From Desulfosudis oleivorans (GTDB lineage Bacteria > Desulfobacterota > Desulfobacteria > Desulfobacterales > SURF-7): a stretch of DNA of 64,000 nucleotides. Of the stretch, positions 1 through 64,000 are shown piece after piece. Position 1 is the stretch's first letter. Each line of letters begins with the position of its first letter. The position numbers and the translations under genes were made by a program. A model generated the notes under the pieces. The model was given only the letters and a program-made list of their open reading frames with translations. It was not told where the DNA came from and did no database searches. The DNA lies in contig DYJD01000009.1 in assembly GCA_020723325.1 (NCBI GenBank), forward strand, positions 162,776-226,775. The letters run 5' to 3'.

Positions 1-477
1 CGGCGAGTCCGTTGCTTTTTTTCCGTTGAGGGACAAAGCCGTAATGTTGTCGTGAAGCTCGCGGATGACCGATTCGGCTGTATCGCCGCCGCTGCGGATG
101 ATGGTTTTGATGTAGAGCCCCTGCTGATCCTGGAGCAAGTTGACCTTCACCTTGCCGGCAGAAAGCAAGGCCGCGGCTTTGCGCACATCCTCTTTATCAA
201 TGGTGTCCAGAACTTCCAGCTTGCGATGGGGATCGCCGCCCAGGGCGCCCAAGGCCGCGGCGGTGTCAAGACCTTTCAGTCCTCCAGTGCCCGGGATGGA
301 TACGGCCAGGCCGTTTTTGTAGATGTTAGGATCCACCCAGATCTCGATGGAACTGATTTTCTGTTTTTTCAGCAAAGAGGCGGCCGCGGCAGCGCATAGG
401 GCAATGGCCCCCGGCTCGGTGCAACCCAGGGCCGGCGCTACTTGGATTTTCAGGATGTCTTTTGCGGTGAACAGCAT
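1..477 (-). CDS. UPF0597 / L-cysteine desulfidase-like protein, partial
   Basis: Only the N-terminal 159 codons are inside the window; the gene runs off the left edge. The translation begins MLFTAKDILKIQVAPALGCT and continues with EPGAIAL, the CTEP signature that opens the UPF0597 (serine dehydratase alpha-like, CyuA/YhaM) family, whose members are about 430 residues and include L-cysteine desulfidases. Start chosen at 477 because AAGGA lies 8 bases upstream; an in-frame ATG at 486 sits too close to it. It is the last visible gene of a minus-strand group with cysteine synthase two genes upstream, so a role in cysteine or sulfide balance is plausible. Substrate is inferred only. Confidence 0.8.
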   Translation of the reverse strand, partial: MLFTAKDILKIQVAPALGCTEPGAIALCAAAAASLLKKQKISSIEIWVDPNIYKNGLAVSIPGTGGLKGLDTAAALGALGGDPHRKLEVLDTIDKEDVRKAAALLSAGKVKVNLLQDQQGLYIKTIIRSGGDTAESVIRELHDNITALSLNGKKATDSP

Positions 478-520
478 TGGTGTCATCCTTTCCCGAATAA
501 AAAGCGGAATGGCCCAAGCC

Positions 521-1150
521 TCAGTGGCCGGCGAAAAACCACCAGAAAAATTTATAAGCCGGGATGAAAATGGGCTTTAAAATCATGGAGAGAATGGGAA
601 TGTTCAAAGCCCATTCAGCCAGCATCATGCCCATGAAAATCATTGGAACCACTTTCATGCTGCGGACATAGCGCTGTAGCGGTTCACCACTGAGAACCGC
701 CATGACGATGCGGGAGCCGTCCAGGGGATAAATCGGCAGCAGGTTGAAAACCGCCAGGCCGATGTTGATGCTGAAAAGAATGCTGAGAAAAGTCGCCAAT
801 CCCGTGTCAAGGGTGCTGATGCCCAAACGAAAACACAGGCCGGTCACGGCAGCCAAGGCTATGTTGGCCAAAGGACCGGCCGCGGCCACAATGCCCATAT
901 CCCGTTTGGGATTGTATAGATTGCGTGAATCCACCGGAACCGGCTTGGCCCAGCCGAATGGCCCGAACAGCAGCATGGCGGCTCCCAGCAAATCCAAATG
1001 GGCCAGGGGGTTCAAAGTGATTCGGCCTTCTCTTTCCGCAGTATCGTCCCCCAACTGCCTGGCCGCATAAGCATGGGCCAGTTCGTGGATGGTGAGGGAC
1101 AACAGGATCGCCGGGATGCGCAATAGCATGAACAAAACATCTGAACCCAT
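521..1150 (-). CDS. Site-2 protease-type (M50) membrane metalloprotease
   Basis: A 209-residue polytopic membrane protein. The zinc-binding HELAH motif is at residues 22-26 inside the first membrane helix, and the second conserved site NLLPIYPLDGSR at 136-147 supplies the LDG aspartate. The short length without PDZ or CBS domain fits the compact FpbB/YwhC-type M50 subfamily of intramembrane proteases. Its ATG overlaps the cysK stop by one base (TGATG), so the two are translationally coupled. Substrate unknown; membrane-protein or anti-sigma cleavage is the general family role, not shown here. Confidence 0.88.
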   Translation of the reverse strand: MGSDVLFMLLRIPAILLSLTIHELAHAYAARQLGDDTAEREGRITLNPLAHLDLLGAAMLLFGPFGWAKPVPVDSRNLYNPKRDMGIVAAAGPLANIALAAVTGLCFRLGISTLDTGLATFLSILFSINIGLAVFNLLPIYPLDGSRIVMAVLSGEPLQRYVRSMKVVPMIFMGMMLAEWALNIPILSMILKPIFIPAYKFFWWFFAGH

Positions 1151-2085
1151 CAGGTCGGGCTTTCTTTTAAAAAAAGGTCTGTGCTGATATAGCGCTCGCC
1201 GGTGCTCGGCAGAATGACCACGATCTGTCTACCCTGGTTCTCTTCCTCCCGGGCCACCTGCAAGGCCGCCCAAACAGCGGCACCGGAGGAAATCCCGCAC
1301 AAGAGTCCTTCCATGGCGGCCAGCTTGCGGGCGGTATCAAAGGCATTGTCATTGCTCACGGTAATGATTCGATCAATGACGGCGGTATTGAGCACGGCCG
1401 GCACAAAGCCGGCGCCGATGCCCTGGATCTTGTGGGGTCCGGGGCTCCCGCCCGACAGTACCGGGGAAGCTTCCGGCTCCACGGCCACGGCCTTGAAGCC
1501 GGGCTTGCGGGCTTTCAACACTTCGGATACCCCGGTGATGGTTCCGCCCGTACCGACCCCGGACACAAAAATATCCACTTTACCGGCGCTGTCCTGCCAG
1601 ATCTCCTCGGCAGTGGTTTGACGATGGATGGCCGGATTGGCCGGATTGGAAAACTGATCCGGCATAAAGGCATTCTGGGTTTCCGCCAAAATTTCCTTGG
1701 CTTTGGCAATGGCCCCTTTCATGCCGTCCTTGCCGGGGGTCAGAATCAACTTGGCGCCCAGGTGGGCCAGCAGTTTTCTGCGTTCCTGGCTCATGGTCTC
1801 CGGCATGGTGAGAATCAGGGGGTATTGCTTCACGGCGCAGACAAAGGCCAGGGCCAGTCCGGTATTGCCGCTGGTGGGTTCCACGATGGTGGTGCCCGGC
1901 CTGATCCGGCCGTCGGCTTCGGCCGCCTCGATCATGGCTTTGCCGATGCGGTCTTTAACGCTGCCCAAAGGATTCTGGAATTCCAGCTTGGCATAGATTT
2001 CCGCCTTGGCCCCTTGGGCAATGCGATTCAGCCGCACCAAGGGAGTACTTCCGATGATCTGGGTAACATTGGCATGTTGTTTCAT
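1150..2085 (-). CDS. cysK: Cysteine synthase (O-acetylserine sulfhydrylase)
   Basis: A 311-residue PLP enzyme that makes cysteine from O-acetylserine and sulfide in the cytoplasm. Visible hallmarks: GSVKDR with the Schiff-base lysine at K44, the TSGNTG substrate loop at 71-76, and the GTGGTITG phosphate-binding glycine loop near residue 175. Length is normal for CysK/CysM. The start at 2085 is preceded by GGAGGA with 7-base spacing, better than an in-frame ATG 15 bases upstream. It is followed directly by the M50 protease and preceded by the MOSC gene at a short gap, suggesting one transcript. Confidence 0.95.
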
Positions 2086-2103
2086 GGAGCAATCCTCCAA
2101 ACT

Positions 2104-2571
2104 TTAGTCACTTTCTTTATTTATTATCTGTATCGAGTCCCCCACCCGGATCAACCCGCCTGCCAGCACCCGGCCGAACACCCCTTCCCGGGGCATGATG
2201 CAATCGCCGGCCTGGTAGTAGATGGCACACTTATTGTGGCATTCCTTGCCGATCTGGGTGATCTCCACCCGGGCCGTTTCTCCCAGGCGCAATTGGGTGC
2301 CCACGGGCAGGGCTTTCCAATCCACCCCGGTGGTGGCGATGTTTTCGGCAAAATCGCCGAAGCCCACGTCCAAGCCCTTTTCACGGGCGGCTGCAATGTT
2401 TTCGTAAGACAAAAAACTCACCTGACGATGCCAGGTGCCGGCATGGGCATCTCCTTTAAGACCATGCTCGACGATCAGCTCGGCCTCGGGCACGGTCTGC
2501 TTGCGGGTGCCTTTTTTCTTGCTCACGGCAATCGCTACGATTTCAATGTTTTTTTGTTCCAAAATTCCCAT
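2104..2571 (-). CDS. MOSC domain protein
   Basis: 155 residues, essentially one MOSC domain (molybdenum cofactor sulfurase C-terminal family). Visible family features: GLKGDAHAG at about residues 34-42, RQVSFLSYE shortly after, and the conserved cysteine in ECHNKCAIY and DCIMPREGVFGRV. Stand-alone MOSC proteins are linked to molybdopterin sulfuration or sulfur carrier chemistry. It precedes cysK by about 18 bases, consistent with a sulfur-related unit. The start is uncertain: the ATG at 2571 has AGG immediately adjacent and no well-spaced ribosome site; a TTG about 12 bases inside is possible. Confidence 0.85.
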   Translation of the reverse strand: MGILEQKNIEIVAIAVSKKKGTRKQTVPEAELIVEHGLKGDAHAGTWHRQVSFLSYENIAAAREKGLDVGFGDFAENIATTGVDWKALPVGTQLRLGETARVEITQIGKECHNKCAIYYQAGDCIMPREGVFGRVLAGGLIRVGDSIQIINKESD

Positions 2572-2794
2572 CCTGAAAATTCTTTATCTATCCCGCCACT
2601 CGTATCCCGTATCCCGCATTCTCCCAAAACCTCCAGCCCGGAAGGCCTTAATCTACCTTATTTGCATTCTGCTTGCAACAGATTCCATTGAATTTCGTCC
2701 AGTGTCCTGATACAGTAATCCAAGCAACTTTGCCTTAATTCCCAATCGTTTTGCACTGGCTGGGCAAAGCGGGCATTGGTTGCTGTTACGGTCA

Positions 2795-2820
2795 GATCGC
2801 AACTTGGAGCCGCTCCCACA
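2795..2820 (-). repeat. REP-like hairpin repeat, degenerate copy
   Basis: On the minus strand this reads TGTGGGAGCGGCTCCAAG followed by TTGCGATC, a degenerate copy of the GTGGGAGCGGCTTCCAGC element seen intact near 44379 and 47711. It lies just upstream of the acyl-CoA synthetase and shows that translated reading frame here is not real coding sequence. Confidence 0.65.
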
Positions 2821-2845
2821 AAGGGGGCTGACTGAAAAGCTAATC

Positions 2846-5275
2846 ATGGCCATGAAAAAAATCAACAAGGAGCGCGGCGTGGACATCTATGTTGATTTCA
2901 AATCCATTACCGGCCTGTTCTTCCAGGCGGAACAAGAAAACCGCCGATTTCTGTTCGAGCATGAAGTTTACGAGCTGCTGCGGCTTTCCGGTGCGGAAAC
3001 ACCGCCCCGCTTCTTCTTGCTGGCCAAGGACGCCCGCCTGAATCCGGATCAGTTGACTGCGTTGCCGGGAACGGAAGTGATCATCAAGGTGGTATCGCCA
3101 TTCATCACCCATAAAAGCGATGTGGGCGGCGTACGCATCACCAAAAAAGACCCGGAAAAAATTCTTTCCGCCATCCGGGCCATGCAATATGAAATCCCGG
3201 CTGCTTATACCCAAATGCTGGAGAGGAACCCACAGCTTACACCGCCTGTATACCAGGGATTGAAAGGAACCGCGCTGTCATCCGCAGTCGCTCAGGATAT
3301 CAAGGGCATGCTCATCTGCCAATATATCCAGGATGTCACTGCGGAATTCGGCCATGAGCTGATCGTGAGCCTGAGAAGAACCAGGGAATTCGGCATGATC
3401 ATCACTGCCGGGCTAGGCGGAACCGACACGGAACTTTACGCCGAAAACCTGAAAAAAGGTCAGGCGGCCGTGGTGGCTTCCACGATCATGACCGACGGCC
3501 CCTCTTTTTTCAACCTCTTTAAGCAAACCATTTCCTATAAGACCTTGGCCGGCCTGACCCGCGGGCATAAGCGGGTGGTCACGGACGAACAATTGCTGGA
3601 ATGCTTTTCCGCCTTCATTGCCCTGGGCAATCATTTTTCCCCTTTGAATCCGGACGCCGGATTTGTGATTGAAGAACTGGAAATCAATCCCTTCGGCTTT
3701 GCCGAATACCTGATGCTGCCCCTGGACGGTCACTGCCGCTTTTCCAAACCCCAGGCCCTTGCTGTTCCAAGTCCCATTGCCAAAATTCACAACCTGCTCC
3801 ATCCCAAGGACATCGCCATCATCGGTGTTTCGCGCCAAACCATGAATGTGGGCCGCATCATTCTCCAAAACATTCTGGCCAATGGTTTTAATCCTGCCCA
3901 TGTTCACATCATCCACCCCACGGCCGACAACATCCAAGGGCTGCCGGTGGTGCCCGCCCTTGGCGACTTGAAAATCAAGGTGGATCTCCTGGTGCTGGCC
4001 GTGGAGGCGGAGCAGGTACCGGAACTGGTGCATCAGATCATCAGTCGGGACGCGGCTGAAACCGTTCTGTTGATTCCAGGGGGCTTGGGCGAAAAAAAAG
4101 GCAGCACCGGCCGCAGCCGGGACATTGAAGAAGCCATCCGCGCCTCCCGGAGCCTGCCGGGCGGCGGCCCTTTGTTTGTGGGCGGCAACAGTTTGGGGGT
4201 CCTGTCCCACCCTGGAAAATACGACACCTTTTTCATTCCAGAGGACAAGCTTCCCAAGCACCGCGGCGACCATCCCCGCACCAGCGCCTTTATCAGCCAG
4301 AGCGGGGCATATATGATCACCCGCATGAGCAAACTTTCGTTTCTGGACCCGGCCTATGCGGTTTCCATCGGCAATCAGATCGATATGACCGCCGGGGAAA
4401 TGATTCACTTCATCAATCAGATGGATCAAATTCAAACCATCGCATCCTATATGGAAGGATTTCGCGATTTGGACGGCCTGAATTTCGCCCAGGCCATCCG
4501 CGCAGCGGTGCTGAACAACAAGGACGTGATTTTCTACAAGGCCGGCAGAACCCCGGAAGGCAAGGACGCCATGTCCGGCCACACCGCCTCCCTGGCCAGT
4601 GATTATATGGTCTGCGAGGCCTGTGTTGGCCAGGCCGGGGCCATGGTGGCCGGCACCTTCACTGCCTTTGAAGGGCTTTTCCGGCTTTCGGCCGCCCTGC
4701 GCGGAAAAACCATCGCCGGCAACCGGCTGGCCGCGGTGAGCAACGCCGGTTATGAATCCGTGGGCATTGCCGACAATATTCTGGGGGAAGACTACCGCCT
4801 GGAAATGGCCCCCCTTACGCCGGACACCCGTAAGGCCCTGAAAGAAATTTTAGCCGCCGCCGGGCTGGCCCAACTGGTGGACGTGAACAATCCCATGGAT
4901 CTAACCCCCATGGCTACCGCCGCGGTCTATGAAGCCGTCATTGAAGCCCTGCTCCAGGATGATACCACGGATGCGGTCATTGGCGCCCTGGTGCCCTTGA
5001 CCCCTCTGCTGCAAACCCTGCCGCCCAAGGTTTCACCGGCGCCCCCATTGCCGGACGAAAGTTTAGCCGGGCGCATCACCAAGCTGGCGGCGGGTTTTCA
5101 AAAGCCTTTGATCATCGTGGTGGACAGCGGCCCCTTGTACGACCCCCTGGCTGAAGCTTTCCATGCCGGTGGTCTGCCCATTTTCCGCTCCGCTGATCAG
5201 GCTGTCTGGGTCCTGGGCAAATATATTCATGGCCGCCTGAAAGCCCGGCAGATCATTCGCGACACATCGACTTGA
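2846..5275 (+). CDS. ADP-forming acetate/acyl-CoA ligase (beta-alpha fusion)
   Basis: About 809 residues. The N-terminal third is an ATP-grasp domain of the acetyl-CoA synthetase beta subunit type (EHEVYELLRLSGAETP near residue 35; VVSPFITHKSDVGGV near 78), followed by a CoA-binding Rossmann domain (HPKDIAIIGVSRQ) and two succinyl-CoA-ligase-like flavodoxin domains. The phosphohistidine is probably the H of SGHTASLASD. Such enzymes interconvert acyl-CoA plus ADP with acid plus ATP. Domain order is ATP-grasp first, the reverse of many fused ADP-forming ligases. Start is uncertain: ATG at 2846 or 2852 has poor upstream signal, whereas GTG at 2879 has AAGGAG at ideal 6-base spacing; the sequence upstream of 2846 is a REP-like repeat. 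Confidence 0.9.
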   Translation: MAMKKINKERGVDIYVDFKSITGLFFQAEQENRRFLFEHEVYELLRLSGAETPPRFFLLAKDARLNPDQLTALPGTEVIIKVVSPFITHKSDVGGVRITKKDPEKILSAIRAMQYEIPAAYTQMLERNPQLTPPVYQGLKGTALSSAVAQDIKGMLICQYIQDVTAEFGHELIVSLRRTREFGMIITAGLGGTDTELYAENLKKGQAAVVASTIMTDGPSFFNLFKQTISYKTLAGLTRGHKRVVTDEQLLECFSAFIALGNHFSPLNPDAGFVIEELEINPFGFAEYLMLPLDGHCRFSKPQALAVPSPIAKIHNLLHPKDIAIIGVSRQTMNVGRIILQNILANGFNPAHVHIIHPTADNIQGLPVVPALGDLKIKVDLLVLAVEAEQVPELVHQIISRDAAETVLLIPGGLGEKKGSTGRSRDIEEAIRASRSLPGGGPLFVGGNSLGVLSHPGKYDTFFIPEDKLPKHRGDHPRTSAFISQSGAYMITRMSKLSFLDPAYAVSIGNQIDMTAGEMIHFINQMDQIQTIASYMEGFRDLDGLNFAQAIRAAVLNNKDVIFYKAGRTPEGKDAMSGHTASLASDYMVCEACVGQAGAMVAGTFTAFEGLFRLSAALRGKTIAGNRLAAVSNAGYESVGIADNILGEDYRLEMAPLTPDTRKALKEILAAAGLAQLVDVNNPMDLTPMATAAVYEAVIEALLQDDTTDAVIGALVPLTPLLQTLPPKVSPAPPLPDESLAGRITKLAAGFQKPLIIVVDSGPLYDPLAEAFHAGGLPIFRSADQAVWVLGKYIHGRLKARQIIRDTST

Positions 5276-5323
5276 CAGATTTGATTATTACCGAGCCTTG
5301 AATTTAAATATAAGGAGTTCGTG

Positions 5324-6817
5324 ATGGCAGAGGAAATACAAGCGAAAAACAAACGGCGGAAAAAAGTCCTGTTCTTCAATACGATTCTGATCTTGATCAG
5401 CTTTATCGCCACGCTGATGTCCACACTTTTGGTCAAACTGGCCGGTTTATCCAGCATAACCCATGGTCAGATTATTTTTTTATTTTTGGTTTCCGCAGGT
5501 GTGATGGCCTTGTATCTGATCGGCATCCGTTCCCTGACGGAAGTCACCAAAAGCACCGCCAATACCATTTTCTTTTCCCAATATATATTCTGGTTGTTGT
5601 TATATGTGGTCTGGGTTTTTTGGCTCAATGAGGCCCGCACCATGGGCCTTTTTTTCGCCATCCTGGGTCTTTGCTTTCTGATCGCCAGTTCCAATCTGCT
5701 TTGGTCGCTTTCCATCTCCATCATGCTGCCGCTTCTCCATCTCGGCGCGGCCTACACCGGTATTTATCATTTTCATCAAAGCGGCTCAATGAAACAGGAT
5801 TTCTTCTATACCCTCTGTTTTCTTCCTTCGGCAATACTGATATCTTATCTCGCAGAGCAGTTCGGCCGGCAAAAAAAGGAGATTCTGAAAGCCAAAACCC
5901 ATGCGGAAGAAACCAGGGATTCCCTGGGGGCACTTATCAAGAATGTAAGCCAAAAAATCGAAACCTTGAATTCCGCTTCAGAAGGATTGCTGGGCCTGTC
6001 CAAAAAAATGAATTCCACCACGGATGAAATTGCGGCCAAATCCATGGAAGTGACCTCGTCTTCTAAAGATATGAGTACCAATATCAATTCCGTGGCCGAT
6101 TCCATGAACGAGACTTCAGACCGTATCGGTATGATTGCCACCTCCATTGAGGAAATGACTTCCACCATCAACGAAATTTCCCAGCATTCCGGCAAGGCCC
6201 AGGACATATCCAGCCAGGCCGTAAACCAGTCCATCGTGGTCTCCCAAAAAGTGGAGGACCTGGGCAAGGTCGCCCAGGAGATCGGCAACATCACCGAGGT
6301 GATCTCGGAAATTTCAGAGCAGACCAATCTGCTGGCTTTAAACGCCACCATCGAGGCGGCCCGGGCCGGTGAGGCCGGCAAGGGCTTTGCTGTCGTGGCC
6401 AATGAAATCAAGGAACTGGCCCGGCAAACGGCCCACGCCACTCTTAAAATCAAAGAGCAAATCAAGAGCATTCAAGGCACCACCGCCACAACGGCAAATG
6501 AAATCGCCGGCATTATGAAGATCATCAATGAAGTCAACGATATAATTTCCTCCATCGCCATGGCCATCAGCGAGCAGTCCTCCACCACTCGGGAAGTGGC
6601 CGACAATGTGGCCCAGACTTCCATGGGAATATCAGAAGTCAATAAAACGGCTGTCAGTGGCTCCAAATTCGCTACAGAAATCGCCAAGGCCATATCGGAA
6701 GTAAATGAGGATGTGGGCCGGATATCAGAGAGCAGCTCCCATGTAAACCAAAGCGCCGTCACCTTGGCGGAACTGGCCCAAGGCCTCAGCCGACTGACCC
6801 AGGAGTTCGTCAAGTAA
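5324..6817 (+). CDS. Methyl-accepting chemotaxis protein
   Basis: 497 residues. The N-terminal 190 residues form about six hydrophobic helices with very short loops, so there is no periplasmic ligand domain; sensing would be intramembrane or cytosolic. No clear HAMP domain separates this from the coiled-coil signalling region. The hairpin tip is visible as [21 protein letters not shown] followed by [15 protein letters not shown], the CheW/CheA-contact core. A possible ribosome site AAGGAG precedes the GTG/ATG pair at 5321/5324. It ends 1 base before mutY, so the two may be co-transcribed. Ligand unknown. Confidence 0.93.
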
Positions 6818-6818
6818 G

Positions 6819-7919
6819 TTGGAAAAACAGGCTCTTGAAAAGCTGCGGCACGCCCTTTTGGCCTGGTATGCTGCTGAAAACCGCCGCCTTCCCTGGCGGC
6901 AGAGCAGTGATCCTTATGCTATCTGGGTTTCGGAAATCATGCTGCAGCAGACCCGGGTGGAAACCGTGATCCCCTACTACCAACGCTTTCTGGGACGTTT
7001 TCCCCAAATCCACACCCTGGCCCGGGCCGATTTGGAAACCGTTCTGAAACTGTGGGAGGGGCTTGGTTATTATGCCCGGGCCCGCAACCTGCACAAAGCT
7101 GCCGGGATCGTATGCCGGGAACATGGTGGAAGACTGCCTGAAGATCCGGAGCAGCTCCGCCGTCTTCCAGGTATAGGTGACTATATTGCCGCAGCCTTGG
7201 CAAGCATCGCTTTCGGCCGGCCGGCGGCGGTGGTGGACGGGAATGTCAAGCGCGTCCTGGCCCGCCTCTTTATGGAAAAAGCCGCGGTGAATGATTCTGC
7301 CGCCAAGCAGCGTTTTATGCGCCTTGCGGATGAAATCCTGGATCGCCATAATCCCGGCCAATTCAACCAGGCCATGATGGAGCTTGGACAAAGGATCTGC
7401 ACTCCCCGCAATCCGGTTTGCCCTGTTTGTCCCATCCAGGCTTTTTGCCGGGCCTTTCAGGAACAGTCCGTCGCCGACTTTCCCCGACGGCTCCCAAGCA
7501 AAATACCTCCTTTGCGCAAAATGGTCTTCGTTCTGATCGCGCGGGAAGACCGTTTCTTGATCATCCGCCGTCCCAATCAAGGGCTTTTGGGGGGACTTTG
7601 GGAATTGCCCGGACAAGAATTCCAGGGAAGAAAAATCAGTCCGGAAAAAATGGCGGAATCGGTTCGAGGCCTGACGGGCCTGATCGTCACAACCCCGAAA
7701 CTCTTGGGAAACGTCCGCCACGCCTATACCCATTTCCGGGTTTCCGCCGATCTGTATTGCTGCCGTTATCTTGAAGGTCGGATAGTTCTGGCCGGCCACA
7801 CGGCTTATCAGTGGATTCATCCAGACGAATCAAGCCGCTATGCTTTCCATAAACTGATTCACAAAATGGGGGGAATGGTTACTGAATGCGGGATCACAAA
7901 GTTTTTCATTAACCGTTAG
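6819..7919 (+). CDS. mutY: A/G-specific adenine DNA glycosylase
   Basis: 366 residues. Removes adenine mispaired with 8-oxoguanine. Visible: helix-hairpin-helix LPGIGDYIAAA, catalytic-region VVDGNVKRVLARL with its conserved Asp, EIMLQQTRVETV with the catalytic Glu, and the four-cysteine iron-sulfur loop CTPRNPVCPVCPIQAFC. The C-terminal third is the NUDIX-like 8-oxoG recognition domain (FLIIRRPNQGLLGGLWELPG). TTG start at 6819, one base after the chemoreceptor stop, with AGGAG 12 bases upstream. The last codons run into an inverted repeat. Confidence 0.95.
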   Translation: MEKQALEKLRHALLAWYAAENRRLPWRQSSDPYAIWVSEIMLQQTRVETVIPYYQRFLGRFPQIHTLARADLETVLKLWEGLGYYARARNLHKAAGIVCREHGGRLPEDPEQLRRLPGIGDYIAAALASIAFGRPAAVVDGNVKRVLARLFMEKAAVNDSAAKQRFMRLADEILDRHNPGQFNQAMMELGQRICTPRNPVCPVCPIQAFCRAFQEQSVADFPRRLPSKIPPLRKMVFVLIAREDRFLIIRRPNQGLLGGLWELPGQEFQGRKISPEKMAESVRGLTGLIVTTPKLLGNVRHAYTHFRVSADLYCCRYLEGRIVLAGHTAYQWIHPDESSRYAFHKLIHKMGGMVTECGITKFFINR

Positions 7920-8003
7920 CAATCAGCAATTGATTATTAGTTATTCGCTGTTTTTGCGGGTTTTAACGATTAATAATCAATTGATAACGGTTAATTGTTA
8001 ATG
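7908..8003. repeat. AT-rich inverted repeat at the end of mutY
   Basis: Left arm (about 7908-7943) contains TTAACCGTTA and CAATTGATTATTAGTTA; right arm (about 7963-8003) contains TTAACGATTAATAATCAATTG and ATAACGGTTAA, its imperfect reverse complement. The arms are separated by about 20 bases including TTTTTGCGGG. It overlaps the mutY stop codon. It may act as a bidirectional terminator or be a small palindromic mobile remnant; no coding capacity. Confidence 0.6.
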
Positions 8004-8029
8004 AAAAGACAGTGCGTTTCCCTTGCTGC

Positions 8030-8287
8030 CCCCAAGACCCAATGCGATGGCCTTGCCGTAGGGGCGGTTCGCGAACCGCCCCTAACCATCAGCTGGAAGT
8101 CCCGACCTTTCCTGCCGGCGAATCGCCTTTGGGAGAAAAGCGGGGTGAAAAAAAAGGAAAAAAACTCGATACCGACCCCGACCCCGAGAGGCTAGATGGC
8201 AGAGGTAAAATCCAATCACGAATCGCTTGGATAAAAGTTTGGTAATTAATGGCTGCATATTCCGCGTCAAGTTTACATGCGATTCCT
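8030..8287 (+). repeat. Dispersed promoter-proximal repeat, copy A
   Basis: First of three copies in the window. It contains a perfect 24-base palindrome at 8060-8083 (half-site AGGGGCGGTTCG), then TCGATACCGACCCCGACCCC, GATGGCAGAG, CACGAATCGCTT, GGTAATTAATGGCTGCATAT and ends in AAGTTTACATGCGATTCC. Compared with copies B and C it has an internal deletion between CGAATCGCTT and the AATTAATGG block. Its end lies 20 bases upstream of a perfect -35 box. The stretch 7920-8445 holds no gene. Confidence 0.75.
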
Positions 8288-8306
8288 TGAGCAGCGGCCT
8301 TTTCCC

Positions 8307-8335
8307 TTGACAGCCCGACTCGTTTTGCCTATAAT
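8307..8335 (+). promoter_or_regulatory. Perfect sigma-70 promoter
   Basis: TTGACA at 8307-8312, a 17-base spacer and TATAAT at 8330-8335: both hexamers match consensus exactly. It lies about 110 bases upstream of the FadL-type gene start and 20 bases downstream of repeat copy A. Confidence 0.85.
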
Positions 8336-8445
8336 CTTTTTCAAATCAAACAATTCCCTTTTCATACCCCAATTTGTTTTCCGGTAGGAAAACAAACGCA
8401 GAACTATTTGAATCATCCATCATAATCGAAATTCAGGGAGGATCT

Positions 8446-9843
8446 ATGCGGCCGGACCGAAATGCCTTCAAAAAATCCTTAGCGTTTTTTTTGCTTGCGG
8501 CGATTTTATCGTATCTCGCTCTCGCGGGCCGAGCCGAGGCCCTCATCATCGGGTCCGACATGTGGGGTATCGACTTCCGCTTCAACAATCCCGGCGCCCG
8601 GGCCAATGCCATGGGCGGCGCCTTCATCGGTCTGGCGGACGATGCTACGGCGGCCTATGCCAATCCGGCCGGGTTGACTATCCTGGACAAACCGGAACTG
8701 TCACTTGAATACAAAGCCTCGGACAACAAGGTGATCATCGAGGATGACCGCGGCCAAACCGATTACAAGAATAAACTGAACGGCGCCTCCTTTATCAGCT
8801 TTGTATATCCCTCGGATAAAATCACAGTCGCTGTTTTTCAACATAAATTAATGGACATTAATAGCAAATTCGAATTTTGGGCAAGAAGCAATCGCTCGAC
8901 GCCCTTTCCCGGTGAAAAGCCTCCGACAACAACACCGACGACCCCGCCGGCAAACGGCGGCACCACGCCCCCCACGCCCACTGATCCAGGCACAGGACCT
9001 GCTGATCCAGGCACAGGCCCGGCCGATCCGCCCGGGGAACAAACCACCTATTCCAAGCAGAAGATCAATATTGAAATGGATGTCGATACATACGGCATAG
9101 GTGTGGGTGTCAAGCTGGCGAAATCGTTTTCATTGGGTATGGCCGTGGGATTCGACCAACTGGATTATTACATGGAACTCCGCAATCGAAAAATGAGCAA
9201 CAACCAGGATATCAACGACCGGCTGCTGGTGATAAACGACAACGATACTGCCGAACACTACACCTTTTCCTGTCTGTGGAACCCCATCGGCAACCTGAAT
9301 ATCGGCGCGGTCTACCGCTTATCACCCAAATTCAATGTGCGGGTTACGGAAAACCAATATAATGAAACCGATCAAACCTTCACCACTTCCTGGGATCGTG
9401 AAACCAAAGTGAAACTCCCGGACAGTTACGGCCTGGGGCTTTCCTATCGTTTTTTATCCAATTATACCGTTGCGGTGGACGCCGATTATGTGGAATATTC
9501 CGATCTTTCCGATGACGTCATTGAGGGCACTGACGGTAAGCGGGTCAAAGAGGTGGAAGCACCGGATAAGCTGGAAGTTCATGCCGGCTTCGAAGGCGCG
9601 TTCATTGCCTTTGACATCCCCATGGCCCTGCGTTGCGGCTATTACTACCGCCCGGGCCATCGCTTTGAATTCGTAGCCCAAAATCAGGAATTTCGAAAAA
9701 AACTGACCGCCGGGGAAGATGATCATATCTTCTCGCTGGGCTTCGGTCTGGTGCCCAATGAGCAATTCCAGCTTGATCTCGCGGCCAGCGCCGGTGAATT
9801 CGAGAAATCCGGAATTGTCTCCGTGGTATATCGGTTTAAATAG
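8446..9843 (+). CDS. OmpP1/FadL-family outer-membrane transporter
   Basis: 465 residues with a signal peptide (hydrophobic FFLLAAILSYLALAG then RAEA). The mature start has the FadL-type NPGARANAMGGAFIGLADDATAAYANPAG signature region (read as GARANAMGGA and ADDATAAYANPAG), and the protein ends in an aromatic residue pattern (VVYRFK) typical of outer-membrane barrels. An inserted loop near residues 160-200 is a Pro/Thr/Gly low-complexity stretch (TPTDPGTGPADPGTGPAD), probably surface exposed. Start at 8446 has GGGAGG 5 bases upstream. FadL homologues move long-chain fatty acids or other hydrophobic compounds. First gene of an operon with the caspase-like and DUF4384 genes, 40 bases before the former. 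Confidence 0.9.
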   Translation: MRPDRNAFKKSLAFFLLAAILSYLALAGRAEALIIGSDMWGIDFRFNNPGARANAMGGAFIGLADDATAAYANPAGLTILDKPELSLEYKASDNKVIIEDDRGQTDYKNKLNGASFISFVYPSDKITVAVFQHKLMDINSKFEFWARSNRSTPFPGEKPPTTTPTTPPANGGTTPPTPTDPGTGPADPGTGPADPPGEQTTYSKQKINIEMDVDTYGIGVGVKLAKSFSLGMAVGFDQLDYYMELRNRKMSNNQDINDRLLVINDNDTAEHYTFSCLWNPIGNLNIGAVYRLSPKFNVRVTENQYNETDQTFTTSWDRETKVKLPDSYGLGLSYRFLSNYTVAVDADYVEYSDLSDDVIEGTDGKRVKEVEAPDKLEVHAGFEGAFIAFDIPMALRCGYYYRPGHRFEFVAQNQEFRKKLTAGEDDHIFSLGFGLVPNEQFQLDLAASAGEFEKSGIVSVVYRFK

Positions 9844-9883
9844 CCTCTCCGTGTTTATCCGGACCTGAAAGAGGTACAGCCCC

Positions 9884-11107
9884 ATGATAAAAAACATATG
9901 GAACATACAGATCCGCTTCAGCTTGATCATCATTGCCCTGGCCATGGTTCCCATAACCACGGCCTATGGAATCGACGACTTTGCGAAATACTATCTTGAA
10001 GGCTTGGAAAACAAGCAAAAAGGCGACTATCAGGCGGCACTCACGGCTTTCAGCAAGGCCATGGAGGAAAACAATGAAGAAGCCGCACGGGTGCGATTTT
10101 ACGGCATGCGCTACGAAGAATATTTCCCCCTGCGGGAAAAAGGCATCTGTCATTATTTTCTCAAGCAATACCCCCAGGCCCTGAATGAACTGGAAGCCTC
10201 CATTGCCAAAACGCCCACAGATGAAGCCCTGAAATATCTCAAGTTAACCATGCAGGAAATTTCCAAGAGCAAGCCGGAAGATCTGCCCGAAATCGTTCAA
10301 ACCCCGCCGGAATTGGCTGAGCCGCCTTCGGCGGCCAAGATAAATCCTGCCGCGGTTGCCGTCATCATCGGCAACCGCGACTATCAAAACAAAGATATCC
10401 CGCCGGTCAACTATGCTGTTCAGGATGCCCGGCTTGTCAAGGAGTATCTGATCAAGACCTTTGGATACCGGGAGGGCAATATCATTTTCCGCACCAATGC
10501 CACCAAAGGTGTTTTTGAAAACATATTTGGAACCGCCGAAACCCACAAAGCCATGCTTTTCGACTATCTAAAACCAAAGGAGTCTGAGTTGTTCGTGTAC
10601 TACTCCGGCCATGGGGCCCCCAGCCTGGAAACCAGAAAAGGCTATATTCTGCCCGTGGACGGCAACCCCAACAATGTGACCATCGGCGGCTACTCCCTTG
10701 ACCTGCTCTACAACAATCTTGCCAAGCTCAACGCCAAATCGGTGGTGGTGGTGACCGATGCCTGTTTTTCCGGCGCGCCCCTGTTTCAAAAGGCCAGCCC
10801 GGTGGGCATCATCGTGGAAAATCCCCTGGCGGCGGTCCAAAACACCAGCATCATCAATTCCTCATCCGGCACCGAGCTGTCCAGTTGGTATCCCCAGAAA
10901 GGGCACGGGCTGTTTACTTATTTTTTTCTTTTGGGCCTTACGGGCAAAGCCGATGCCGACGCCGACAAGCAGGTCACCCTGCGGGAGCTTTCCGCTTTTC
11001 TGAACGACAACATTTCCTATATGGCCAGGGAACTGCATAACGGCCGGAAGCAGACACCCACCATCATCTCCGGCAATGACAACACAACCCTCATCACTTA
11101 TAAATGA
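9884..11107 (+). CDS. Secreted caspase-like (C14) protease with TPR repeats
   Basis: 407 residues. A signal peptide (LIIIALAMVPITTAYG) is followed by about two TPR-like helices pairs (residues 30-125) and a caspase fold from about residue 155 (AVAVIIGNRDYQ). The dyad is intact: His243 in YYSGHGAP and Cys294 in TDACFSGAP. Bacterial caspase homologues (orthocaspases) cleave after basic residues; many are exported. GAGGT precedes the ATG by 8 bases. The stop overlaps the next ATG (ATGA), so it is coupled to the DUF4384 protein, a domain often fused to caspase domains in other bacteria. Target unknown. Confidence 0.88.
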   Translation: MIKNIWNIQIRFSLIIIALAMVPITTAYGIDDFAKYYLEGLENKQKGDYQAALTAFSKAMEENNEEAARVRFYGMRYEEYFPLREKGICHYFLKQYPQALNELEASIAKTPTDEALKYLKLTMQEISKSKPEDLPEIVQTPPELAEPPSAAKINPAAVAVIIGNRDYQNKDIPPVNYAVQDARLVKEYLIKTFGYREGNIIFRTNATKGVFENIFGTAETHKAMLFDYLKPKESELFVYYSGHGAPSLETRKGYILPVDGNPNNVTIGGYSLDLLYNNLAKLNAKSVVVVTDACFSGAPLFQKASPVGIIVENPLAAVQNTSIINSSSGTELSSWYPQKGHGLFTYFFLLGLTGKADADADKQVTLRELSAFLNDNISYMARELHNGRKQTPTIISGNDNTTLITYK

Positions 11108-11961
11108 CTATGGCTGCTAAAATTTTTCTTTTCTCACTTTTGATGATCCATCTGCTTGTTTCAATCCCTGCCCTTGCCGATCAAACCGTTGTCGCCACCG
11201 GTGAGGCTTTTTTAGCCCACATCACCCCGGAGGAAGGTCAACGCCAGGCCCTGCAAAAAGCCCGGGCCCAGGCCGTGGAACAGGTCTGCGGGGTACGCTT
11301 GCAGGCCGAAGCCTTTGTGCACAACAACACCTTGCAGGATGATTTTATTCATTCCGTTTCTTACGGCCAGGTGGTTTCCGAAGAGATTTTGAAATGGGAA
11401 GCCGAGGTGATTCAGGACTCCCCCAAGACGCCGCCGGCATTCGCCTACCGGGTGAACATCAAAGCCGCCGTGGCCAAGATCAACGATGACCCGGATCCCT
11501 TTTTCAAGGTGAATCTGAAGCTGAACAAATCCGTGTTCCATTCCGGGGATGAAATGATCGCGACCATCAGCGCCACCAAGCCCTGCTACATCAATGTCCT
11601 GAATTTTTCAGCGGACGGCAGCGTCATCCTGCTTTTCCCCAACCACCTGCGCAAGGACAATCATATCGAAACCGACCGCAAATATGAGATCCCTACCCCC
11701 GCAGACCGCAAAGGTGTCCTGAAACTCCAGGTTTCCACCCTGCCCGGCGACGCGGAAAACGTGGAGCATATCAAGGTGCTGGCCACCCATGAGCCCTTGC
11801 ATTTGCTGGAAGGCTTCGATGCCCGCGGGCAATACAGTGTCATGGAAACCACCCGCTTTGCCGCCGTGGAAGTGGCCCGCCTGGTGGCTTCCATCCCCAT
11901 GAAAAGCCGGGCCGAAACCACGGTTGCCTATAAAGTGGTTTCAGTCGTGAAACAACCGTAA
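11104..11961 (+). CDS. Exported DUF4384 protein with FlgT_N/LPP20-like N-terminus
   Basis: 285 residues: signal peptide (IFLFSLLMIHLLVSIPALA), then an N-terminal domain with GQRQALQKARAQAVEQVCGV that resembles the FlgT N-terminal / LPP20 alpha-beta fold, then a DUF4384 beta-sandwich domain (KSVFHSGDEMIATI, CYINVLNFSADGSVILLFPN). Translationally coupled to the caspase-like gene by an ATGA overlap. DUF4384 is commonly attached to caspase-like or Ser/Thr kinase proteins, so the pair probably acts together in the periplasm. Function not established. Confidence 0.8.
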   Translation: MTMAAKIFLFSLLMIHLLVSIPALADQTVVATGEAFLAHITPEEGQRQALQKARAQAVEQVCGVRLQAEAFVHNNTLQDDFIHSVSYGQVVSEEILKWEAEVIQDSPKTPPAFAYRVNIKAAVAKINDDPDPFFKVNLKLNKSVFHSGDEMIATISATKPCYINVLNFSADGSVILLFPNHLRKDNHIETDRKYEIPTPADRKGVLKLQVSTLPGDAENVEHIKVLATHEPLHLLEGFDARGQYSVMETTRFAAVEVARLVASIPMKSRAETTVAYKVVSVVKQP

Positions 11962-12004
11962 GGGAAATGAAAAAGCGAATCTCCGACTTGAAAGGATCTC
12001 GACA

Positions 12005-12577
12005 ATGGCAAAAACATTCAAGCTTGTGTTTGAAGGTAAACTGACCGGGACAAACCCGCTGGAAGAAGTCAAGCAGAATCTGGCGGCAGTATTAAAAAAA
12101 ACCCCCGCGGCAATGGATCAACTGTTTGCCGATGTGCCGGTGGTCATCAAAACCGCAGCTGACGACGCGACAGCAGCGAAATATGAGGCCGCATTCAAAA
12201 AGGCCGGCGCTGTGATCCAGCTCATCGAAATGAAACGCCGGTCCGATATCGCCGCCGGCGGGATGATCCTGACCAATGTGGAGACAGTCCCCGGCGCAAC
12301 CATTGTGGAACATTTTGGTCTGGTTGCCGGCAACACCATCCGTGCCAAACATGTGGGACGCGATATCATGGCATCTCTGAAGAATCTTATCGGCGGTGAG
12401 CTGAAGGGTTATACGGAGCTGCTGAAGGAGTCCAGGGAACAGGCCGTGGAACGTATGGCGAATCAGGCCCGCCAACTTGGTGCCAATGCCATTGTCAATG
12501 TCCGCTTTTCGACCTCTTCCGTTGCCCAGGGAGCGGCTGAACTGTATGCTTATGGAACGGCCGTCCGCGTAGAATAA
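12005..12577 (+). CDS. YbjQ/UPF0145-type heavy-metal-binding-like protein
   Basis: 190 residues. Residues 1-75 form a small alpha-beta domain (FKLVFEGKLTGTNPLEEVKQ) and residues 80-190 match the YbjQ/UPF0145 pattern: ILTNVETVPGATIVEHFGLV, then the helix LLKESREQAVERMANQAR, QLGANAIVNVRF, and YAYGTAVRVE at the end. The family forms pentameric barrels; metal binding was proposed from fold only. AAAGGA lies 9 bases before ATG. It is followed 9 bases later by a second, divergent YbjQ-like gene. Confidence 0.82.
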   Translation: MAKTFKLVFEGKLTGTNPLEEVKQNLAAVLKKTPAAMDQLFADVPVVIKTAADDATAAKYEAAFKKAGAVIQLIEMKRRSDIAAGGMILTNVETVPGATIVEHFGLVAGNTIRAKHVGRDIMASLKNLIGGELKGYTELLKESREQAVERMANQARQLGANAIVNVRFSTSSVAQGAAELYAYGTAVRVE

Positions 12578-12586
12578 GGAGGCAGA

Positions 12587-13036
12587 ATGGAACAACTGAT
12601 CATCTTTCTCATCCTGATCGCCGTCGGATATACGGCCGGCACCATCAACGAGAAAAAGCATTACAAAGCCATCGAGGCACGCGAGCAGGCCTTTCTGATA
12701 ATGCCGGCCGTGACTTTCTGGAAAGCGTCAATGACGAATGCCGTTATCCTGAAGGCCGAATTGGTCTCCGGCAATGCCGTTATCGCTGTTGATTATTTCA
12801 AGCAGTTTTTAGCAGGGTTGCGCAAAATATTCGGCGGGCCAGTGAGATCCTATGAAAGCCTACTCGACCGCGCCCGCCGGGAAGCAATACTGCGCATGAA
12901 AGAAGCGGCGGGAAACGCATCTATCATTGTGAATGTCCGCATTGAAACATCCACCATCGGACAGAGCGGCAGGCGGCAGAACGCGACCTGTGTCGAAGCA
13001 ATAGCCTATGGAACGGCATTGACCATTGAAAGATAA
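12587..13036 (+). CDS. Membrane-anchored divergent YbjQ-like protein
   Basis: 149 residues. An N-terminal membrane helix (LIIFLILIAVGYTAGTI) is followed by a shortened YbjQ-like domain: YESLLDRARREAILRMKEAA, ASIIVNVRIETS and EAIAYGTALTIER align with the corresponding helix and last strands of the preceding gene product. It has lost the opening TNVETVPG strand. AAGGAGG sits 6 bases before the ATG. Likely co-transcribed with its neighbour and perhaps a membrane partner of it; this is inference. Confidence 0.72.
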   Translation: MEQLIIFLILIAVGYTAGTINEKKHYKAIEAREQAFLIMPAVTFWKASMTNAVILKAELVSGNAVIAVDYFKQFLAGLRKIFGGPVRSYESLLDRARREAILRMKEAAGNASIIVNVRIETSTIGQSGRRQNATCVEAIAYGTALTIER

Positions 13037-13113
13037 TCGTGACAAAACGTTCAAGAATGGAATGGCGATAGTCGCCGAATAAGCATTGCCCCTGCAAGGA
13101 AAGTCGTTTTTCC

Positions 13114-13992
13114 ATGAAATACACACCACGGCTGCCCCGGATCAATGACAATGTCACACCCGGTTCGCCGGTGCGGGAATTTTTGGTTCTGATGGGCGGA
13201 GTACTCGGCCTCATCTTAGGAATCTACATCATTTTAGGACTCATGGTTGATTTTGCCGTCCCGCGTATATCCCTGGAGACGGAGCAGCGCATCGCCGGCT
13301 ATTTTTCCCGATTGACGGATACTGCTGAAAAGCATTCAACGCGGGTGGCGTATTTACAAACCCTGACGGATCAGCTTAAAGCGCGCTGCGCGCCCCTGCC
13401 CTATGAAGTCAAGGTAAATGTCAGCGAAAACCAGGGCACAAACGCCGTTGCCCTGCCCGGTGGTGCCATTATTGTTTTTTCCGGGCTGCTGGAAAAAATG
13501 ACCTCTGAAAACGAGCTGGCCTTTGTCTTATCCCATGAACTCGGCCATTTTCATCATCGCGATCACTTGCGCGCCATGGGGCGTGGCCTTGTTCTGATGG
13601 TACTTGCGGCGTTTCTGTTTGGCTCCGACAGCAGCACCGGAGACCTTCTGTCGCAGTTCATCGGCATCACCGAGTTGGGTTTTTCAAGAATCCAGGAAAA
13701 ACGCGCAGACGAATTCGGCGTGTCGGTGGTGAGCTGTTTTTATGGTCATATGACCGGCTCAACTGATTTTTTTGAAAAAATCAAACAATCCGAAGATCCG
13801 TCACGCTTCGGCCGGTACTTCACTTCCCACCCGGAACTGGAAGAACGGATTCGGCACATCTTGGACTATGGGCGCGAAAAGGCATATTCCTTCGGGTGTC
13901 TCAAACCACTGCCCGAACAGGCTGAGCACAGGATCAAGGTCTCAACATCCATTGATGAACCACAGCCGACATTATCCAAGCCCCGAAACTAG
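13114..13992 (+). CDS. M48-family membrane metalloprotease
   Basis: 292 residues. Membrane helix at about 23-46, then a periplasmic or cytosolic protease domain with HELGH at residues 141-145, the following HHRD, and the third zinc ligand Glu near residue 200 in EKRADEFG. A hydrophobic stretch at 158-170 may be a second membrane helix, as in HtpX-like proteins. NAVALPGGAIIVFSGLL before the zinc site is typical of the family. The 3' end overlaps a convergent membrane protein gene by 59 bases. Probable envelope protein quality control. Confidence 0.88.
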   Translation: MKYTPRLPRINDNVTPGSPVREFLVLMGGVLGLILGIYIILGLMVDFAVPRISLETEQRIAGYFSRLTDTAEKHSTRVAYLQTLTDQLKARCAPLPYEVKVNVSENQGTNAVALPGGAIIVFSGLLEKMTSENELAFVLSHELGHFHHRDHLRAMGRGLVLMVLAAFLFGSDSSTGDLLSQFIGITELGFSRIQEKRADEFGVSVVSCFYGHMTGSTDFFEKIKQSEDPSRFGRYFTSHPELEERIRHILDYGREKAYSFGCLKPLPEQAEHRIKVSTSIDEPQPTLSKPRN

Positions 13993-14269
13993 TGATTAAA
14001 ACAAGAAGCAAAGGCATCTGCCGCTTGAAGCAGAACCAGGCAACCAGGAAAAAGAGAACGGTGGGAATCATCCCCAGAACCGCGCCTTTGGTAAAGGCTT
14101 GCATGACAGTCGAATTTCCCTCATTTTCCAGATAGACCAGCACCAGGACCAAAGCTCCGGTCAGCGGCATGACCGCGATCAGACCGGCTATGGACGGAAC
14201 TTTCCTGGCAATGGCCGTGGCCAGGAGGATGACACAGACACTTACCAAGATTTTGAGGAAAAGCTGCAT
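13934..14269 (-). CDS. DUF3147-like small membrane protein
   Basis: 111 residues with four hydrophobic helices (LFLKILVSVCVILLATAI, IAVMPLTGALVLVLVYL, GAVLGMIPTVLFFLVAWFCF, PLLLVLITSFGAWIMSAVV). The pattern VPSIAGLIAVMPLTGAL matches my memory of DUF3147. Function unknown. GGGA lies 6 bases before the ATG. Its 3' end overlaps the M48 protease gene on the opposite strand by 59 bases, and it lies 58 bases downstream of the lipoprotein gene on its own strand, so it may be the last gene of the long minus-strand unit. Confidence 0.7.
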   Translation of the reverse strand: MQLFLKILVSVCVILLATAIARKVPSIAGLIAVMPLTGALVLVLVYLENEGNSTVMQAFTKGAVLGMIPTVLFFLVAWFCFKRQMPLLLVLITSFGAWIMSAVVHQWMLRP

Positions 14270-14327
14270 GGCTATCCCACTTATGTTATAATAGCGATAA
14301 TATCAATATTGGAATGTATCCTGGATT

Positions 14328-15314
14328 TCAAGGGGAGTTCAAAGCAAAGCCCGGACTTGCCACAGCATAGCCGGCCCCCAGTTCGGAAAATGTACTGCCG
14401 CTGATGAGGTCCGTAAAATCGGAATCGGTTAGAAGTCGGTCAAGACTGCCATGAATAGCAAGCCGAATGACCTGCAGGTTGCCCCGGGGGATATGTACGT
14501 ATGTCCAATATTCACCGCTCGACTGATCATAATACCCGCAGGGAACACCGCCGGCACCGTTTACGAGCATGCCGTTTTCCAGATTGGGGAGGTCGGTGTA
14601 AGTGCCCTTCAGGTCCGTTGCCGCAAGGGCCTGAACAGCGGCGCCCTTGGAGACATAAAGAATGAAGTCTTGGAGCCCTTTAAAAATGTCCGGATCGGAT
14701 GCGGTTTCCGAAGAGGTGATGACGATTTCCGCGCGGTTGCCGGGGTCCACAACAAATTCCGTTCCGTCGGAACCATCCGCTTCTGTGGCGCTTCTGATGA
14801 TCTTTGTACAGACAGACTGCCCCTGCGGGCATCGCGCCGGATCACCGGAGGTCTGACCGACCAGGTAAAACAAAACCAGACGGCCGTTCTCATCAATAAT
14901 TGCACTTGGATCCACAAACATCTCATTCGTTCCATCCGTATGCCGTATGCTTACATCCGATGGTTGCCCCCATGTGTTGTCTGTATAACTGTATTGCCGG
15001 ACTTTGCCCGGTGTATAAACATACAGGCGATCCCCCCTGCGGATTACATCCGGAACGCTGCCGAAATGAGGCTCATAACCCGCAATCAAGGACCAATTGA
15101 TACCGTCATCCGACTGAGCGATATGAGTTTTGTGGTTGCGCGGATCATCGCAGGCCGTATCGGCGGTATTGCAAACCAGAAAAGAAAGCAGATAACGTTT
15201 GCCGATCACTGAATTGGTACTCGTCTTGGCTGCCTCAATCGCCGGTTCATTGTCACTGCCGCTGCAACCGAAGATCATCAAGACAAAAATCAGATTCAAT
15301 GTTGTTTTTTGCAT
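14328..15314 (-). CDS. Lipoprotein with glycosidase-like beta-propeller pattern
   Basis: 328 residues. Lipoprotein signal with Cys17 (VLMIFGCSGS). The body has repeated strand patterns such as SDDGINWSLI, SVPDVIRRGDRLYVY, DPSAIIDENGRLVLFYLV and SDPDIFKGLQDFILYVS, which resemble five-bladed propeller proteins of the GH43/GH117 type. No catalytic residues can be assigned by eye. AGGAG is 5 bases before ATG; it starts 8 bases after the histidine kinase stop, so the two are coupled. It may be a cell-surface partner of that sensor, which is speculation. Confidence 0.65.
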   Translation of the reverse strand: MQKTTLNLIFVLMIFGCSGSDNEPAIEAAKTSTNSVIGKRYLLSFLVCNTADTACDDPRNHKTHIAQSDDGINWSLIAGYEPHFGSVPDVIRRGDRLYVYTPGKVRQYSYTDNTWGQPSDVSIRHTDGTNEMFVDPSAIIDENGRLVLFYLVGQTSGDPARCPQGQSVCTKIIRSATEADGSDGTEFVVDPGNRAEIVITSSETASDPDIFKGLQDFILYVSKGAAVQALAATDLKGTYTDLPNLENGMLVNGAGGVPCGYYDQSSGEYWTYVHIPRGNLQVIRLAIHGSLDRLLTDSDFTDLISGSTFSELGAGYAVASPGFALNSP

Positions 15315-15322
15315 GTTTGCTC

Positions 15323-17587
15323 CTATTGTATCGAGTTCAGCAGGATTTCAAGCTCCTGCATTGTATACGGCTTTTTCAACACACCGCAAAACCCGTATTT
15401 CTCGAACTCGGACATGACCGGATCATTTGAATACCCGCTGGAAACAACGGCTTTCACCTGGGGCGCCAGCTTGCGCAAAGCCGCCATGGTTTCCTTGCCG
15501 CCCATGCCGCCGGAAATGGTAAGGTCCATAATGACGATATCATAGGGCTTGCCGGCTTTGGCCGCTTGCAGGTATAAATCAATGGCCTCCTGCCCGTCTT
15601 TGGAGGAGTCGGCCCGGTATCCCATTTGCTTGAGCATTTCCGTCAGGAGTTCACGGATGATCTCCTCATCGTCCATGACCAGAACAGCGCCGCCCTTTAA
15701 TTTTTCAGCCACATGGCCGGGCATGGGCCGGATTTCCGTCGGCCGGAGCTGATATGCCGGCAAATAAATAGCGAAGGTGGCGCCCAGCCCTTTTCCGGAT
15801 TCGGCTGTAAGAAAGCCTTGATGTTTGTTGATGATGGAATGGGAAATGGCCAATCCGAGGCCAGAGCCTTTTTCCTTGGTAGTAAAGTAGGGATCGAAAA
15901 TTTTATCCAAATGCTCTTCCGGAATACCGATCCCCGTATCCTGAATGGAAATCCGGACAAAATCCCTGTCCGGCATGGTCTGCAGAAATTTGTTTTCCCC
16001 TAGTTCGTCTGGCGTGATTTTCTGCAGGCAAATGCGAATGACACCCTCATAAGCCATGGCTTGCTGGGCATTCACGATCAGGTTGTAAACCACCTGACTC
16101 ATCTGCCCTTCATCCAGTTCCACCATGGGTAAATCTGATCCGATCGCATACTCGCACCTCACCTTGGAGCCGCGCAGCACAAATTCCACCGCCTCCATAA
16201 TGAATTTTTCAATGGCCACGGCCTTCTTGACCGGCGCTCCGCCCTTGGCAAAGGTGAGTAATTGCTGGGTCAGCTTCGCCGCTTTTTCCGTCACGCTTTC
16301 AACACTCTTCAGATACCTGGCGATATCCTTGCCGACCGCCATGTTCACCTGGGCCATTTGGATATTCAGGAGAATTCCGGACAACATATTATTGAAATCA
16401 TGGGCCAGCCCCCCGGCCAACAATCCGATGGATTCCAGCTTGCGGATTTTGAGCAGCTCTTCCTCCATTTTTTTTTGGCTGGTGATGTCCCGGATGTGAA
16501 AAATACTGCCGGCAAAACCGCCGTGTTCATCAAAATGGGCCGCGGCGCTGATGCTGACCTCCCGCAGGCGGCCGTCCCTGGTCATGCGTTGTGACTCAAG
16601 ATTGGATATTTTCGAACCCGCCAGCACGCGGGTTTTGAGATCCTGGAGATCCCGGGCGCCGCCCTTTGGTACAAAATCCATTGTTTTGCTTTTGATTTCA
16701 TCCAAATTCCAGCCGAACTCGTATCCAAAAGCAGAATTCAAAAAAACCGGCCGCCATTTTTCATCATACACCACGATGGGATCAGCCGAGGAATCCAGCA
16801 GGGTGCGGTATTTGGCGCCGGTTCTTTCCGATTCCAGATAAAGCCGGCGGTATTCCTCCCGTGATTCAGCCAGTTCGGCGGTTCGCTTCTGGACAATGGC
16901 CTCCAGTTCATCATTCAGACTTCTCAGATCATCATGGGCCCGCCGTAATTCCAGCCGTTCCAGCTCCAATTGGGCATAGAGCCTTGCATTCTCCAGGGCG
17001 GAAGCCGCTATACGCTGGATGGTTTTCCACAAGGGGCGATCCTGTTCATCGATGGAACGGTGATAAGCGCTTCTTTCCCTGGAATTGCCGAAGACCATGA
17101 TCCCCAATACTTTGCCCTGGTCACCCATTCGGCAAAAAATCAACACGCGCTTATCCATGACCATGACCGGCTGGGGCATGTTGTTTTCAATAAGGATATC
17201 GGCAGCACTGTGCTTGGAAACAGTTTCCAGCAGATCCAGCAGAAACTCCCGGGCAGATTCCGGTTCAGGCTCTTCGTAATAACCATCCTTGCCGGCCAGG
17301 GTAAGTTCCTGCAAGGAGTCATCCCAAAGACAGAAAAGAGATTTTTCATAATCAAAATGTTCCACCAGGGATCGGGCCACAAGGAGGGCGATCTCATGTT
17401 CGCTATGGACGGTCTGAAGCCGGTGCCCGAGATGGATGATTTCTTCCTGGGTCTTGAGCTGGTAATCCAGCCGCATCTGAAGATCGTACTGATGAAGTTC
17501 GCCGGCGGAAAGCTTTTTGACTTGATCCTTCAGCGACTCTATCTGTTTCTGAAGGTCTTCCAGGCATTGTGCATCCGTATTACTCAT
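15323..17587 (-). CDS. Hybrid sensor histidine kinase (GAF-PAS-HisKA-HATPase-REC)
   Basis: 754 residues, no membrane helix. Approximate order: coiled coil 5-60; GAF-like domain 60-205; coiled coil 205-260; PAS 262-378; dimerisation helix with H of GLAHDFNN near 395; HATPase with NLIVNAQQAM, DTGIGIPEEHLDKIF and KGSGLGLAISHSI; receiver 632-754 with DDEE and phospho-acceptor Asp in IVIMDLT. The receiver at the end suggests a phosphorelay or feedback. ATG at 17587, 13 bases after the FIST gene, chosen because any longer reading frame runs back into that gene. It probably receives input from the FIST protein; output regulator not seen. Confidence 0.92.
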   Translation of the reverse strand: MSNTDAQCLEDLQKQIESLKDQVKKLSAGELHQYDLQMRLDYQLKTQEEIIHLGHRLQTVHSEHEIALLVARSLVEHFDYEKSLFCLWDDSLQELTLAGKDGYYEEPEPESAREFLLDLLETVSKHSAADILIENNMPQPVMVMDKRVLIFCRMGDQGKVLGIMVFGNSRERSAYHRSIDEQDRPLWKTIQRIAASALENARLYAQLELERLELRRAHDDLRSLNDELEAIVQKRTAELAESREEYRRLYLESERTGAKYRTLLDSSADPIVVYDEKWRPVFLNSAFGYEFGWNLDEIKSKTMDFVPKGGARDLQDLKTRVLAGSKISNLESQRMTRDGRLREVSISAAAHFDEHGGFAGSIFHIRDITSQKKMEEELLKIRKLESIGLLAGGLAHDFNNMLSGILLNIQMAQVNMAVGKDIARYLKSVESVTEKAAKLTQQLLTFAKGGAPVKKAVAIEKFIMEAVEFVLRGSKVRCEYAIGSDLPMVELDEGQMSQVVYNLIVNAQQAMAYEGVIRICLQKITPDELGENKFLQTMPDRDFVRISIQDTGIGIPEEHLDKIFDPYFTTKEKGSGLGLAISHSIINKHQGFLTAESGKGLGATFAIYLPAYQLRPTEIRPMPGHVAEKLKGGAVLVMDDEEIIRELLTEMLKQMGYRADSSKDGQEAIDLYLQAAKAGKPYDIVIMDLTISGGMGGKETMAALRKLAPQVKAVVSSGYSNDPVMSEFEKYGFCGVLKKPYTMQELEILLNSIQ

Positions 17588-17600
17588 AACGGCGCTATTC

Positions 17601-18779
17601 CTATCTCCAAACGAACAAGGCAAACACATCAGTGTAGTTGTGAAAAATATTCCGCCGGCCGATGGGGCAGAATTCACCATAGGAAAAAAAGCCGATCCAG
17701 GGAATTCCAGGCGCCAGATTGTTTTGGAAGGTATGCAGCAGGTCGTGCTTTTCACTGTCCGCCAAAACGATTTTCCCACGGCCCACGCAATTGATATCCA
17801 TCACCAAAAATGGGATTCTTGCCCCCAGTTTCTCCCTCAACTTCTTGATGCTGTTCCCGGAGGCGGCAAACATCTTATCGCGATCCCTGCGGGTCACCCA
17901 AATTTTATTTCCGATTTCCATCTTCACCGGCAGGGATATGGATCTGCTCGCGGCATCATATTTGGCGATATAGCGGATGATATAGCGGTCATAGGATTGG
18001 GTCAGGTCGGAATCGGTCAACTGCCCGATACAAAAATGCAGGGCGACTTTGCCGAAATCCTTGATAATGCCCTCGCCCACACATTCTGTTAAAACATCCA
18101 TGACCGGCCGATGGTCGATCTCATGGAGCCTGTTTCCTTGTGCTTTGGTGACTTCCATTTCCAGGCCGATGGGCACGCAGCCGTGACTGACATCCGTAAT
18201 CAGGTCAAAATCGCCGCTGAGAATCGCCGCACTTACGCCGCCCTCGTATACGCGCCAATTATGATACTGATAGGTTTTATCCCGCAGCAGATTGTCCGCG
18301 GCCAATCCGCCGATAATGGGCAGATCTGCCCCCAGATGTTCTTCCAGAGCCGGCACCAGGTCATCCATGACGGCATTAAGCCCGCACGGAAACAACAGCA
18401 GGCAGCGGGCATCCTTTTCAATACCAAGGCCCAGGGATTTCCCCAGGTCCCTGCCTGCCGCATGCGAATCATCAATACGTGCAACAGCAGCGGTTCGGAG
18501 ACGGATTCTTGGATCCGCCAGCAACATCACCACCAGGCAATGGTTGCTTTCATCCGCAACACCCGGGGCAATCACCCCCGCCCCTGAGCAGCCCACCATG
18601 GGAACATCGCCCACCTTTTTCCGGACTTCTTCCAGAAGAACTGACTGGGAATACCCCACCGTGGCAAAGACGATACAGGCATGCTGGGCATGCCCCTTTA
18701 CCATGGCCAGCGCTTTGGTGACTGCTTCTTCCGCCGCTGTTCTTGGATTCTTCGCCGCACTATACCCGACTCCGATCAT
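17601..18779 (-). CDS. FIST domain sensory protein
   Basis: 392 residues: FIST N (ARMIGVGYSAAK... start, VGCSGAGVIAPGV near 70) and FIST C (GIIKDFGKVALHFCIGQL, LGARIPFLVMDINCVGRG, PWIGFFSYGEFCPIG). FIST is a sensory module found with chemoreceptors, kinases and cyclic-di-GMP enzymes and proposed to bind small ligands such as amino acids. Here it is free-standing and directly upstream of the hybrid kinase, 17 bases after the FliK-like gene. AAAGGA precedes ATG at 18779 by 8 bases; upstream in-frame codons overlap the preceding gene. Confidence 0.88.
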   Translation of the reverse strand: MIGVGYSAAKNPRTAAEEAVTKALAMVKGHAQHACIVFATVGYSQSVLLEEVRKKVGDVPMVGCSGAGVIAPGVADESNHCLVVMLLADPRIRLRTAAVARIDDSHAAGRDLGKSLGLGIEKDARCLLLFPCGLNAVMDDLVPALEEHLGADLPIIGGLAADNLLRDKTYQYHNWRVYEGGVSAAILSGDFDLITDVSHGCVPIGLEMEVTKAQGNRLHEIDHRPVMDVLTECVGEGIIKDFGKVALHFCIGQLTDSDLTQSYDRYIIRYIAKYDAASRSISLPVKMEIGNKIWVTRRDRDKMFAASGNSIKKLREKLGARIPFLVMDINCVGRGKIVLADSEKHDLLHTFQNNLAPGIPWIGFFSYGEFCPIGRRNIFHNYTDVFALFVWR

Positions 18780-18796
18780 TGCTTCATCCTTTCCTG

Positions 18797-19903
18797 CTAC
18801 ACCACAATGTTCAATAGGCCGTTGCCTGTATTGATGCGTTCCAGCAATGTTAGGCCCGTGGAAGCGCTGGAAACAGCCAGACGGCAATCCACATGCTCGG
18901 CCTTGAATCCATGGGCCGCAAGATTGGACTTCAATTCCGGAATGCCGGCTGCGATCAGATCCCGGACACTTGCATCCGCCGTCTCAAAAAAACCGTTTAC
19001 GGTTTTTTGGAAAATGGAAAAATCCGCTGCCAGTTCCCCTAGATTCGACAGCTCCAGCAGCAAAGCTACCCGCACCACCCCGGCCCCCCGTGCTTTTGCG
19101 CCCTCATCCCGATCCGCAAGCTGAATCAGCAATTGGCCCAAACGCCATTCGCCTTCCAGTGATATGGGAAAAGGGAAAAAAAACTTGCCGGTTTCTTCCA
19201 GGGCTTGCTTGTTGAACAGTTGCAGGTCTTCCAGTTGATCCACAAACACCCGCATGGAGCCGCCCGCATCTGATTTTTCGGCCGGCTCATGTTGAAGGCC
19301 CTCCAAAATCAGGGCTTTTAAATCATCGGCAATCATTTCCTTAACCCGGCTTTTGTCCGCTGGGGTGTCTGCCAGCATTTGCCGGCGCAATTTGTGCTCC
19401 CAGCTCAGACCGCCGTCCCGGATGATGCGCCCAAGTATCTCCCGGTCGGGTGTTGCGGACTTGAGGGCCAAAGTAGAGAGCAGCTTTTTCAGGACAGGGC
19501 CGTGAATGCCGCTGGGCTTGGCTTTGGTTCCACTGCTCTCCAAGGAGTTCAAAAGATCAAAAACCAAGTGATAGGCTTCCTGACGAAAGGGGATCGGAAT
19601 TGTTTTTAAGGGCACTACAGGCGGATTAGCGCCTTCCGCCATGATTTTCAACACTGTTTCCCTGCCGGTTGATTGCACTTTTACGGTTATGCTTTCATCG
19701 ATCTTCAGCGGCGTATGGGTTTTCACCGCGACTCTCTGGCCCTGGATCAGCAGAACCGCCTCCCGCGGGCCGGAGTCCCCCACTACTCTTGCCGTTATTA
19801 TCCGGCCGGGACGCAGTCCGGATAAAAGCTTCTGGTTATCAGCCTTGGACTTGACCACAAGATCAGATGAAGAAACCAGCAGTCGCGATATCTTTTGGGC
19901 CAT
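18797..19903 (-). CDS. FliK-like flagellar hook-length control protein
   Basis: 368 residues. N-terminal region SGLRPGRIITARVVGDSGPREA then QRVAVKTHTPLKIDESITVKV is a small beta domain seen at the N-terminus of divergent FliK proteins. The C-terminal 120 residues fit the Flg_hook domain: VRVALLLELSNLGELAADF, a helix pair (FETADASVRDLIAAGIPELK) and LAAHGFKAEHVDCRLAV. FliK switches export from rod/hook to filament substrates. Position at the end of the flagellar cluster supports it. The middle lacks the long Pro/Gln-rich ruler of classical FliK, so it may be a FliK paralogue. Confidence 0.72.
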   Translation of the reverse strand: MAQKISRLLVSSSDLVVKSKADNQKLLSGLRPGRIITARVVGDSGPREAVLLIQGQRVAVKTHTPLKIDESITVKVQSTGRETVLKIMAEGANPPVVPLKTIPIPFRQEAYHLVFDLLNSLESSGTKAKPSGIHGPVLKKLLSTLALKSATPDREILGRIIRDGGLSWEHKLRRQMLADTPADKSRVKEMIADDLKALILEGLQHEPAEKSDAGGSMRVFVDQLEDLQLFNKQALEETGKFFFPFPISLEGEWRLGQLLIQLADRDEGAKARGAGVVRVALLLELSNLGELAADFSIFQKTVNGFFETADASVRDLIAAGIPELKSNLAAHGFKAEHVDCRLAVSSASTGLTLLERINTGNGLLNIVV

Positions 19904-19923
19904 GAAAAACCCCGTCTGCTTTC

Positions 19924-20400
19924 CTAGGTCATCGCCAACAACTTCTTTTTCAAATCAATGACCAAATCCACTTCTCCGCGGGACATGGTCAATTCCCGGG
20001 CAATGGCTTCCGAGTCAAAACCTTTTTCCAATAACCGGCCGATGGCCTCCTGTTGATCATAGACATGCACTTGATCTGCGCCCCAGGTCCCGGATTGCAG
20101 ATTCAAATCCGCCCGATTCAACAGCAGGTTCAAACTGATGATGCGGCTGTCCAGTTTTTCATTCAATTGATTGATGATTCGATTCTTTTCTTTTAATTGC
20201 TTTTCAAAATCCCGGGACGCTGTTTGCGCATCCTGGAACAATGGTTCGATCAGGCGAAAAACCTGTTCGGCCGCTCCGGCTGAAATCTCCCGCTGCAGGC
20301 TCATGCGGAGGCTGCGGATTAAATAAATCATGAACATGATTAAAAGCATATCAATCACGATCATGAGAATAGTAAGGAATTCGATGGATAGCCCCTTCAT
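19924..20400 (-). CDS. Flagellar-cluster membrane protein, DUF2802/DUF6115-like
   Basis: 158 residues: one N-terminal membrane helix (FLTILMIVIDMLLIMFMIYLI), a coiled coil at about 45-95 (FEKQLKEKNRIINQLNEKLD) and a C-terminal helix-turn-helix-like segment EAIGRLLEKGFDSEAIARE with GEVDLVIDLKKK. This architecture matches the small DUF2802/DUF6115 proteins that recur in flagellar gene clusters. Function unknown. It sits between two flagellar-cluster genes with gaps of about 20 bases. Confidence 0.72.
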   Translation of the reverse strand: MKGLSIEFLTILMIVIDMLLIMFMIYLIRSLRMSLQREISAGAAEQVFRLIEPLFQDAQTASRDFEKQLKEKNRIINQLNEKLDSRIISLNLLLNRADLNLQSGTWGADQVHVYDQQEAIGRLLEKGFDSEAIARELTMSRGEVDLVIDLKKKLLAMT

Positions 20401-20420
20401 GGTTTGATCAACACTCCTTA

Positions 20421-20720
20421 TCAGGCAATGGTATCCAGCAAGCGTCCGGTTCCCTCCGGATCTTCTTCATTCAACGCCTGTTTTTCCTTTTCTTTTTGTT
20501 CCTGCTCACGTTCCTGCTTTTCATCACGCTTTTTCTCCTGATACGGCTTGATCTTGTCCGCATTATCAGATTCATTGACGACAGCGCGCTGCTCCATTTC
20601 CTTGTGGGCCTGCTGGGCCGGGGTCATCTGGCGCGGATCCAGCATTTGTTTTATTTGCTGGCTGTCCCGGGCCGCATCCCCCTGTTGAACCACGATGGTG
20701 ATATTTGAAATCGTCGACAC
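20421..20720 (-). CDS. Small charged flagellar-cluster protein, unknown
   Basis: 99 residues, not recognised. The first 30 residues are neutral (MSTISNITIVVQQGDAARDS), the rest is strongly charged and helical (EKKRDEKQEREQEQKEKEKQ), probably a coiled coil. GTG start at 20720 with GGAGG 8 bases upstream. It lies between the FliL-like repeat protein and the DUF2802-like protein on the same strand, so it is a probable flagellar accessory protein. No signal peptide or membrane segment. Confidence 0.68.
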   Translation of the reverse strand: MSTISNITIVVQQGDAARDSQQIKQMLDPRQMTPAQQAHKEMEQRAVVNESDNADKIKPYQEKKRDEKQEREQEQKEKEKQALNEEDPEGTGRLLDTIA

Positions 20721-20753
20721 GGCACATTCCTCCCAAGCAAGATCTTTACCCTA

Positions 20754-23159
20754 TTAGACCGTTCTGAAATCATTCAGCTCCACCTTGCTGACTGCTTCAG
20801 CTTTCAAGGCCCGGTTCAAGGCCTCCTTGATCACCTTTTTCAGTTGCTCCGGATCGGTTTCACCTGCTTCTTTCTCAAAAAATTCCTTGCTGATGGCTGA
20901 ATAAACAATGGAGCGGAAAAACGCCTCCTGCCGGATGATTTCATTGGCAGACTCTGTTTTTTGCAGATCAATGATCACATCAGCGGTAATAAAGGCAATT
21001 TTTTCATTACCGGGTGGTGCAAAAACAACAAAACCCTTCAGCTCGATTTTAAAATCATGAGCCATTACCGGTGGTTTTTTCTTCTGGGCCGGGGGCGGTT
21101 TGGGTATGGATTTAACCGCAACTTCCGTCTGCATCCCGGTTTGCGAAGCGGTTTTCTTGCCGCGGAAATAATGATATCCGCCCGTTGACGCCAATATCAC
21201 CAGCAGGATCGAAGCAGCCAAGGCCATATACTTGGACCGATACCAGGGACGCCTTAAGGGTCGGAGCGCGGTCTCCTCTTTCTCAGCCAGAATGACCCGA
21301 TCCACTGGTTCCTGTGGCAGGGCGGCGGGCTCTTCAGGCTTGCTCTCTTCCGCGGCTCCAAGATCATCCTGCAACAACCGGTCGATTTCATCCTGGGAAA
21401 CCAGGTCTTTCTTCGGCCTTTCCTTGGCCTTTTGCACCGGCTGTACCGGCGCTTCTTCATCCACTTCCCGCAGCAACTGATCAATATCGTCCTGGGAAAT
21501 GATCTCTTCCTCGCCCGTCGACATTCCGCCGGCCGGGATCGATCCGCCTGGGCCATCTTCGCCCCCCAGCAACCGGTCAATGTCGTCCTGGGAAATGATC
21601 TCGGTTTCTTCCAATCCTTTTTTCAGAGCAACGGTTTCAGCAACATTATCTTCACCCCGTAATAGCCGATCAATGTCATCCTGGGAGATGATCTCGGTGG
21701 TGTCGCTTTCCGCTTTCGTGGGAAGAATTTCAGTCCCGCCTTCATCCTGCAATAGCCGCTCGATATCATCCTGGGAAATGATTTCGGTACTGTCTATTTC
21801 AGCTTTCAAGGCAACGGTTTTAGGACCGCTCTCATCCTGGAAAAGCCCATCGATATCATCCTGGGAAAAAATATCACTTGTATCTGCCCGGTCTTTCGGC
21901 CCCATGCTTTTATCTTCATCACCCTGATCCAGCATGAGCGAGTCGATTTCATCCTGGGAAATGAGTCCGCTTTCTCCAGCCGCTTTTGTCGGCGACTCCT
22001 TTAAGGGTTTTTTCTTGGCTGCGGCTTTTGCAAGCAGTTCATCCAGTTCGGCTTGGGTGATAAAATTGGAGCGCGCTTCTTCCTCTTCCACCGGGGCTGT
22101 TTCAGTCCCGCTCGGTTTTGCCTCCAATAAAAGCCGATTGATCTCGTCCTGTGTCAGGATCAAGCCGGCATCTTCCGTCGCCGAAGCCTGCTCTTCCAAT
22201 GTTCCGCTTTTGTGGTAGGACATCAACAATTGGTCGATATCAGCTTGAGTCACCAAAGAGGGGATGGGCTCTCCGGCTTGAGCTGTTTTGGGTATTTCGA
22301 TTTCAGTATTTTCCAAATTAATGCCGGCCAGCAACTGGTCGATGTCGGACTGGGTTACCATACCGCTATCCGCAGCCGGGGGCTCTTCAACCTTGGGCAG
22401 GGGCTCGGACGCACCACCACCGCCGAATAACTGGTCGATATCGGATTGGGATATCAGACCCGTGTCGGATTCGGCCACAGCCCCGCCGGATCCGCTCTCT
22501 TCCTCGGCTCCGGACAGCAAACGATCAATTTCAGACGGGGATACCACTCCGCTGTCCGCGGCCGGCGGCTCCTCAACCTTGGGCAAGGGCTCGGACGCAC
22601 CACCACCACCGAACAACTGGTCGATATCGGATTGGGATATCAGACCCGTATCGGATTCGGCCACAGCCCCGCCGGACCCGCTCTCTTCCTCGACTCCGGA
22701 CAGCAGGCGATCGATGTCGGATTGGGATACCACTCCGCTGTCCGCGGCTGGCGGCTCCTCAACCTTGAGCAGGGGCTCGGACACTTCACCGCCGCCGAAC
22801 AACTGGTCGATGTCGGACTGGGATATCAGGCCGGAATCCGACCCGGCTCCGGTCTCCTCCGCCGCGGCCGCAGCCCCGCCGGACCCGCTCTCTTCCTCGG
22901 CTCCGGGCGACCGTGAAATCAGCCGGATTTCATCAGAAATTTCCGCATCAAGGGTCTCCTCGATCTCCTCGGCTTTTTCCAGGGCAAGATCCAGCAGCCG
23001 CTCGATTTCATCCAGGCTGACCAGCTCTGCAGCAGGCCCTGCCCGGCGAACCGGCTCTTCCACGGCCACGGATTCTTCCGAAACCCCCCGCAACAGACGA
23101 TCAATATCATCCTGGGAGATCTGATCGCTTTCAGCATCTTGATGGAGGATATCGTCCAT
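20754..23159 (-). CDS. FliL-like protein with 18 FliM-type CheY-docking motifs
   Basis: 801 residues. Residues 13-600 are acidic and low-complexity and carry, by eye, 18 copies of a 10-residue motif, consensus (I/V)SQ(D/S)DIDRLL with variants such as VSPSEIDRLL, LTQDEINRLL and ITQAELDELL. This equals the FliM N-terminal peptide (E. coli FliM ILSQAEIDALL; FliM in this window ILSQEEVDSLL), which binds phosphorylated CheY. One membrane helix follows at about 645-665 (MALAASILLVILASTGGY), then a FliL-like domain (702-801: FKIELKGFVVFAPPG to KVELNDFRTV). Predicted topology puts the motif arm in the cytoplasm and the FliL domain in the periplasm. A canonical FliL is present separately. Residues 110-280 are three near-identical 62-residue blocks. 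Follows fliA by 16 bases. Confidence 0.85.
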   Translation of the reverse strand: MDDILHQDAESDQISQDDIDRLLRGVSEESVAVEEPVRRAGPAAELVSLDEIERLLDLALEKAEEIEETLDAEISDEIRLISRSPGAEEESGSGGAAAAAEETGAGSDSGLISQSDIDQLFGGGEVSEPLLKVEEPPAADSGVVSQSDIDRLLSGVEEESGSGGAVAESDTGLISQSDIDQLFGGGGASEPLPKVEEPPAADSGVVSPSEIDRLLSGAEEESGSGGAVAESDTGLISQSDIDQLFGGGGASEPLPKVEEPPAADSGMVTQSDIDQLLAGINLENTEIEIPKTAQAGEPIPSLVTQADIDQLLMSYHKSGTLEEQASATEDAGLILTQDEINRLLLEAKPSGTETAPVEEEEARSNFITQAELDELLAKAAAKKKPLKESPTKAAGESGLISQDEIDSLMLDQGDEDKSMGPKDRADTSDIFSQDDIDGLFQDESGPKTVALKAEIDSTEIISQDDIERLLQDEGGTEILPTKAESDTTEIISQDDIDRLLRGEDNVAETVALKKGLEETEIISQDDIDRLLGGEDGPGGSIPAGGMSTGEEEIISQDDIDQLLREVDEEAPVQPVQKAKERPKKDLVSQDEIDRLLQDDLGAAEESKPEEPAALPQEPVDRVILAEKEETALRPLRRPWYRSKYMALAASILLVILASTGGYHYFRGKKTASQTGMQTEVAVKSIPKPPPAQKKKPPVMAHDFKIELKGFVVFAPPGNEKIAFITADVIIDLQKTESANEIIRQEAFFRSIVYSAISKEFFEKEAGETDPEQLKKVIKEALNRALKAEAVSKVELNDFRTV
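22320..22832 (-). repeat. Tandem 186-base coding repeats inside the motif protein
   Basis: Two full and one partial direct repeat of 186 bases encode the block GLISQSDIDQLFGGGGASEP, LPKVEEPPAADSG, VVSPSEIDRLLSG and EEESGSGGAVAESDT. Each block holds two docking motifs. The DNA is nearly identical between copies, which indicates recent duplication and a site prone to copy-number change. Confidence 0.85.
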
Positions 23160-23175
23160 TGTCCGGCTCTTGTTT

Positions 23176-23958
23176 TTATTCGTAGAATGTCTTCAGCTTG
23201 TTTTTCAATTTGATCAGGGCCATGGTGTGGATCTGGCAGATCCGGGACTCGGTCAAGCTCAACACCTTGCCGATTTCATTCAAGGTGAGTTCATCATGAT
23301 AATATAGGGAAATGACCAGTTGTTCCTTTTCGGAAAGGCCGGTGATGGCCTTGGCCACCACCTGCTTCAATTCTTGCCTGGCAAAATTCCGGGAAGGATC
23401 ATCCAGGCTGCGAACTCCATCCTGAAACCGCTTCTGGGACATGGTCTCGTTATCCTGGTTGCGGATGAATTCATCCAGGCTGAGAATGGCCGTGCCGTGT
23501 ATGTCCGTGAGATGCCGATAGTATTGATCCAGATTGATCCCGAGTTCCCCGGCGATTTCGCGGTCCTCGGCCGGCCGTCCCTCCCGGGCCTCCACCGTTG
23601 CCACCGCTTTTTCAATTTCCCGAATTTTCTTGCGCATGGAGCGGGAATACCAGTCCATACTGCGCAGTTCGTCCAGGATGGCCCCGCGGATGCGGTATTC
23701 GGCATAGGTCTGCAGATTCACTTCCTTCTGCGGATCATACTTGTCCACCGCATCAATCAGTCCCATGCAACCGGCGCTGATCAGCTCATCCAACATCACA
23801 CTGGAGGGCAGCTTGGCCGCCATCTTGCCGGCAATGCGCTTGACCAGATAAGCGTATTTGACAATCATTGCCTCCCGGACCTGGGGATCAAGGGGCCCTG
23901 GATTTATATTTTCGCCGGATTGCTCGTATTGTAACACCATATATTCCCGTTTCGGCAT
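23176..23958 (-). CDS. fliA: Flagellar sigma factor FliA (sigma-28)
   Basis: 260 residues, FliA/WhiG class with regions 2, 3 and 4: DELISAGCMGLIDAVDKYDP (region 2), FQTYAEYRIRGAILDELR-like NLQTYAEYRIRGAI, region 3 GELGINLDQYYRHL, and region 4 LSEKEQLVISLYYHDELTLN with LTESRICQIH. It directs late flagellar and chemotaxis genes. The gene starts 5 bases after flhG; the exact start is uncertain (ATG at 23958 or 23940). No FlgM anti-sigma gene is in the window. Confidence 0.93.
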   Translation of the reverse strand: MPKREYMVLQYEQSGENINPGPLDPQVREAMIVKYAYLVKRIAGKMAAKLPSSVMLDELISAGCMGLIDAVDKYDPQKEVNLQTYAEYRIRGAILDELRSMDWYSRSMRKKIREIEKAVATVEAREGRPAEDREIAGELGINLDQYYRHLTDIHGTAILSLDEFIRNQDNETMSQKRFQDGVRSLDDPSRNFARQELKQVVAKAITGLSEKEQLVISLYYHDELTLNEIGKVLSLTESRICQIHTMALIKLKNKLKTFYE

Positions 23959-23963
23959 TGGGT

Positions 23964-24980
23964 CTATTGTGTGTCTCCCAGCATCTGGGAGGTGCGGAAA
24001 CCGATAAAGCGTTTTAAGAAAAATTTTATGTTGCCGTCCGACTCATGCCGCCGGGGCGACTCTAAAATGCCGGCAGCCAGTTTGATGAACTGTTTGCTGC
24101 ATTCGGCGCCGGGATAAAGGCTCATGACCGGTTTGCGGCGCAGCACGGCCTTTCTCATGAGCTCATCCCCTGGAATGAAACCGATATATTCCAGCAGGAC
24201 CCCGTTCAGGAAGCGGTCCGCCACCTGGCTCAAATTTTCATACACCGCCTTGGCCACGCTGTTGTCCTTGACCATATTCACGAGGATCTTGAAATGCTTG
24301 GTGCCGTGCTGGGTGAACATCACCTTGATCATGGCATAAGCATCGGTGATGGAAGTCGGTTCATCCGTCACCACAATGATGCATTCGTCGGCCGCCAAAT
24401 TAAAATACACCACATTGGCGGAAATACCCGCACCGGTATCGATGAGAAACACATCCAGCATGTCATCCAGGGCTTCGAACTCACTCAGAAGGTTCAGTTT
24501 CTGACCTTCTGAAAGATGGGTCAGTTCCGCAACCCCGGAACCGGCCGGAATAATGCGAATCCCCTCAGGACCCTCCACCATTACATCCGCAAGGGATTTT
24601 TCGCCGTCGATCACATGGCCCATGTGATAGGAAGGATTCAAGCCGAAAATGATATCGATATTGGCCAGCCCAAGATCCGCATCAAAGATCAGCACTTTTT
24701 TCCCAAGCCGGGCAAAGGCTACTGCCAAATTCCCCACGATATTGGTCTTGCCCACACCACCCTTGCCGCTGGTTACGGAAATCACCCGCGGGGCATGCTG
24801 AATCGAACGGGGCGCCGTGCTGCCGGAAATCATTCGCCGCCGCGCTTCCACGGCTTTTGTCTCCACAATTTTTCGTAATCCTTGTGCCTGATCCACGTTT
24901 CGTCTCCCTTGTGTGATCTGTTCACACCCTTGTTGATCATGATCCTCTACAGGGGTATCTTTGCTGCCGGAATCTGTCAC
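23964..24980 (-). CDS. flhG: Flagellar number regulator FlhG (MinD/ParA-like ATPase)
   Basis: 338 residues. Deviant Walker A SGKGGVGKT at 71-79, DADLGLANIDIIFGL Walker A' region, and DTGAGISANVVYF Walker B region mark the MinD/FlhG family. The C-terminal amphipathic segment could mediate membrane binding. FlhG limits flagella number by stimulating the FlhF GTPase. A long 60-residue polar N-terminal extension precedes the ATPase and may hold the FlhF-activating DQAxxLR-type motif (DQAQGLRKIV at about 30-39). GTG start with AGGGG just upstream; 7 bases after flhF. Confidence 0.92.
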   Translation of the reverse strand: MTDSGSKDTPVEDHDQQGCEQITQGRRNVDQAQGLRKIVETKAVEARRRMISGSTAPRSIQHAPRVISVTSGKGGVGKTNIVGNLAVAFARLGKKVLIFDADLGLANIDIIFGLNPSYHMGHVIDGEKSLADVMVEGPEGIRIIPAGSGVAELTHLSEGQKLNLLSEFEALDDMLDVFLIDTGAGISANVVYFNLAADECIIVVTDEPTSITDAYAMIKVMFTQHGTKHFKILVNMVKDNSVAKAVYENLSQVADRFLNGVLLEYIGFIPGDELMRKAVLRRKPVMSLYPGAECSKQFIKLAAGILESPRRHESDGNIKFFLKRFIGFRTSQMLGDTQ

Positions 24981-24987
24981 CGTCCCC

Positions 24988-26163
24988 TTACATCCGGTTG
25001 AAAATCAGCCGCGATATGGTCTGGCGGCTGGCGGGCAGGATGTCTTCCGGTACATTCTGCCCGTTGGTGATGAACGAAATCGGCAGGCGATAGTCCAACA
25101 ACTGATCAATAATGCCGCCGCGCTGATTGGTTTCATCAATCTTGGTAAAAATATAGGTCTGGGGCTTCAGCACCGCAAAACGTTCAACCGCGGCCTTCAT
25201 ATCCGCCCGCCGGGTGGTGGCGCTGATCACCAACTGACTGGATATTTTCGGTTCGCATTCCAAGAGACGCGCCAGCTCCGCCATGCGTTTGCGATCCAGA
25301 TGACTTTGACCGGCCGTATCCACCAGGACCACATCCTTGTTTTGCATTTTCCGGGCCGCAGCGCGGACATCCTGGCTGGAAAAGGCGGACATGCAGGGCA
25401 GGCCGATGATGGCGGCATAGGTCTTCAGTTGTTCGATGGCGCCGATGCGAAAGCTGTCAATGGACACCAAACCAACTTTTTGCTTGCGCTTCAAACTCAA
25501 ATCCGCCGCCAACTTGGCGATGGTGGTGGTCTTACCCACGCCGGTGGGTCCCACAAAACTGATGATTTTACGCCCTTCTTCCTCGGTTTTGGAAGCGCCG
25601 GAAGCAAACGGATCGGCCACGATGATGGTGCGGGCCACGGCGGCCAGCACTTGTTTGCGGATCTCGGCGGCGTTGAGATCGCCTTCATTCTCCACCCGTG
25701 CAAATTTATTGATAAAAAACTGGGCGCGCTCGCTGGAAAGACCGGTGCGCACCAAACCGGAATATAATTCCAGCAATTCCGGATATTGCTGCAGCACAGC
25801 CGGCCACCCGCCGGCATGATTCAACAGGAAAATCATATCCTTGATCCGCAACAACTCTTCCCGGATGGTGCCATGCTGGTGGCTGGCCTGAAAAAAACAA
25901 GACTCATCAGTCTTGAGCGCTTCCGTGGCGCCGCCCTTGTCCTTGTCCGGGATTTCTTTTGCGGTTGATACAGAGGACGTCTCGGTGAAAGATTTCTTTT
26001 CCTTGGGCGCGGCCATCACTTCGAAAAGAACCTGTTCCCCTGGATGCCGGCCTTGGCCGGGTATGCGCCGCGTGGAAAAAATGACGGCATCCGGCCCCAT
26101 CTCTTTCTTGATCCTGCCGATGGCCTCTTGGATGCTCTTGGTCTGATAGCGTTTAAGTTGCAT
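24988..26163 (-). CDS. flhF: Flagellar SRP-like GTPase FlhF
   Basis: 391 residues: basic N-terminal B region (LKRYQTKSIQEAIGRIKKEM), variable linker to about 95, N domain, and G domain with P-loop GPTGVGKTTT at 205-214, LVSIDSFRIGAIEQLKTY, LVDTAGQS and the TKIDE specificity motif. FlhF recruits early flagellar components to the cell pole, so the organism probably has polar flagella. The ATG overlaps the flhA 3' end by 11 bases. Confidence 0.94.
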   Translation of the reverse strand: MQLKRYQTKSIQEAIGRIKKEMGPDAVIFSTRRIPGQGRHPGEQVLFEVMAAPKEKKSFTETSSVSTAKEIPDKDKGGATEALKTDESCFFQASHQHGTIREELLRIKDMIFLLNHAGGWPAVLQQYPELLELYSGLVRTGLSSERAQFFINKFARVENEGDLNAAEIRKQVLAAVARTIIVADPFASGASKTEEEGRKIISFVGPTGVGKTTTIAKLAADLSLKRKQKVGLVSIDSFRIGAIEQLKTYAAIIGLPCMSAFSSQDVRAAARKMQNKDVVLVDTAGQSHLDRKRMAELARLLECEPKISSQLVISATTRRADMKAAVERFAVLKPQTYIFTKIDETNQRGGIIDQLLDYRLPISFITNGQNVPEDILPASRQTISRLIFNRM

Positions 26164-28252
26164 GCTTCAAGATTACCTTTCCCACGGATTGGATCCGGAT
26201 ATTCTGGGAAATCTCGGCATGGGACAAGACAAATACCGAGGCGGCGAAATGCTCTATGATTCTTCGCAAATGCCTGCGCAACAGGGGGGAACACAGGATG
26301 ATGGGCTGCACGCTGATATTCATGAATTTTTCCACTTCCTCCTTGATGGAGTTGATGATGGATTCAACCACCCGGGGTTCCAGGGACAGATACAGACCAT
26401 GTTCCGATTGTTGAATGCCCTTGGAAAGGGTCTCCTCCACAGCCGGATCCACGGTGATCACCTGCAGCACACCGCCTTCCTGCACATAGGGTTCAAGGAT
26501 GGATCGACCCAGTTTTTGCCGGACATATTCCGTGAGCAAGTCCCCATCCTTGCTCATGGGCGCGTAATCCGCAAGGGTTTCCACGATGGTCAGGAGATCC
26601 CGGATGGACACCCGCTCCCGCAACAAATTCTGAAGCACTTTCTGAACCGCCCCCAGGGATAGAAGATTGGGCACCAGTTCTTCCACTGCCTTGGGATTGG
26701 TCTTGGAAAGGTGCTCCAGCAAGTGCTGGGTTTCCTGCTTGCCCAGGAGATCGGCGGCATTGGTACGGATGATTTCAGTGATGTGGGTGGCGATGACCGT
26801 GGCATTGTCCACCACCGTATAGCCGCTGAATTTGGCGTCCTCTTCCCGGTCCGGGGGGATCCAGAGGGCCGGCAGCTTAAAAGCCGGCTCCACGGTGGGA
26901 ACGCCCTCGATCTTGCGGCTCACCCCCCCGGGATCCATGGCCAGCAGGTGGTTGGCCATAAGCTCGGCCCTGGCCATTTCCACACCTTTGATCAGCACAC
27001 GGTATTCGGACGGCTTGAGTTTCAGATTATCCCGGATGTGAATGGCCGGTACGATGATGCCCATTTCCGTGGCGAACTGCCGCCGGATGGCGCGGATGCG
27101 GCCGAGCAAGGTGCCGTCCTGATCCCGGTCCACCAAGGGGATCAGACCGTAACCCACTTCCAGTTCCATGGTGTCCAGGGTCAGCAGATGCTCCACTTCT
27201 TCCGGACCGGCGGCGGCCGCACCTTCCCCAGGCGGGGCAAGGGCTGCCGGCGCTTCCTTTTCCAGAAAGCCCTTGCGTTGCAGAAAATACACCCCGCCCC
27301 CCAGAATCAGAGCCAAGGTCATAAAAGGCAGGGCCGGCAGCCCCGGCACCAGCCCGAACAGAAAGACAATCAGCGAACCGATATAGATGGGCGTGACATT
27401 GGCGAAAATGTGCTTCCCGAATTCCTTGCCCATGCTCTGCTCGCTGGCGGCCCTGGAAACCAGGATACCGGCAGCGGTGGAAACGATCAGGGCCGGAATT
27501 TGCGCCACCAGACCATCGCCCACCGTGAGCAAGGTGTAATTCTGGGCCGCTTCCAACAGGGTCATATTCTGCTGCAGCACGCCGATGATGAACCCGGCGA
27601 TGATATTGACGATGGTGATGACGATGCCGGCAATGGCATCCCCCCGTACAAACTTGCTGGCCCCGTCCATGGCGCCGTGGAATTCCGCTTCGCTGGCAAC
27701 TTCCTTGCGGCGTTTGCGGGCCTCGTTCTCGTCGATGATGCCGGCATTCAAATCCGCATCAATGGCCATTTGCTTGCCGGGCATGCCGTCCAGGGTAAAG
27801 CGCGCCGCCACCTCGGCAATGCGTCCGGAGCCTTTGGTAATGACGATGAAATTGATGAGCACCAGGATCATGAAAATGATCACGCCGATGACATAATTGC
27901 CGCCCACCACGAAGCTGCCGAAGGATTTGATCACCGCCCCGGCCGCCAGATGGCCCTCATGGCCGTGGAGCAGGATCAGCCGCGTGGAAGCCACGTTCAA
28001 CGAGAGCCGGAACAGGGTCAGCACCAGCAGCAGGCTCGGGAAAATGGAGAACTCCAGGGGCGAGGTGGTATACATGGTGGTGACCAGAATGATGATGGAC
28101 AAGGTAATGTTCAAGGCCAACAAAAGATCCAGCAGAAAAGGCGGGATGGGCAGCAGCATGGCCATCAAGACGCCCATGACGGCGACAACCATGCCGATAT
28201 CTGAGGAATTCCTTAGTATGATGCTGATAAACCCGGTTCGTTCACCTGCCAT
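26153..28252 (-). CDS. flhA: Flagellar export gate protein FlhA
   Basis: About 699 residues. Eight N-terminal membrane helices (first GMVVAVMGVLMAMLLPIPPF), the FHIPEP signature region between helices (AEVAARFTLDGMPGKQMAID), and a large cytoplasmic domain binding export chaperones. The ATG at 28252 has AAGGAG 6 bases upstream; a GTG 48 bases further upstream would add a basic tail. Typical length for FlhA is about 690-700. It is the major transmembrane gate of the flagellar type III export apparatus. Confidence 0.95.
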   Translation of the reverse strand: MAGERTGFISIILRNSSDIGMVVAVMGVLMAMLLPIPPFLLDLLLALNITLSIIILVTTMYTTSPLEFSIFPSLLLVLTLFRLSLNVASTRLILLHGHEGHLAAGAVIKSFGSFVVGGNYVIGVIIFMILVLINFIVITKGSGRIAEVAARFTLDGMPGKQMAIDADLNAGIIDENEARKRRKEVASEAEFHGAMDGASKFVRGDAIAGIVITIVNIIAGFIIGVLQQNMTLLEAAQNYTLLTVGDGLVAQIPALIVSTAAGILVSRAASEQSMGKEFGKHIFANVTPIYIGSLIVFLFGLVPGLPALPFMTLALILGGGVYFLQRKGFLEKEAPAALAPPGEGAAAAGPEEVEHLLTLDTMELEVGYGLIPLVDRDQDGTLLGRIRAIRRQFATEMGIIVPAIHIRDNLKLKPSEYRVLIKGVEMARAELMANHLLAMDPGGVSRKIEGVPTVEPAFKLPALWIPPDREEDAKFSGYTVVDNATVIATHITEIIRTNAADLLGKQETQHLLEHLSKTNPKAVEELVPNLLSLGAVQKVLQNLLRERVSIRDLLTIVETLADYAPMSKDGDLLTEYVRQKLGRSILEPYVQEGGVLQVITVDPAVEETLSKGIQQSEHGLYLSLEPRVVESIINSIKEEVEKFMNISVQPIILCSPLLRRHLRRIIEHFAASVFVLSHAEISQNIRIQSVGKVILKHAT

Positions 28253-28362
28253 TCCGCCTCCTTGCTGCCTTCCCCTTTTCCGACGACTGTTTTTTGACAC
28301 GGCTGTTGAAACTATGACATGAATTGCCCATCAATTCCCTGGCCGGCTCCGGCAATGCTGAT

Positions 28363-29433
28363 TTATCCTATTGATTTTCCTTTTAGTCTGTAAACATAAG
28401 CCAGCAGCTCGGCCACGGCCTTGAAAAACTGGGCCGGCACTTCATCGCCGATATCGACTAGTTTATACAAATTTTGAGCCAACTCTTTGTTTTCCACCAC
28501 CGGAACATCATGTTCCTGGGCCACGGCCTTGATGCGCTCGGCGATCAGCCCGGCGCCCTTGGCCGTTATCTTGGGCGCACTCATGCTAAGGGCATCATAT
28601 TGGATGGCCAAAGCCAAATGGGTGGGGTTGGTCACCACCACGTCGGCCTTGGGTACTTCCTGCATCATGCGCTTCTTGGCCGCCTGCAGTTGCAGGCTTC
28701 TGATGCGGGATTTGATCTGGGGATCACCCTCCGACTGCTTGAATTCATCCTTGATTTCCTGCTTGGTCATCTTGATCTGCTGCTCGAATTGCCAGCGCTG
28801 ATACAGGTAATCCAGCAGGGCCACCACCATCATGGCCAGAATCACCCAGATGAAAATTTTAAAGGTCGTTTTCAACAAGTAAATCAGAATTTCTGCCACG
28901 CTGAGGGCATATAATCCGCTGATGCGCTCAATTTCCCCCTTAACGATTTTATAGGCCACCAAACCGATGATGGTAAGCTTGATGACCGCCTTGACCGCCT
29001 CCACCATGGAACGTATGGAAAACAGGCGGCCGAATCCGCCGATGGGATCCAAGCGGCTGAATTTGGGCATCATGGCTTTGGAAGATACGAAGAAGCCCAC
29101 TTGAAATACATTGGTCATGAGGGCAGTGAGGATGATTGCCAAAAAGACCGGAGACACGAACACAAAAAACCAAAGACCCAAGGTATTGAACAACTGGACA
29201 AGATATTGGCGATCAAAGACCGGCACCGCTTCAAAAACCAGCCCCTGCCGCAACAGGGCAAGCAAATTATGGTAGGAAAAAGCCCCCAGGGCATAGATGG
29301 TCAGTACCGCCACCAGCAGGATGAATACCGCGGGAATTTCCACGCTGCGGACCACCTGGCCTTCTTCCCGGACCTTTTCACGCTTCTTGGGGGTGGCTTC
29401 TTCGGTTTTTTCTTGAAAACTTTCGTCGGCCAT
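28363..29433 (-). CDS. flhB: Flagellar export switch protein FlhB
   Basis: 356 residues: charged start KTEEATPKKREKVREEGQV typical of FlhB, four membrane helices, and a cytoplasmic domain with the autocleavage motif NPTH in VVVTNPTHLALAIQYD. FlhB controls substrate specificity together with FliK. It is separated from fliR by about 250 bases that hold an AT-rich inverted repeat, whereas other genes here are nearly abutting. Confidence 0.95.
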   Translation of the reverse strand: MADESFQEKTEEATPKKREKVREEGQVVRSVEIPAVFILLVAVLTIYALGAFSYHNLLALLRQGLVFEAVPVFDRQYLVQLFNTLGLWFFVFVSPVFLAIILTALMTNVFQVGFFVSSKAMMPKFSRLDPIGGFGRLFSIRSMVEAVKAVIKLTIIGLVAYKIVKGEIERISGLYALSVAEILIYLLKTTFKIFIWVILAMMVVALLDYLYQRWQFEQQIKMTKQEIKDEFKQSEGDPQIKSRIRSLQLQAAKKRMMQEVPKADVVVTNPTHLALAIQYDALSMSAPKITAKGAGLIAERIKAVAQEHDVPVVENKELAQNLYKLVDIGDEVPAQFFKAVAELLAYVYRLKGKSIG

Positions 29434-29493
29434 ACAGTGTTCTCGCTATCCAAAAATTTCTAATGAACGAATCAGGTATTGATCATCCAGGCA

Positions 29494-29668
29494 GAAAAAT
29501 CCGAAATTCGAATATCGAAATACGAAACAAACTCGAATTACCAAAATTCAAATACAAAAACATTTGCAAGTAATTCGGCCGACCAAAAAGCTCTGGTTGT
29601 TTTGGTTATTCAGTAATTGAAAATTTGAATTTGTTTCGTATTTCGGATTTAGATATTCGGATTTACAT
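29494..29668. repeat. AT-rich inverted repeat, copy 1 (fliR-flhB gap)
   Basis: Begins AAATCCGAAATTCGAATATC and ends with the rough reverse complement (TTTGTTTCGTATTTCGGATT). The arms are built from 8-9 base units like CGAAATTC/CGAATATC. The centre (ACATTTGCAAGTAATTCGGC) is unique. Same family as copies near 36529 and 51580. Non-coding, MITE-like. Confidence 0.75.
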
Positions 29669-29680
29669 TTATTCATGGCC

Positions 29681-30469
29681 TCAGCCCCCGCCCAACCCCC
29701 GCAATAAATGCATATAGAGTGGCGGCAACTGCTGCACAAAAATCCGGGTGAAAAACACGATGATTTCAAGGGCCGCCGCAAAAAAAATCAGACCGGTGAT
29801 GATCTGAACCGGAAAGGCTGCGATCAAAATATTCATTTGCGGGGCGAATTTGGCGCACAAGCCAAAAGCCGCGCTGACAAACAACAGGGACACAATCCCG
29901 GGCGCCCCGATTTTTATGGCCAGGGCGAATATCTCCGTAGTCTGCCGCATGACTTGATGCAAAAGACCTGAATTCAGCTTCAGCATGCCCATCCCCACCA
30001 GTTGAAAACTGTCCGACAGGGCCGTGATCATGATATGATGCCCGTTCAGCAGCAAAAATACCAGCAACACCAGCCAATAACCGAACTGATCCAGGATGGA
30101 GATCTGGGCCCCGCTTTGGGGATCAAGCACATTGATGACGGCAAATCCCATTTGAAAACTGATCAATTCCCCAGCCAACTGAACCGCCGCAAAAAACAGG
30201 CGGATGATTAAGCCCAGGATGAATCCGATGATCAACTCAGCCGCCAGCCAGATCACGGCTTCCGCGGTGCTGCCGGGAAACACCAATAAATCAGCGGAAA
30301 CCGTGGGAAAGATCACCAGGGAAAGAATCAGGCAGAAGCCGGCCTTGACCGGTTCCGGAAACACAGGACTGCTGAAGATGGGAAACATGAAGAGCACCAC
30401 GCTGGTGCGGATAAAAACCAATATAAACAACTGAAGGGTATCCTGGGAAATCGGTAAAAAATTCAGCAT
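29681..30469 (-). CDS. fliR: Flagellar export gate protein FliR
   Basis: 262 residues with about six hydrophobic helices; FMFPIFSSPVFPEPVKAGFC and MGFAVINVLDPQSGAQI are characteristic FliR/SctT patterns. FliR forms the export-gate core with FliP and FliQ. Follows fliQ by about 36 bases. GGAGG lies upstream of the ATG at 12 bases. The C-terminus ends in GLGGG. Confidence 0.93.
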   Translation of the reverse strand: MLNFLPISQDTLQLFILVFIRTSVVLFMFPIFSSPVFPEPVKAGFCLILSLVIFPTVSADLLVFPGSTAEAVIWLAAELIIGFILGLIIRLFFAAVQLAGELISFQMGFAVINVLDPQSGAQISILDQFGYWLVLLVFLLLNGHHIMITALSDSFQLVGMGMLKLNSGLLHQVMRQTTEIFALAIKIGAPGIVSLLFVSAAFGLCAKFAPQMNILIAAFPVQIITGLIFFAAALEIIVFFTRIFVQQLPPLYMHLLRGLGGG

Positions 30470-30505
30470 GACGACCGGTTTCCTCCCGTGGAATTGCTGG
30501 CGGAC

Positions 30506-30775
30506 TCAGCGGATATAGAGCGGAATGCTGGTGATCAGTTTTTCCGTGTACACCGTCAGTTTTTCCAGCATCCAGGGTGCGAAAAAAAGCAGGCCGAACA
30601 TCACCGCCAGGATCTTGGGAATGAACGACAAGGTCATTTCCTGGATGGAGGTAACGGCCTGAAATACACTGACGGCCAGACCGATGATCAAACCAAGCCC
30701 CAGCATGGGCATGGAGATCAGAATGGTCAGCAGAATGGCTTCCTTGGCAAAACCGACGACAAATTCAGGGGTCAT
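30506..30775 (-). CDS. fliQ: Flagellar export gate protein FliQ
   Basis: 89 residues, two membrane helices. MTPEFVVGFAKEAILLTILI and GLAVSVFQAVTSIQEMTLSF are standard FliQ sequence. The ATG at 30775 overlaps the fliP stop (ATGA), which fixes the start; upstream in-frame sequence belongs to fliP. Confidence 0.95.
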   Translation of the reverse strand: MTPEFVVGFAKEAILLTILISMPMLGLGLIIGLAVSVFQAVTSIQEMTLSFIPKILAVMFGLLFFAPWMLEKLTVYTEKLITSIPLYIR

Positions 30776-31566
30776 ATGATTTTTCCGCCAAAACTGTTGA
30801 TCATGGAACCCACCACCAGGTTCCATCCATCCACCAGGACGAAGAGCATTAATTTAAACGGCAGGGAAATCATCACCGGCGGCAGCATCATCATGCCCAT
30901 GGAAAGGAGCACGCTGGCCACCACCATATCAATTATGAGAAAAGGCACATACAGAACAAAGCCCACAATAAAGGCGGTTTTCAGCTCGCTGATGATAAAA
31001 GCGGGGGTCAGCACCAGCAGGGATACATTTTCACGGTTTCTGGGCCGTTCTTCCTTGGCGGTTTTGACAAAAAGCGCCAAATCCTTTTCCCGGGTGTTCT
31101 TCAACATGAAGCGCCGCAAGGGTGCCTGGGCTTTTTCAAAAGCATCCTCGGCCTGCATGGTTTTATTGAGATACGGCTTAAGGGCGTCCTGATAGATGTC
31201 ATTCCAGACCGGCGACATGATGAAAAAGGTGATGAACATGGCCAGCCCGATGATGATCTGATTGGGCGGACTTTGCTGGGTGCCGATGGCCTGACGCAAA
31301 AAATGGAATACGATCACCAGGCGGGTAAAAGAAGTCATCAGGATGAAAATTGCCGGCGCCAGGGTTAACACGGTCAGCAAGGCGATGATCTCAAGCACCA
31401 CCGCCACATCCTCCGGATTGTCGCTCTTGCCCACACTGAGGTTCACCGAGGGAATGGGAATCGCGGCCCCTTCCGCGCACACCGGCAGGATCGCCAGCGC
31501 CAACAAGACCATAACCAATACTCTCACCGGTCGGACTTTAATATTATGATGATATATTCTTTTCAT
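30772..31566 (-). CDS. fliP: Flagellar export gate protein FliP
   Basis: 264 residues with a cleavable signal peptide (VLVMVLLALAILPVCAEGA), as in other FliP proteins, then the signature blocks LAPAIFILMTSFTRLVIVFHFLR, GTQQSPPNQIIIGLA and LVPAFIISELKTAFIVGF-like LTPAFIISELKTAF. Pentamer-forming core of the export gate. Coupled to fliQ by an ATGA overlap. Confidence 0.95.
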   Translation of the reverse strand: MKRIYHHNIKVRPVRVLVMVLLALAILPVCAEGAAIPIPSVNLSVGKSDNPEDVAVVLEIIALLTVLTLAPAIFILMTSFTRLVIVFHFLRQAIGTQQSPPNQIIIGLAMFITFFIMSPVWNDIYQDALKPYLNKTMQAEDAFEKAQAPLRRFMLKNTREKDLALFVKTAKEERPRNRENVSLLVLTPAFIISELKTAFIVGFVLYVPFLIIDMVVASVLLSMGMMMLPPVMISLPFKLMLFVLVDGWNLVVGSMINSFGGKII

Positions 31567-31613
31567 GTCATCAAATTACTACCCAGAATTGATGAATCAC
31601 CATGGGAACCAAG

Positions 31614-31952
31614 TCAAGTGCGGCCGCCTGATCCATCATTCCTAATTCCTAATTCGTAATTCCTAATTGTAGTTAAGTAATTTATTTGCTGGGCCGTCAC
31701 GCCGATGAGAATCCGTTCCCCCATGACTTCCATGAGCATGACCCGTTCCTTGGGCCCCACATGGTGGATGGCCAGGGTCTTCATAACGCTGTTGCCGCCA
31801 AGACGCCCCGGATGAAGCGCAAAACGCCGCAGCAGAAACAACAAAGCCAATACCAGCCCCAAAACCAGGCACAACACCGCAAAGCTTTTCAGCAAGGTCA
31901 TCCACAGATCCGGCGCCAGGGCCGTTGTGGCATCCGCGGCCATAGCGTTCAT
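31614..31952 (-). CDS. fliO: Flagellar biosynthesis protein FliO, repeat-derived tail
   Basis: 112 residues: one membrane helix (FAVLCLVLGLVLALLFLLRRF) and a short cytoplasmic domain (SVMKTLAIHHVGPKERVMLM, ERILIGVTAQQINYL) typical of FliO, which assists FliP assembly. The last 20 or so residues (TIRNYELGIRN then DGSGGRT) are encoded by a TAATTCC-type repeat, so the original C-terminus has been replaced or extended. Start at 31952 is preferred over 31961 because GAGGG is 9 bases away from the former and abuts the latter. Confidence 0.9.
   Translation of the reverse strand: MNAMAADATTALAPDLWMTLLKSFAVLCLVLGLVLALLFLLRRFALHPGRLGGNSVMKTLAIHHVGPKERVMLMEVMGERILIGVTAQQINYLTTIRNYELGIRNDGSGGRT
31637..31669. 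repeat. TAATTCC-type short tandem repeat, copy 1 (inside fliO)
   Basis: Plus strand reads CATTCCTAATTCCTAATTCG then TAATTCCTAATT: four 9-10-base units. It lies within the fliO 3' end and encodes IRNYELGIRN on the minus strand. Related copies are near 31967 and 59773. Confidence 0.7.
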
Positions 31953-31966
31953 GACGCCCATCCCTC

Positions 31967-31998
31967 ATTCCTAATTCGTAATTCGTAATTCATAATTG
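31967..31998. repeat. TAATTCC-type short tandem repeat, copy 2 (fliN-fliO gap)
   Basis: CATTCCTAATTCGTAATTCG followed by TAATTCATAATT, filling nearly the whole 50-base gap between the fliN stop and the fliO start. Confidence 0.7.
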
Positions 31999-32002
31999 CC
32001 CT

Positions 32003-32326
32003 TTACGCTCCCAAATTCCGCACCCGTTCCAACGGACTGATAATATCCGTGAGACGCACGCCGAATTTATCATTCACCACCACTACCTCACCCCTGGCCA
32101 CGAGTTTGCGGTTGATGAAAATTTCAAGGGGCTCACCGGCCAGCTTGTTCAATTCCACCACCGATCCCTGGCCCAATTGGAGCAAATCGTTCACCAGCAT
32201 CCTGGCTTTGCCCAGCTCCACGGACAATTCCAGCGGAATATCCAAAATGAAATCCAAATCCGCATGCTCGGCCGACTCCACATTGGCCGGCAGGTTTTTG
32301 CCATTGGCTGTGCTTCCATTTTCCAT
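32003..32326 (-). CDS. fliN: Flagellar C-ring protein FliN
   Basis: 107 residues, the SpoA domain of FliN: LDFILDIPLELSVELGKARM, LGQGSVVELNKLAGEPLEIF and GEVVVVNDKFGVRLTDI. Forms the base of the C-ring with FliM and interacts with the export ATPase complex. GGAG lies 8 bases before the ATG; starts 5 bases after fliM. Confidence 0.95.
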   Translation of the reverse strand: MENGSTANGKNLPANVESAEHADLDFILDIPLELSVELGKARMLVNDLLQLGQGSVVELNKLAGEPLEIFINRKLVARGEVVVVNDKFGVRLTDIISPLERVRNLGA

Positions 32327-32331
32327 GGTGC

Positions 32332-33309
32332 TTACTCCATAAATAATTTTTCACTGACACGGAACGCCTGAAAACCACGCTGAACACCGGCATATCCCAT
32401 CAATTTGGGCACACCTTCCACCAATCCCACCAGACAATTTTCCGCATCCTGATCCAACTGGATCACATCCCCGGTTTTCATCTGGATCAATTTTTCACCG
32501 TTGATTTGAACCCGGCCCAGCATGACCTCAAAACGCACGGAGGAACTAAGGATGATCTCCTTCAATCGTTTTTGCCAAACATAGTCGATATCCAATATTT
32601 CCGCCTGGAATCCGGCTGCCAGCTTGCCGCGCAAAGGTTCCAGCATGGCATAGGGCAGACAGACGATCAGCGTTCCGGCGGATTGGTCAAGTTCGATTTC
32701 ATATTTGGTAACCACCACCAGATCCGTAGGCATGACAATGGCGGCGAACTGGGGGTTCACCTCCGAGCGCACCAACACGGTGGTTAAGGATTCCACCGGT
32801 GCCCAGGCGGTCTGCAAGTCTTTTAAACAAGCGGTAACGACTTTATTGATCATGGTCTCTTCAATGGCGGTGTATTCGCGGCCTTCGATCTTGGCCGGCG
32901 CAGAGCCCTTGCCGCCGAAAAAAGTGTCGATGAGATTGAAGACCAACTGGCTTTCCAAAACCAGCAGGGCGTGGCCCCGGAAGGGATCCATGCGGAAAAC
33001 GTGCAGGCTGGTGGGCACGGGCAGAGACCGGCCGAATTCCGAAAATTTCATGGTATCCAATGCCTCGGCGCTGATATCCACGGTGGTATGCAGCAGGTTG
33101 GAAAGACTGGTGCGCACCTCCCGGGCAAAACGTTCATTGATGACTTCAAAGGTGGGCATGCGGCCGCGGATGACGCGGTCCTGGCCGCCGAAGTCATAGC
33201 GGCGCACTTCATCTCCTTCCGGCGGCTTGTCTGTTTCTGTTTCCACCTTGCCGGCGGTAAGACCACTCAATAAACTGTCGACTTCTTCCTGGGATAGTAT
33301 TTCGCTCAT
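32332..33309 (-). CDS. fliM: Flagellar switch protein FliM
   Basis: 325 residues. N-terminal CheY-P docking peptide EILSQEEVDSLLSG at residues 3-16, a middle CheC-like domain (YDFGGQDRVIRGRMPTFEVI start; GGKGSAPAKIEGREYT), and the C-terminal SpoA domain (VMLGRVQINGEKLIQMKTGD). Standard length. It carries one docking motif, which is the reference for the 18-copy array in the FliL-like protein encoded 9 kb downstream in the same transcription unit. Confidence 0.95.
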   Translation of the reverse strand: MSEILSQEEVDSLLSGLTAGKVETETDKPPEGDEVRRYDFGGQDRVIRGRMPTFEVINERFAREVRTSLSNLLHTTVDISAEALDTMKFSEFGRSLPVPTSLHVFRMDPFRGHALLVLESQLVFNLIDTFFGGKGSAPAKIEGREYTAIEETMINKVVTACLKDLQTAWAPVESLTTVLVRSEVNPQFAAIVMPTDLVVVTKYEIELDQSAGTLIVCLPYAMLEPLRGKLAAGFQAEILDIDYVWQKRLKEIILSSSVRFEVMLGRVQINGEKLIQMKTGDVIQLDQDAENCLVGLVEGVPKLMGYAGVQRGFQAFRVSEKLFME

Positions 33310-33318
33310 GGCTCTTTT

Positions 33319-33891
33319 CTATTGGATGATGAATTCAGTGAAAAACAAATTGCGGATCTTGCCTTTGGTTAGAAGTGTATTGATCTGCATGATCAATTCG
33401 TTCCGCAAAGCGATCTTGCCTTCCATGTTTTGGATTTCCTTCACGGTCTTGCCGGCCAGCAGGGCTGAGACCGTTTCCCGCAATAACGGCAGGCGGGCCT
33501 GAATTTCTTCCGGCCCTGTGCCGGCGGCCATTTCCAGCTCAAACTTCACCCTCAACAACCGCTGCCCTTCCCCTTCACCGAGATTCACGGCAAAGGGCTC
33601 CAGGAACAAAATGCCCGCGTATTCCGGGCTTTGTTGCTGCTCGGCCTTGGCGGGTGAAGGCGCTGCAACCGGTTCAGGAGGTTTTTCCGTGGATTTTTTA
33701 TAGAGCATCCGCCAACCCAAGAAGCCGCCGCCTGCTGAAATCAATACCACCGCCAGAGCGATCAAGCCCCATTTTAAGAACTTTTTCCGCGCCGGTGGCG
33801 CCGGGGTTGATTCAACACCGGTTTCCGGTTCCGGTTTTGCTTCCGGCTTTTCTTCCGGCTTTGCTTCTGGTTTGCTCGCATCCGTACTCAT
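33319..33891 (-). CDS. fliL: Flagellar basal-body protein FliL
   Basis: 190 residues: a cytoplasmic tail rich in PEAKPE repeats, one membrane helix (WGLIALAVVLISAGGGFLGW), and a periplasmic FliL domain (FLEPFAVNLGEGEGQRLLRV, LLAGKTVKEIQNMEGKIALR, FFTEFIIQ). FliL rings surround stator units and stabilise them. The second ATG (33891) is favoured: AAGGA at 6 bases versus 3 for ATG 33894. Confidence 0.93.
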   Translation of the reverse strand: MSTDASKPEAKPEEKPEAKPEPETGVESTPAPPARKKFLKWGLIALAVVLISAGGGFLGWRMLYKKSTEKPPEPVAAPSPAKAEQQQSPEYAGILFLEPFAVNLGEGEGQRLLRVKFELEMAAGTGPEEIQARLPLLRETVSALLAGKTVKEIQNMEGKIALRNELIMQINTLLTKGKIRNLFFTEFIIQ

Positions 33892-33919
33892 CATGCTTCC
33901 TTTATATAGCCTTGCTGCT

Positions 33920-34645
33920 TCAGCGGGAATCGCGTTTTTTCAAGATGAATTCAACCCGCCGATTTTTCGCCATGCTTTCCGCATCAAGGCCGGTAAAACG
34001 CGGCAGCTTATCCCCAAAACCGCCAGGGGCGATCTGACCAGGATCGAGACCGGTATGTTTCACAAGATGATCATGCACATTCAAGGCCCGTGCCACGGAA
34101 AGCTCCCAATTGGACGGGAATTGGGGACTTTGGATGGGATGGCTGTCGGTATGGCCGAGCACGATGATATCATTGGCAACTTTTTTCAGCAGACTTCCCA
34201 TGGCCTGGATAACTTCCCGTCGATCGGCCCGGACATCGGCGCTGCCGGAATCAAAAAGATTTTCCGCTTGCAGGGTGATCACCACCCCCCGCTGGTCTTC
34301 GCGCACATCCACCAATCCGGCGAGCAGCTCCCTTTGTGTCTGTTCCTCCGGCAAGACCTGTTGGTCCGGCCGGCTTCGCAGCATCAACAGCAGGGTTTCC
34401 GCATTCTCGATCCATTGGGTGAGTTCCCTTGAATCCAGGGTATCATCCTTGTCCTTATGGACAAATTCAAGGGGGCCGGCGGAAAGGGCCAATTCCTTCA
34501 GCACTTTTTTCACATGCTGGTCATCCAGGGATTTCATGGTGAGCAGCATGACAAAAAAAGTCAGCAGCAGCATGATCAGGTCGGTGAAGGTCACCATCCA
34601 CAAGCTGGAATTGTTGCTGCCTTGTTTTTCGGTTTTTCTGCCCAT
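33920..34645 (-). CDS. motB: Flagellar stator protein MotB
   Basis: 241 residues: one membrane helix with the ion-binding Asp (WMVTFTDLIMLLLTFFVMLL), plug/linker, and OmpA-like peptidoglycan-binding domain (ADRREVIQAMGSLLKKVAND, IIVLGHTDSHPI, SVARALNVHDHL, NRRVEFILKK). Start at 34645 as any longer frame overlaps the upstream gene. It pairs with MotA encoded two genes upstream; the intervening gene encodes a second MotB-like protein. Confidence 0.92.
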   Translation of the reverse strand: MGRKTEKQGSNNSSLWMVTFTDLIMLLLTFFVMLLTMKSLDDQHVKKVLKELALSAGPLEFVHKDKDDTLDSRELTQWIENAETLLLMLRSRPDQQVLPEEQTQRELLAGLVDVREDQRGVVITLQAENLFDSGSADVRADRREVIQAMGSLLKKVANDIIVLGHTDSHPIQSPQFPSNWELSVARALNVHDHLVKHTGLDPGQIAPGGFGDKLPRFTGLDAESMAKNRRVEFILKKRDSR

Positions 34646-34673
34646 GATTAGTAAAGCCTCGCCTATAAAACCA

Positions 34674-35441
34674 TTATTCCAATGTTCTGAAGAAAAATCT
34701 CTTAAAAGTGAAGCCGCTTTGGGGTTTTGCGCTAATCCCCTGATGAACCACCAGCAATTCAATTCTGCGGTTCATGGCCCGGGTTTCTTCCGTATCATCA
34801 GCATAGGCCGGCCGGTTGGAACCCCAACCGCAAGCAGTCAGGCGTTCGGGTGGCAATTTTCCCTCGACAATAAAATGCCTTAGAATGTTCATGGCTTGCA
34901 GGGCGGTCAATTCCCGGCTGCTCATGCCCTGTTCAGCCTCCGTGGTTTGACCGCTTGCATGCGCGCTGATTTCAATGGGCTGGTTGTTTTCCAGCAACAC
35001 CATACACAGCTTGTCCAATATATTTTTACCGGAAGAACTAAGAGCCGGTCCGGCCGGCTCAAAAAGCTCATGGCAAGGTATTTGCACCAGTGTGCCCCTG
35101 GGATTTTTCCGGATGGTAATTTTTTGAGCCCATTCCTCGCCGGCTGCAAATACTTTTGAAAGATCCATTGTCCCGGATTCGGTTTGGATCTTCATACCCG
35201 GCAATACTTCGCCGGGTTCCCGGATGACCGAGTATCCGCCGGTATCACCGCTGAAACTGGCCAGCAAGGAGCCGATGGCGGCCGTCACCTTTTTTTCATC
35301 CACAACGGCAATGGCATTCAGCAAAATAAAAAAAGCCAATAGAATGACAAACAGCGAGATACCCAGGGTCTGAAGGACAAAAGCGCTCCTATCTTCTGTG
35401 TGGACCGTCTTCCGTCTTTCCCCGGATGCCTTGCTTCCCAT
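34674..35441 (-). CDS. MotB-like protein lacking the ion-binding Asp
   Basis: 255 residues: N-terminal membrane helix (TLGISLFVILLAFFILLNAI), long linker, and OmpA/MotB-like domain (SSSGKNILDKLCMVLLENNQ, PIEISAHASGQT, GWGSNRPAYADD, NRRIELLVVHQ). Aligning LLAFF here to MTAMMAFF of MotB places Ser where MotB has the proton/sodium-binding Asp; the neighbouring motB keeps Asp. AAGGAG precedes the ATG by 6 bases. Order motA, this gene, motB. It may form heterodimers with MotB in the stator or be a structural partner; this is inference. Confidence 0.85.
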   Translation of the reverse strand: MGSKASGERRKTVHTEDRSAFVLQTLGISLFVILLAFFILLNAIAVVDEKKVTAAIGSLLASFSGDTGGYSVIREPGEVLPGMKIQTESGTMDLSKVFAAGEEWAQKITIRKNPRGTLVQIPCHELFEPAGPALSSSGKNILDKLCMVLLENNQPIEISAHASGQTTEAEQGMSSRELTALQAMNILRHFIVEGKLPPERLTACGWGSNRPAYADDTEETRAMNRRIELLVVHQGISAKPQSGFTFKRFFFRTLE

Positions 35442-35468
35442 TGCTTCTCCTTGAGGGTCTGAGCAACC

Positions 35469-36233
35469 CTATTCGTATCTGCTTTCCCGCTCCTTGGGCG
35501 CCATGAAAACCAGCAGTTTCTGTTCCAATACCCGGGGATTGTCGCCCCTGGTCATGCCCACCACGCCTTCAATGATCAATTCCTTTTTCAGGGTCTCTTC
35601 TTTGCTGCGGGTGCGCAGCTTGCCGGCCATGGGCATGCAGATCAAATTGGACATGATGGCACCGTAAAATGTAGTCAGTAAAGCCACGGACATGGCCGGC
35701 CCGATGGCACTGGGATTGTCCATGGATTGCAGCATCTGCACCAATCCGATCAGGGTTCCGATCATGCCCAGGGCCGGTGCAAAAGACCCCATGGTGGTAA
35801 AAATCTCGGCACTCAACTGATGGCGCTCTTTTAAAAAATCAATTTCCGTGTCCATGATTTCCTTGATGGCGGCCGGCTCCAAACCGTCCACGGACAATTG
35901 AATGCCCTTTCGCAGAAATTCGTCTTCTATGGCGCCGGTGTCTTCATCCAGGGCCAGAATGCCTTCCCGCCTGGCTTTGCTGGCAAAGCCGACAAATTGG
36001 ATAACGATATCATTCAAAGGTGTGGGTTTGGACTGAAAAACGTTTTTTACAGCCCGGGCCGCCGCAATCATATCCTTGATTGGATAGTTGATCATGGTGG
36101 CACCCAGGGTGCCCCCCAACACAATCATCAAGGATGGTATATCAATAAACAGGGCCAGCCCCCCGCCCATGACAATGGCCAGGGTCACCAAACCAAAGGC
36201 CGAAGCAATTCCTAGTAAGGTCGCAATATCCAT
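35469..36233 (-). CDS. motA: Flagellar stator protein MotA/PomA
   Basis: 254 residues, four membrane helices: GIASAFGLVTLAIVMGGGLA, PSLMIVLGGTLGATMINYPI, GSFAPALGMIGTLIGLVQML and GPAMSVALLTTFYGAIMSNL; the cytoplasmic loop carries the charged residues contacting FliG. The 254-residue size and sequence are closer to PomA-like proteins than to E. coli MotA. First gene of the long flagellar unit, 88 bases downstream of a sigma-54 promoter. Confidence 0.94.
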   Translation of the reverse strand: MDIATLLGIASAFGLVTLAIVMGGGLALFIDIPSLMIVLGGTLGATMINYPIKDMIAAARAVKNVFQSKPTPLNDIVIQFVGFASKARREGILALDEDTGAIEDEFLRKGIQLSVDGLEPAAIKEIMDTEIDFLKERHQLSAEIFTTMGSFAPALGMIGTLIGLVQMLQSMDNPSAIGPAMSVALLTTFYGAIMSNLICMPMAGKLRTRSKEETLKKELIIEGVVGMTRGDNPRVLEQKLLVFMAPKERESRYE

Positions 36234-36320
36234 TCCTGAGCTCTTATTGCCGTTCAGTCGTGCACATGGGTGAGTGGGAAAAGGGTTATGCCTGCATCAA
36301 ACGCCTTACCAAGGGTAAAC

Positions 36321-36336
36321 AGCAATCTCCATGCCA
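36321..36336 (-). promoter_or_regulatory. Sigma-54 promoter of the motA flagellar operon
   Basis: Minus strand reads TGGCATGGAGATTGCT: GG-N10-GC with all surrounding positions close to the TGGCACG-N4-TTGCW consensus. The motA ATG is about 88 bases downstream. No other promoter of this quality was seen in the 22-kb run of minus-strand genes. Confidence 0.85.
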
Positions 36337-36528
36337 AAATGCTCCTTAGGGCATTTATAAACAATTTGTATCAATATCATATTGTTATTACCAAAATGAA
36401 TCCGCCTGGAACAACTTGCCGCCGCCCCCCTGTCAAGTCCGCCCGGCAGGATGTCAAGATAATGACATGGCTTGAAAGATACCAGGACAATCTTACTGGC
36501 TTTGGTTACTGGTTTGTCCTCAAGCAAT

Positions 36529-36697
36529 GAAAATTCGAATATCGAAATCCGAAATTCGAAACAAATTCAAAACCTAAATGACCAAACAACCAAAAACCGT
36601 GGCTCAACGACCAAATTGCTTGTCAATGTTGTTTTATTTGAATTTTAGTAATTCGAATTTGTTTCGAATTTCGATATTCGAATTTCGGATTTTCTAA
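36529..36697. repeat. AT-rich inverted repeat, copy 2 (between divergent promoters)
   Basis: Starts AAAATTCGAATATCGAAATC and ends CGATATTCGAATTTCGGATT, the arms being inverted. Centre contains AACCGTGGCTCAACGACC. Lies between the motA and FlgP-like sigma-54 promoters in a 705-base stretch (36234-36938) with no gene. Confidence 0.75.
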
Positions 36698-36866
36698 CCG
36701 GATCTACTGACCGGCCAAAACGGCGATTCAGGTCATCGAAAATAAAAAATCTCCTTAGTAGAGGGCTCGGTCCCGGAAAAACTTGCCGCGCCTTTTTTTC
36801 CATATAACCTTGCCGGTTTTTTGATAACCATATGTCTTTGAAGGCATTTACCCATCTTCAGCACCA

Positions 36867-36882
36867 TGGCACAACATTTGCT
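36867..36882 (+). promoter_or_regulatory. Sigma-54 promoter of the FlgP-like/surface protein genes
   Basis: TGGCACAACATTTGCT: GG at 36868-36869, exactly 10 bases, GC at 36880-36881, matching TGGCAC-N5-TTGCW perfectly. It lies 57 bases upstream of the lipoprotein ATG at 36939. A small hairpin (AGGCTAAGCCT) follows it. Confidence 0.85.
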
Positions 36883-36938
36883 TTAAAACAGGCTAAGCCT
36901 GCTTTTTGACACGCCACTTATTCAGTCAGGAGAAGACT

Positions 36939-37607
36939 ATGTTTCCACGCTTGAGAACAGGATCTTACTTCCCGGCGCTCATATCAGCGCTTTGTTTGGC
37001 CGGTATTCTGGGCTGCACTTCCGGCCATGAAATCTTGAAATATGAAAATCCCATTCAAACCAGCCAGCAGCAGCTTGTGCCGGGGCTGGAACCGGAAGAG
37101 GCCGGGGACAAGATTGCCGTGGATGTGATCGGCCAGGGCGTGGAACCGGAAACCGGCAGCCCCCAACAGAAAAAACTCATGGCCGAGCGTGCGGCCGTAA
37201 TCGACGGTTACCGCAAACTTTCCGAGCGCATTGCCGGAACGATCTTGAATGCCTATTCAGCCGCCGGGCGTAACAACATCTCCGTGGACCAGGTCATGAC
37301 CGAAACCAATGCCTATCTACGCGGGGCACAGGTGGCCTTTGTCAGCCATGACGACGGCATCGCCTCGGCTCGGGTCAAGGTCTATATTTCCCCACGGGAG
37401 TACAAATTTTACCACGGTACGCCCACTTCCAGAGCCATTCTTGGGGCCCTGGCCGGCGCCGGGCTCGGAGCCGCCGCCGGTTCCGGCACTGGTGCGGCTC
37501 TTGGAACCAGCTCCTTTACCATGGAAGCCTTGGGCGGAACCGCCGGCGCCATGGCCATCGGTTCAGGGGCCGGGGCCTTGGGCGGTTCGGCATTGGCAAA
37601 CAATTAG
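36939..37607 (+). CDS. LPP20/FlgP-like outer-membrane lipoprotein
   Basis: 222 residues. Lipobox with Cys26 (LAGILGC). Residues 60-160 match the LPP20 pattern: KLMAERAAVIDGYRKLSERI, AFVSHDDGIASARVKVYI. The C-terminal 60 residues are a glycine zipper (GALAGAGLGAAAGSGTGAAL) able to insert in a membrane. LPP20-family FlgP is a flagellar outer-membrane disk component in Vibrio and Campylobacter. AGGAG lies 6 bases before the ATG, and a sigma-54 promoter upstream supports a flagellar role; exact role inferred. Confidence 0.78.
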   Translation: MFPRLRTGSYFPALISALCLAGILGCTSGHEILKYENPIQTSQQQLVPGLEPEEAGDKIAVDVIGQGVEPETGSPQQKKLMAERAAVIDGYRKLSERIAGTILNAYSAAGRNNISVDQVMTETNAYLRGAQVAFVSHDDGIASARVKVYISPREYKFYHGTPTSRAILGALAGAGLGAAAGSGTGAALGTSSFTMEALGGTAGAMAIGSGAGALGGSALANN

Positions 37608-37639
37608 GATTTTGGGAAAAAAGGAGCTTGCAAAGCAGC

Positions 37640-38884
37640 ATGAAACAATATCAAAGCATGTTTGGATGGCTACGAGCAGCGGGTATATTTTGCGTTTTCA
37701 GCCTGGGCCTGCTTTGCATCATCGGCACCGGTGGGGATGAAATCGAAGATACCCCCCAGACAACCGCCTCCCAATCCGTCAACACCCTCCCTACCGCCAC
37801 CATCAATACGCCGGCAGACCCCACCGTTTTCACCGAAGGGGCCTTGATCACTTTTTCCGGCTCAGGCACGGACACGGAAGACGGCACTTTGTCCGGCGCT
37901 GCTTTGGTGTGGAGTTCCAGCATCGACGGCCGCATCGGCATCGGCGCCAATGTCCCCAATGTCTCCCTTTCCACCGGCTCCCATGTCATTACCTTGACGG
38001 CCACGGACAGTAACGGCGGCGCAGCCAGCGACACCGCCACCATCACCCTCAATCCCCGGACCAACACCATCCCCACTGCCGCCATCACCGCTCCGGCCAC
38101 GGGCAGCACTTTCGGCCAGGGCCAATTCATCAATTTAGCCGGCACGGGCACAGACACCGAAGACGGCCAACTCCAGGGCAATGCCCTGGTCTGGTCCTCC
38201 CAGATCGACGGACAGATCGGCACCGGCAATTCCATCACCGTCAACAACCTGTCCGCCGGCACCCATACAATCCGTCTGACAGTCACTGACAGCGCCCACA
38301 CCAGCGGCACTGCTTCCATTTCCATCACCGTGGGCAACACCCCCCCCACCGCCGTTATCAACTATCCAGCCGACGGCGCCACCATCAATGAAGGTTATTC
38401 CATCACCTTTTCCGGTACCGGCACAGACCCGGAAGACGGCAGTTTGAGCGGCAGCGCCCTGGTATGGCGCTCCAACAAGGACGGCCAGATCGGCATCGGC
38501 AACTCGCCCCTTGTATCCTTTCTGTCCAGCGGCCCCCATGTCATCACCCTGAGCGTCACCGACAGCGACGGCGCCACCGGTTCGGACACCATTGCCTTGA
38601 CCGTGGGCAACACCCTGCCGACGGCTTCCATTAAGAATCCTGCCGGCGGGTCCACCTTCACCGCAAGCGAGCTCATCGTTTTCAACGGCACCGGCACCGA
38701 TGCAGAAGACGGTAATCTTTACGGCGGCAGCCTGGTGTGGACTTCCAGCCGCGACGGTCTGATCGGGACCGGCACGAATGTCAGCGTCAGCGGTCTTTCC
38801 GTGGGTGCCCACCTCATCACCTTGACGGTCACGGACCGCAACGGTGCGGTGGACAGCGAAGCCATCACCATCACCATTCAATAA
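37640..38884 (+). CDS. Exported protein with four Ig-like repeats
   Basis: 414 residues. A hydrophobic N-terminal segment (GIFCVFSLGLLCIIGTGG) is a signal peptide or, through LLCIIG, a poor lipobox. Then four repeats of about 91 residues, each with PTAxIxxPA, GTGTDTEDG, LVWSS, DGQIGTG and ITLTVTDS elements: cadherin/PKD-like Ig folds with acidic DTEDG calcium-type loops. No C-terminal anchor is visible. Lies 32 bases after the FlgP-like gene and 8 bases before the larger paralogue, so probably in the same sigma-54 transcript. Adhesin or sheath-like surface role is inference. Start uncertain by a few codons. Confidence 0.8.
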   Translation: MKQYQSMFGWLRAAGIFCVFSLGLLCIIGTGGDEIEDTPQTTASQSVNTLPTATINTPADPTVFTEGALITFSGSGTDTEDGTLSGAALVWSSSIDGRIGIGANVPNVSLSTGSHVITLTATDSNGGAASDTATITLNPRTNTIPTAAITAPATGSTFGQGQFINLAGTGTDTEDGQLQGNALVWSSQIDGQIGTGNSITVNNLSAGTHTIRLTVTDSAHTSGTASISITVGNTPPTAVINYPADGATINEGYSITFSGTGTDPEDGSLSGSALVWRSNKDGQIGIGNSPLVSFLSSGPHVITLSVTDSDGATGSDTIALTVGNTLPTASIKNPAGGSTFTASELIVFNGTGTDAEDGNLYGGSLVWTSSRDGLIGTGTNVSVSGLSVGAHLITLTVTDRNGAVDSEAITITIQ

Positions 38885-38892
38885 GGCGGATT

Positions 38893-41800
38893 ATGCGGAA
38901 AGCTTGCACTATATTGAATCTCTATCAATGCCTGAAAATGACGCGGCTGGTCGTCCAAGCAACCTGGAGCGCCGCCTTGGCCCTGATCGGTTGTCTTTTC
39001 ATCGTTACCGAAGGTCAAGCAGTTGTTCCCACGGTCAACATCATCTCGCCGGCAAATGCGGCCTCTTATGCCTATCAAGAATTTATCGCCTTTTCCTGCG
39101 CTGCAGCCGATCCGGATGGCGGCACCATCGACACCTACGCCTGGCTTTCCTCCAGACAAGGCCCCATCGGCGGCGGCGCCGCTTCCTTCAGCAGCAACAC
39201 ACTTTCACGCGGAACCCACACGATTTCGCTCACAGTCACGGACAGCGACAGTGAAACCAATACAGCCAGCATTACCATTACCGTGCGCCAGGTCCCCACT
39301 GCCATGATCACCGCGCCTGCCAACGGTGGTAATTTCGATCTAGGCCAACAGATCACCTTCACTGGCACCGGCACCGACCCCGAGGACGGGGCCCTGGCAG
39401 GGAATGATCTGGTCTGGTCCTCCAGCCTCGACGGACAGTTCGGTACCGGCTCGCCCCTGGCTGTCCAAACCCTGACCGCCGGCAATCACACGATCACCCT
39501 CACTGTGACCGACAGCGACGGCGATACGGATACGGCCACCATCAACATCAAGGTGGGTAATGATCCGCCTGTTGCCAACATCACGGCACCGGCGGACAGA
39601 AGCAGCTACACCAGCGGCGTAAACGTGATCTTCCAAGGAACCGGTACAGATACGGAAGACGGCGCTCTGGCCGGCGGAGATCTGGTTTGGTCCTCCAGCC
39701 TGGACGGGCAGATCGGCACCGGCACACTTCTAACAGTGAACAATCTTTCCAACGGCACCCATCTCATCACCCTTACCGCCACCGACAGCGACAACGACAC
39801 CGGCACAGACGCCATCATCATCACCATCACCAACAGGCCCCCCACTGCCCTGATCACCGCGCCGGTGAGCGGCAGCGATTATGACGAAGGCGCCCTGATC
39901 ACCTTTACCGGAACAGGCATTGATCCGGAGGAAGGTGCCCTGGCAGGCAACGCTCTGGTATGGTCATCCAGCCTGGACGGGCAAATCGGCACCGGCTCCC
40001 CCCTGGCTGTTCAAAGCCTTTCAAACGGCAACCATGTCATTACTTTGACTGTGACCGACACGGACGGCGATGATGATACCTCCACCATCAACGTCAAAGT
40101 GGGCAATGATCCGCCCACTGCCGATATCACCGCCCCTGCCACCGGCAGCAGTTACAACAGCGGCGCCAATGTGGTTTTTCAAGGGACCGGCACGGATGCG
40201 GAGGACGGCGCCCTGTCGGGCGCTTCCCTGGTCTGGCGTTCCAGCCTGGACAATCAAATCGGAACCGGCACAACCCTGGCCACCAGCACTCTTTCCAGCG
40301 GCACCCATGTCATCACCCTTACCGCCACCGACAGCGACGGAGACACCGGCACGGACAGCATCGTAGTGACCATCAACAATCAACTGCCTACGGCCACCAT
40401 TAGTTCTCCTGCCAACAACAGTATATTTGACGAGGGCGAAAATATAACCCTGGCTGGCGGCGCCACGGATCCGGAAGACGGCACGCTGACCGGCGCGTCC
40501 CTGGTATGGAGTTCCAATCTTGATGGACAGATCGGAACCGGCGCCAACGTCACCTGGAATGATGCTTCGGAAGGCGTCCATATTATAACGCTTACGGCAA
40601 CCGACAGTGAAGGCGGCTCAGACACGGCCACGATCACCATCACCGCCGGCAACGCCGAACCCACGGCCCGGATCACTACTCCCGCCACCGGCGCCCGTTA
40701 CAATGAGGGGGACAGCATCAGCTTTTACGGCAGCGCGGAAGACGACCAGGACGGCGCCTTGACCGGCAGAGCCCTGGTGTGGACTTCGAATAACGCCGGT
40801 TTGGTACAAGTTATCGGAGCAGGCAGTTCCGTTACGACTTCAACCCTCGCCCCCGGCACCCATACCATCACCCTGACCGCCACCGACAGCCAGAATTCAT
40901 CCGGAACCGCCAGCATCCAGATCACTGTCACTGCCAAGACCGCCCTCAGCCTGTCAGCCGCCAGTTTGTCGCTGGTCGCCGGTGGAAGTTCCACGTTGAC
41001 AGCCAGGGGCGGGACAACGCCCTACCGGGTCTTCTCCCGCTATCCGCATATTGCCGCAGCATCCATCACCGGCGCCACCATAACCGTAACCGGGGTTTCC
41101 GCCGGCGCCTCCACCATCACGGTTACGGACAGTACCAAAGCCAGCGCCACCGCCCTTGCCACGGTAACCGCATCCCAAGGCTCTACTAGTAATCCACCCA
41201 CGGCCCACGCCGGCAGTGACCAAATCGTCATGGAAGGCAGTACTGTGTATCTGGATGGATCCGCTTCCTCTGATTCAAACGGCAGCATCGCGGCCTTTCA
41301 ATGGCTGCAGATCGCCGGATCGAATATTGCGCTTTCCGACAGCTCCGCTGAAAATCCCAATTTTGTCGCACCCGCGGTTTCTGCCGCCGGCAGCGTGCTC
41401 ACCTTCCGCCTAACGTGTACGGACAATGACGGTCTCCAGGATACGGATGAAGTCAATGTGTCGGTGGTGGATAACGGGATCAGCATCTATCCCGCCACGG
41501 TCACTTCTTTCAAATCCTTTGTCAATGAATACTTGGGTGTGGTCCTGGGCGGTGGCGCTTCCCTGACCAGCCTACTGCCGCTCAATCCTGCCACCATCAC
41601 AAGCACCACCAACCGGCCGGCCGTGTTGACTTACGGGCTTGTAAGTTTTGAAACCAAAATCACCCAGCCCGGAGCTGTTGCCGCCATTTCCATCTACCTG
41701 CCCAAAGCCGCCCCGGCAGGCTATGCCTGGTTCAAATACAATCAGCAAAAGGGCTGGTTCAATTTTGATCGGGAGTTGATTTCAGACGGCCAGGGCGACG

Positions 41801-41994
41801 GCGCCGTCTTCAGTGCCGACCGCACCGTGGTCACGCTTTATATCACCGACAACGGCCCCTACGACGATGACGACACCTTTTTGGTGATCCAGGATCCTTC
41901 CGGGCTTGGAACCATGACGGCAAGCACCGGTTCGACCGCCGCCACATCTTCGGACGACGACGATTTCTGTTTCATCGGCAGCCTAGCGCACTAA
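38893..41994 (+). CDS. Large Ig-repeat surface protein with choice-of-anchor-U end
   Basis: 1033 residues. Signal peptide (ATWSAALALIGCLFIVTEG), seven Ig-like repeats of about 91 residues of the same type as the upstream gene, a Big2-like domain (LSAASLSLVAGGSSTLTARG), a PKD-like domain (HAGSDQIVMEGSTVYLDGSA), and a choice-of-anchor-U domain (NEYLGVVLGGGASL; AGYAWFKYNQQKGWFNF; VFSADRTVVTLYITDNGPYD). The tail is acidic and ends DDDDFCFIGSLAH. Repeats 2-3 and 4-5 are a duplicated pair. AAGGCGG 4 bases before ATG. Likely a cell-surface or secreted adhesin; the Cys in CFIGS may be an attachment site. Confidence 0.82.
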   Translation: MRKACTILNLYQCLKMTRLVVQATWSAALALIGCLFIVTEGQAVVPTVNIISPANAASYAYQEFIAFSCAAADPDGGTIDTYAWLSSRQGPIGGGAASFSSNTLSRGTHTISLTVTDSDSETNTASITITVRQVPTAMITAPANGGNFDLGQQITFTGTGTDPEDGALAGNDLVWSSSLDGQFGTGSPLAVQTLTAGNHTITLTVTDSDGDTDTATINIKVGNDPPVANITAPADRSSYTSGVNVIFQGTGTDTEDGALAGGDLVWSSSLDGQIGTGTLLTVNNLSNGTHLITLTATDSDNDTGTDAIIITITNRPPTALITAPVSGSDYDEGALITFTGTGIDPEEGALAGNALVWSSSLDGQIGTGSPLAVQSLSNGNHVITLTVTDTDGDDDTSTINVKVGNDPPTADITAPATGSSYNSGANVVFQGTGTDAEDGALSGASLVWRSSLDNQIGTGTTLATSTLSSGTHVITLTATDSDGDTGTDSIVVTINNQLPTATISSPANNSIFDEGENITLAGGATDPEDGTLTGASLVWSSNLDGQIGTGANVTWNDASEGVHIITLTATDSEGGSDTATITITAGNAEPTARITTPATGARYNEGDSISFYGSAEDDQDGALTGRALVWTSNNAGLVQVIGAGSSVTTSTLAPGTHTITLTATDSQNSSGTASIQITVTAKTALSLSAASLSLVAGGSSTLTARGGTTPYRVFSRYPHIAAASITGATITVTGVSAGASTITVTDSTKASATALATVTASQGSTSNPPTAHAGSDQIVMEGSTVYLDGSASSDSNGSIAAFQWLQIAGSNIALSDSSAENPNFVAPAVSAAGSVLTFRLTCTDNDGLQDTDEVNVSVVDNGISIYPATVTSFKSFVNEYLGVVLGGGASLTSLLPLNPATITSTTNRPAVLTYGLVSFETKITQPGAVAAISIYLPKAAPAGYAWFKYNQQKGWFNFDRELISDGQGDGAVFSADRTVVTLYITDNGPYDDDDTFLVIQDPSGLGTMTASTGSTAATSSDDDDFCFIGSLAH
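39300..40390 (+). repeat. Duplicated 546-base Ig-repeat pair
   Basis: Two tandem copies of a two-Ig unit (each about 182 codons). First members share GTGSPLAVQ and KVGNDPP; second members share SSY-SG--V-FQGTGTD. The DNA of the strands LVWSSSLDGQIGTG is almost unchanged between copies, pointing to recombination within the gene. Confidence 0.7.
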
Positions 41995-42068
41995 ACCAGC
42001 TACGGATAATGCCCGCCATGAAGAATATGCAAAAAGGGCAGCACGCCCAGGGCAATCGCATATAGTTT

Positions 42069-42437
42069 TTTTTCGGGGTCGGGGTCGGTATCGGTATCGA
42101 AAAAATAATTTGGGGCGCCCCGCTCCCGAAAAACCAGGGCTTTTTCTATGCTGACCCAAAGACCCAACACGATGTCTTTTCCGTAGGGGCGGTTCGCGAA
42201 CCGCCCCTGCACATCGGCAGGGCACACCGTTCCGTCCCGTTGGCGAATTGCCTTTGGGGGAAAAGAAAAAACTCGATACCGATTCCGATACCGACCCCGA
42301 CCCCGAGAGGTTGGATGGCAGAGACAAAACCCAAACACTCACGAATCGCTTTATCTTGGCGAGCAATAGTATTCGCTATGTGAAATATTGGCAATTAATG
42401 GTTGCACATTCCGCGCCAAGTTTACATGCGATTCCCC
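42069..42437 (+). repeat. Dispersed promoter-proximal repeat, copy B (longest)
   Basis: Opens with CGGGGTCGGGGTCGGTATCG at about 42069 and repeats the reverse complement (TCGATACCGATTCCGATACC, GACCCCGACCCCGAG) at 42274-42306, so its first 240 bases are bounded by inverted copies. Between them is the perfect palindrome at 42185-42208 shared with copy A. After the second box comes GGATGGCAGAGACAAAACCC, CACGAATCGCTTTATCTTGG, GAAATATTGGCAATTAATGG and AAGTTTACATGCGATTCCCC, about 93% identical by eye to copy C. The gap 41995-42680 holds no convincing gene. Confidence 0.8.
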
Positions 42438-42459
42438 TGGAAACATGCGGGGAATTGTA

Positions 42460-42488
42460 TTGACTATTTATCCAAGCCTTGCTATTTT
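42460..42488 (+). promoter_or_regulatory. Probable sigma-70 promoter after repeat copy B
   Basis: TTGACT at 42460-42465, 17-base spacer, TATTTT at 42483-42488. Positioned 24 bases after the end of repeat copy B, the same arrangement as at copies A and C. The next gene starts at 42681. Confidence 0.6.
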
Positions 42489-42680
42489 TTTGCTCATCGC
42501 TTCATCGACAACTTACTTGCATGGGCAAGAAATCACACACATTCTTGATATTTAACTAATATACAAAAAATAGATCTGATCATCAGAGGTAACGTACCGA
42601 TCCAGCCGGTCGGGGCGTCTGCAAGGCAGGGTTGTTTTCCTACCTAATTTCTTTCAAAAACATTGAAAAAGGAGACAATC

Positions 42681-43424
42681 ATGGTCCAAAAATTGATGTT
42701 ATCCACTGTTGGTTTTATCCTCCTGTTTTCCTGTACTGTTTTCGCCGGCGAAAAATTAAAAGCGATTACCTGCAATTTTGAACCATTTTACGGGGAGAGC
42801 ATGAAAAATCAGGGCCCCATTTCCGAAATCACCCACAAGGCTTTTCAAGAGGTGGGCTATGAAGTGGACATTAAATTCGTCCCCTGGGCCAGGGCGTTGG
42901 CCGAAGCGGAAAAAGGCGACTATGATATTCTTGTAGGGGTCTGGCACAGCGCTGAGAGAGAAAAATGGATGGCCTTTAGTGATGCCATGATGGAAAACGA
43001 GTTAGGTTTCTACAAGAAAAAAGGCGATCCCATTACCTTTACTGATTATGCCGCGCTGAAAGCAAACGGGACTAAGATCGGCATTGTGCGCGGCTACGTC
43101 AATCCCGAAGGATTTGATGAAGCCAAGATGAATGTGGATGAGGCCACCGATGATCTCACCAATATGCGCAAATTCATTGGTGGACGTACCCAATTGGTGA
43201 TCATTGATAAGCAGATCGGCGCCTATATTGTGAAATCCAATATGGCCGATAGCATTGGCACCATCGAATGGCTTACAACCCTTCAAAAGAAACCCCTGAT
43301 GAACGGCATCCTCAAAAATGCCAAAGGGGACTGGCAAAAACGCCTGGCAGACTTCAATAAAGGCATAGGTATAATTAAACAAAATGGGACTTTGGACAAA
43401 ATTTTAAAGGAACATGGTTTCTAA
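42681..43424 (+). CDS. Periplasmic solute-binding protein (SBP family 3)
   Basis: 247 residues. Signal peptide (LMLSTVGFILLFSCTVFAG), then the family-3 solute-binding fold: LKAITCNFEPFYGESMKNQG, VDIKFVPWARALAEAEKGDY, TKIGIVRGYVNPEGFDEAKM. Orphan: no permease or ATPase gene nearby, so it may act in sensing. AAGGAG precedes ATG at 42681 by 7 bases. Tandem paralogue follows with an 11-base overlap. Expressed probably from the promoter at 42460. Confidence 0.88.
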   Translation: MVQKLMLSTVGFILLFSCTVFAGEKLKAITCNFEPFYGESMKNQGPISEITHKAFQEVGYEVDIKFVPWARALAEAEKGDYDILVGVWHSAEREKWMAFSDAMMENELGFYKKKGDPITFTDYAALKANGTKIGIVRGYVNPEGFDEAKMNVDEATDDLTNMRKFIGGRTQLVIIDKQIGAYIVKSNMADSIGTIEWLTTLQKKPLMNGILKNAKGDWQKRLADFNKGIGIIKQNGTLDKILKEHGF

Positions 43425-44190
43425 ACATATTTACCATAACCTCCTAAAACGCAGGAAATGGATACAGGCCGCCTTTGCTTTTTTCATTCTGTTTCCCTCC
43501 AACGCAACAGCCGAAGAGAAGTTGAGAGCTATTGCGTGCAATTTTGAGCCGTATTACGGGGAAAGCATGAAAAACCAGGGCCCTGTATCTGAAATCACAT
43601 GTCGAGCTTTTCAAGCAATCGGCTATGCAGTGGACATTAAATTCGTTCCCTGGGCAAGAGCATTGCTGGAAGCGGAACAAGGTGATCATGATGTTATAGT
43701 CGGGCTCTGGTACAGCACCGAGAGAGCCAAATGGATTGCTTTCAGCGATGTAGTATTAGAAAACGAATTGGGCTTTTATAAGAAAAAAGGCGATCCCATC
43801 ATATTCACGGATTATGCCGCACTGAAAGCACAGCGGACCAAGATCGGAATTGTACGCGGCTATGTCAATCCCGAAGGATTCGACGAGGCTCAGATGGTTG
43901 TGGAAATGGTCAAAGATGATATCCTCAATATGCGGAAATTGGCTTATGACCGCATCCAATTGGTGATGATTGATAAACAGGTCGGCGCTTATATGGTGAG
44001 AACCCATATGCCGAATTACATCAACAGCATCGAATGGTTGGTAACTCTTCAAAAACAACCCATGCTCACCGGCATCGTTAAAAACTCCAAGACAGACTGG
44101 CAAAAACGCCTGGCGGATTTTAATAAAGGACTTGGGATGATCAAACAGAATGGAACATTGGAGAAAATTCTAAAAGAGCATGGTTTTTAG
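43414..44190 (+). CDS. Periplasmic solute-binding protein, tandem paralogue
   Basis: 258 residues, about two-thirds identical by eye to the upstream protein across the mature region (CNFEPYYGESMKNQGPVSEI, VDIKFVPWARALLEAEQGDH, IGIVRGYVNPEGFDEAQMVV, WQKRLADFNKGLGMIKQNGT). Signal peptide AAFAFFILFPSNATA. Overlaps the 3' end of the upstream gene by 11 bases; AAAGGA abuts the start, so translation is probably coupled. Substitutions lie in the ligand-facing loop around residues 165-180, suggesting altered specificity. Confidence 0.86.
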   Translation: MVSKHIYHNLLKRRKWIQAAFAFFILFPSNATAEEKLRAIACNFEPYYGESMKNQGPVSEITCRAFQAIGYAVDIKFVPWARALLEAEQGDHDVIVGLWYSTERAKWIAFSDVVLENELGFYKKKGDPIIFTDYAALKAQRTKIGIVRGYVNPEGFDEAQMVVEMVKDDILNMRKLAYDRIQLVMIDKQVGAYMVRTHMPNYINSIEWLVTLQKQPMLTGIVKNSKTDWQKRLADFNKGLGMIKQNGTLEKILKEHGF

Positions 44191-44378
44191 CGATATTTGA
44201 TGGGTGTAATCAATTGCCGTAGCTGATCAGGTGAATAGGCCGAAGACTGAAGGTTTTAATGATTCAGACAGCACTCAAATCCTTTCCTTCCGATCTTCGA
44301 TGATGATTTCATTGACTATTTGTTCTTTAATCTTGATCGCTTCTCGCAGTCTTGCTCATCGTTTCGGTCGCTGTCCCT

Positions 44379-44411
44379 TGTGGGAGCGGCTTCCAGCCGC
44401 GATACGGCCGA
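44379..44411 (+). repeat. REP-like hairpin repeat, copy 2
   Basis: TTGTGGGAGCGGCTTCCAGC followed by CGCGATACGGCCG. Inner stem GCGGCT/AGCCGC with loop TCC A; outer flanks CATCGTTTCGG and CCGAAGCGATG also pair. The stretch 44191-44579 contains nothing else I can support. Confidence 0.7.
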
Positions 44412-44579
44412 AGCGATGACCCCAGCCTTTTTTGTATTTCCCCGACAGTGGCTTTCACATTTTATCTCCTTTTTACGCATATCTTATGCGTAAAAAGACA
44501 ATTGCCAAGCTTGATGTTTTTATTGAACCGGATTAGGATGCAGTTCAGCATTTTTCATCTTGGTCGAAAAAACAAACAA

Positions 44580-45419
44580 ATGAACTGCTCCATTGAAGAT
44601 CTTTACAAATCATTCCGGACCGCCTTGAAATCCTTTATTGCCGCCCGTACACGGGACGATAAGCTGGCAGAGGATCTTGTTCAGGACACATTTGTCAAGC
44701 TGGCGGATTATTGCAATCGCGGATGCGAATGCCGGCATCCTAAGTCCTTTCTTTTCAAAACCGCCCCGGCCGAGGCCAACCTTGGATTGGGATGCGGCAA
44801 TCCCACTGCCATTGCCGGTATGAAACCAGGTGAAACAGTGCTGGATCTGGGATCCGGTGCCGGATTTGACTGTTTCCTGGCCGCAAATCAGGTCGGCCCG
44901 CAAGGCCATGTCATCGGAATCGATATGACCCCGGAAATGATTGAAAAGGCTAGAACTATTGCCCTACGCCGCGGTACACGCAATGTGGAATTCCGTTTGG
45001 GAGAGATCGAGCATCTGCCAATGGCAGACAACAGTGTGGATGTGATCATCAGCAATTGTGTCGTCAACCTGGCTCCGGACAAGCCAAAGGTCTTCCGGGA
45101 AGCTTACCGCGTCCTGAAATCCGGCGGCCGCCTGGCTGTTTCCGATACTGCCCTGCTCAAGGAACTGCCGGAAAACATTAAAAACAGTTTGGATGCACAC
45201 GTGGCCTGTATTGCCGGCGCCATTCCGATTGATGCTTACAAACCGATCCTGGAACAAGCTGGTTTTAGAAACATTCGGATCACTGTAAAAACGGCCTCAA
45301 ACTGCGTATCCTCTGATACAACGGATCCCATCGGCCGGTCGGTCATCAAGGAATACGGTGACGAAATCCAATTGAATGAATTTATTACGAGCATATATAT
45401 TGAAGGAACCAAAGAATGA
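44580..45419 (+). CDS. ECF sigma region 2 fused to truncated arsenite methyltransferase
   Basis: 279 residues. Residues 1-62 are the start of an ECF sigma factor ([47 protein letters not shown]). From residue 63 the sequence is ArsM-type: [40 protein letters not shown] (SAM site), [12 protein letters not shown] and HVACIAGAI, the last two with the arsenic-binding Cys positions. The ArsM N-terminal 60-70 residues, including the first conserved Cys, are missing and the sigma lacks region 4. The junction at about 44760-44771 is in frame. Whether the product is active is unknown. No good ribosome site; earlier in-frame ATGs overlap a REP-like repeat. Confidence 0.8.
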
Positions 45420-46000
45420 AAAACACATCCAATAAGACTTTGTGGGGTTCGATCATTGGCGGAATTGCTTCGTTGTTTTCTTTGCTTGCGGCCGGCGGCG
45501 CAAGCTGTCTGGGAATCTGCGGACCGATTTGCGCCGCCCCCTTGGCTTCCTTATTTGGCCTTTCAGTAGCAGGCTCTTCTGCCTCACCGGTCTGGAAAGG
45601 CCTGCAACCCATTTTGATTGCCGTGAGCGCTGTTGCCTTTACCGTGGCCTTTTTCTCCCTGTATCGAAATACAAACAAACTGGAGGGGTGCACAGATACC
45701 TCTTGCGGCTGTAAGGGAGCCGGCGATAAAAAACACCGTCAGCGTCTGGCCAAGACTATTTTTTGGATCAGCCTGGCTGCCGGAATCTGTTTTATCGTTT
45801 ATCCAATTGCCACCGAGCATTTGCTTATTAAGGAAAAGCTTCCATCTCAGGATCAAATTCAGCCTCAATGCTCTCAACCGACAAATCCTGATATGACTGA
45901 ATCCATAAGCGGACCTGGTGGACTTCGCTGTAATAAACCCTGCCGAAATACTCAAAGCTCAGGAGCCCTTGGTGCAATCAAACCAAATGATACGAAATAG
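45416..46000 (+). CDS. Cysteine-rich membrane protein of an arsenic-type cluster
   Basis: 194 residues, not firmly recognised. Hydrophobic segments at about 10-30 ([20 protein letters not shown]), 33-52 ([20 protein letters not shown]), 62-80 and 113-133; Cys pairs [14 protein letters not shown] and TDTSCGCKG recall MerT-like transporters. The C-terminal 60 residues are polar. Overlaps the fusion gene by ATGA, so it is translated with it. A metal(loid)-transport role is inference from context. Confidence 0.65.
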
Positions 46001-46015
46001 AAGGAGGCAATGAAC

Positions 46016-46114
46016 ATGAAAGGTTGGACAGCATTACCTATTGCTGTTTGTTGTTATTCTTCCCCACTCCGGCATTCAAGCGGTTCAGGGTCACCACACT
46101 GCCGAAGATCATAA
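46016..46114 (+). pseudogene. Truncated start of a further cluster gene
   Basis: AAGGAGG at 46001-46007 sits 8 bases before ATG 46016, an excellent start site directly after the membrane-protein stop, yet the frame MKGWTALPIAVCC runs only 32 codons and then enters sequence antisense to the EamA gene end. This looks like the first dozen or so codons of a lost gene, cut by a deletion that joined the cluster to the EamA region. Confidence 0.55.
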
Positions 46115-46946
46115 GGCTGCCGATCCAGAAACGCAAGCTGGCCGGATCACCTAAAAAGACGATACCCACAATGGCGGTGAAAATCACCTCGCTGGACATG
46201 AGCACCCCGCCTTCCCAGCCCCGGCAGTAAAAAAAGCCTTGATTCATCAGGAGCTGGGCGCTGAGGGAGGAAAGAATGATGCCCAATACCATGACCCATT
46301 CCAGGGCGGTGGCCGGGAAAATCGGTTGCAGACAAAAAGCCGGCAGGGTCACCAAGGCCCCCATCAAACATAAATACAGATAGATCACCACCGGCCCGTT
46401 GGTTTTCCGCAGGGCGCGGATAAAAGTCACGGTTATGCCTGCAAAGATGCCGCCCACAATGGCCATGGCCTGCCCTAAAAACCCGCCTTCGATTTTGAAA
46501 TCCATGAGCACGCCGATGCCGATAATTACGATGGCGATGCAAACCATCCCGGACTTGCCGATGCGCTCGCCGTAGAGCAGGAATGAAAACACGGCGGAGA
46601 AGGCCGGAAAAGAGTAGAAGATTACCAGCACGGTGGATACCGGCAGCAAACGAATGGCCGTGACCATGGCAAGGAACGCCACGGCCCCGGTGCATCCCCG
46701 GATCACCAGCAAGCGTATATTCCGGCCCCTATATGGATTCCCTTGCCGTCCGAAAAGGGCCATAATGATCACCAGCCCGCCGAAAAAACGGTAAAACCCG
46801 ATATGCCAGACCGTATAGTGCGGCCCGATCATTTTGACCAGCAGATTCAAAACAGTGAATAATAGGGCGGCGGAAAGCATGAACAACGGGCCGGCAAAGG
46901 CCGCCTCCAGACTCACCGGACCGTTTGCTTGCTCTGGTTGTTCCAT
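46038..46946 (-). CDS. EamA-family (DMT) permease
   Basis: 302 residues, ten hydrophobic helices in two EamA repeats: FMLSAALLFTVLNLLVKMIG to LLVIRGCTGAVAFLAMVTAI, and GQAMAIVGGIFAGITVTFIR to FTAIVGIVFLGDPASLRFWI. Family members export amino acids, purines or other metabolites; substrate cannot be told. Starts immediately after the stop of the upstream lipoprotein gene. Its last residues (GVGKNNNKQQ) lie in the breakpoint region with the truncated gene on the other strand. Confidence 0.9.
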   Translation of the reverse strand: MEQPEQANGPVSLEAAFAGPLFMLSAALLFTVLNLLVKMIGPHYTVWHIGFYRFFGGLVIIMALFGRQGNPYRGRNIRLLVIRGCTGAVAFLAMVTAIRLLPVSTVLVIFYSFPAFSAVFSFLLYGERIGKSGMVCIAIVIIGIGVLMDFKIEGGFLGQAMAIVGGIFAGITVTFIRALRKTNGPVVIYLYLCLMGALVTLPAFCLQPIFPATALEWVMVLGIILSSLSAQLLMNQGFFYCRGWEGGVLMSSEVIFTAIVGIVFLGDPASLRFWIGSLMIFGSVVTLNRLNAGVGKNNNKQQ

Positions 46947-47618
46947 CTACTGCATTCCATGGCTTTCATTCTGCGACGTACCACCCTCGGCAGCCTCCTT
47001 TATTTTCATTAGCATCACATCCTCCCGGCTGAGGGGCACACTAACTTTCTCCGGAACGTGCTTGCCCAAATAAGGTTGGGAAGCCGCCACAAGATATGGA
47101 AAAATCTTATTCAGTTTATCATTTTTGCCCACATGGGTGGCCGTGACCCGCCACAATTGTTTTATCTTGCCGGTCTTGGCATATTCCCTAAAATCCACTG
47201 CACCGATGATCAGATACCTCAGATAGGTGGTAACCTTTTCCTTGCGGACATAAGTTCTTTCAGCCATACGCACTATAGAAGTGTGATCATCTAATTCCGT
47301 TGTCAACAAATCATGTTCGCTGGGCGGCCCGCTCCCATATGATAGAATAATGACCACTTCAGCCCCTTCCAGATCATCGGTCTTTTTCAAACCGTTCAAC
47401 CCAAGTGCTTTTTCCACATATTTCCTGAATTGGAGACGCTGATCTTCGGTTTGTTCTTGGGCGCCTTTACCCTCCAGAATGAAAAAGGCATTACCGGCCT
47501 CCTGGTTATTTTGGTTTTCTGCATAAACGTTTACATGCGTGAATTTCTGGTGACTGCAGCCGGCTGCGATCAGGACCAACAGCAGACACAAATTGAAACG
47601 GTTCGTTTTCTCGCCCAT
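46947..47618 (-). CDS. DUF4136-like lipoprotein
   Basis: 223 residues. Lipobox Cys21 (LLLVLIAAGC). Middle region AFFILEGKGAQEQTEDQRLQ, LQFRKYVEKALGLNGLKKTD and DLEGAEVVIILSYGSG follow the DUF4136 logic (tyrosine/phenylalanine-rich start, calcium-free alpha-beta domain). AAGGA lies 8 bases before the ATG. Stop codon directly abuts the EamA start. Function unknown. Confidence 0.68.
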   Translation of the reverse strand: MGEKTNRFNLCLLLVLIAAGCSHQKFTHVNVYAENQNNQEAGNAFFILEGKGAQEQTEDQRLQFRKYVEKALGLNGLKKTDDLEGAEVVIILSYGSGPPSEHDLLTTELDDHTSIVRMAERTYVRKEKVTTYLRYLIIGAVDFREYAKTGKIKQLWRVTATHVGKNDKLNKIFPYLVAASQPYLGKHVPEKVSVPLSREDVMLMKIKEAAEGGTSQNESHGMQ

Positions 47619-47710
47619 TGCCTGATTTCCTTATGCCTCTTTCTCCAGGAGATTGTTCCACCACTTATAATAAAAAAATCGGCATTGGCCATTGTCTCGG
47701 CCATCCTCCA

Positions 47711-47743
47711 TCGTGGGAGCGGCTTCCAGCCGCGATACGGCCG
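47711..47743 (+). repeat. REP-like hairpin repeat, copy 3
   Basis: TCGTGGGAGCGGCTTCCAGC then CGCGATACGGCCG, identical in its core to the copy at 44379. Lies in the 265-base gap between the DUF4136-like lipoprotein and the OmpA-family gene. Confidence 0.7.
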
Positions 47744-47883
47744 AAATGGTGATCAAGGCCAAAAAAATCATTTGTTTAAACTCGATAATTTTTGTAATCT
47801 GCCGATATAATGTAAAGGCATCTAACCGGCTTGTTTCTTTACCAAGGTCACTCTAGCAGAAATTGTAAATTATAGCCAGCACC

Positions 47884-48882
47884 ATGAAGCACTTCTTATA
47901 TTTTCTAAAAATCGGAGTCTGCGGAATGTTATTGGTTCCGGCAGCCATTTCTTCTCAGGCCAAGGAAAACCTCCGGGAAATAATGGTGGAGCTGCGCAAC
48001 GGGGACCTGATAACCAGTTCGGATTTTCATTCCATTCCGGCCCGGAACGGTACTCCCTTTCCTTTGCAGGAAAAATACCGAAAGTTGACATCCTTGAATT
48101 TCAGCGAACTGGTGCTCCTCCAGGGCAATACGGCCTACCGTCTGGATCGTAACGACATACTCGAAACCGTTTCCAGCATCGAACTTTTGGAGCCGAATCT
48201 TTGCCCCTATAAAGACGGCCGTATGCGCATCGTAAAAAAAAACGGTGCTGTCCTGGACGAACTCAATGGAACCCTGCTCCGCTATATCGGATATCCGGAT
48301 GCGGCTGCTTATTTGCTGATCCAGCGTTTTGATAATTTCTACAAAGATTGGAGGCGGGCGGAATTGGATATCCGCGAAGTGAAAAAAATCATTTTCGATC
48401 CGCAGACCTATCAGCCTTCAGCCCCCAAACCGACCCAACGCAAAATCGAAGAATCCCCTTTAAAAGGCTTTGAAACAACATCGGAAGGAATAAAAACCAG
48501 GCTGCTCACCAAAGGAACAGATGGTGATTGCGACAAAGTCAACCTGGCCGTGGAATTCGATTTTGATTCATCCCGAATTCGCCCCGGCTCCCATTCACTG
48601 CTGGACAATGTGTGCCGGGCCTTGCAAGATCCTGAACTGGCCGACAAGACCATTCAGATTACCGGCCATACGGATTCGGACGGCCCGGAAGCCTACAACC
48701 TGAAGCTGAGTTATCGCAGGGCCGCGTCCATCCAAGACTACCTGGTTAAAAAATGCCCCATCCCCAAAGCGCGCCTGCTGCTGATCGGTCAAGGTGAACT
48801 GCACCCCCTGGTTCCCAACACTTCCAGCAGGAATAAACAAATCAACCGACGTGCTGAAATTAAAATCGTTGAAATTTTTTAG
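47884..48882 (+). CDS. OmpA-family outer-membrane/peptidoglycan-binding protein
   Basis: 332 residues: signal peptide (IGVCGMLLVPAAISSQA), an unassigned N-terminal half, and a C-terminal OmpA-like domain (VEFDFDSSRIRPGSHSLLDN, ITGHTDSDGPEAYNLKLSYR, RAASIQDYLVKK, INRRAEIKIVEIF). The conserved GHTDxxG and NRR residues for peptidoglycan binding are intact. It ends 11 bases before the RIFT-barrel lipoprotein, so they may be co-expressed. Start codon has no strong ribosome site. Confidence 0.85.
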   Translation: MKHFLYFLKIGVCGMLLVPAAISSQAKENLREIMVELRNGDLITSSDFHSIPARNGTPFPLQEKYRKLTSLNFSELVLLQGNTAYRLDRNDILETVSSIELLEPNLCPYKDGRMRIVKKNGAVLDELNGTLLRYIGYPDAAAYLLIQRFDNFYKDWRRAELDIREVKKIIFDPQTYQPSAPKPTQRKIEESPLKGFETTSEGIKTRLLTKGTDGDCDKVNLAVEFDFDSSRIRPGSHSLLDNVCRALQDPELADKTIQITGHTDSDGPEAYNLKLSYRRAASIQDYLVKKCPIPKARLLLIGQGELHPLVPNTSSRNKQINRRAEIKIVEIF

Positions 48883-48893
48883 GGAGGAATCAA

Positions 48894-51518
48894 ATGATTC
48901 ATCTGTTCACGAAGATGGGGAACCTGCTCAGCCGCTTTCATTTCCTGCGCCTGCCGTTGATAATTCTTGCAGGTTTATTGGTAAGCACATGCGGCGGGGG
49001 AGGAAGCAATCCTCCGGCGCCGAGTTCCACTGCCGCAGCCGACTTCAGCATGAGCCTTTCCCCATCAAGCCTGAGCATCCAGGCAGGGCAGACAGGCGCC
49101 ATTACCGTCAACCTCACCCGCAACAATGGTTTTTCGAGTCCGGTTGCCGTGGAAGTCCATTCCCCTCCCGCCGGCATCACCGGGTCCACAAACATTACCG
49201 CTGATTCCGGGACCCTCACCATCTCCGTGTCCGGCACGGTCTCCCCGGGTACATATACCTTGCAAGTCCTGGGCGTTGCCGGCACTCTGTCACACTCGGC
49301 GGATGTGGGCCTGACAGTGACCGCACCGCCGGTTATACCGACCACGAGCCCGTCTTTCCACATCCCGGCTCCGGATGGAACCTTTACCGGCCAGGTCAAT
49401 GTCACCACCGGTCTCCCCATGGCCAAGGGCGTCATGGCCGACCCGACCCAATGGCACCTGGAAACCGCAGCCGGCACATCTGTTCCGGCCCAGTTGGATA
49501 TTGCCGCGCTTTGGCCGGATTCCTCCGTGCGTTGGATACATGTTTCCCATGTCGGTGATGTGGCTCCTGGTGGCTCAACCATCTATCGCCTGATGTCCGG
49601 GGCTCCCGCCGCGGTTTCCAATGCATTGCAAATAACCGATGCTGAAACCGGCCTCACGGTGAACACCGGCACCACCGTATTCGTCTATACGAAAAACCAA
49701 TTCCAGGTGGCGGAGCGTCTTTTCACCTTGCAGAGCGGCGGCAATCAATACACCGCTGTGCCGGCTGATACGGCGGGCTTTAATGTCTGGCCGGCGATCA
49801 TCCAACCCTGGCAGGTGGAAGTCCAGGGGCCCATCAAGGCCGTGGTGAAAGTAGAAGGGGACTGGCGCGACTCCGGCAACACCACCCTGGATCCATTGAT
49901 TCGCTGGCGGGCCCGGCTCACCTTCTGGCGGAACTCGGACCAGGTTCGTTGTGAATTCACCCTCCGGAATTTGCGCAATTACGATACCCCGCTGGAACCG
50001 CTGGATCACTCCTTCCATGCCCTATTCATCGCCTCCCTTTCCGCCGGCGGCACGGCCTTGCTGCCTGCCGACCAAAACCTGGGGGCTGCCTCGGAAAAAA
50101 CATTTTATCTTGAACTGGGGAGCGGAACAATAACCAACCGCGTGCTGGACTGGGACCCCAATGCGGATTTTCCAGTTGTCGCCCCGTATCCGGTGGGCTT
50201 TCCGAATCCGGCATACGTGGCCGCAACGGAAGCTTTCGGACCCTTTGCCGCCCCTGTCACCGGCGGCAGCGGCGAATCCCAGGAAGCCCTGGACCGTTAC
50301 GAAAAATTGATGCGCTCCATGGCTGTGAGAGCGGATGTGGAAACACCGCTCTGCGCCCGCCCGGGGTCGGACTCGGCCGTGGCGCACCTGGCCTTGGATC
50401 GGGGGAACTGGATGAATTACGGCTGCCTGCAATGGGCCGCCAACGGCTGTCCCCAGATTTATTCGCGCAATCACTATGACTGGGTCCTGGGACTTTACCA
50501 GAACGCCCTGCGCCTGGGACGGGTGGAATTGCTTGGTCTGGCCCAGATTATGGCCCGCCATGAATTGGACCTGGACCAATATCATACCATTGATCATGGC
50601 CCTTTTTACAATTTCATGCGCAATTGGGAAGAAGGCAGCCATGCAAGCCCGGGCAACTGTTTCGGCCTGGGCCGGCCCACCCACACCTGGAACCGCGGAT
50701 ACCTGCTCCACTATTTATGGTGCGGAGAACGGCGCGGCTTGGACGTGGTAAACGAACTGGTGCAAGGGACCCAGGCCTATTTATACGAAGGCACGGGCCA
50801 TCCTTGGCTGGAACGGGAAATCCGGTTCCAGGGGTGGATGTCGGAAATCTTTTTCAGCCGTTTCTTGCTGGACCCCCTCACCCCCATCGATACGGCCGAA
50901 GGCCCCAAGACTCCGTCCCAGGTCCTGGCTGATGTACTTGAAGGCATCATCCAATTGGAAGAAACCGACGGGTCCCATGGGTATGTGCTGGAGCCTGACG
51001 GCGCCGGAGCCATCACCAATCGCGTGCACATGCTGCTGCTGCGCTATGCGGCCGTGCCCATGATCAATGCCTATGAATACTGTTTAAAGGGCTCCGGCCA
51101 TATCTTGGAATCCCGGCTCAGGGCCTGCAATGAACGCATTGCCCGTTTCCTCGTGGCACGGACCGAAGGCGGAACCACCACGGATGGGACTTATACTCCC
51201 TACCGCTTCTGGACCTATTGGAGTCTTGACGGGTCCACGGAAGGCGACCCGGAATACAGTTGGACCCAGGACATGGCCGACATAACAGGCTGGCTGTGGC
51301 TTCAGAACGGCGAACAGGCCCTCCTGGATTATGCTCGCCGGGCTTTCCGGGATTTCTCCTTCTTCCGGGACGGACCTAGTGCTCCCACCGTCCGGGTGGC
51401 CACCCGCTTCGGCAGTTGCGTTTATTGGGATACGGAAAGCAAATTGAACGGCTGGTTCCTGCGGGGCGGCCAATGGTTTCTGAAAGCGGAAAAAGAGGCC
51501 CGCAGTCAAGGAAAATAG
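48894..51518 (+). CDS. Lipoprotein with RIFT-barrel (YetA/PcRGLX-like) region
   Basis: 874 residues. Lipobox Cys33 (LAGLLVSTC), a Ser/Gly-rich spacer, an Ig-like domain at about 45-135 (LSIQAGQTGAITVNLTRNNG), then a RIFT barrel-like region (TGLPMAKGVMADPTQWHLET, WPDSSVRWIHVSHVGDVAPG) and a large alpha-rich C-terminal region with HYDWVLGLYQNALRLG and FMRNWEEGSHASPGNC, resembling exo-rhamnogalacturonan lyase-like proteins. Catalytic residues cannot be assigned. GGGAGG lies 6 bases before ATG. Polysaccharide binding or cleavage is inferred only. Confidence 0.72.
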   Translation: MIHLFTKMGNLLSRFHFLRLPLIILAGLLVSTCGGGGSNPPAPSSTAAADFSMSLSPSSLSIQAGQTGAITVNLTRNNGFSSPVAVEVHSPPAGITGSTNITADSGTLTISVSGTVSPGTYTLQVLGVAGTLSHSADVGLTVTAPPVIPTTSPSFHIPAPDGTFTGQVNVTTGLPMAKGVMADPTQWHLETAAGTSVPAQLDIAALWPDSSVRWIHVSHVGDVAPGGSTIYRLMSGAPAAVSNALQITDAETGLTVNTGTTVFVYTKNQFQVAERLFTLQSGGNQYTAVPADTAGFNVWPAIIQPWQVEVQGPIKAVVKVEGDWRDSGNTTLDPLIRWRARLTFWRNSDQVRCEFTLRNLRNYDTPLEPLDHSFHALFIASLSAGGTALLPADQNLGAASEKTFYLELGSGTITNRVLDWDPNADFPVVAPYPVGFPNPAYVAATEAFGPFAAPVTGGSGESQEALDRYEKLMRSMAVRADVETPLCARPGSDSAVAHLALDRGNWMNYGCLQWAANGCPQIYSRNHYDWVLGLYQNALRLGRVELLGLAQIMARHELDLDQYHTIDHGPFYNFMRNWEEGSHASPGNCFGLGRPTHTWNRGYLLHYLWCGERRGLDVVNELVQGTQAYLYEGTGHPWLEREIRFQGWMSEIFFSRFLLDPLTPIDTAEGPKTPSQVLADVLEGIIQLEETDGSHGYVLEPDGAGAITNRVHMLLLRYAAVPMINAYEYCLKGSGHILESRLRACNERIARFLVARTEGGTTTDGTYTPYRFWTYWSLDGSTEGDPEYSWTQDMADITGWLWLQNGEQALLDYARRAFRDFSFFRDGPSAPTVRVATRFGSCVYWDTESKLNGWFLRGGQWFLKAEKEARSQGK

Positions 51519-51579
51519 AGTTATCAATGATCCGGCCCCAAAAAAAATTTCAGCCTTGATTAAAGTTTCGGCCGGTCAG

Positions 51580-51752
51580 AAAAATCCGAAATTCGAATAT
51601 CGAAATACGAAACAAATTCGAATTACCAAAATTCAAAGAAAACAACATTGGCAAACGATACAGCCAATAAGCCGCTGCTTTTTGTTTTGGTTATTTGATC
51701 ATTGAAATTTTGAATTTGTTTCGAATTTCGGATTTCGATATTCGAATTTAAT
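51580..51752. repeat. AT-rich inverted repeat, copy 3
   Basis: Starts AAATCCGAAATTCGAATATC and ends GATTTCGATATTCGAATTTA; first 55 bases nearly identical to copy 1 (29494). Occupies most of the 305-base gap between the RIFT lipoprotein and the NUDIX gene. Confidence 0.75.
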
Positions 51753-51823
51753 TTTTTGGGGCAGGCTGTCGATGCCCAAAGGAAAACGATTGTCCCAGCA
51801 CTTGCACTGGAAAAAGCGCAATA

Positions 51824-52501
51824 TCAGCGCCAGGCAAAATAAGGCTGATCATAGTGGGCCACCCGGGTGGCCCTGCCGAGAATCGCCACTTCCCGGAACT
51901 GGTAGATGATGGCGGCGGTGGGCGCCGCGATCCAAGTATCTCCCACCGGCATGAACAGTACCGGACTGCCCTCCCTGCCGGATTCATCCAGGATGGGCGC
52001 ATCCTTGCGCATGAACTCGGTAATGGGAATACGATGAACCGAAGCCACCTCCGCGGGATTGGGTTTTACATTCACTTCCCCGCCGATCCAGACCACCACC
52101 GGTGTGATAATATATCCGGAACGGGTAGTAAAATCATCCAACCTCCCCAGGATGTTTTCCGGCCCTGCCTTCACCCCCACCTCCTCGGCCAGCTCCCGCA
52201 GGGCCGCTTGTTGCGGGCTCTCTCCCTCATCCAGGCGTCCGCCGGGGAAGGCCCACTGGCCGGAATGACGTTTTAATCTGGAAGCCCGTCGGGTCAATAC
52301 CAACGCGGCCTGGTCGGAAGCAGCGGCGGTCATGCCCAGGCTGCGGATGCCCGGCTGCTCGGAAACCGGCGCCACGGCAATTGCCACGGCCGCCTTGACA
52401 TGTCCCGCTGCCTCGTGTTTTCGGGAATCGAAGCGCAATAGGTTGTTACTGATCCGCTCCTGCAAGTCTTGATTATATGTGAGGTAATCCGCGACTTCCA
52501 T
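51824..52501 (-). CDS. NUDIX hydrolase, CoA-pyrophosphatase type
   Basis: 225 residues. NUDIX box complete at 87-110 (GGRLDEGESPQQAALRELAE then EVGV), preceded by LTRRASRLKRHSGQWAFPG, the SxxxxHxGxxxFPGG pattern of CoA pyrophosphatases (NudL/YeaB-like). These cleave CoA or acyl-CoA to phosphopantetheine derivatives. The N-terminal 60 residues are extra helical sequence. Located 88 bases upstream of the oxidoreductase 3' end. Confidence 0.88.
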   Translation of the reverse strand: MEVADYLTYNQDLQERISNNLLRFDSRKHEAAGHVKAAVAIAVAPVSEQPGIRSLGMTAAASDQAALVLTRRASRLKRHSGQWAFPGGRLDEGESPQQAALRELAEEVGVKAGPENILGRLDDFTTRSGYIITPVVVWIGGEVNVKPNPAEVASVHRIPITEFMRKDAPILDESGREGSPVLFMPVGDTWIAAPTAAIIYQFREVAILGRATRVAHYDQPYFAWR

Positions 52502-52589
52502 CTTCCTTCACAATGCCGGCAGCGCAGCCGCATTTTCGTAAAATATCCGTTTTTCAAGGCCCTTGTCGTTCGTGCAGGCCATCTTGACT

Positions 52590-53921
52590 CTATTTGTAAA
52601 TCAGGCGGTCCTCCATCTTCATAAATCCCCGGATGGCATGGGCCGCCCCGTATGAAATCAAATCCGGCGGCCAGGGGAATGTTTTGCGCCCCACAAAAAA
52701 CATCTCGGTGCGGGCGGTCTGCCGGCCGCAGATCAATTCAGCTATGGTACGGCCGTTCATGAAGGTCATGGAAACCCCGTGTCCGATGCAGCCCAGGGAA
52801 AAAATCGCCTTGCGATCCTTGCCAAGATAGCCGATCACCGGCGCCATATCAAGTGTAACCGACACCGGACCGCCCCAGCGATGGGTGATTTCAATTCCCT
52901 GCAATTGGGGAAAAACCTCGGTTATATGCTTTTCCAGAAGGGCGAAGATCCGGTCGTTCAGATCCCGGTTTAAATCCCCGCCGTAACCGAAAGAAACGTC
53001 CCCGCCGCCCATGACGATACGGTTGTCCTTGGTCAGGCGATAGTAATGGATCAGATCCCTGGCATCTTCAACGCCGGCCCGGCATTGCCATCCGATGGAA
53101 TCCAATTGCCGGTCCGACAGGGGCGCGGTCATGACGATATGGGTAAAAGCCGGAAGTTGCAGGGACTTGAGTTGCGGGAAAAGCACCGAATAGGCATTGG
53201 TGGCCAACACCAAATACTCTGCCCGCAGAACGCCTTCTTCCGTCCGGATCTTGAAATTACCTTTGGAGTCGCGGCTGAAATCTTTCACCGGCGAGCACTC
53301 ATGAATACCGACGCCGGCTTCTTCGGCCAATTTTTTCAAACCCCGGGCCAGTTTAGCCGGATGCAGAATCCCGCAACGTGGTTCAAACCAGCCCAGCTTA
53401 TAATAATCCGTATGGAATTCTGCAGCCAGGCGCTGTCTATCCCAGCGCTCCACGCCGCCCAGGCCCCATTGGGCCATGATGCTGAAGTCATGCTCAACCC
53501 GCTTTACTTGTGCCGGACTGGTACCCACCAGTAGATAGCCGCTGCGTTCATAATCGCAATCGATCTGTTTTTGAGTGATCAATTCATGGAGGTAATCAAC
53601 GGCCTTCTCCATATAAGTATGGGCGGCCCGGGCCCGTTGGTCGTCAAAACGGAAACGGGTGATGCCTTTGGTCAGGCCGAACAGGGTCATGGAAAAACCG
53701 CCGTTGCGGCCCGAAGCGCCGTAGCCGCATACATCCGATTCCACCACGCGCACATCCAAATTTGGATTGAGTTGCTTGAGGTGATAGCCGGCGGATAAAC
53801 CTGTATAGCCGCCGCCGATGATAGCCACATCCGAACGTTCTTCTCCGGTCAAGCCGGGGTTGGGCGTGATGGCCGCGGGCAAGGATTCAAGCCAATAGCT
53901 TTTTGCACGGTAATCCGTCAT
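52590..53921 (-). CDS. FAD-dependent oxidoreductase (DadA/PuuB-like)
   Basis: 443 residues. N-terminal Rossmann motif GGGYTGLSAGYHL near residue 34, VVESDVCGYGASGRNGG, a substrate domain, and the C-terminal FAD loop (FSLGCIGHGVSMTFMNGRTI). Matches the gamma-glutamylputrescine/D-amino-acid oxidase-like flavoproteins; typical N-terminus SYWLESLP is present. Start at 53921 has AAGGAGG 6 bases upstream. Transcribed from a promoter at 53995-54021 with a palindromic sequence downstream of it. Substrate uncertain. Confidence 0.9.
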   Translation of the reverse strand: MTDYRAKSYWLESLPAAITPNPGLTGEERSDVAIIGGGYTGLSAGYHLKQLNPNLDVRVVESDVCGYGASGRNGGFSMTLFGLTKGITRFRFDDQRARAAHTYMEKAVDYLHELITQKQIDCDYERSGYLLVGTSPAQVKRVEHDFSIMAQWGLGGVERWDRQRLAAEFHTDYYKLGWFEPRCGILHPAKLARGLKKLAEEAGVGIHECSPVKDFSRDSKGNFKIRTEEGVLRAEYLVLATNAYSVLFPQLKSLQLPAFTHIVMTAPLSDRQLDSIGWQCRAGVEDARDLIHYYRLTKDNRIVMGGGDVSFGYGGDLNRDLNDRIFALLEKHITEVFPQLQGIEITHRWGGPVSVTLDMAPVIGYLGKDRKAIFSLGCIGHGVSMTFMNGRTIAELICGRQTARTEMFFVGRKTFPWPPDLISYGAAHAIRGFMKMEDRLIYK

Positions 53922-53994
53922 GAAATGCCTCCTTCTTTTCAAATCCAGGGCTTGTTGAAAAACCTGAATATTAATTTAGTTGATTGACTAACTA

Positions 53995-54021
53995 ATTATA
54001 TCCATCGCCGTCAGATGTCAA
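53995..54021 (-). promoter_or_regulatory. Promoter and palindromic operator of the oxidoreductase gene
   Basis: Minus strand: TTGACA (54021-54016), 15-base spacer, TATAAT (54000-53995); the spacer is short, so the -10 may shift by two bases. Immediately downstream, plus strand 53976-53995 reads TTAGTTGATTGACTAACTAA, an inverted TTAGTT/AACTAA pair resembling a TetR/GntR-class operator. Confidence 0.5.
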
Positions 54022-54155
54022 CCCCTTCCTTTTCATTATGATTTTAGGCTCTACTACCTCTTCCCTTGCTTCTTCACCCACGGATCAAACGGTTTTACAA
54101 GTGGTCCTAAACAGCTTTCGTGAAAAGATCAGAAACAGAATCAATATTTCCTTTC

Positions 54156-54186
54156 TTGACAAGCCCCTTGCCCACTGTACTATAAT
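54156..54186 (+). promoter_or_regulatory. Sigma-70 promoter upstream of the choice-of-anchor-U protein
   Basis: TTGACA at 54156-54161 and TATAAT at 54181-54186 with a 19-base spacer; overlapping TACTAT gives 16. The next gene starts at 54247. The gap 53922-54246 holds this and the divergent promoter and no gene. Confidence 0.6.
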
Positions 54187-54246
54187 TCTCCCGTTTTCAA
54201 TGGGGATAAAAAATAAAAACTTTTACAACCAGCCAGGAGTCCGCCC

Positions 54247-56199
54247 ATGAACACCAACTTCACATGCCGGATCATCCGTACGTTTATGTTGATAATCGCC
54301 ACGGCCGTCATGCCCATATGGGCCCAAGCCGCCTTCAACCAAGCCGTCATCATTGATCACACGTGCACGAACATCAACGCCATCCCCCGATCCGCCATTG
54401 AGCAAGCCGTGCAGAGTCTCCATATTGCCTATGGCCACACTTCCCACGGCAGCCAGATCACCGAGGGCATGACCGGCCTGGTGGATTTCGCCAACAACGG
54501 CGGGCTTGGCCTGCAACTGCCCAGGGATATCTTCCAGTGGAATCAAGGCGGAACAAACGGCGCCTTGGACCTGCACGATTATGCCATGGACGGCGATGCG
54601 GGCTATTATCCCCAATGGGTTGATAATACCCGCAATTATCTGGGATCCCCGGAGGCAGGCACCGGCCGAGGAAGCGCCCATCCCATGGTCAATGTCATCA
54701 TGTGGGCCTGGTGCGGCCAAGTGAGCGGCAAATACGCCAACGGTACGCTTACTTCCGAATACTTGACGCCCATGTCCCAATTGGAGCAGGAGTACCCCGG
54801 CATCATTTTTGTCTACATGACCGGCCACCTGGACCACTGGGATGACGCCAATAACAAGGCCGCCAATCAGATGATCCGGAACTACTGCCTGCAAAACAAA
54901 AAGGTGTTGTATGATTTTGCCGATATCGAAAGCTATGATCCGGACGTCAAGCACTTTGAATTTGCCGGCGACGACTGCACCTACTATGCCTCGGCCACCG
55001 GCAATGCGCTTGGAAACTGGGCCCAGGAATGGCAAAATAGTCATGTCCAGGGTACAGACTGGTACGATTGCGGCGCGGCCCACAGCGAACCATTGAACGC
55101 CAACCGCAAGGCTTACGCAGCCTGGTGGTTATGGGCGCGACTTTCCGGATGGTCGCCGGATCAGCCGTCCAATCAGGCGCCCTCGGCACCCCAGTTGATC
55201 TCACCTGCGGACGGTGAAACCGGCTTGTCTTTGACGCCCGAGCTGCGCACAGGCGCCTTCTCGGATCCGGACAGCGGCGACACCCACAGCCAGTCCCATT
55301 GGCAGGTGGCTGGTTCCGCGGATTTTTCCAATCTGATTTACAACAACGAAAGTACTGTCAGTCTGACGACCTGCCGGCTCCCCGAAGCGCTTTTATCCTC
55401 CGGCGTCCTTTACTATTGGCGGGTCCGGCATGTGGACAACCATGGAACCCCGTCGGCCTGGTCCGCGACCCGGCAGTTCACCACCCTTTCGGCAGTATCT
55501 GAAGACGCCGACGGGGATGGGATACCAGACACCCAGGAAATCAACGATCAAACCGTGGATTTGGACAGCGACGGCAACGCCGATATCAATCAAGCCGGCA
55601 TGAAATGCCTCAAGACCTGTGAAGGCAATGTCATGGCGGCCATCAAACAACAAGCCGGTATTCTTGCCATTCAAACCTTTAAATCCGTTGCCGGCAGCAG
55701 TATCACAAATACCACCAACCGGCCTGCGGAACTTCCCTTCGGCCTGCTCCAGTTCAGCCTGCAGGTGCAAAACGCCGGAGATACGGCGCAGTTGACCATC
55801 CATTTTTCCCAACCCGCGGCTGCAACCGCACACTGGTACAAATACGATTCGACCCACGGCTGGACGGATTTTTCCGCCCATGCCACCTTCAGTGCGGACC
55901 GCAAGTGCGTGACCTTGGAACTTCAGGACGGCGGTTTCGGTGATGCCGACGGCCTGGCCAACGGCATCATTGTGGATCCATCCGGTCCTGGGACGGTTTC
56001 AACTCCAGAAAGCGGCAATACCGGAAGCGGCGGCTCTTCGGGCGGTAACTGCTTCATCGGCAGCATGCTTGATTTTGATTCCAGCCATTCAACCGCATCC
56101 CTTGACAGAACCCATGCCCATCGTAGTATAATCCCGGCATTTCAAGATCAGCGGCAAGCGGCAAGGAACAGCAACGGAAAGATCGTCGGCCGAGAATGA
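54247..56199 (+). CDS. Secreted protein: SGNH-like region, FnIII, choice-of-anchor-U
   Basis: 650 residues. Signal peptide (FMLIIATAVMPIWAQA). Residues 30-300 form an unassigned globular domain with HTCTNINAIPRSAIEQAVQS, LHIAYGHTSHGSQITEGM and VYMTGHLDHWDDANNKAANQ; the GHTSHGSQ and TGHLD motifs suggest a hydrolase-like fold, but no family is certain. A fibronectin-III-like domain (310-410), a calcium-type repeat (DADGDGIPDTQEI, DLDSDGNADIN) and a choice-of-anchor-U domain follow (IQTFKSVAGSSITNTTNRPA; AHWYKYDSTHGWTDFSAHAT). The tail has GSSGGNCFIGSMLDF, sharing CFIGS with the Ig-repeat protein at 41994. AGGAG precedes ATG by 7 bases. Confidence 0.75.
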   Translation: MNTNFTCRIIRTFMLIIATAVMPIWAQAAFNQAVIIDHTCTNINAIPRSAIEQAVQSLHIAYGHTSHGSQITEGMTGLVDFANNGGLGLQLPRDIFQWNQGGTNGALDLHDYAMDGDAGYYPQWVDNTRNYLGSPEAGTGRGSAHPMVNVIMWAWCGQVSGKYANGTLTSEYLTPMSQLEQEYPGIIFVYMTGHLDHWDDANNKAANQMIRNYCLQNKKVLYDFADIESYDPDVKHFEFAGDDCTYYASATGNALGNWAQEWQNSHVQGTDWYDCGAAHSEPLNANRKAYAAWWLWARLSGWSPDQPSNQAPSAPQLISPADGETGLSLTPELRTGAFSDPDSGDTHSQSHWQVAGSADFSNLIYNNESTVSLTTCRLPEALLSSGVLYYWRVRHVDNHGTPSAWSATRQFTTLSAVSEDADGDGIPDTQEINDQTVDLDSDGNADINQAGMKCLKTCEGNVMAAIKQQAGILAIQTFKSVAGSSITNTTNRPAELPFGLLQFSLQVQNAGDTAQLTIHFSQPAAATAHWYKYDSTHGWTDFSAHATFSADRKCVTLELQDGGFGDADGLANGIIVDPSGPGTVSTPESGNTGSGGSSGGNCFIGSMLDFDSSHSTASLDRTHAHRSIIPAFQDQRQAARNSNGKIVGRE

Positions 56200-56241
56200 A
56201 GATCTTCCAGGGAAATGCGGAAGGTTCAAGCAGGGTTCTGA

Positions 56242-57021
56242 ATGGCGGAGCATCTGGAAAAGCGCGTTGTCTTCACCAATCCGGCCGGAGAAAAGCTGGT
56301 GGGAAGCCTGCATCGGCCCAATGCGGCCGCGTCCGCCGGCTTGGTGATGGGGCATTGCTTTACCTGTTCCCGCCACACCCGGATTTTATCTGAAATCGGC
56401 AGCGCCATGGCCCAGGCCGGTTTTATGGCCCTGCGCTTTGATTTTTCCGGCAACGGCCAAAGCGAAGGCGATTTTGCGGATTCTTCCTATTCCAAATACA
56501 TGGACGAAATGTGTGCGGCCATGGATTTTCTGGCCGACGCTGGCTGCGCCTGGATCGCCCTTGCCGGGCACAGCATGGGAGCGGCCGTGGCCCTTTTAAC
56601 CGCCGTACGGACGGGCTCGGTAAAAGCCTTGTGCACCCTGGCCGGCCGGTATTCCCAATTGAATGTCATGGGCCTGCTGGACCGCCTGCAGCAGGAACAA
56701 CTGGCCGATACCGGCCGGATTACATTCACCAGCCGCGGCCGGGATCTGGCCCTGAAACGCCATTTTTTCGAGGATGCCCGCCGGCACGACCCGGCCCGGG
56801 CCTTGCAGTCCGCCGCCTTCCCCATCCTGGCAATCCACGGCGACCAGGATGAGATCATCCCCTGGACGGAAGCCGTCTATGCCCAGGAGCAAAGACCCGA
56901 CCGGGTGAAACAAGCCATTATTCCAGGCGCGGATCACATGTTTTCCATGGCCCACCACCGCCGGGCCATCACTGCCGTTGTGGTGGCATGGTTCCTAGAA
57001 CAGCGAAAGGTTATTACATGA
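56242..57021 (+). CDS. Alpha/beta hydrolase
   Basis: 259 residues. Nucleophile Ser111 in LAGHSMGAA, acid near Asp200-202 in IHGDQDEIIP, and His231 in PGADHMFS; oxyanion region GHCFTCSRHTR. Resembles the hydrolase module often paired with OsmC-like domains, acting on acylated or thioester substrates. Stop overlaps the sucA start (ATGA), an unusual coupling to the TCA-cycle operon; 42 bases after the preceding secreted-protein gene. Substrate unknown. Confidence 0.85.
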   Translation: MAEHLEKRVVFTNPAGEKLVGSLHRPNAAASAGLVMGHCFTCSRHTRILSEIGSAMAQAGFMALRFDFSGNGQSEGDFADSSYSKYMDEMCAAMDFLADAGCAWIALAGHSMGAAVALLTAVRTGSVKALCTLAGRYSQLNVMGLLDRLQQEQLADTGRITFTSRGRDLALKRHFFEDARRHDPARALQSAAFPILAIHGDQDEIIPWTEAVYAQEQRPDRVKQAIIPGADHMFSMAHHRRAITAVVVAWFLEQRKVIT

Positions 57022-59753
57022 ATTTGGACGAGACATTCAGCGCTGAATATATTGAGGCTCAATATGAAAAATGGCAGGCGGACCCCCTGGCCGTTTCCCA
57101 GGACTGGCGCCATTTCTTTCAAGGCTTTGAGATCGGCCGCAGCGGCGAAATCACCGCCGGGGTCTGCGGCCCGGACCAGGCTTTGAAACAGGCCAAGGTG
57201 GAGGCCCTGAAATACCGCTACCGCGATCTGGGGCATCTGCTGGCCTGTCTGGACCCCCTGGCGGCTTGCCCCACGGATCATCCCTTGTTGAATGTAAGCG
57301 CCTTTGGCCTGACCCTTGAAGATCTTGACCAAACTTTTTACACCCGCAGGTTCGGCCGGGATGAGCAGGCCAGCCTGAAGGAGATCATCCAGTCGTTGCG
57401 GGAGACCTACTGCCGCTCCATCGGCGTGGAATACATGCATTTGCAGGATCCGGCGGAAAAGCGCTGGCTGCAGGAGCGCATGGAAAAGACCCATAATCAT
57501 CCGGCCCTGGACAAGGCCACAAAAATCCGCATCCTGCACAAGCTCTTTCACGCCGCCGGATTTGAGACCATGCTGAACAAGAAATATCCGGCCCAGACCC
57601 GTTTTTCATTGGAAGGGGCCGAAGGGCTCATTCCCATGCTGGATGCCCTGGTGTTGCATGCGGCTGAAAAAGGCTGCGTGGACACGGTCCTGGGCATGGC
57701 CCACCGGGGGCGGCTGAATGTGCTGGTGAATATCCTGCAAAAGCCCTATCTGAAAATCTTCCAGGAATTTGCCAACTCCTATGATCCCCAAAGCCTGGTG
57801 GGGGCCGGGGATGTGAAATATCACAGCGGCTACCTGGCCCGCCTGAGCCTGCCCGGGGGGCGCGCCATGCGGATTTTTCTGGTCAACAATCCCAGCCACC
57901 TGGAATCGGTGGACCCGGTGGTGGTGGGCCTGGCCCGGGGACTGCAAGATCGCATGGACCCGGCCCGGCCCGAGCCGGGCCACGCGGTGCTGCCCATTCT
58001 GATCCACGGGGACGCGGCCTTTGCCGGACAAGGCATTGTTACCGAAACCCTCAACCTTTCCCAACTGGAAGGCTATGCCGTAAACGGCACCATTCATATG
58101 GTGGTGAACAATCAGATCGGTTACACCACCCTGCCGGAAAACGCCCGATCCACGCGCTACTCCACGGACGTGGCCAAGATGTTGATGATCCCCATTTTCC
58201 ATGTGCACGGCGAAAATCCCGAGGCCCTGGTGCACGTGATCCAATTGGCCTGCGACTATCGCTATACCTTTGGCAAGGATGTGGTCATTGATCTGATCTG
58301 CTACCGGCGCCATGGTCACAATGAAGGCGATGAGCCCTATTTCACCCAACCGGAGATGTACGCCCGCATCCGCCAGCGGCCCCCGGTGCACCGCTTATAT
58401 GCCGAAAAACTGATGGAGGAAGGCCTGGTGACGGCGGCGGAAACCGCGGAAATCGAAAAAGGGACCTGGTCCTGCCTGGAGGAACAATTTCAGGCCGAGC
58501 AAAAAACGCCGCGGACCCTGCCCCAGCCCGAATTCTACGAGCACTGGAAAGACTACCATGGCGACTTCGGCCAGGGTCCTGCCGATACCGCCGTGGCTGC
58601 GAAACAGCTTTTATCCTTGGCCCGCGGCATCAATACCTTGCCCAAGGACTTTAAACCCCATCCCAAACTGGCCAAGGTGTACGCCCAGCGTCTGGACTGC
58701 CTTGAAAAAGGTGCCGGCATCGACTGGGCCAATGCCGAAGCCCTGGCCTTTGCTTCCCTGTTGTCCGAGGGTTTTTTTGTCCGTCTGAGCGGCCAGGACT
58801 GCGCCCGCGGCACCTTCAGCCAACGCCATGCCAAGGCCTTTGACCATGAGACCGGCGCGGCTCATTGCCCCTTCAGCTCCGTGGCCGGGGCCGCGGGGCG
58901 CTTTGTGGTGCTCAACAGCTCCCTTTCGGAAATGGGCGTACTTGGTTTCGAATACGGGTATTCCCTGGCCCGGCCCGAGGGGCTGACCATCTGGGAAGCT
59001 CAGTTCGGGGATTTTGTCAACAATGCCCAGAGCATCATTGATCTGTATATCGCAAGCGGTGAAACCAAATGGCGGCGCCTGAGCGGCCTGACGCTGCTGC
59101 TGCCCCACGGCTGGGAGGGCATGGGACCGGAGCATTCCAGCGCCCGCCTGGAAAGGTTCCTGCAGTTGTGCGCCGAAGACAACATCATCGTGTGCAATCC
59201 CACAACTCCGGCCCAGTATTTTCATCTGCTGCGGCGCCAGGTGAAAAACTCCTGGCGCAAGCCCCTGATCATCATGACCCCCAAGAGCCTGCTGCGCAAC
59301 CCCCTGGCAGTATCGACTTTGTCCGCATTGAGCGCAGGCTCTTTCCAGCCGGTGCTGGACGACAACGCCTCCGCCGCCAAGGTACGGCGGGTGGTGTTCA
59401 CAAGCGGCAAGCTTTATTATGAACTGTGGCAACGCCGGCAGGCCGAGGCTGACGAATCCATTGCCATTGTCCGTCTGGAACAGTATCACCCCTTTCCGGA
59501 ATCCGAATTGCGGGCGGTCATGGCCAAATACAGCCGGGCCAAGGAATGGTTCTGGGTCCAGGAGGAACCGGAAAACATGGGGGCGTATGTCTTTGTTCGT
59601 CCCCTGCTGGAAAAATTAGGCAGCCGGTCCATCCGCTATGTGGGCCGCAAACCCTCTGCCAGCCCGGCCACCGGATTTCACAACATTTACCAAAGGGAGC
59701 AGGCGGCCATTATCAATGAAGCCATCGGCTCCCTGATCCAAAAAAACAAATGA
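57018..59753 (+). CDS. sucA: 2-oxoglutarate dehydrogenase E1 component
   Basis: 911 residues. Decarboxylates 2-oxoglutarate using thiamine diphosphate in the oxidative TCA cycle. N-terminal E2-binding helix (SAEYIEAQYEKWQADPLAVS), GMAHRGRLNVLVNILQKPYL, TPP-site IHGDAAFAGQGIVTETLNLS and HGENPEALVHVIQLACDYRY. Length is normal. Start at 57018 is fixed by the ATGA overlap with the hydrolase and AAAGG 7 bases upstream. Followed by sucB after a repeat-filled gap. Confidence 0.96.
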   Translation: MNLDETFSAEYIEAQYEKWQADPLAVSQDWRHFFQGFEIGRSGEITAGVCGPDQALKQAKVEALKYRYRDLGHLLACLDPLAACPTDHPLLNVSAFGLTLEDLDQTFYTRRFGRDEQASLKEIIQSLRETYCRSIGVEYMHLQDPAEKRWLQERMEKTHNHPALDKATKIRILHKLFHAAGFETMLNKKYPAQTRFSLEGAEGLIPMLDALVLHAAEKGCVDTVLGMAHRGRLNVLVNILQKPYLKIFQEFANSYDPQSLVGAGDVKYHSGYLARLSLPGGRAMRIFLVNNPSHLESVDPVVVGLARGLQDRMDPARPEPGHAVLPILIHGDAAFAGQGIVTETLNLSQLEGYAVNGTIHMVVNNQIGYTTLPENARSTRYSTDVAKMLMIPIFHVHGENPEALVHVIQLACDYRYTFGKDVVIDLICYRRHGHNEGDEPYFTQPEMYARIRQRPPVHRLYAEKLMEEGLVTAAETAEIEKGTWSCLEEQFQAEQKTPRTLPQPEFYEHWKDYHGDFGQGPADTAVAAKQLLSLARGINTLPKDFKPHPKLAKVYAQRLDCLEKGAGIDWANAEALAFASLLSEGFFVRLSGQDCARGTFSQRHAKAFDHETGAAHCPFSSVAGAAGRFVVLNSSLSEMGVLGFEYGYSLARPEGLTIWEAQFGDFVNNAQSIIDLYIASGETKWRRLSGLTLLLPHGWEGMGPEHSSARLERFLQLCAEDNIIVCNPTTPAQYFHLLRRQVKNSWRKPLIIMTPKSLLRNPLAVSTLSALSAGSFQPVLDDNASAAKVRRVVFTSGKLYYELWQRRQAEADESIAIVRLEQYHPFPESELRAVMAKYSRAKEWFWVQEEPENMGAYVFVRPLLEKLGSRSIRYVGRKPSASPATGFHNIYQREQAAIINEAIGSLIQKNK

Positions 59754-59772
59754 TCATAAACCATAAACCATT

Positions 59773-59800
59773 GATTCCTAATTCCTAATTCCGAATTGCC
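59773..59800. repeat. TAATTCC-type short tandem repeat, copy 3 (sucA-sucB gap)
   Basis: GATTCCTAATTCCTAATTCC then GAATTGCC, three units in the 63-base gap between sucA and sucB; same family as the copies in and beside fliO. Confidence 0.7.
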
Positions 59801-59816
59801 TTTCAAGGGGTGTGTC

Positions 59817-61070
59817 ATGCAACTGGAAATAAAAGTGCCGAGTGTGGGCGAGTCTGTCAAGGAAGCGGTTCTGGCCCAGTGGTTTAAAAAATCCGGCGAG
59901 CAAGTGCAAAAGGATGAGCCCTTGTTCGTCATCGAGACCGACAAAGTCACCCTGGAGGTGACGGCCCAGGCCGACGGGGTGCTCACCATCATTGCCGCTG
60001 AAGGCGCCACAGTGGCCATCGGCGCCGTGGTGGGAATGATCGATACGGAAAAGGCGGCTGCCATCAAGCCGAAAGCGCCTGAACCTTCGGACGTTCCCAT
60101 TGTACCAGCCCAGCCCGCAAAAGCGCTTCCCACAGTTGTAAAGCCCCAGGATACCCCACGGCCGGAACCGGTCCTGTCGCCGGCAGTGCGACGGCTGGTT
60201 TCCATCAAACAAGTGGACCCGGCCGCCATTCAGGGCAGCGGCCCCGGCGGCCGGATCACCAAAGCGGATGTGCTGGCTTTCCTGGAAAAGAGCCCCCAGC
60301 CATTGGAAGAGTCGGCCGGGGTCCGGGCTCCCGCCGGCCTTCCGGCCGCGGCCCAAGAACCGCAAGGGGCTGAGCACACCACCCGCAAGCCCATGAGCCC
60401 CATCCGCCGCAAGATCGCGGCCCGTTTGCTGGAAGCCAAAAACCACACGGCCATGCTGACCACCTTTAATGAAATCGACATGAGCCGGGCCATGGCTGTC
60501 CGGGCCCAGTTCAAGGAGCTGTTCGCGAAGCGCCATGGAATCTCCCTGGGTTTCATGTCCTTTTTCATCAAGGCGGCGGTCCAGGCCCTGAAGGAATTTC
60601 CGGAAATCAACGCCTTTATTGCGGGCGACGACATTGTTTATCATGATTATTTCCATGTGGGCGTGGCCGTGGGCTCCCCCCGGGGCTTGATCGTGCCGGT
60701 GATCCGCCATGCGGACAAGCTCGGCTTTGCGCAACTGGAGCGGGCCATCCAGGAATTCGTGGAAAAGATCAAGGACAACCGCCTCACCCTTACGGACCTG
60801 GAAGGCGGAACCTTCACCATCACCAACGGCGGAGTATTCGGCTCCCTGCTGAGCACCCCGATTTTAAACACCCCCCAGAGCGGAATTCTGGGCATGCACA
60901 AGATCGAAAAGCGGCCGGTGGTGGTGGAGGATCAAATCGTCATCCGGCCCATGATGTATGTGGCCTTGAGCTATGACCACCGCATTGTGGACGGTCGTGA
61001 GGCGGTCACTTTCCTGAAACGGATCAAAGAATGCGTCGAAAACCCTGAACGGATCATGATGGAGATCTGA
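59817..61070 (+). CDS. sucB: 2-oxoglutarate dehydrogenase E2 (succinyltransferase)
   Basis: 417 residues. One lipoyl domain (1-80) with Lys43 in ETDKVTLEVTA, a Pro/Ala linker, a peripheral-subunit-binding domain (SPAVRRLVSIKQVDPAAIQG, GGRITKADVLAFL), and the catalytic domain ending with the active site DHRIVDGREAV. Start at 59817 has AAGGGG 6 bases upstream. Ends 1 base before lpd. Confidence 0.95.
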   Translation: MQLEIKVPSVGESVKEAVLAQWFKKSGEQVQKDEPLFVIETDKVTLEVTAQADGVLTIIAAEGATVAIGAVVGMIDTEKAAAIKPKAPEPSDVPIVPAQPAKALPTVVKPQDTPRPEPVLSPAVRRLVSIKQVDPAAIQGSGPGGRITKADVLAFLEKSPQPLEESAGVRAPAGLPAAAQEPQGAEHTTRKPMSPIRRKIAARLLEAKNHTAMLTTFNEIDMSRAMAVRAQFKELFAKRHGISLGFMSFFIKAAVQALKEFPEINAFIAGDDIVYHDYFHVGVAVGSPRGLIVPVIRHADKLGFAQLERAIQEFVEKIKDNRLTLTDLEGGTFTITNGGVFGSLLSTPILNTPQSGILGMHKIEKRPVVVEDQIVIRPMMYVALSYDHRIVDGREAVTFLKRIKECVENPERIMMEI

Positions 61071-61071
61071 T

Positions 61072-62499
61072 ATGAGCAAGGAAAACACATTCGACCTGGT
61101 GGTGGTGGGGGCCGGTCCGGGCGGCTATGTGGCCGCGGTGCGGGCCGCCCAATTGGGCATGAAAACAGCCTGTGTGGAAAAGGAAGGCCGTTTGGGCGGG
61201 GTGTGCCTGAATGTGGGCTGCATACCCAGCAAGGCCTTGTTGGATTCCAGCGAATACTATCATCTGGCCCGGGCTCATTTTGCCGGCCATGGCATCCGCA
61301 CCGGCAAGATCTCATTGGATCTTAAGGCCATGATGGCCCGCAAGGATAAGGTGGTGGCGGATCTGACGGACCAGGTGCAGCGCTTGCTGGTCGGCAACGG
61401 CGTAACGATATACCAAGGGCTGGCCAGCCTGCCGGAGCAAGGCAAGGTGGCGGTACAACCGGCCGGGACTTCCGGCAAAGGCGGCGAAACCCTGGTCCTG
61501 ACAGCCGAACACATACTCCTGGCCACGGGCAGCGAACCCATGGCCCTGCCGGGTCTGGCCTTTGACGCCAAGCGGATCATCACCTCCAGCGAGGCCCTGG
61601 CCTTGGATGAGGTGCCCGGACATCTGGGCATTGTCGGCGGCGGCTATATCGGGTTGGAGCTGGGCTCGGTATGGAACCGCCTGGGGGCCAAGGTAACGGT
61701 GCTTGAGATGCTGCCCAAAATCGCCGCCGGTCTGGACGGTCAGGTGAACCGCAGCCTGTTGCGGATTTTGAAGGATCAGGGCCTGGAATTCCGTTTAAAT
61801 ACACGGGTGCTGGGCGCCAAAATCGTCAAAAACCAGGTCCGGGTGGAAACCGCGTCGGAAAACCAAAAGGAAACCTTGAGCTTTGATCATTTGCTGGTGT
61901 CCATCGGCCGCAAGCCCCTGACCAGAGGCTTGGGCCTGGAAAAGCTCGGCATGGCAACCGATCCCCGCAGCGGGCACATCCGGGTGGGGGCCGACTACCG
62001 CACCAGTGTGGCGGGCATTTACGCCATCGGCGATCTGGTGCCGGGTCCCATGCTGGCCCATAAAGCCTCGGCCGAGGGCGTCGCCGCCGTGGAATGCATG
62101 GCCGGCCTGCCCGGGGAGGTGAATTACGACACCATCCCCGCCGTGATCTACACCTGGCCGGAAGTGGCCTCCGTGGGCCTGACCGAAGAACAGGTCAAGG
62201 AACAGGGCTTGCCCTATTGCGTGGGAACCTATCCCTTTTCCGGCACCGGCCGGGCGCGCTGCATGGGTGAAAAGGACGGCTTTGTCAAGGTCATTGCCCA
62301 GTCCAAGACCGATCGCATCCTGGGGGTGCACATCATCGGTCCCCGGGCCGCGGACATGATTGCCGAAAGCGTGCTGGCCATGGAATTCGGCGCCTGTTCC
62401 GAGGACATCGCCCGTACCGTGCACGGCCATCCGACCTTTGCCGAAGCTCTGCAGGAGGCGGCCCTGGGGATCCGCAAATGTTCCATTTACTCATCTTGA
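61072..62499 (+). CDS. lpdA: Dihydrolipoyl dehydrogenase (E3)
   Basis: 475 residues. FAD motif VVVGAGPGGYVAAVRAAQLG, redox disulfide Cys45/Cys50 in GGVCLNVGCIPSK, NAD motif GIVGGGYIGLELGSVW, and C-terminal HGHPTFAEAL with the catalytic His-Glu pair. Regenerates oxidised lipoamide on SucB, making NADH. Ends 22 bases before a convergent gene. Confidence 0.96.
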   Translation: MSKENTFDLVVVGAGPGGYVAAVRAAQLGMKTACVEKEGRLGGVCLNVGCIPSKALLDSSEYYHLARAHFAGHGIRTGKISLDLKAMMARKDKVVADLTDQVQRLLVGNGVTIYQGLASLPEQGKVAVQPAGTSGKGGETLVLTAEHILLATGSEPMALPGLAFDAKRIITSSEALALDEVPGHLGIVGGGYIGLELGSVWNRLGAKVTVLEMLPKIAAGLDGQVNRSLLRILKDQGLEFRLNTRVLGAKIVKNQVRVETASENQKETLSFDHLLVSIGRKPLTRGLGLEKLGMATDPRSGHIRVGADYRTSVAGIYAIGDLVPGPMLAHKASAEGVAAVECMAGLPGEVNYDTIPAVIYTWPEVASVGLTEEQVKEQGLPYCVGTYPFSGTGRARCMGEKDGFVKVIAQSKTDRILGVHIIGPRAADMIAESVLAMEFGACSEDIARTVHGHPTFAEALQEAALGIRKCSIYSS

Positions 62500-62521
62500 A
62501 TTTGAAAAGGGCCGGGCTTGG

Positions 62522-63223
62522 TTATTGTTTTAAAATTTTTTGCAGCAATTCGATCCTTTTTTTGTTTTCCTCATCGTTGCGGAGGGCGATGACCAATTCC
62601 TTTTTCTGGATGTTCGGATTGAGGACCTGAATGTTGTCGAGCTTGTTGAGCTTGGCATAATACATCATCACATTGGGATCGGTCAGGGCCAATTCGAAAC
62701 GGGTCTTACCGGCCAGCATTTTGACCAAGGCATCCTCGTCTTTGGCGGTTTTGGTATTGTCCGGATATTTTTTCATGGCCTCGGTGATATCCTGGGGATA
62801 GGCATAGGTATCGATGATGCCCACCCGATATTTTGTAAACGCTTTTTCCACACCTTCCCAGGTGGCATTGGACCCAGCAAAGGTCATTACACCGATATAC
62901 GACCAGTCCACCGGCAAAGAAGCCACAAAGCCTTCCTTTACCTCTTCAGGCCAAGCCGGAAAATAGCCGATATAGTCCTTGGTCTGGGCCAGTTTCTGCG
63001 CTCGGGTCCAGGGATAGAACTCAACCACCAATTCGATACCTTCCTTTTTCAAGAGCTCCCGCAGTTTATTTACGGATTCACCCTGATTGGCCATATCAGA
63101 ACCGGAATAGGGCTGCCAGTCAAGGGAGGTGATCTTCCAAATTTCGGCCGGGGCAGAAATCGCCGTCAACAAGAAAGCACCGATGGTGAATATGAATAAC
63201 ACGGAAATTTTTTTCAACAGCAT
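62522..63223 (-). CDS. Periplasmic solute-binding protein, third family member
   Basis: 233 residues. Signal peptide (ISVLFIFTIGAFLLTAISAPA), mature start ITSLDWQPYSGSDMANQGES parallels CNFEPFYGESMKNQGPISEI of the two proteins at 42.7-44.2 kb (shared PY-G--M-NQG), then VEFYPWTRAQKLAQTKDYIG and YRVGIIDTYAYPQDITEAMK. More distant from that pair. GGGAGG lies 5 bases before ATG 63223. No permease or ATPase gene nearby. Confidence 0.85.
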   Translation of the reverse strand: MLLKKISVLFIFTIGAFLLTAISAPAEIWKITSLDWQPYSGSDMANQGESVNKLRELLKKEGIELVVEFYPWTRAQKLAQTKDYIGYFPAWPEEVKEGFVASLPVDWSYIGVMTFAGSNATWEGVEKAFTKYRVGIIDTYAYPQDITEAMKKYPDNTKTAKDEDALVKMLAGKTRFELALTDPNVMMYYAKLNKLDNIQVLNPNIQKKELVIALRNDEENKKRIELLQKILKQ

Positions 63224-63448
63224 AGACACCTCCCTCTTTGTACTATTCATTTTTATGTTTAAGACGTTATACCTGGAAAAAATATGGGATTGAGATGGCA
63301 CAGGAATTTTGCGGCAGAACATTTTGCACTCTATTGCAGGTATAAAACGCAAGCCGCCGCCGGTTGAAATCCGATGATGGAAAACGGATTTCAATGGTTC
63401 ATGCGAAATGAACGGCAACCGGCGGGGCATTATGAAAAACAGATCGGA

Positions 63449-63640
63449 TTAGATTTTAAGTTTTTTAATAATTTGGTCCCTCAGTTGATAGTCATGATCT
63501 TCCAGCATGGGGATAAGACTGGCGGCCACATCACTCAGGGATTTGATTTGTTTGTCCTTCATCACGCGCTGGATAATGGAAACGCCTTTTTCAATCGCGC
63601 GGATGCCTTCGGCAATTTTCAGTATATCTTCATGTTCCAT
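63449..63640 (-). CDS. Small helical protein, unknown
   Basis: 63 residues, not recognised. Predicted all-helical and amphipathic (EDILKIAEGIRAIEKGVSII, SLSDVAASLIPMLEDHDYQL), no signal peptide. AAGGAG lies 8 bases before the ATG, and a good minus-strand promoter lies 160 bases upstream, so it is likely a real gene. It precedes the solute-binding protein gene by 225 bases on the same strand. A possible heme/sensor-related regulator role cannot be judged. Confidence 0.65.
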   Translation of the reverse strand: MEHEDILKIAEGIRAIEKGVSIIQRVMKDKQIKSLSDVAASLIPMLEDHDYQLRDQIIKKLKI

Positions 63641-63797
63641 GGCTTTGCTCCTTGGTTTGGTTGAATGAAATTGGAACTGCTTCCGGATATGGCCGTGCAG
63701 TTCGAACTTACCGAATATTCAAGTTTTGCTGATGCCGGAAAAGACTGCTGTTGTAATGTTGTTTGCTGGCGTGGATACAAATTGTATTGTTGCAGCT

Positions 63798-63826
63798 ATT
63801 ATGACCAAAGACGTGCTTCTTGTCAA
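63798..63826 (-). promoter_or_regulatory. Sigma-70 promoter after repeat copy C
   Basis: Minus strand TTGACA (63826-63821), 17-base spacer, CATAAT (63803-63798). It lies 23 bases downstream of the end of repeat copy C and about 158 bases upstream of the small protein gene. Confidence 0.65.
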
Positions 63827-63847
63827 GTCGATAGACAGGCCGGCCCG

Positions 63848-64000
63848 GGGGAATCGCATGTAAACTTGGAGCGGAATGTGCGGCCATTAATTGCCAATAT
63901 TTCACCCAGCGAATACTATTGCTCGTCAAGATAAAGCGATTCGTAAGTGTTTGGGTTTTGCCTCTGCCATCCAATCTCTCGGGGTCGGGGTCGGTATCGG
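63848..64000 (-). repeat. Dispersed promoter-proximal repeat, copy C (runs off edge)
   Basis: Minus strand reads CCGATACCGACCCCGACCCC, GATTGGATGGCAGAGGCAAA, TACGAATCGCTTTATCTTGA, GAAATATTGGCAATTAATGG and AAGTTTACATGCGATTCCCC, about 93% identical by eye to copy B. The palindrome-bearing half would lie beyond the window. 63641-63847 holds only the promoter. Confidence 0.8.

What the first reader, a model, noticed from the sequence alone, without database searches (positions are those of the whole stretch)
20754..23159. FliL-like protein with an 18-copy array of the FliM CheY-P docking motif
Sequence: 18 copies by eye of a motif such as ISQDDIDRLL spread over the first 600 of 801 residues, then one membrane helix, then a FliL-like domain. 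Established: the E. coli FliM N-terminal peptide ILSQAEIDALL binds phosphorylated CheY. Inference: a membrane-anchored, motor-associated cytoplasmic arm that concentrates CheY-P near the switch or acts as a sink that tunes response. I know of no described protein of this design.
Basis: partly seen in the sequence, partly recalled or inferred. Interest (0 to 1): 0.93.

Follow-up and report, generated by a model that had tools for sequence, protein, structure and literature searches.

The report
FliL-type protein with CheY-docking array
A gene in a flagellum operon encodes a membrane protein of the FliL type (FliL steadies the motor's stators) whose long tail repeats 18 times a motif like the one by which the motor switch protein docks the chemotaxis signal CheY; it likely gathers CheY beside the motor, and the same design recurs at the same gene position in dozens of related bacteria.

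The parts
20754..23159 (-). array-FliL2 gene, 801 aa
   Evidence: the fliA frame ends 16 bases upstream of the ATG
21372..23123 (-). array of 18 FliM-N-like motifs, residues 13-596 (conserved Ser/Thr at residues 15, 48, 113, 145, 175, 207, 237, 269, 304, 336, 368, 401, 432, 462, 492, 523, 555, 588), joined by acidic Gly/Ala/Ser/Pro-rich linkers
   Evidence: a helix is predicted at 17 of 18 motifs, linkers mostly pLDDT below 50
21174..21230 (-). membrane helix, residues 644-662
   Evidence: hydropathy; helix 640-665 in the model
20757..21053 (-). FliL domain, residues 703-801
23176..23958 (-). fliA (sigma-28 type), immediately upstream
   Evidence: sigma-70 regions 2, 3, 4; the name fliA is by recall and position
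23964..24980 (-). flhG (MinD-like ATPase), rival ligand of the motif
   Evidence: best PDB matches FleN and FlhG
24988..26163 (-). flhF
   Evidence: SRP54-type GTPase E 1.3e-42; name by recall and position
26153..28300 (-). flhA
   Evidence: FHIPEP E 8.6e-279
19924..20400 (-). DUF6115/DUF2802-type gene downstream
   Evidence: order kept in relatives
18797..19903 (-). fliK
   Evidence: PF02120 E 2.6e-8
32332..33309 (-). fliM; its own single motif at 33268-33300 (ILSQEEVDSLL)
33319..33894 (-). canonical fliL (a second, separate FliL gene)
   Evidence: PF03748 E 1.8e-20
35469..36233 (-). motA-type stator gene in the same cluster
   Evidence: PF01618 E 7.6e-32

Best explanation
This is a second FliL-type membrane protein, encoded in a flagellar operon, whose long N-terminal tail carries 18 FliM-like motifs and which likely works as a multivalent arm that captures CheY next to the motor switch. 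Shown: motifs, membrane helix, flagellar operon, conservation in relatives; predicted: FliL fold, helices at the motifs. Inferred: the tail lies in the cytoplasm (FliL topology; more positive charge before the helix than after it, by eye); the FliL domain sits at the stators, where FliL forms ten-membered rings (PMC9195833, passages); each motif would fold onto the alpha4-beta5-alpha5 face of CheY and prefer CheY-P as FliM does; the disordered arm would reach the C-ring. If ten copies surrounded one stator unit there would be about 180 docking sites, so CheY-P would be held and rebound beside FliM. I commit to a local reservoir that raises effective CheY-P at the switch and also buffers free CheY-P. 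The confidence is for the CheY-capturing arm at the motor; given that, I put reservoir against sink at about 3 to 2.
For: The FliM profile hits only this gene and FliM in the window. Anchoring on all 604 SQ dipeptides in the pre-helix parts of 85 proteins, without further selection, gives I 81%, D 78%, L 82% at the positions of FliM I11, D12 and L14, while the A13 position is free; L6, Q8, I11, D12 and L14 are in the published FliM-CheY contact list (PMC3774744 Table 3, passage). 14 of 18 window copies keep all five. The genome has one clear canonical CheY (L182:1501-1875; 64% identity to a locus-type CheY, next best 37%) that matches enteric CheY at E 3e-44; of the nine CheY residues in that list A90, K92, Y106, V108, K119 and K122 are identical, I95 and A99 are Val, K91 is Gln (read by eye). 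Core pN/pS between copies 0.29 against 0.88-0.95 in flanks. A cheY (61-100% identical to each other's reference) lies between fliA and an arrayless FliL-type gene in 9 of 12 fetched loci; the gap there is at most 255 bases in 17 array loci and 221 in 26 more. Three of four CheZ found by Pfam in array genomes score on the FliM profile at the tail. FliL fold.
Against: No binding or localisation data. FlhG binds the same FliM/FliY region and is co-encoded. The FliM of array genomes reads EVDSLL where arrays read DIDxLL. The cheY-adjacent FliL-type genes do not group with the array tails in the tree, so calling them counterparts rests on position. Arrayless FliL2 exist in near relatives (G023, G051). 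Arrays occur on non-FliL proteins. Copies were chosen by pattern, so the pN/pS contrast is biased. The CheX-FliN, FliN and two of the six CheZ examples were found through the motif itself.
Confidence: 0.6

Rival explanations
1. FlhG-docking arm: the motifs bind the MinD-like ATPase FlhG rather than CheY, tethering or sequestering it at the membrane to set flagellar number or place.
For: FlhG binds FliM through the FliM N-terminus, and FliY residues 1-36 are necessary and sufficient in a Geobacillus system (PMC11236974, PMC12327844, passages). flhG is the gene before fliA in the array loci that reach that far. Of three GtFlhG residues needed for FliY binding (K177, R207, F215; the passage also prints 277 once), two have identical equivalents in the window's FlhG (K219, F257; R207 is N249; hand count, with an offset of 8 between chain and paper numbering that I inferred).
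Against: The same motif ends CheZ proteins and sits in a CheX-CheX-FliN protein, which act on CheY. cheY adjoins arrayless FliL-type genes. R207 is not kept. flhG is in the locus whether or not the neighbour has an array.
Confidence: 0.17
2. CheY-P sink (shares the CheY-docking core): the arm soaks up CheY-P away from FliM and damps or shortens responses.
For: Up to 18 sites per chain would compete with one per FliM. CheZ above cut-off is found in 4 of 59 genomes searched and not in this one, so other ways to lower CheY-P could be useful.
Against: CheX phosphatases are common (9 matches in this genome; 38 of 59 genomes), one beside the canonical cheY. All 4 genomes with CheZ above cut-off also have array genes, so the array does not replace CheZ. 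A sink need not be tied to a FliL domain.
Confidence: 0.24
3. CheY-gated stator control (shares the CheY-docking core): CheY-P occupancy of the arm changes the FliL2 ring and so stator engagement or speed rather than direction.
For: FliL rings surround and stabilise stators (PMC9195833, passages); arm and FliL domain are one chain; motA and motB-type genes are in the cluster.
Against: A flexible 600-residue arm transmits force poorly; varying copy number (4-18) fits capacity better than a conformational switch.
Confidence: 0.1
4. Repeat expansion without function.
For: Some units are near copies of one another (sequence), so duplication is recent in part.
Against: The motif is held while linkers diverge, within the gene and across 85 proteins.
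Confidence: 0.04

Closest known systems
FliL (PF03748; PDB 7sgn, 6ahq, 6ahp)
   Same: one membrane helix followed by a FliL/SPFH-like domain; flagellar operon; best fold matches
   Different: canonical FliL is a separate gene here (33319-33894); this paralogue sits after fliA and has about 640 residues before the helix, with 18 docking-type motifs
FliM N-terminal CheY-docking peptide (LSQxEIDxLL)
   Same: motif recognised by a FliM-derived profile; CheY-contact residues kept
   Different: FliM has one copy at its start; no FliM middle or SPOA domain was found in this protein
CheZ C-terminal CheY-docking tail
   Same: two CheZ of array genomes end in ISQENIDALLxEYGID
   Different: one or two copies at the C-terminus of a soluble phosphatase
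FliY / CheX-FliN switch phosphatases
   Same: FliM-like motif beside CheY-acting domains (L180)
   Different: one motif, no membrane anchor seen
Caulobacter Cle proteins (PMC5677366)
   Same: tuning of the motor through the FliM docking site
   Different: there the competitor is the receiver; here the docking site itself is multiplied

Membership tests
FliL | FliL/SPFH-like fold of the C-terminal domain | tested here: met
FliL | match to PF03748 | tested here: inconclusive
   this protein 17.3 bits, cut-off 24.6; 3 of 10 relatives scanned (P0006, P0061, P0067) above it; 8 of 18 members match at E up to 0.05; the family profile finds FliL directly before FliM at E 3.5e-19 in G172
FliL | single membrane helix before the domain | tested here: met
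FliL | location at stators | not testable with these tools
   needs microscopy or cryo-ET
canonical FliL orthologue | groups with the FliL next to fliM | tested here: not met
   19 of 21 array tails plus three arrayless FliL2 form one group (99/98), canonical FliL another (94/88) that also holds one arrayless row, L157; two zinc-ribbon tails stand apart; short domain, many weak forks
FliM | FliM middle and SPOA domains | tested here: not met
   no PF02154 or PF01052 match at E up to 10
CheY-binding FliM-N motif | sequence match including CheY-contact residues | tested here: met
   with PMC3774744 Table 3
CheY-binding FliM-N motif | a canonical CheY with the partner residues in the genome | tested here: met
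   L182:1501-1875, six of nine residues identical, two conservative, one changed
CheY-binding FliM-N motif | physical binding of CheY-P | not testable with these tools
   no complex prediction was on hand
FlhG-binding FliM/FliY N-terminus | partner FlhG keeps the binding residues | tested here: inconclusive
   two of three residues kept (by hand)

The most novel reading that the evidence does not exclude
Bacteria of this phylum have turned the single CheY-docking peptide of FliM into a reusable multivalent module: membrane-tethered arrays of up to 18 sites, mostly on a stator-ring FliL paralogue but also on other membrane proteins, that create a local high-capacity CheY-P phase at the flagellar motor and set its gain.
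Probability: 0.4. Interest if true: 0.9.

Novelty: new variant of a known kind. Interest (0 to 1): 0.82.

Why it matters
Textbook chemotaxis treats CheY-P as diffusing to one docking peptide per FliM (recalled). A conserved, likely motor-associated protein with up to 18 further docking sites per chain would make capture, rebinding and buffering at the motor a genetically set property, testable by changing the number of motifs. It also joins two things usually kept apart, the stator-stabilising FliL ring and the CheY signal. Two cultured strains with the design are named among the loci (Desulfospira joergensenii DSM 10085, Desulfobacter vibrioformis DSM 8776). In the library searched I found no listed paper that describes it; that library lacks most subscription journals.

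Tried and rejected

Rows dropped or limits before counts: one search scored only the 7986 candidates that share most words. P0074, P0077, P0079, P0088 were left out of the 85-protein statistics (other architectures); zinc-ribbon P0042 and P0084 were kept. In some searches, 29 of 30 FliM loci were read; L068 was not. In the FliL tree 5 identical rows of 72 were removed. The 29 named loci were found with patterns taken from the array (88 stretches matched, 29 confirmed), so that all carry arrays is by construction; their gene order is not. The 12 loci were picked from the list mainly by distance from fliM, not by presence of cheY, and that list was not followed to its end.

Full report
WHAT IS THERE. 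The reading frame 20754-23159 on the minus strand encodes 801 residues. Residues 13-596 hold 18 copies of a motif such as ISQDDIDRLL, 30-35 residues apart with one gap of 65. A membrane helix (644-662) and a C-terminal domain follow. The linkers are rich in E, G, A, S and P with net charge -0.17 per residue. The full-length model (mean pLDDT 57.2) shows a helix at 17 of 18 motifs and mostly pLDDT below 50 between them.

NOT CHANCE. Pattern counts of 16 (strict) and 18 (loose) compare with shuffle means of 0.003 and 0.22, at most 1 and 3 in 2000. To avoid a pattern of my own choice I built a profile from 29 FliM N-termini of this and related genomes (read). In 127,936 six-frame positions of the window it gives 17 hits above the 95th percentile of shuffle maxima: 16 in this gene and one in FliM itself. 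Two of the 18 copies, at residues 48 and 304, fall just under, and only 6 exceed the best of all shuffles. In the 7.2 Mb genome a degenerate DNA pattern has 16 exact matches, 12 of them here, and its reversed control 1; the four others do not score on the profile. Between copies the nine-codon core has pN/pS 0.29, the flanks 0.88-0.95; copies were chosen by pattern, so this contrast is biased in favour of the motif.

A FAMILY, IN ONE PLACE. 88 further proteins match at E up to 1e-3. In 85 proteins (this one included, four of other architecture left out) the part before the helix carries 4 to 18 motifs, median 7. In the 29 named loci fliA lies directly upstream in 26, and the other three begin at a contig end; DUF6115 follows in 25, and the other four end inside the array. 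In the relatives sample fliA is the next gene upstream in the window and 16 further loci; fliK was recognised in most but not all of the loci that reach it. Of 59 genomes of that sample (own included), array genes are in 19: 18 of the 19 matched (the match in G051 is an arrayless FliL2) plus G058, seen at a contig end. They range from two motifs in G013 upward; in G005 the contig begins inside the array, with one whole motif left. FliM is in 30 of 59. Of 21 genomes whose FliM begins with an EV-type motif, 18 have the array, G023 and G051 have an arrayless FliL2, and G049 had no match and its fliM lies at a contig edge. Of the nine other FliM genomes none matched; eight read EI-type and one was not read. 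G005 has the array with no FliM match.

WHO BINDS IT. First, without selection on the motif, all 604 SQ dipeptides in the pre-helix parts of 85 proteins are followed by I (81%), D (78%) and L (82%) at the places of FliM I11, D12 and L14 and by any residue at A13. These, with L6 and Q8, are in the contact list of the FliM-CheY complex (PMC3774744, Table 3 as shown in the passage). 14 of 18 window copies keep all five. In Caulobacter, changing the Ile-Asp pair of FliM left cells swimming but unable to reverse, and Cle proteins no longer localised (PMC5677366, passages). This genome has one clear canonical CheY, at L182:1501-1875 beside a CheX-like gene (64% identity, E 1.2e-49, next match E 4.8e-22). 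It matches enteric CheY at E 3e-44; of the nine CheY residues in the contact list, A90, K92, Y106, V108, K119 and K122 are identical, I95 and A99 are Val, and K91 is Gln (by eye).

Second, elsewhere in the phylum the post-fliA place holds a FliL-type gene without array, and in 9 of 12 fetched loci (L154-L156, L159-L164) a cheY lies between fliA and it; L158 and L165 have none and L157 is not at fliA. These nine receivers are 61-100% identical to that of L155; five were checked by Pfam. In G023 a receiver-TPR protein takes that place. Array loci have no cheY there: the gap is at most 255 bases in 17 loci and 221 in 26. Against this, the cheY-adjacent genes do not group with the array tails in the tree, so the comparison is by position.

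Third, other proteins with the motif are CheY-acting or switch proteins. Of the four CheZ found by Pfam in array genomes, three score at the tail, two of them ending in ISQENIDALL, and one (L177) does not. Two further CheZ with two motifs each (L172, L179), a CheX-CheX-FliN protein (L180) and a FliN with two motifs (L181) were found through the motif profile, so they illustrate rather than test. Fourth, the six phylum genomes with motif-repeat genes outside the FliL locus that I read (G094, G202, G314, G189, G250, G294) all have FliM, against 180 of 297 overall; this is weak.

THE SERIOUS RIVAL is FlhG. It binds the FliM N-terminus, and in Geobacillus the first 36 residues of FliY, nucleotide-independently (PMC11236974, PMC12327844, PMC12826062, passages). 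It is encoded two genes upstream. Of three interface residues two are kept (by hand). I keep this at 0.17 because CheZ and CheX proteins have no known business with FlhG (recalled), and because flhG is in the locus whether or not the array is.

HOW IT WOULD WORK. FliL forms ten-membered rings, shown around stators in two species (PMC9195833, passages). If FliL2 does likewise, about 180 docking sites per stator unit would hang into the cytoplasm near the C-ring (inference, arithmetic only). Such an arm would hold and rebind CheY-P beside FliM (reservoir), or keep it from FliM (sink), or report CheY-P to the stator ring. Varying copy number fits capacity tuning. I favour the reservoir; the direction of the effect is open.

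AGAINST THE READING. Arrayless FliL2 in near relatives suggest that a motor can do without the array. Arrays or motif repeats on DUF3999 (L166, in G094, whose own FliL2 lacks the array), zinc-ribbon (P0042, P0084), TPR (P0079) and Ig-domain proteins (P0088, L167-L170), and on a protein without a recognised domain (L173), show that FliL is not the only carrier. Nothing here measures binding or location.

NOVELTY. Each part is known; the combination, its scale and its conservation were not found in five searches of the paper library, seen as listings. Hence a new variant of a known kind.

Noticed in passing
L166:1923-5006 (-) and L158:2902-3732 (+), genome G094: A DUF3999 protein carries ten motifs (pattern), by position after its membrane helix, in a genome whose FliL2 has no array: the array seems to sit on another membrane protein there.
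   Followed up: partly
L175:1364-2038 (-), L176:1355-2032 (-), L172:1039-2556 (+), L179:438-1970 (+): CheZ C-terminal tails that read like the FliM motif (ISQENIDALL in L175 and L176); L172 and L179 have two such motifs each.
   Followed up: partly
L180:2-1507 (-): CheX-CheX-motif-FliN_C protein, a FliY-like switch phosphatase of unusual order.
   Followed up: partly
L181:3000-3662 (+): FliN-type protein with two FliM-like motifs at its N-terminus.
   Followed up: partly
L096:7088-8275 (-): Receiver-TPR protein in the cheY place between fliA and an arrayless FliL2.
   Followed up: partly
L182:948-1875 (+): CheX-like gene and the canonical cheY of this genome side by side, after PilZ-like frames (by eye) and before a sigma-54 activator type gene (by eye).
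   Followed up: partly
P0042, P0084: Zinc-ribbon + array + membrane helix + tail; genomic context not seen.
   Followed up: no
L167-L170, P0088: Proteins with DQxDIDxLL-type motifs; those scanned (L167, P0088) also have Ig/cadherin-like domains. No flagellar genes were labelled beside L167-L170.
   Followed up: partly
L173:1795-2718 (-): A 307-residue protein with about five motifs (by eye) and no Pfam domain above cut-off.
   Followed up: no
window 20421-20720 (-): Small GTG frame of 99 aa between the array gene and the DUF6115 gene; a small frame sits in the same place in some relatives (L158, L165, L096).
   Followed up: no
L107:1996 (-): A FliM-like motif (TLSPENVDTLL) inside a 1025-aa frame at a CheA-type locus of this genome.
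   Followed up: no
relatives sample: Two FliM types in one order, EVDSLL and EIDALL; in this sample the array was seen only with the first.
   Followed up: partly
window 33920-34762 and 34674-35441 (-): Two neighbouring OmpA-domain frames (the first with a MotB plug) after one motA.
   Followed up: no
window 37628-41994 (+): Two large repeat proteins beside the flagellar cluster; the longer one has PKD/Ig-type domains.
   Followed up: no
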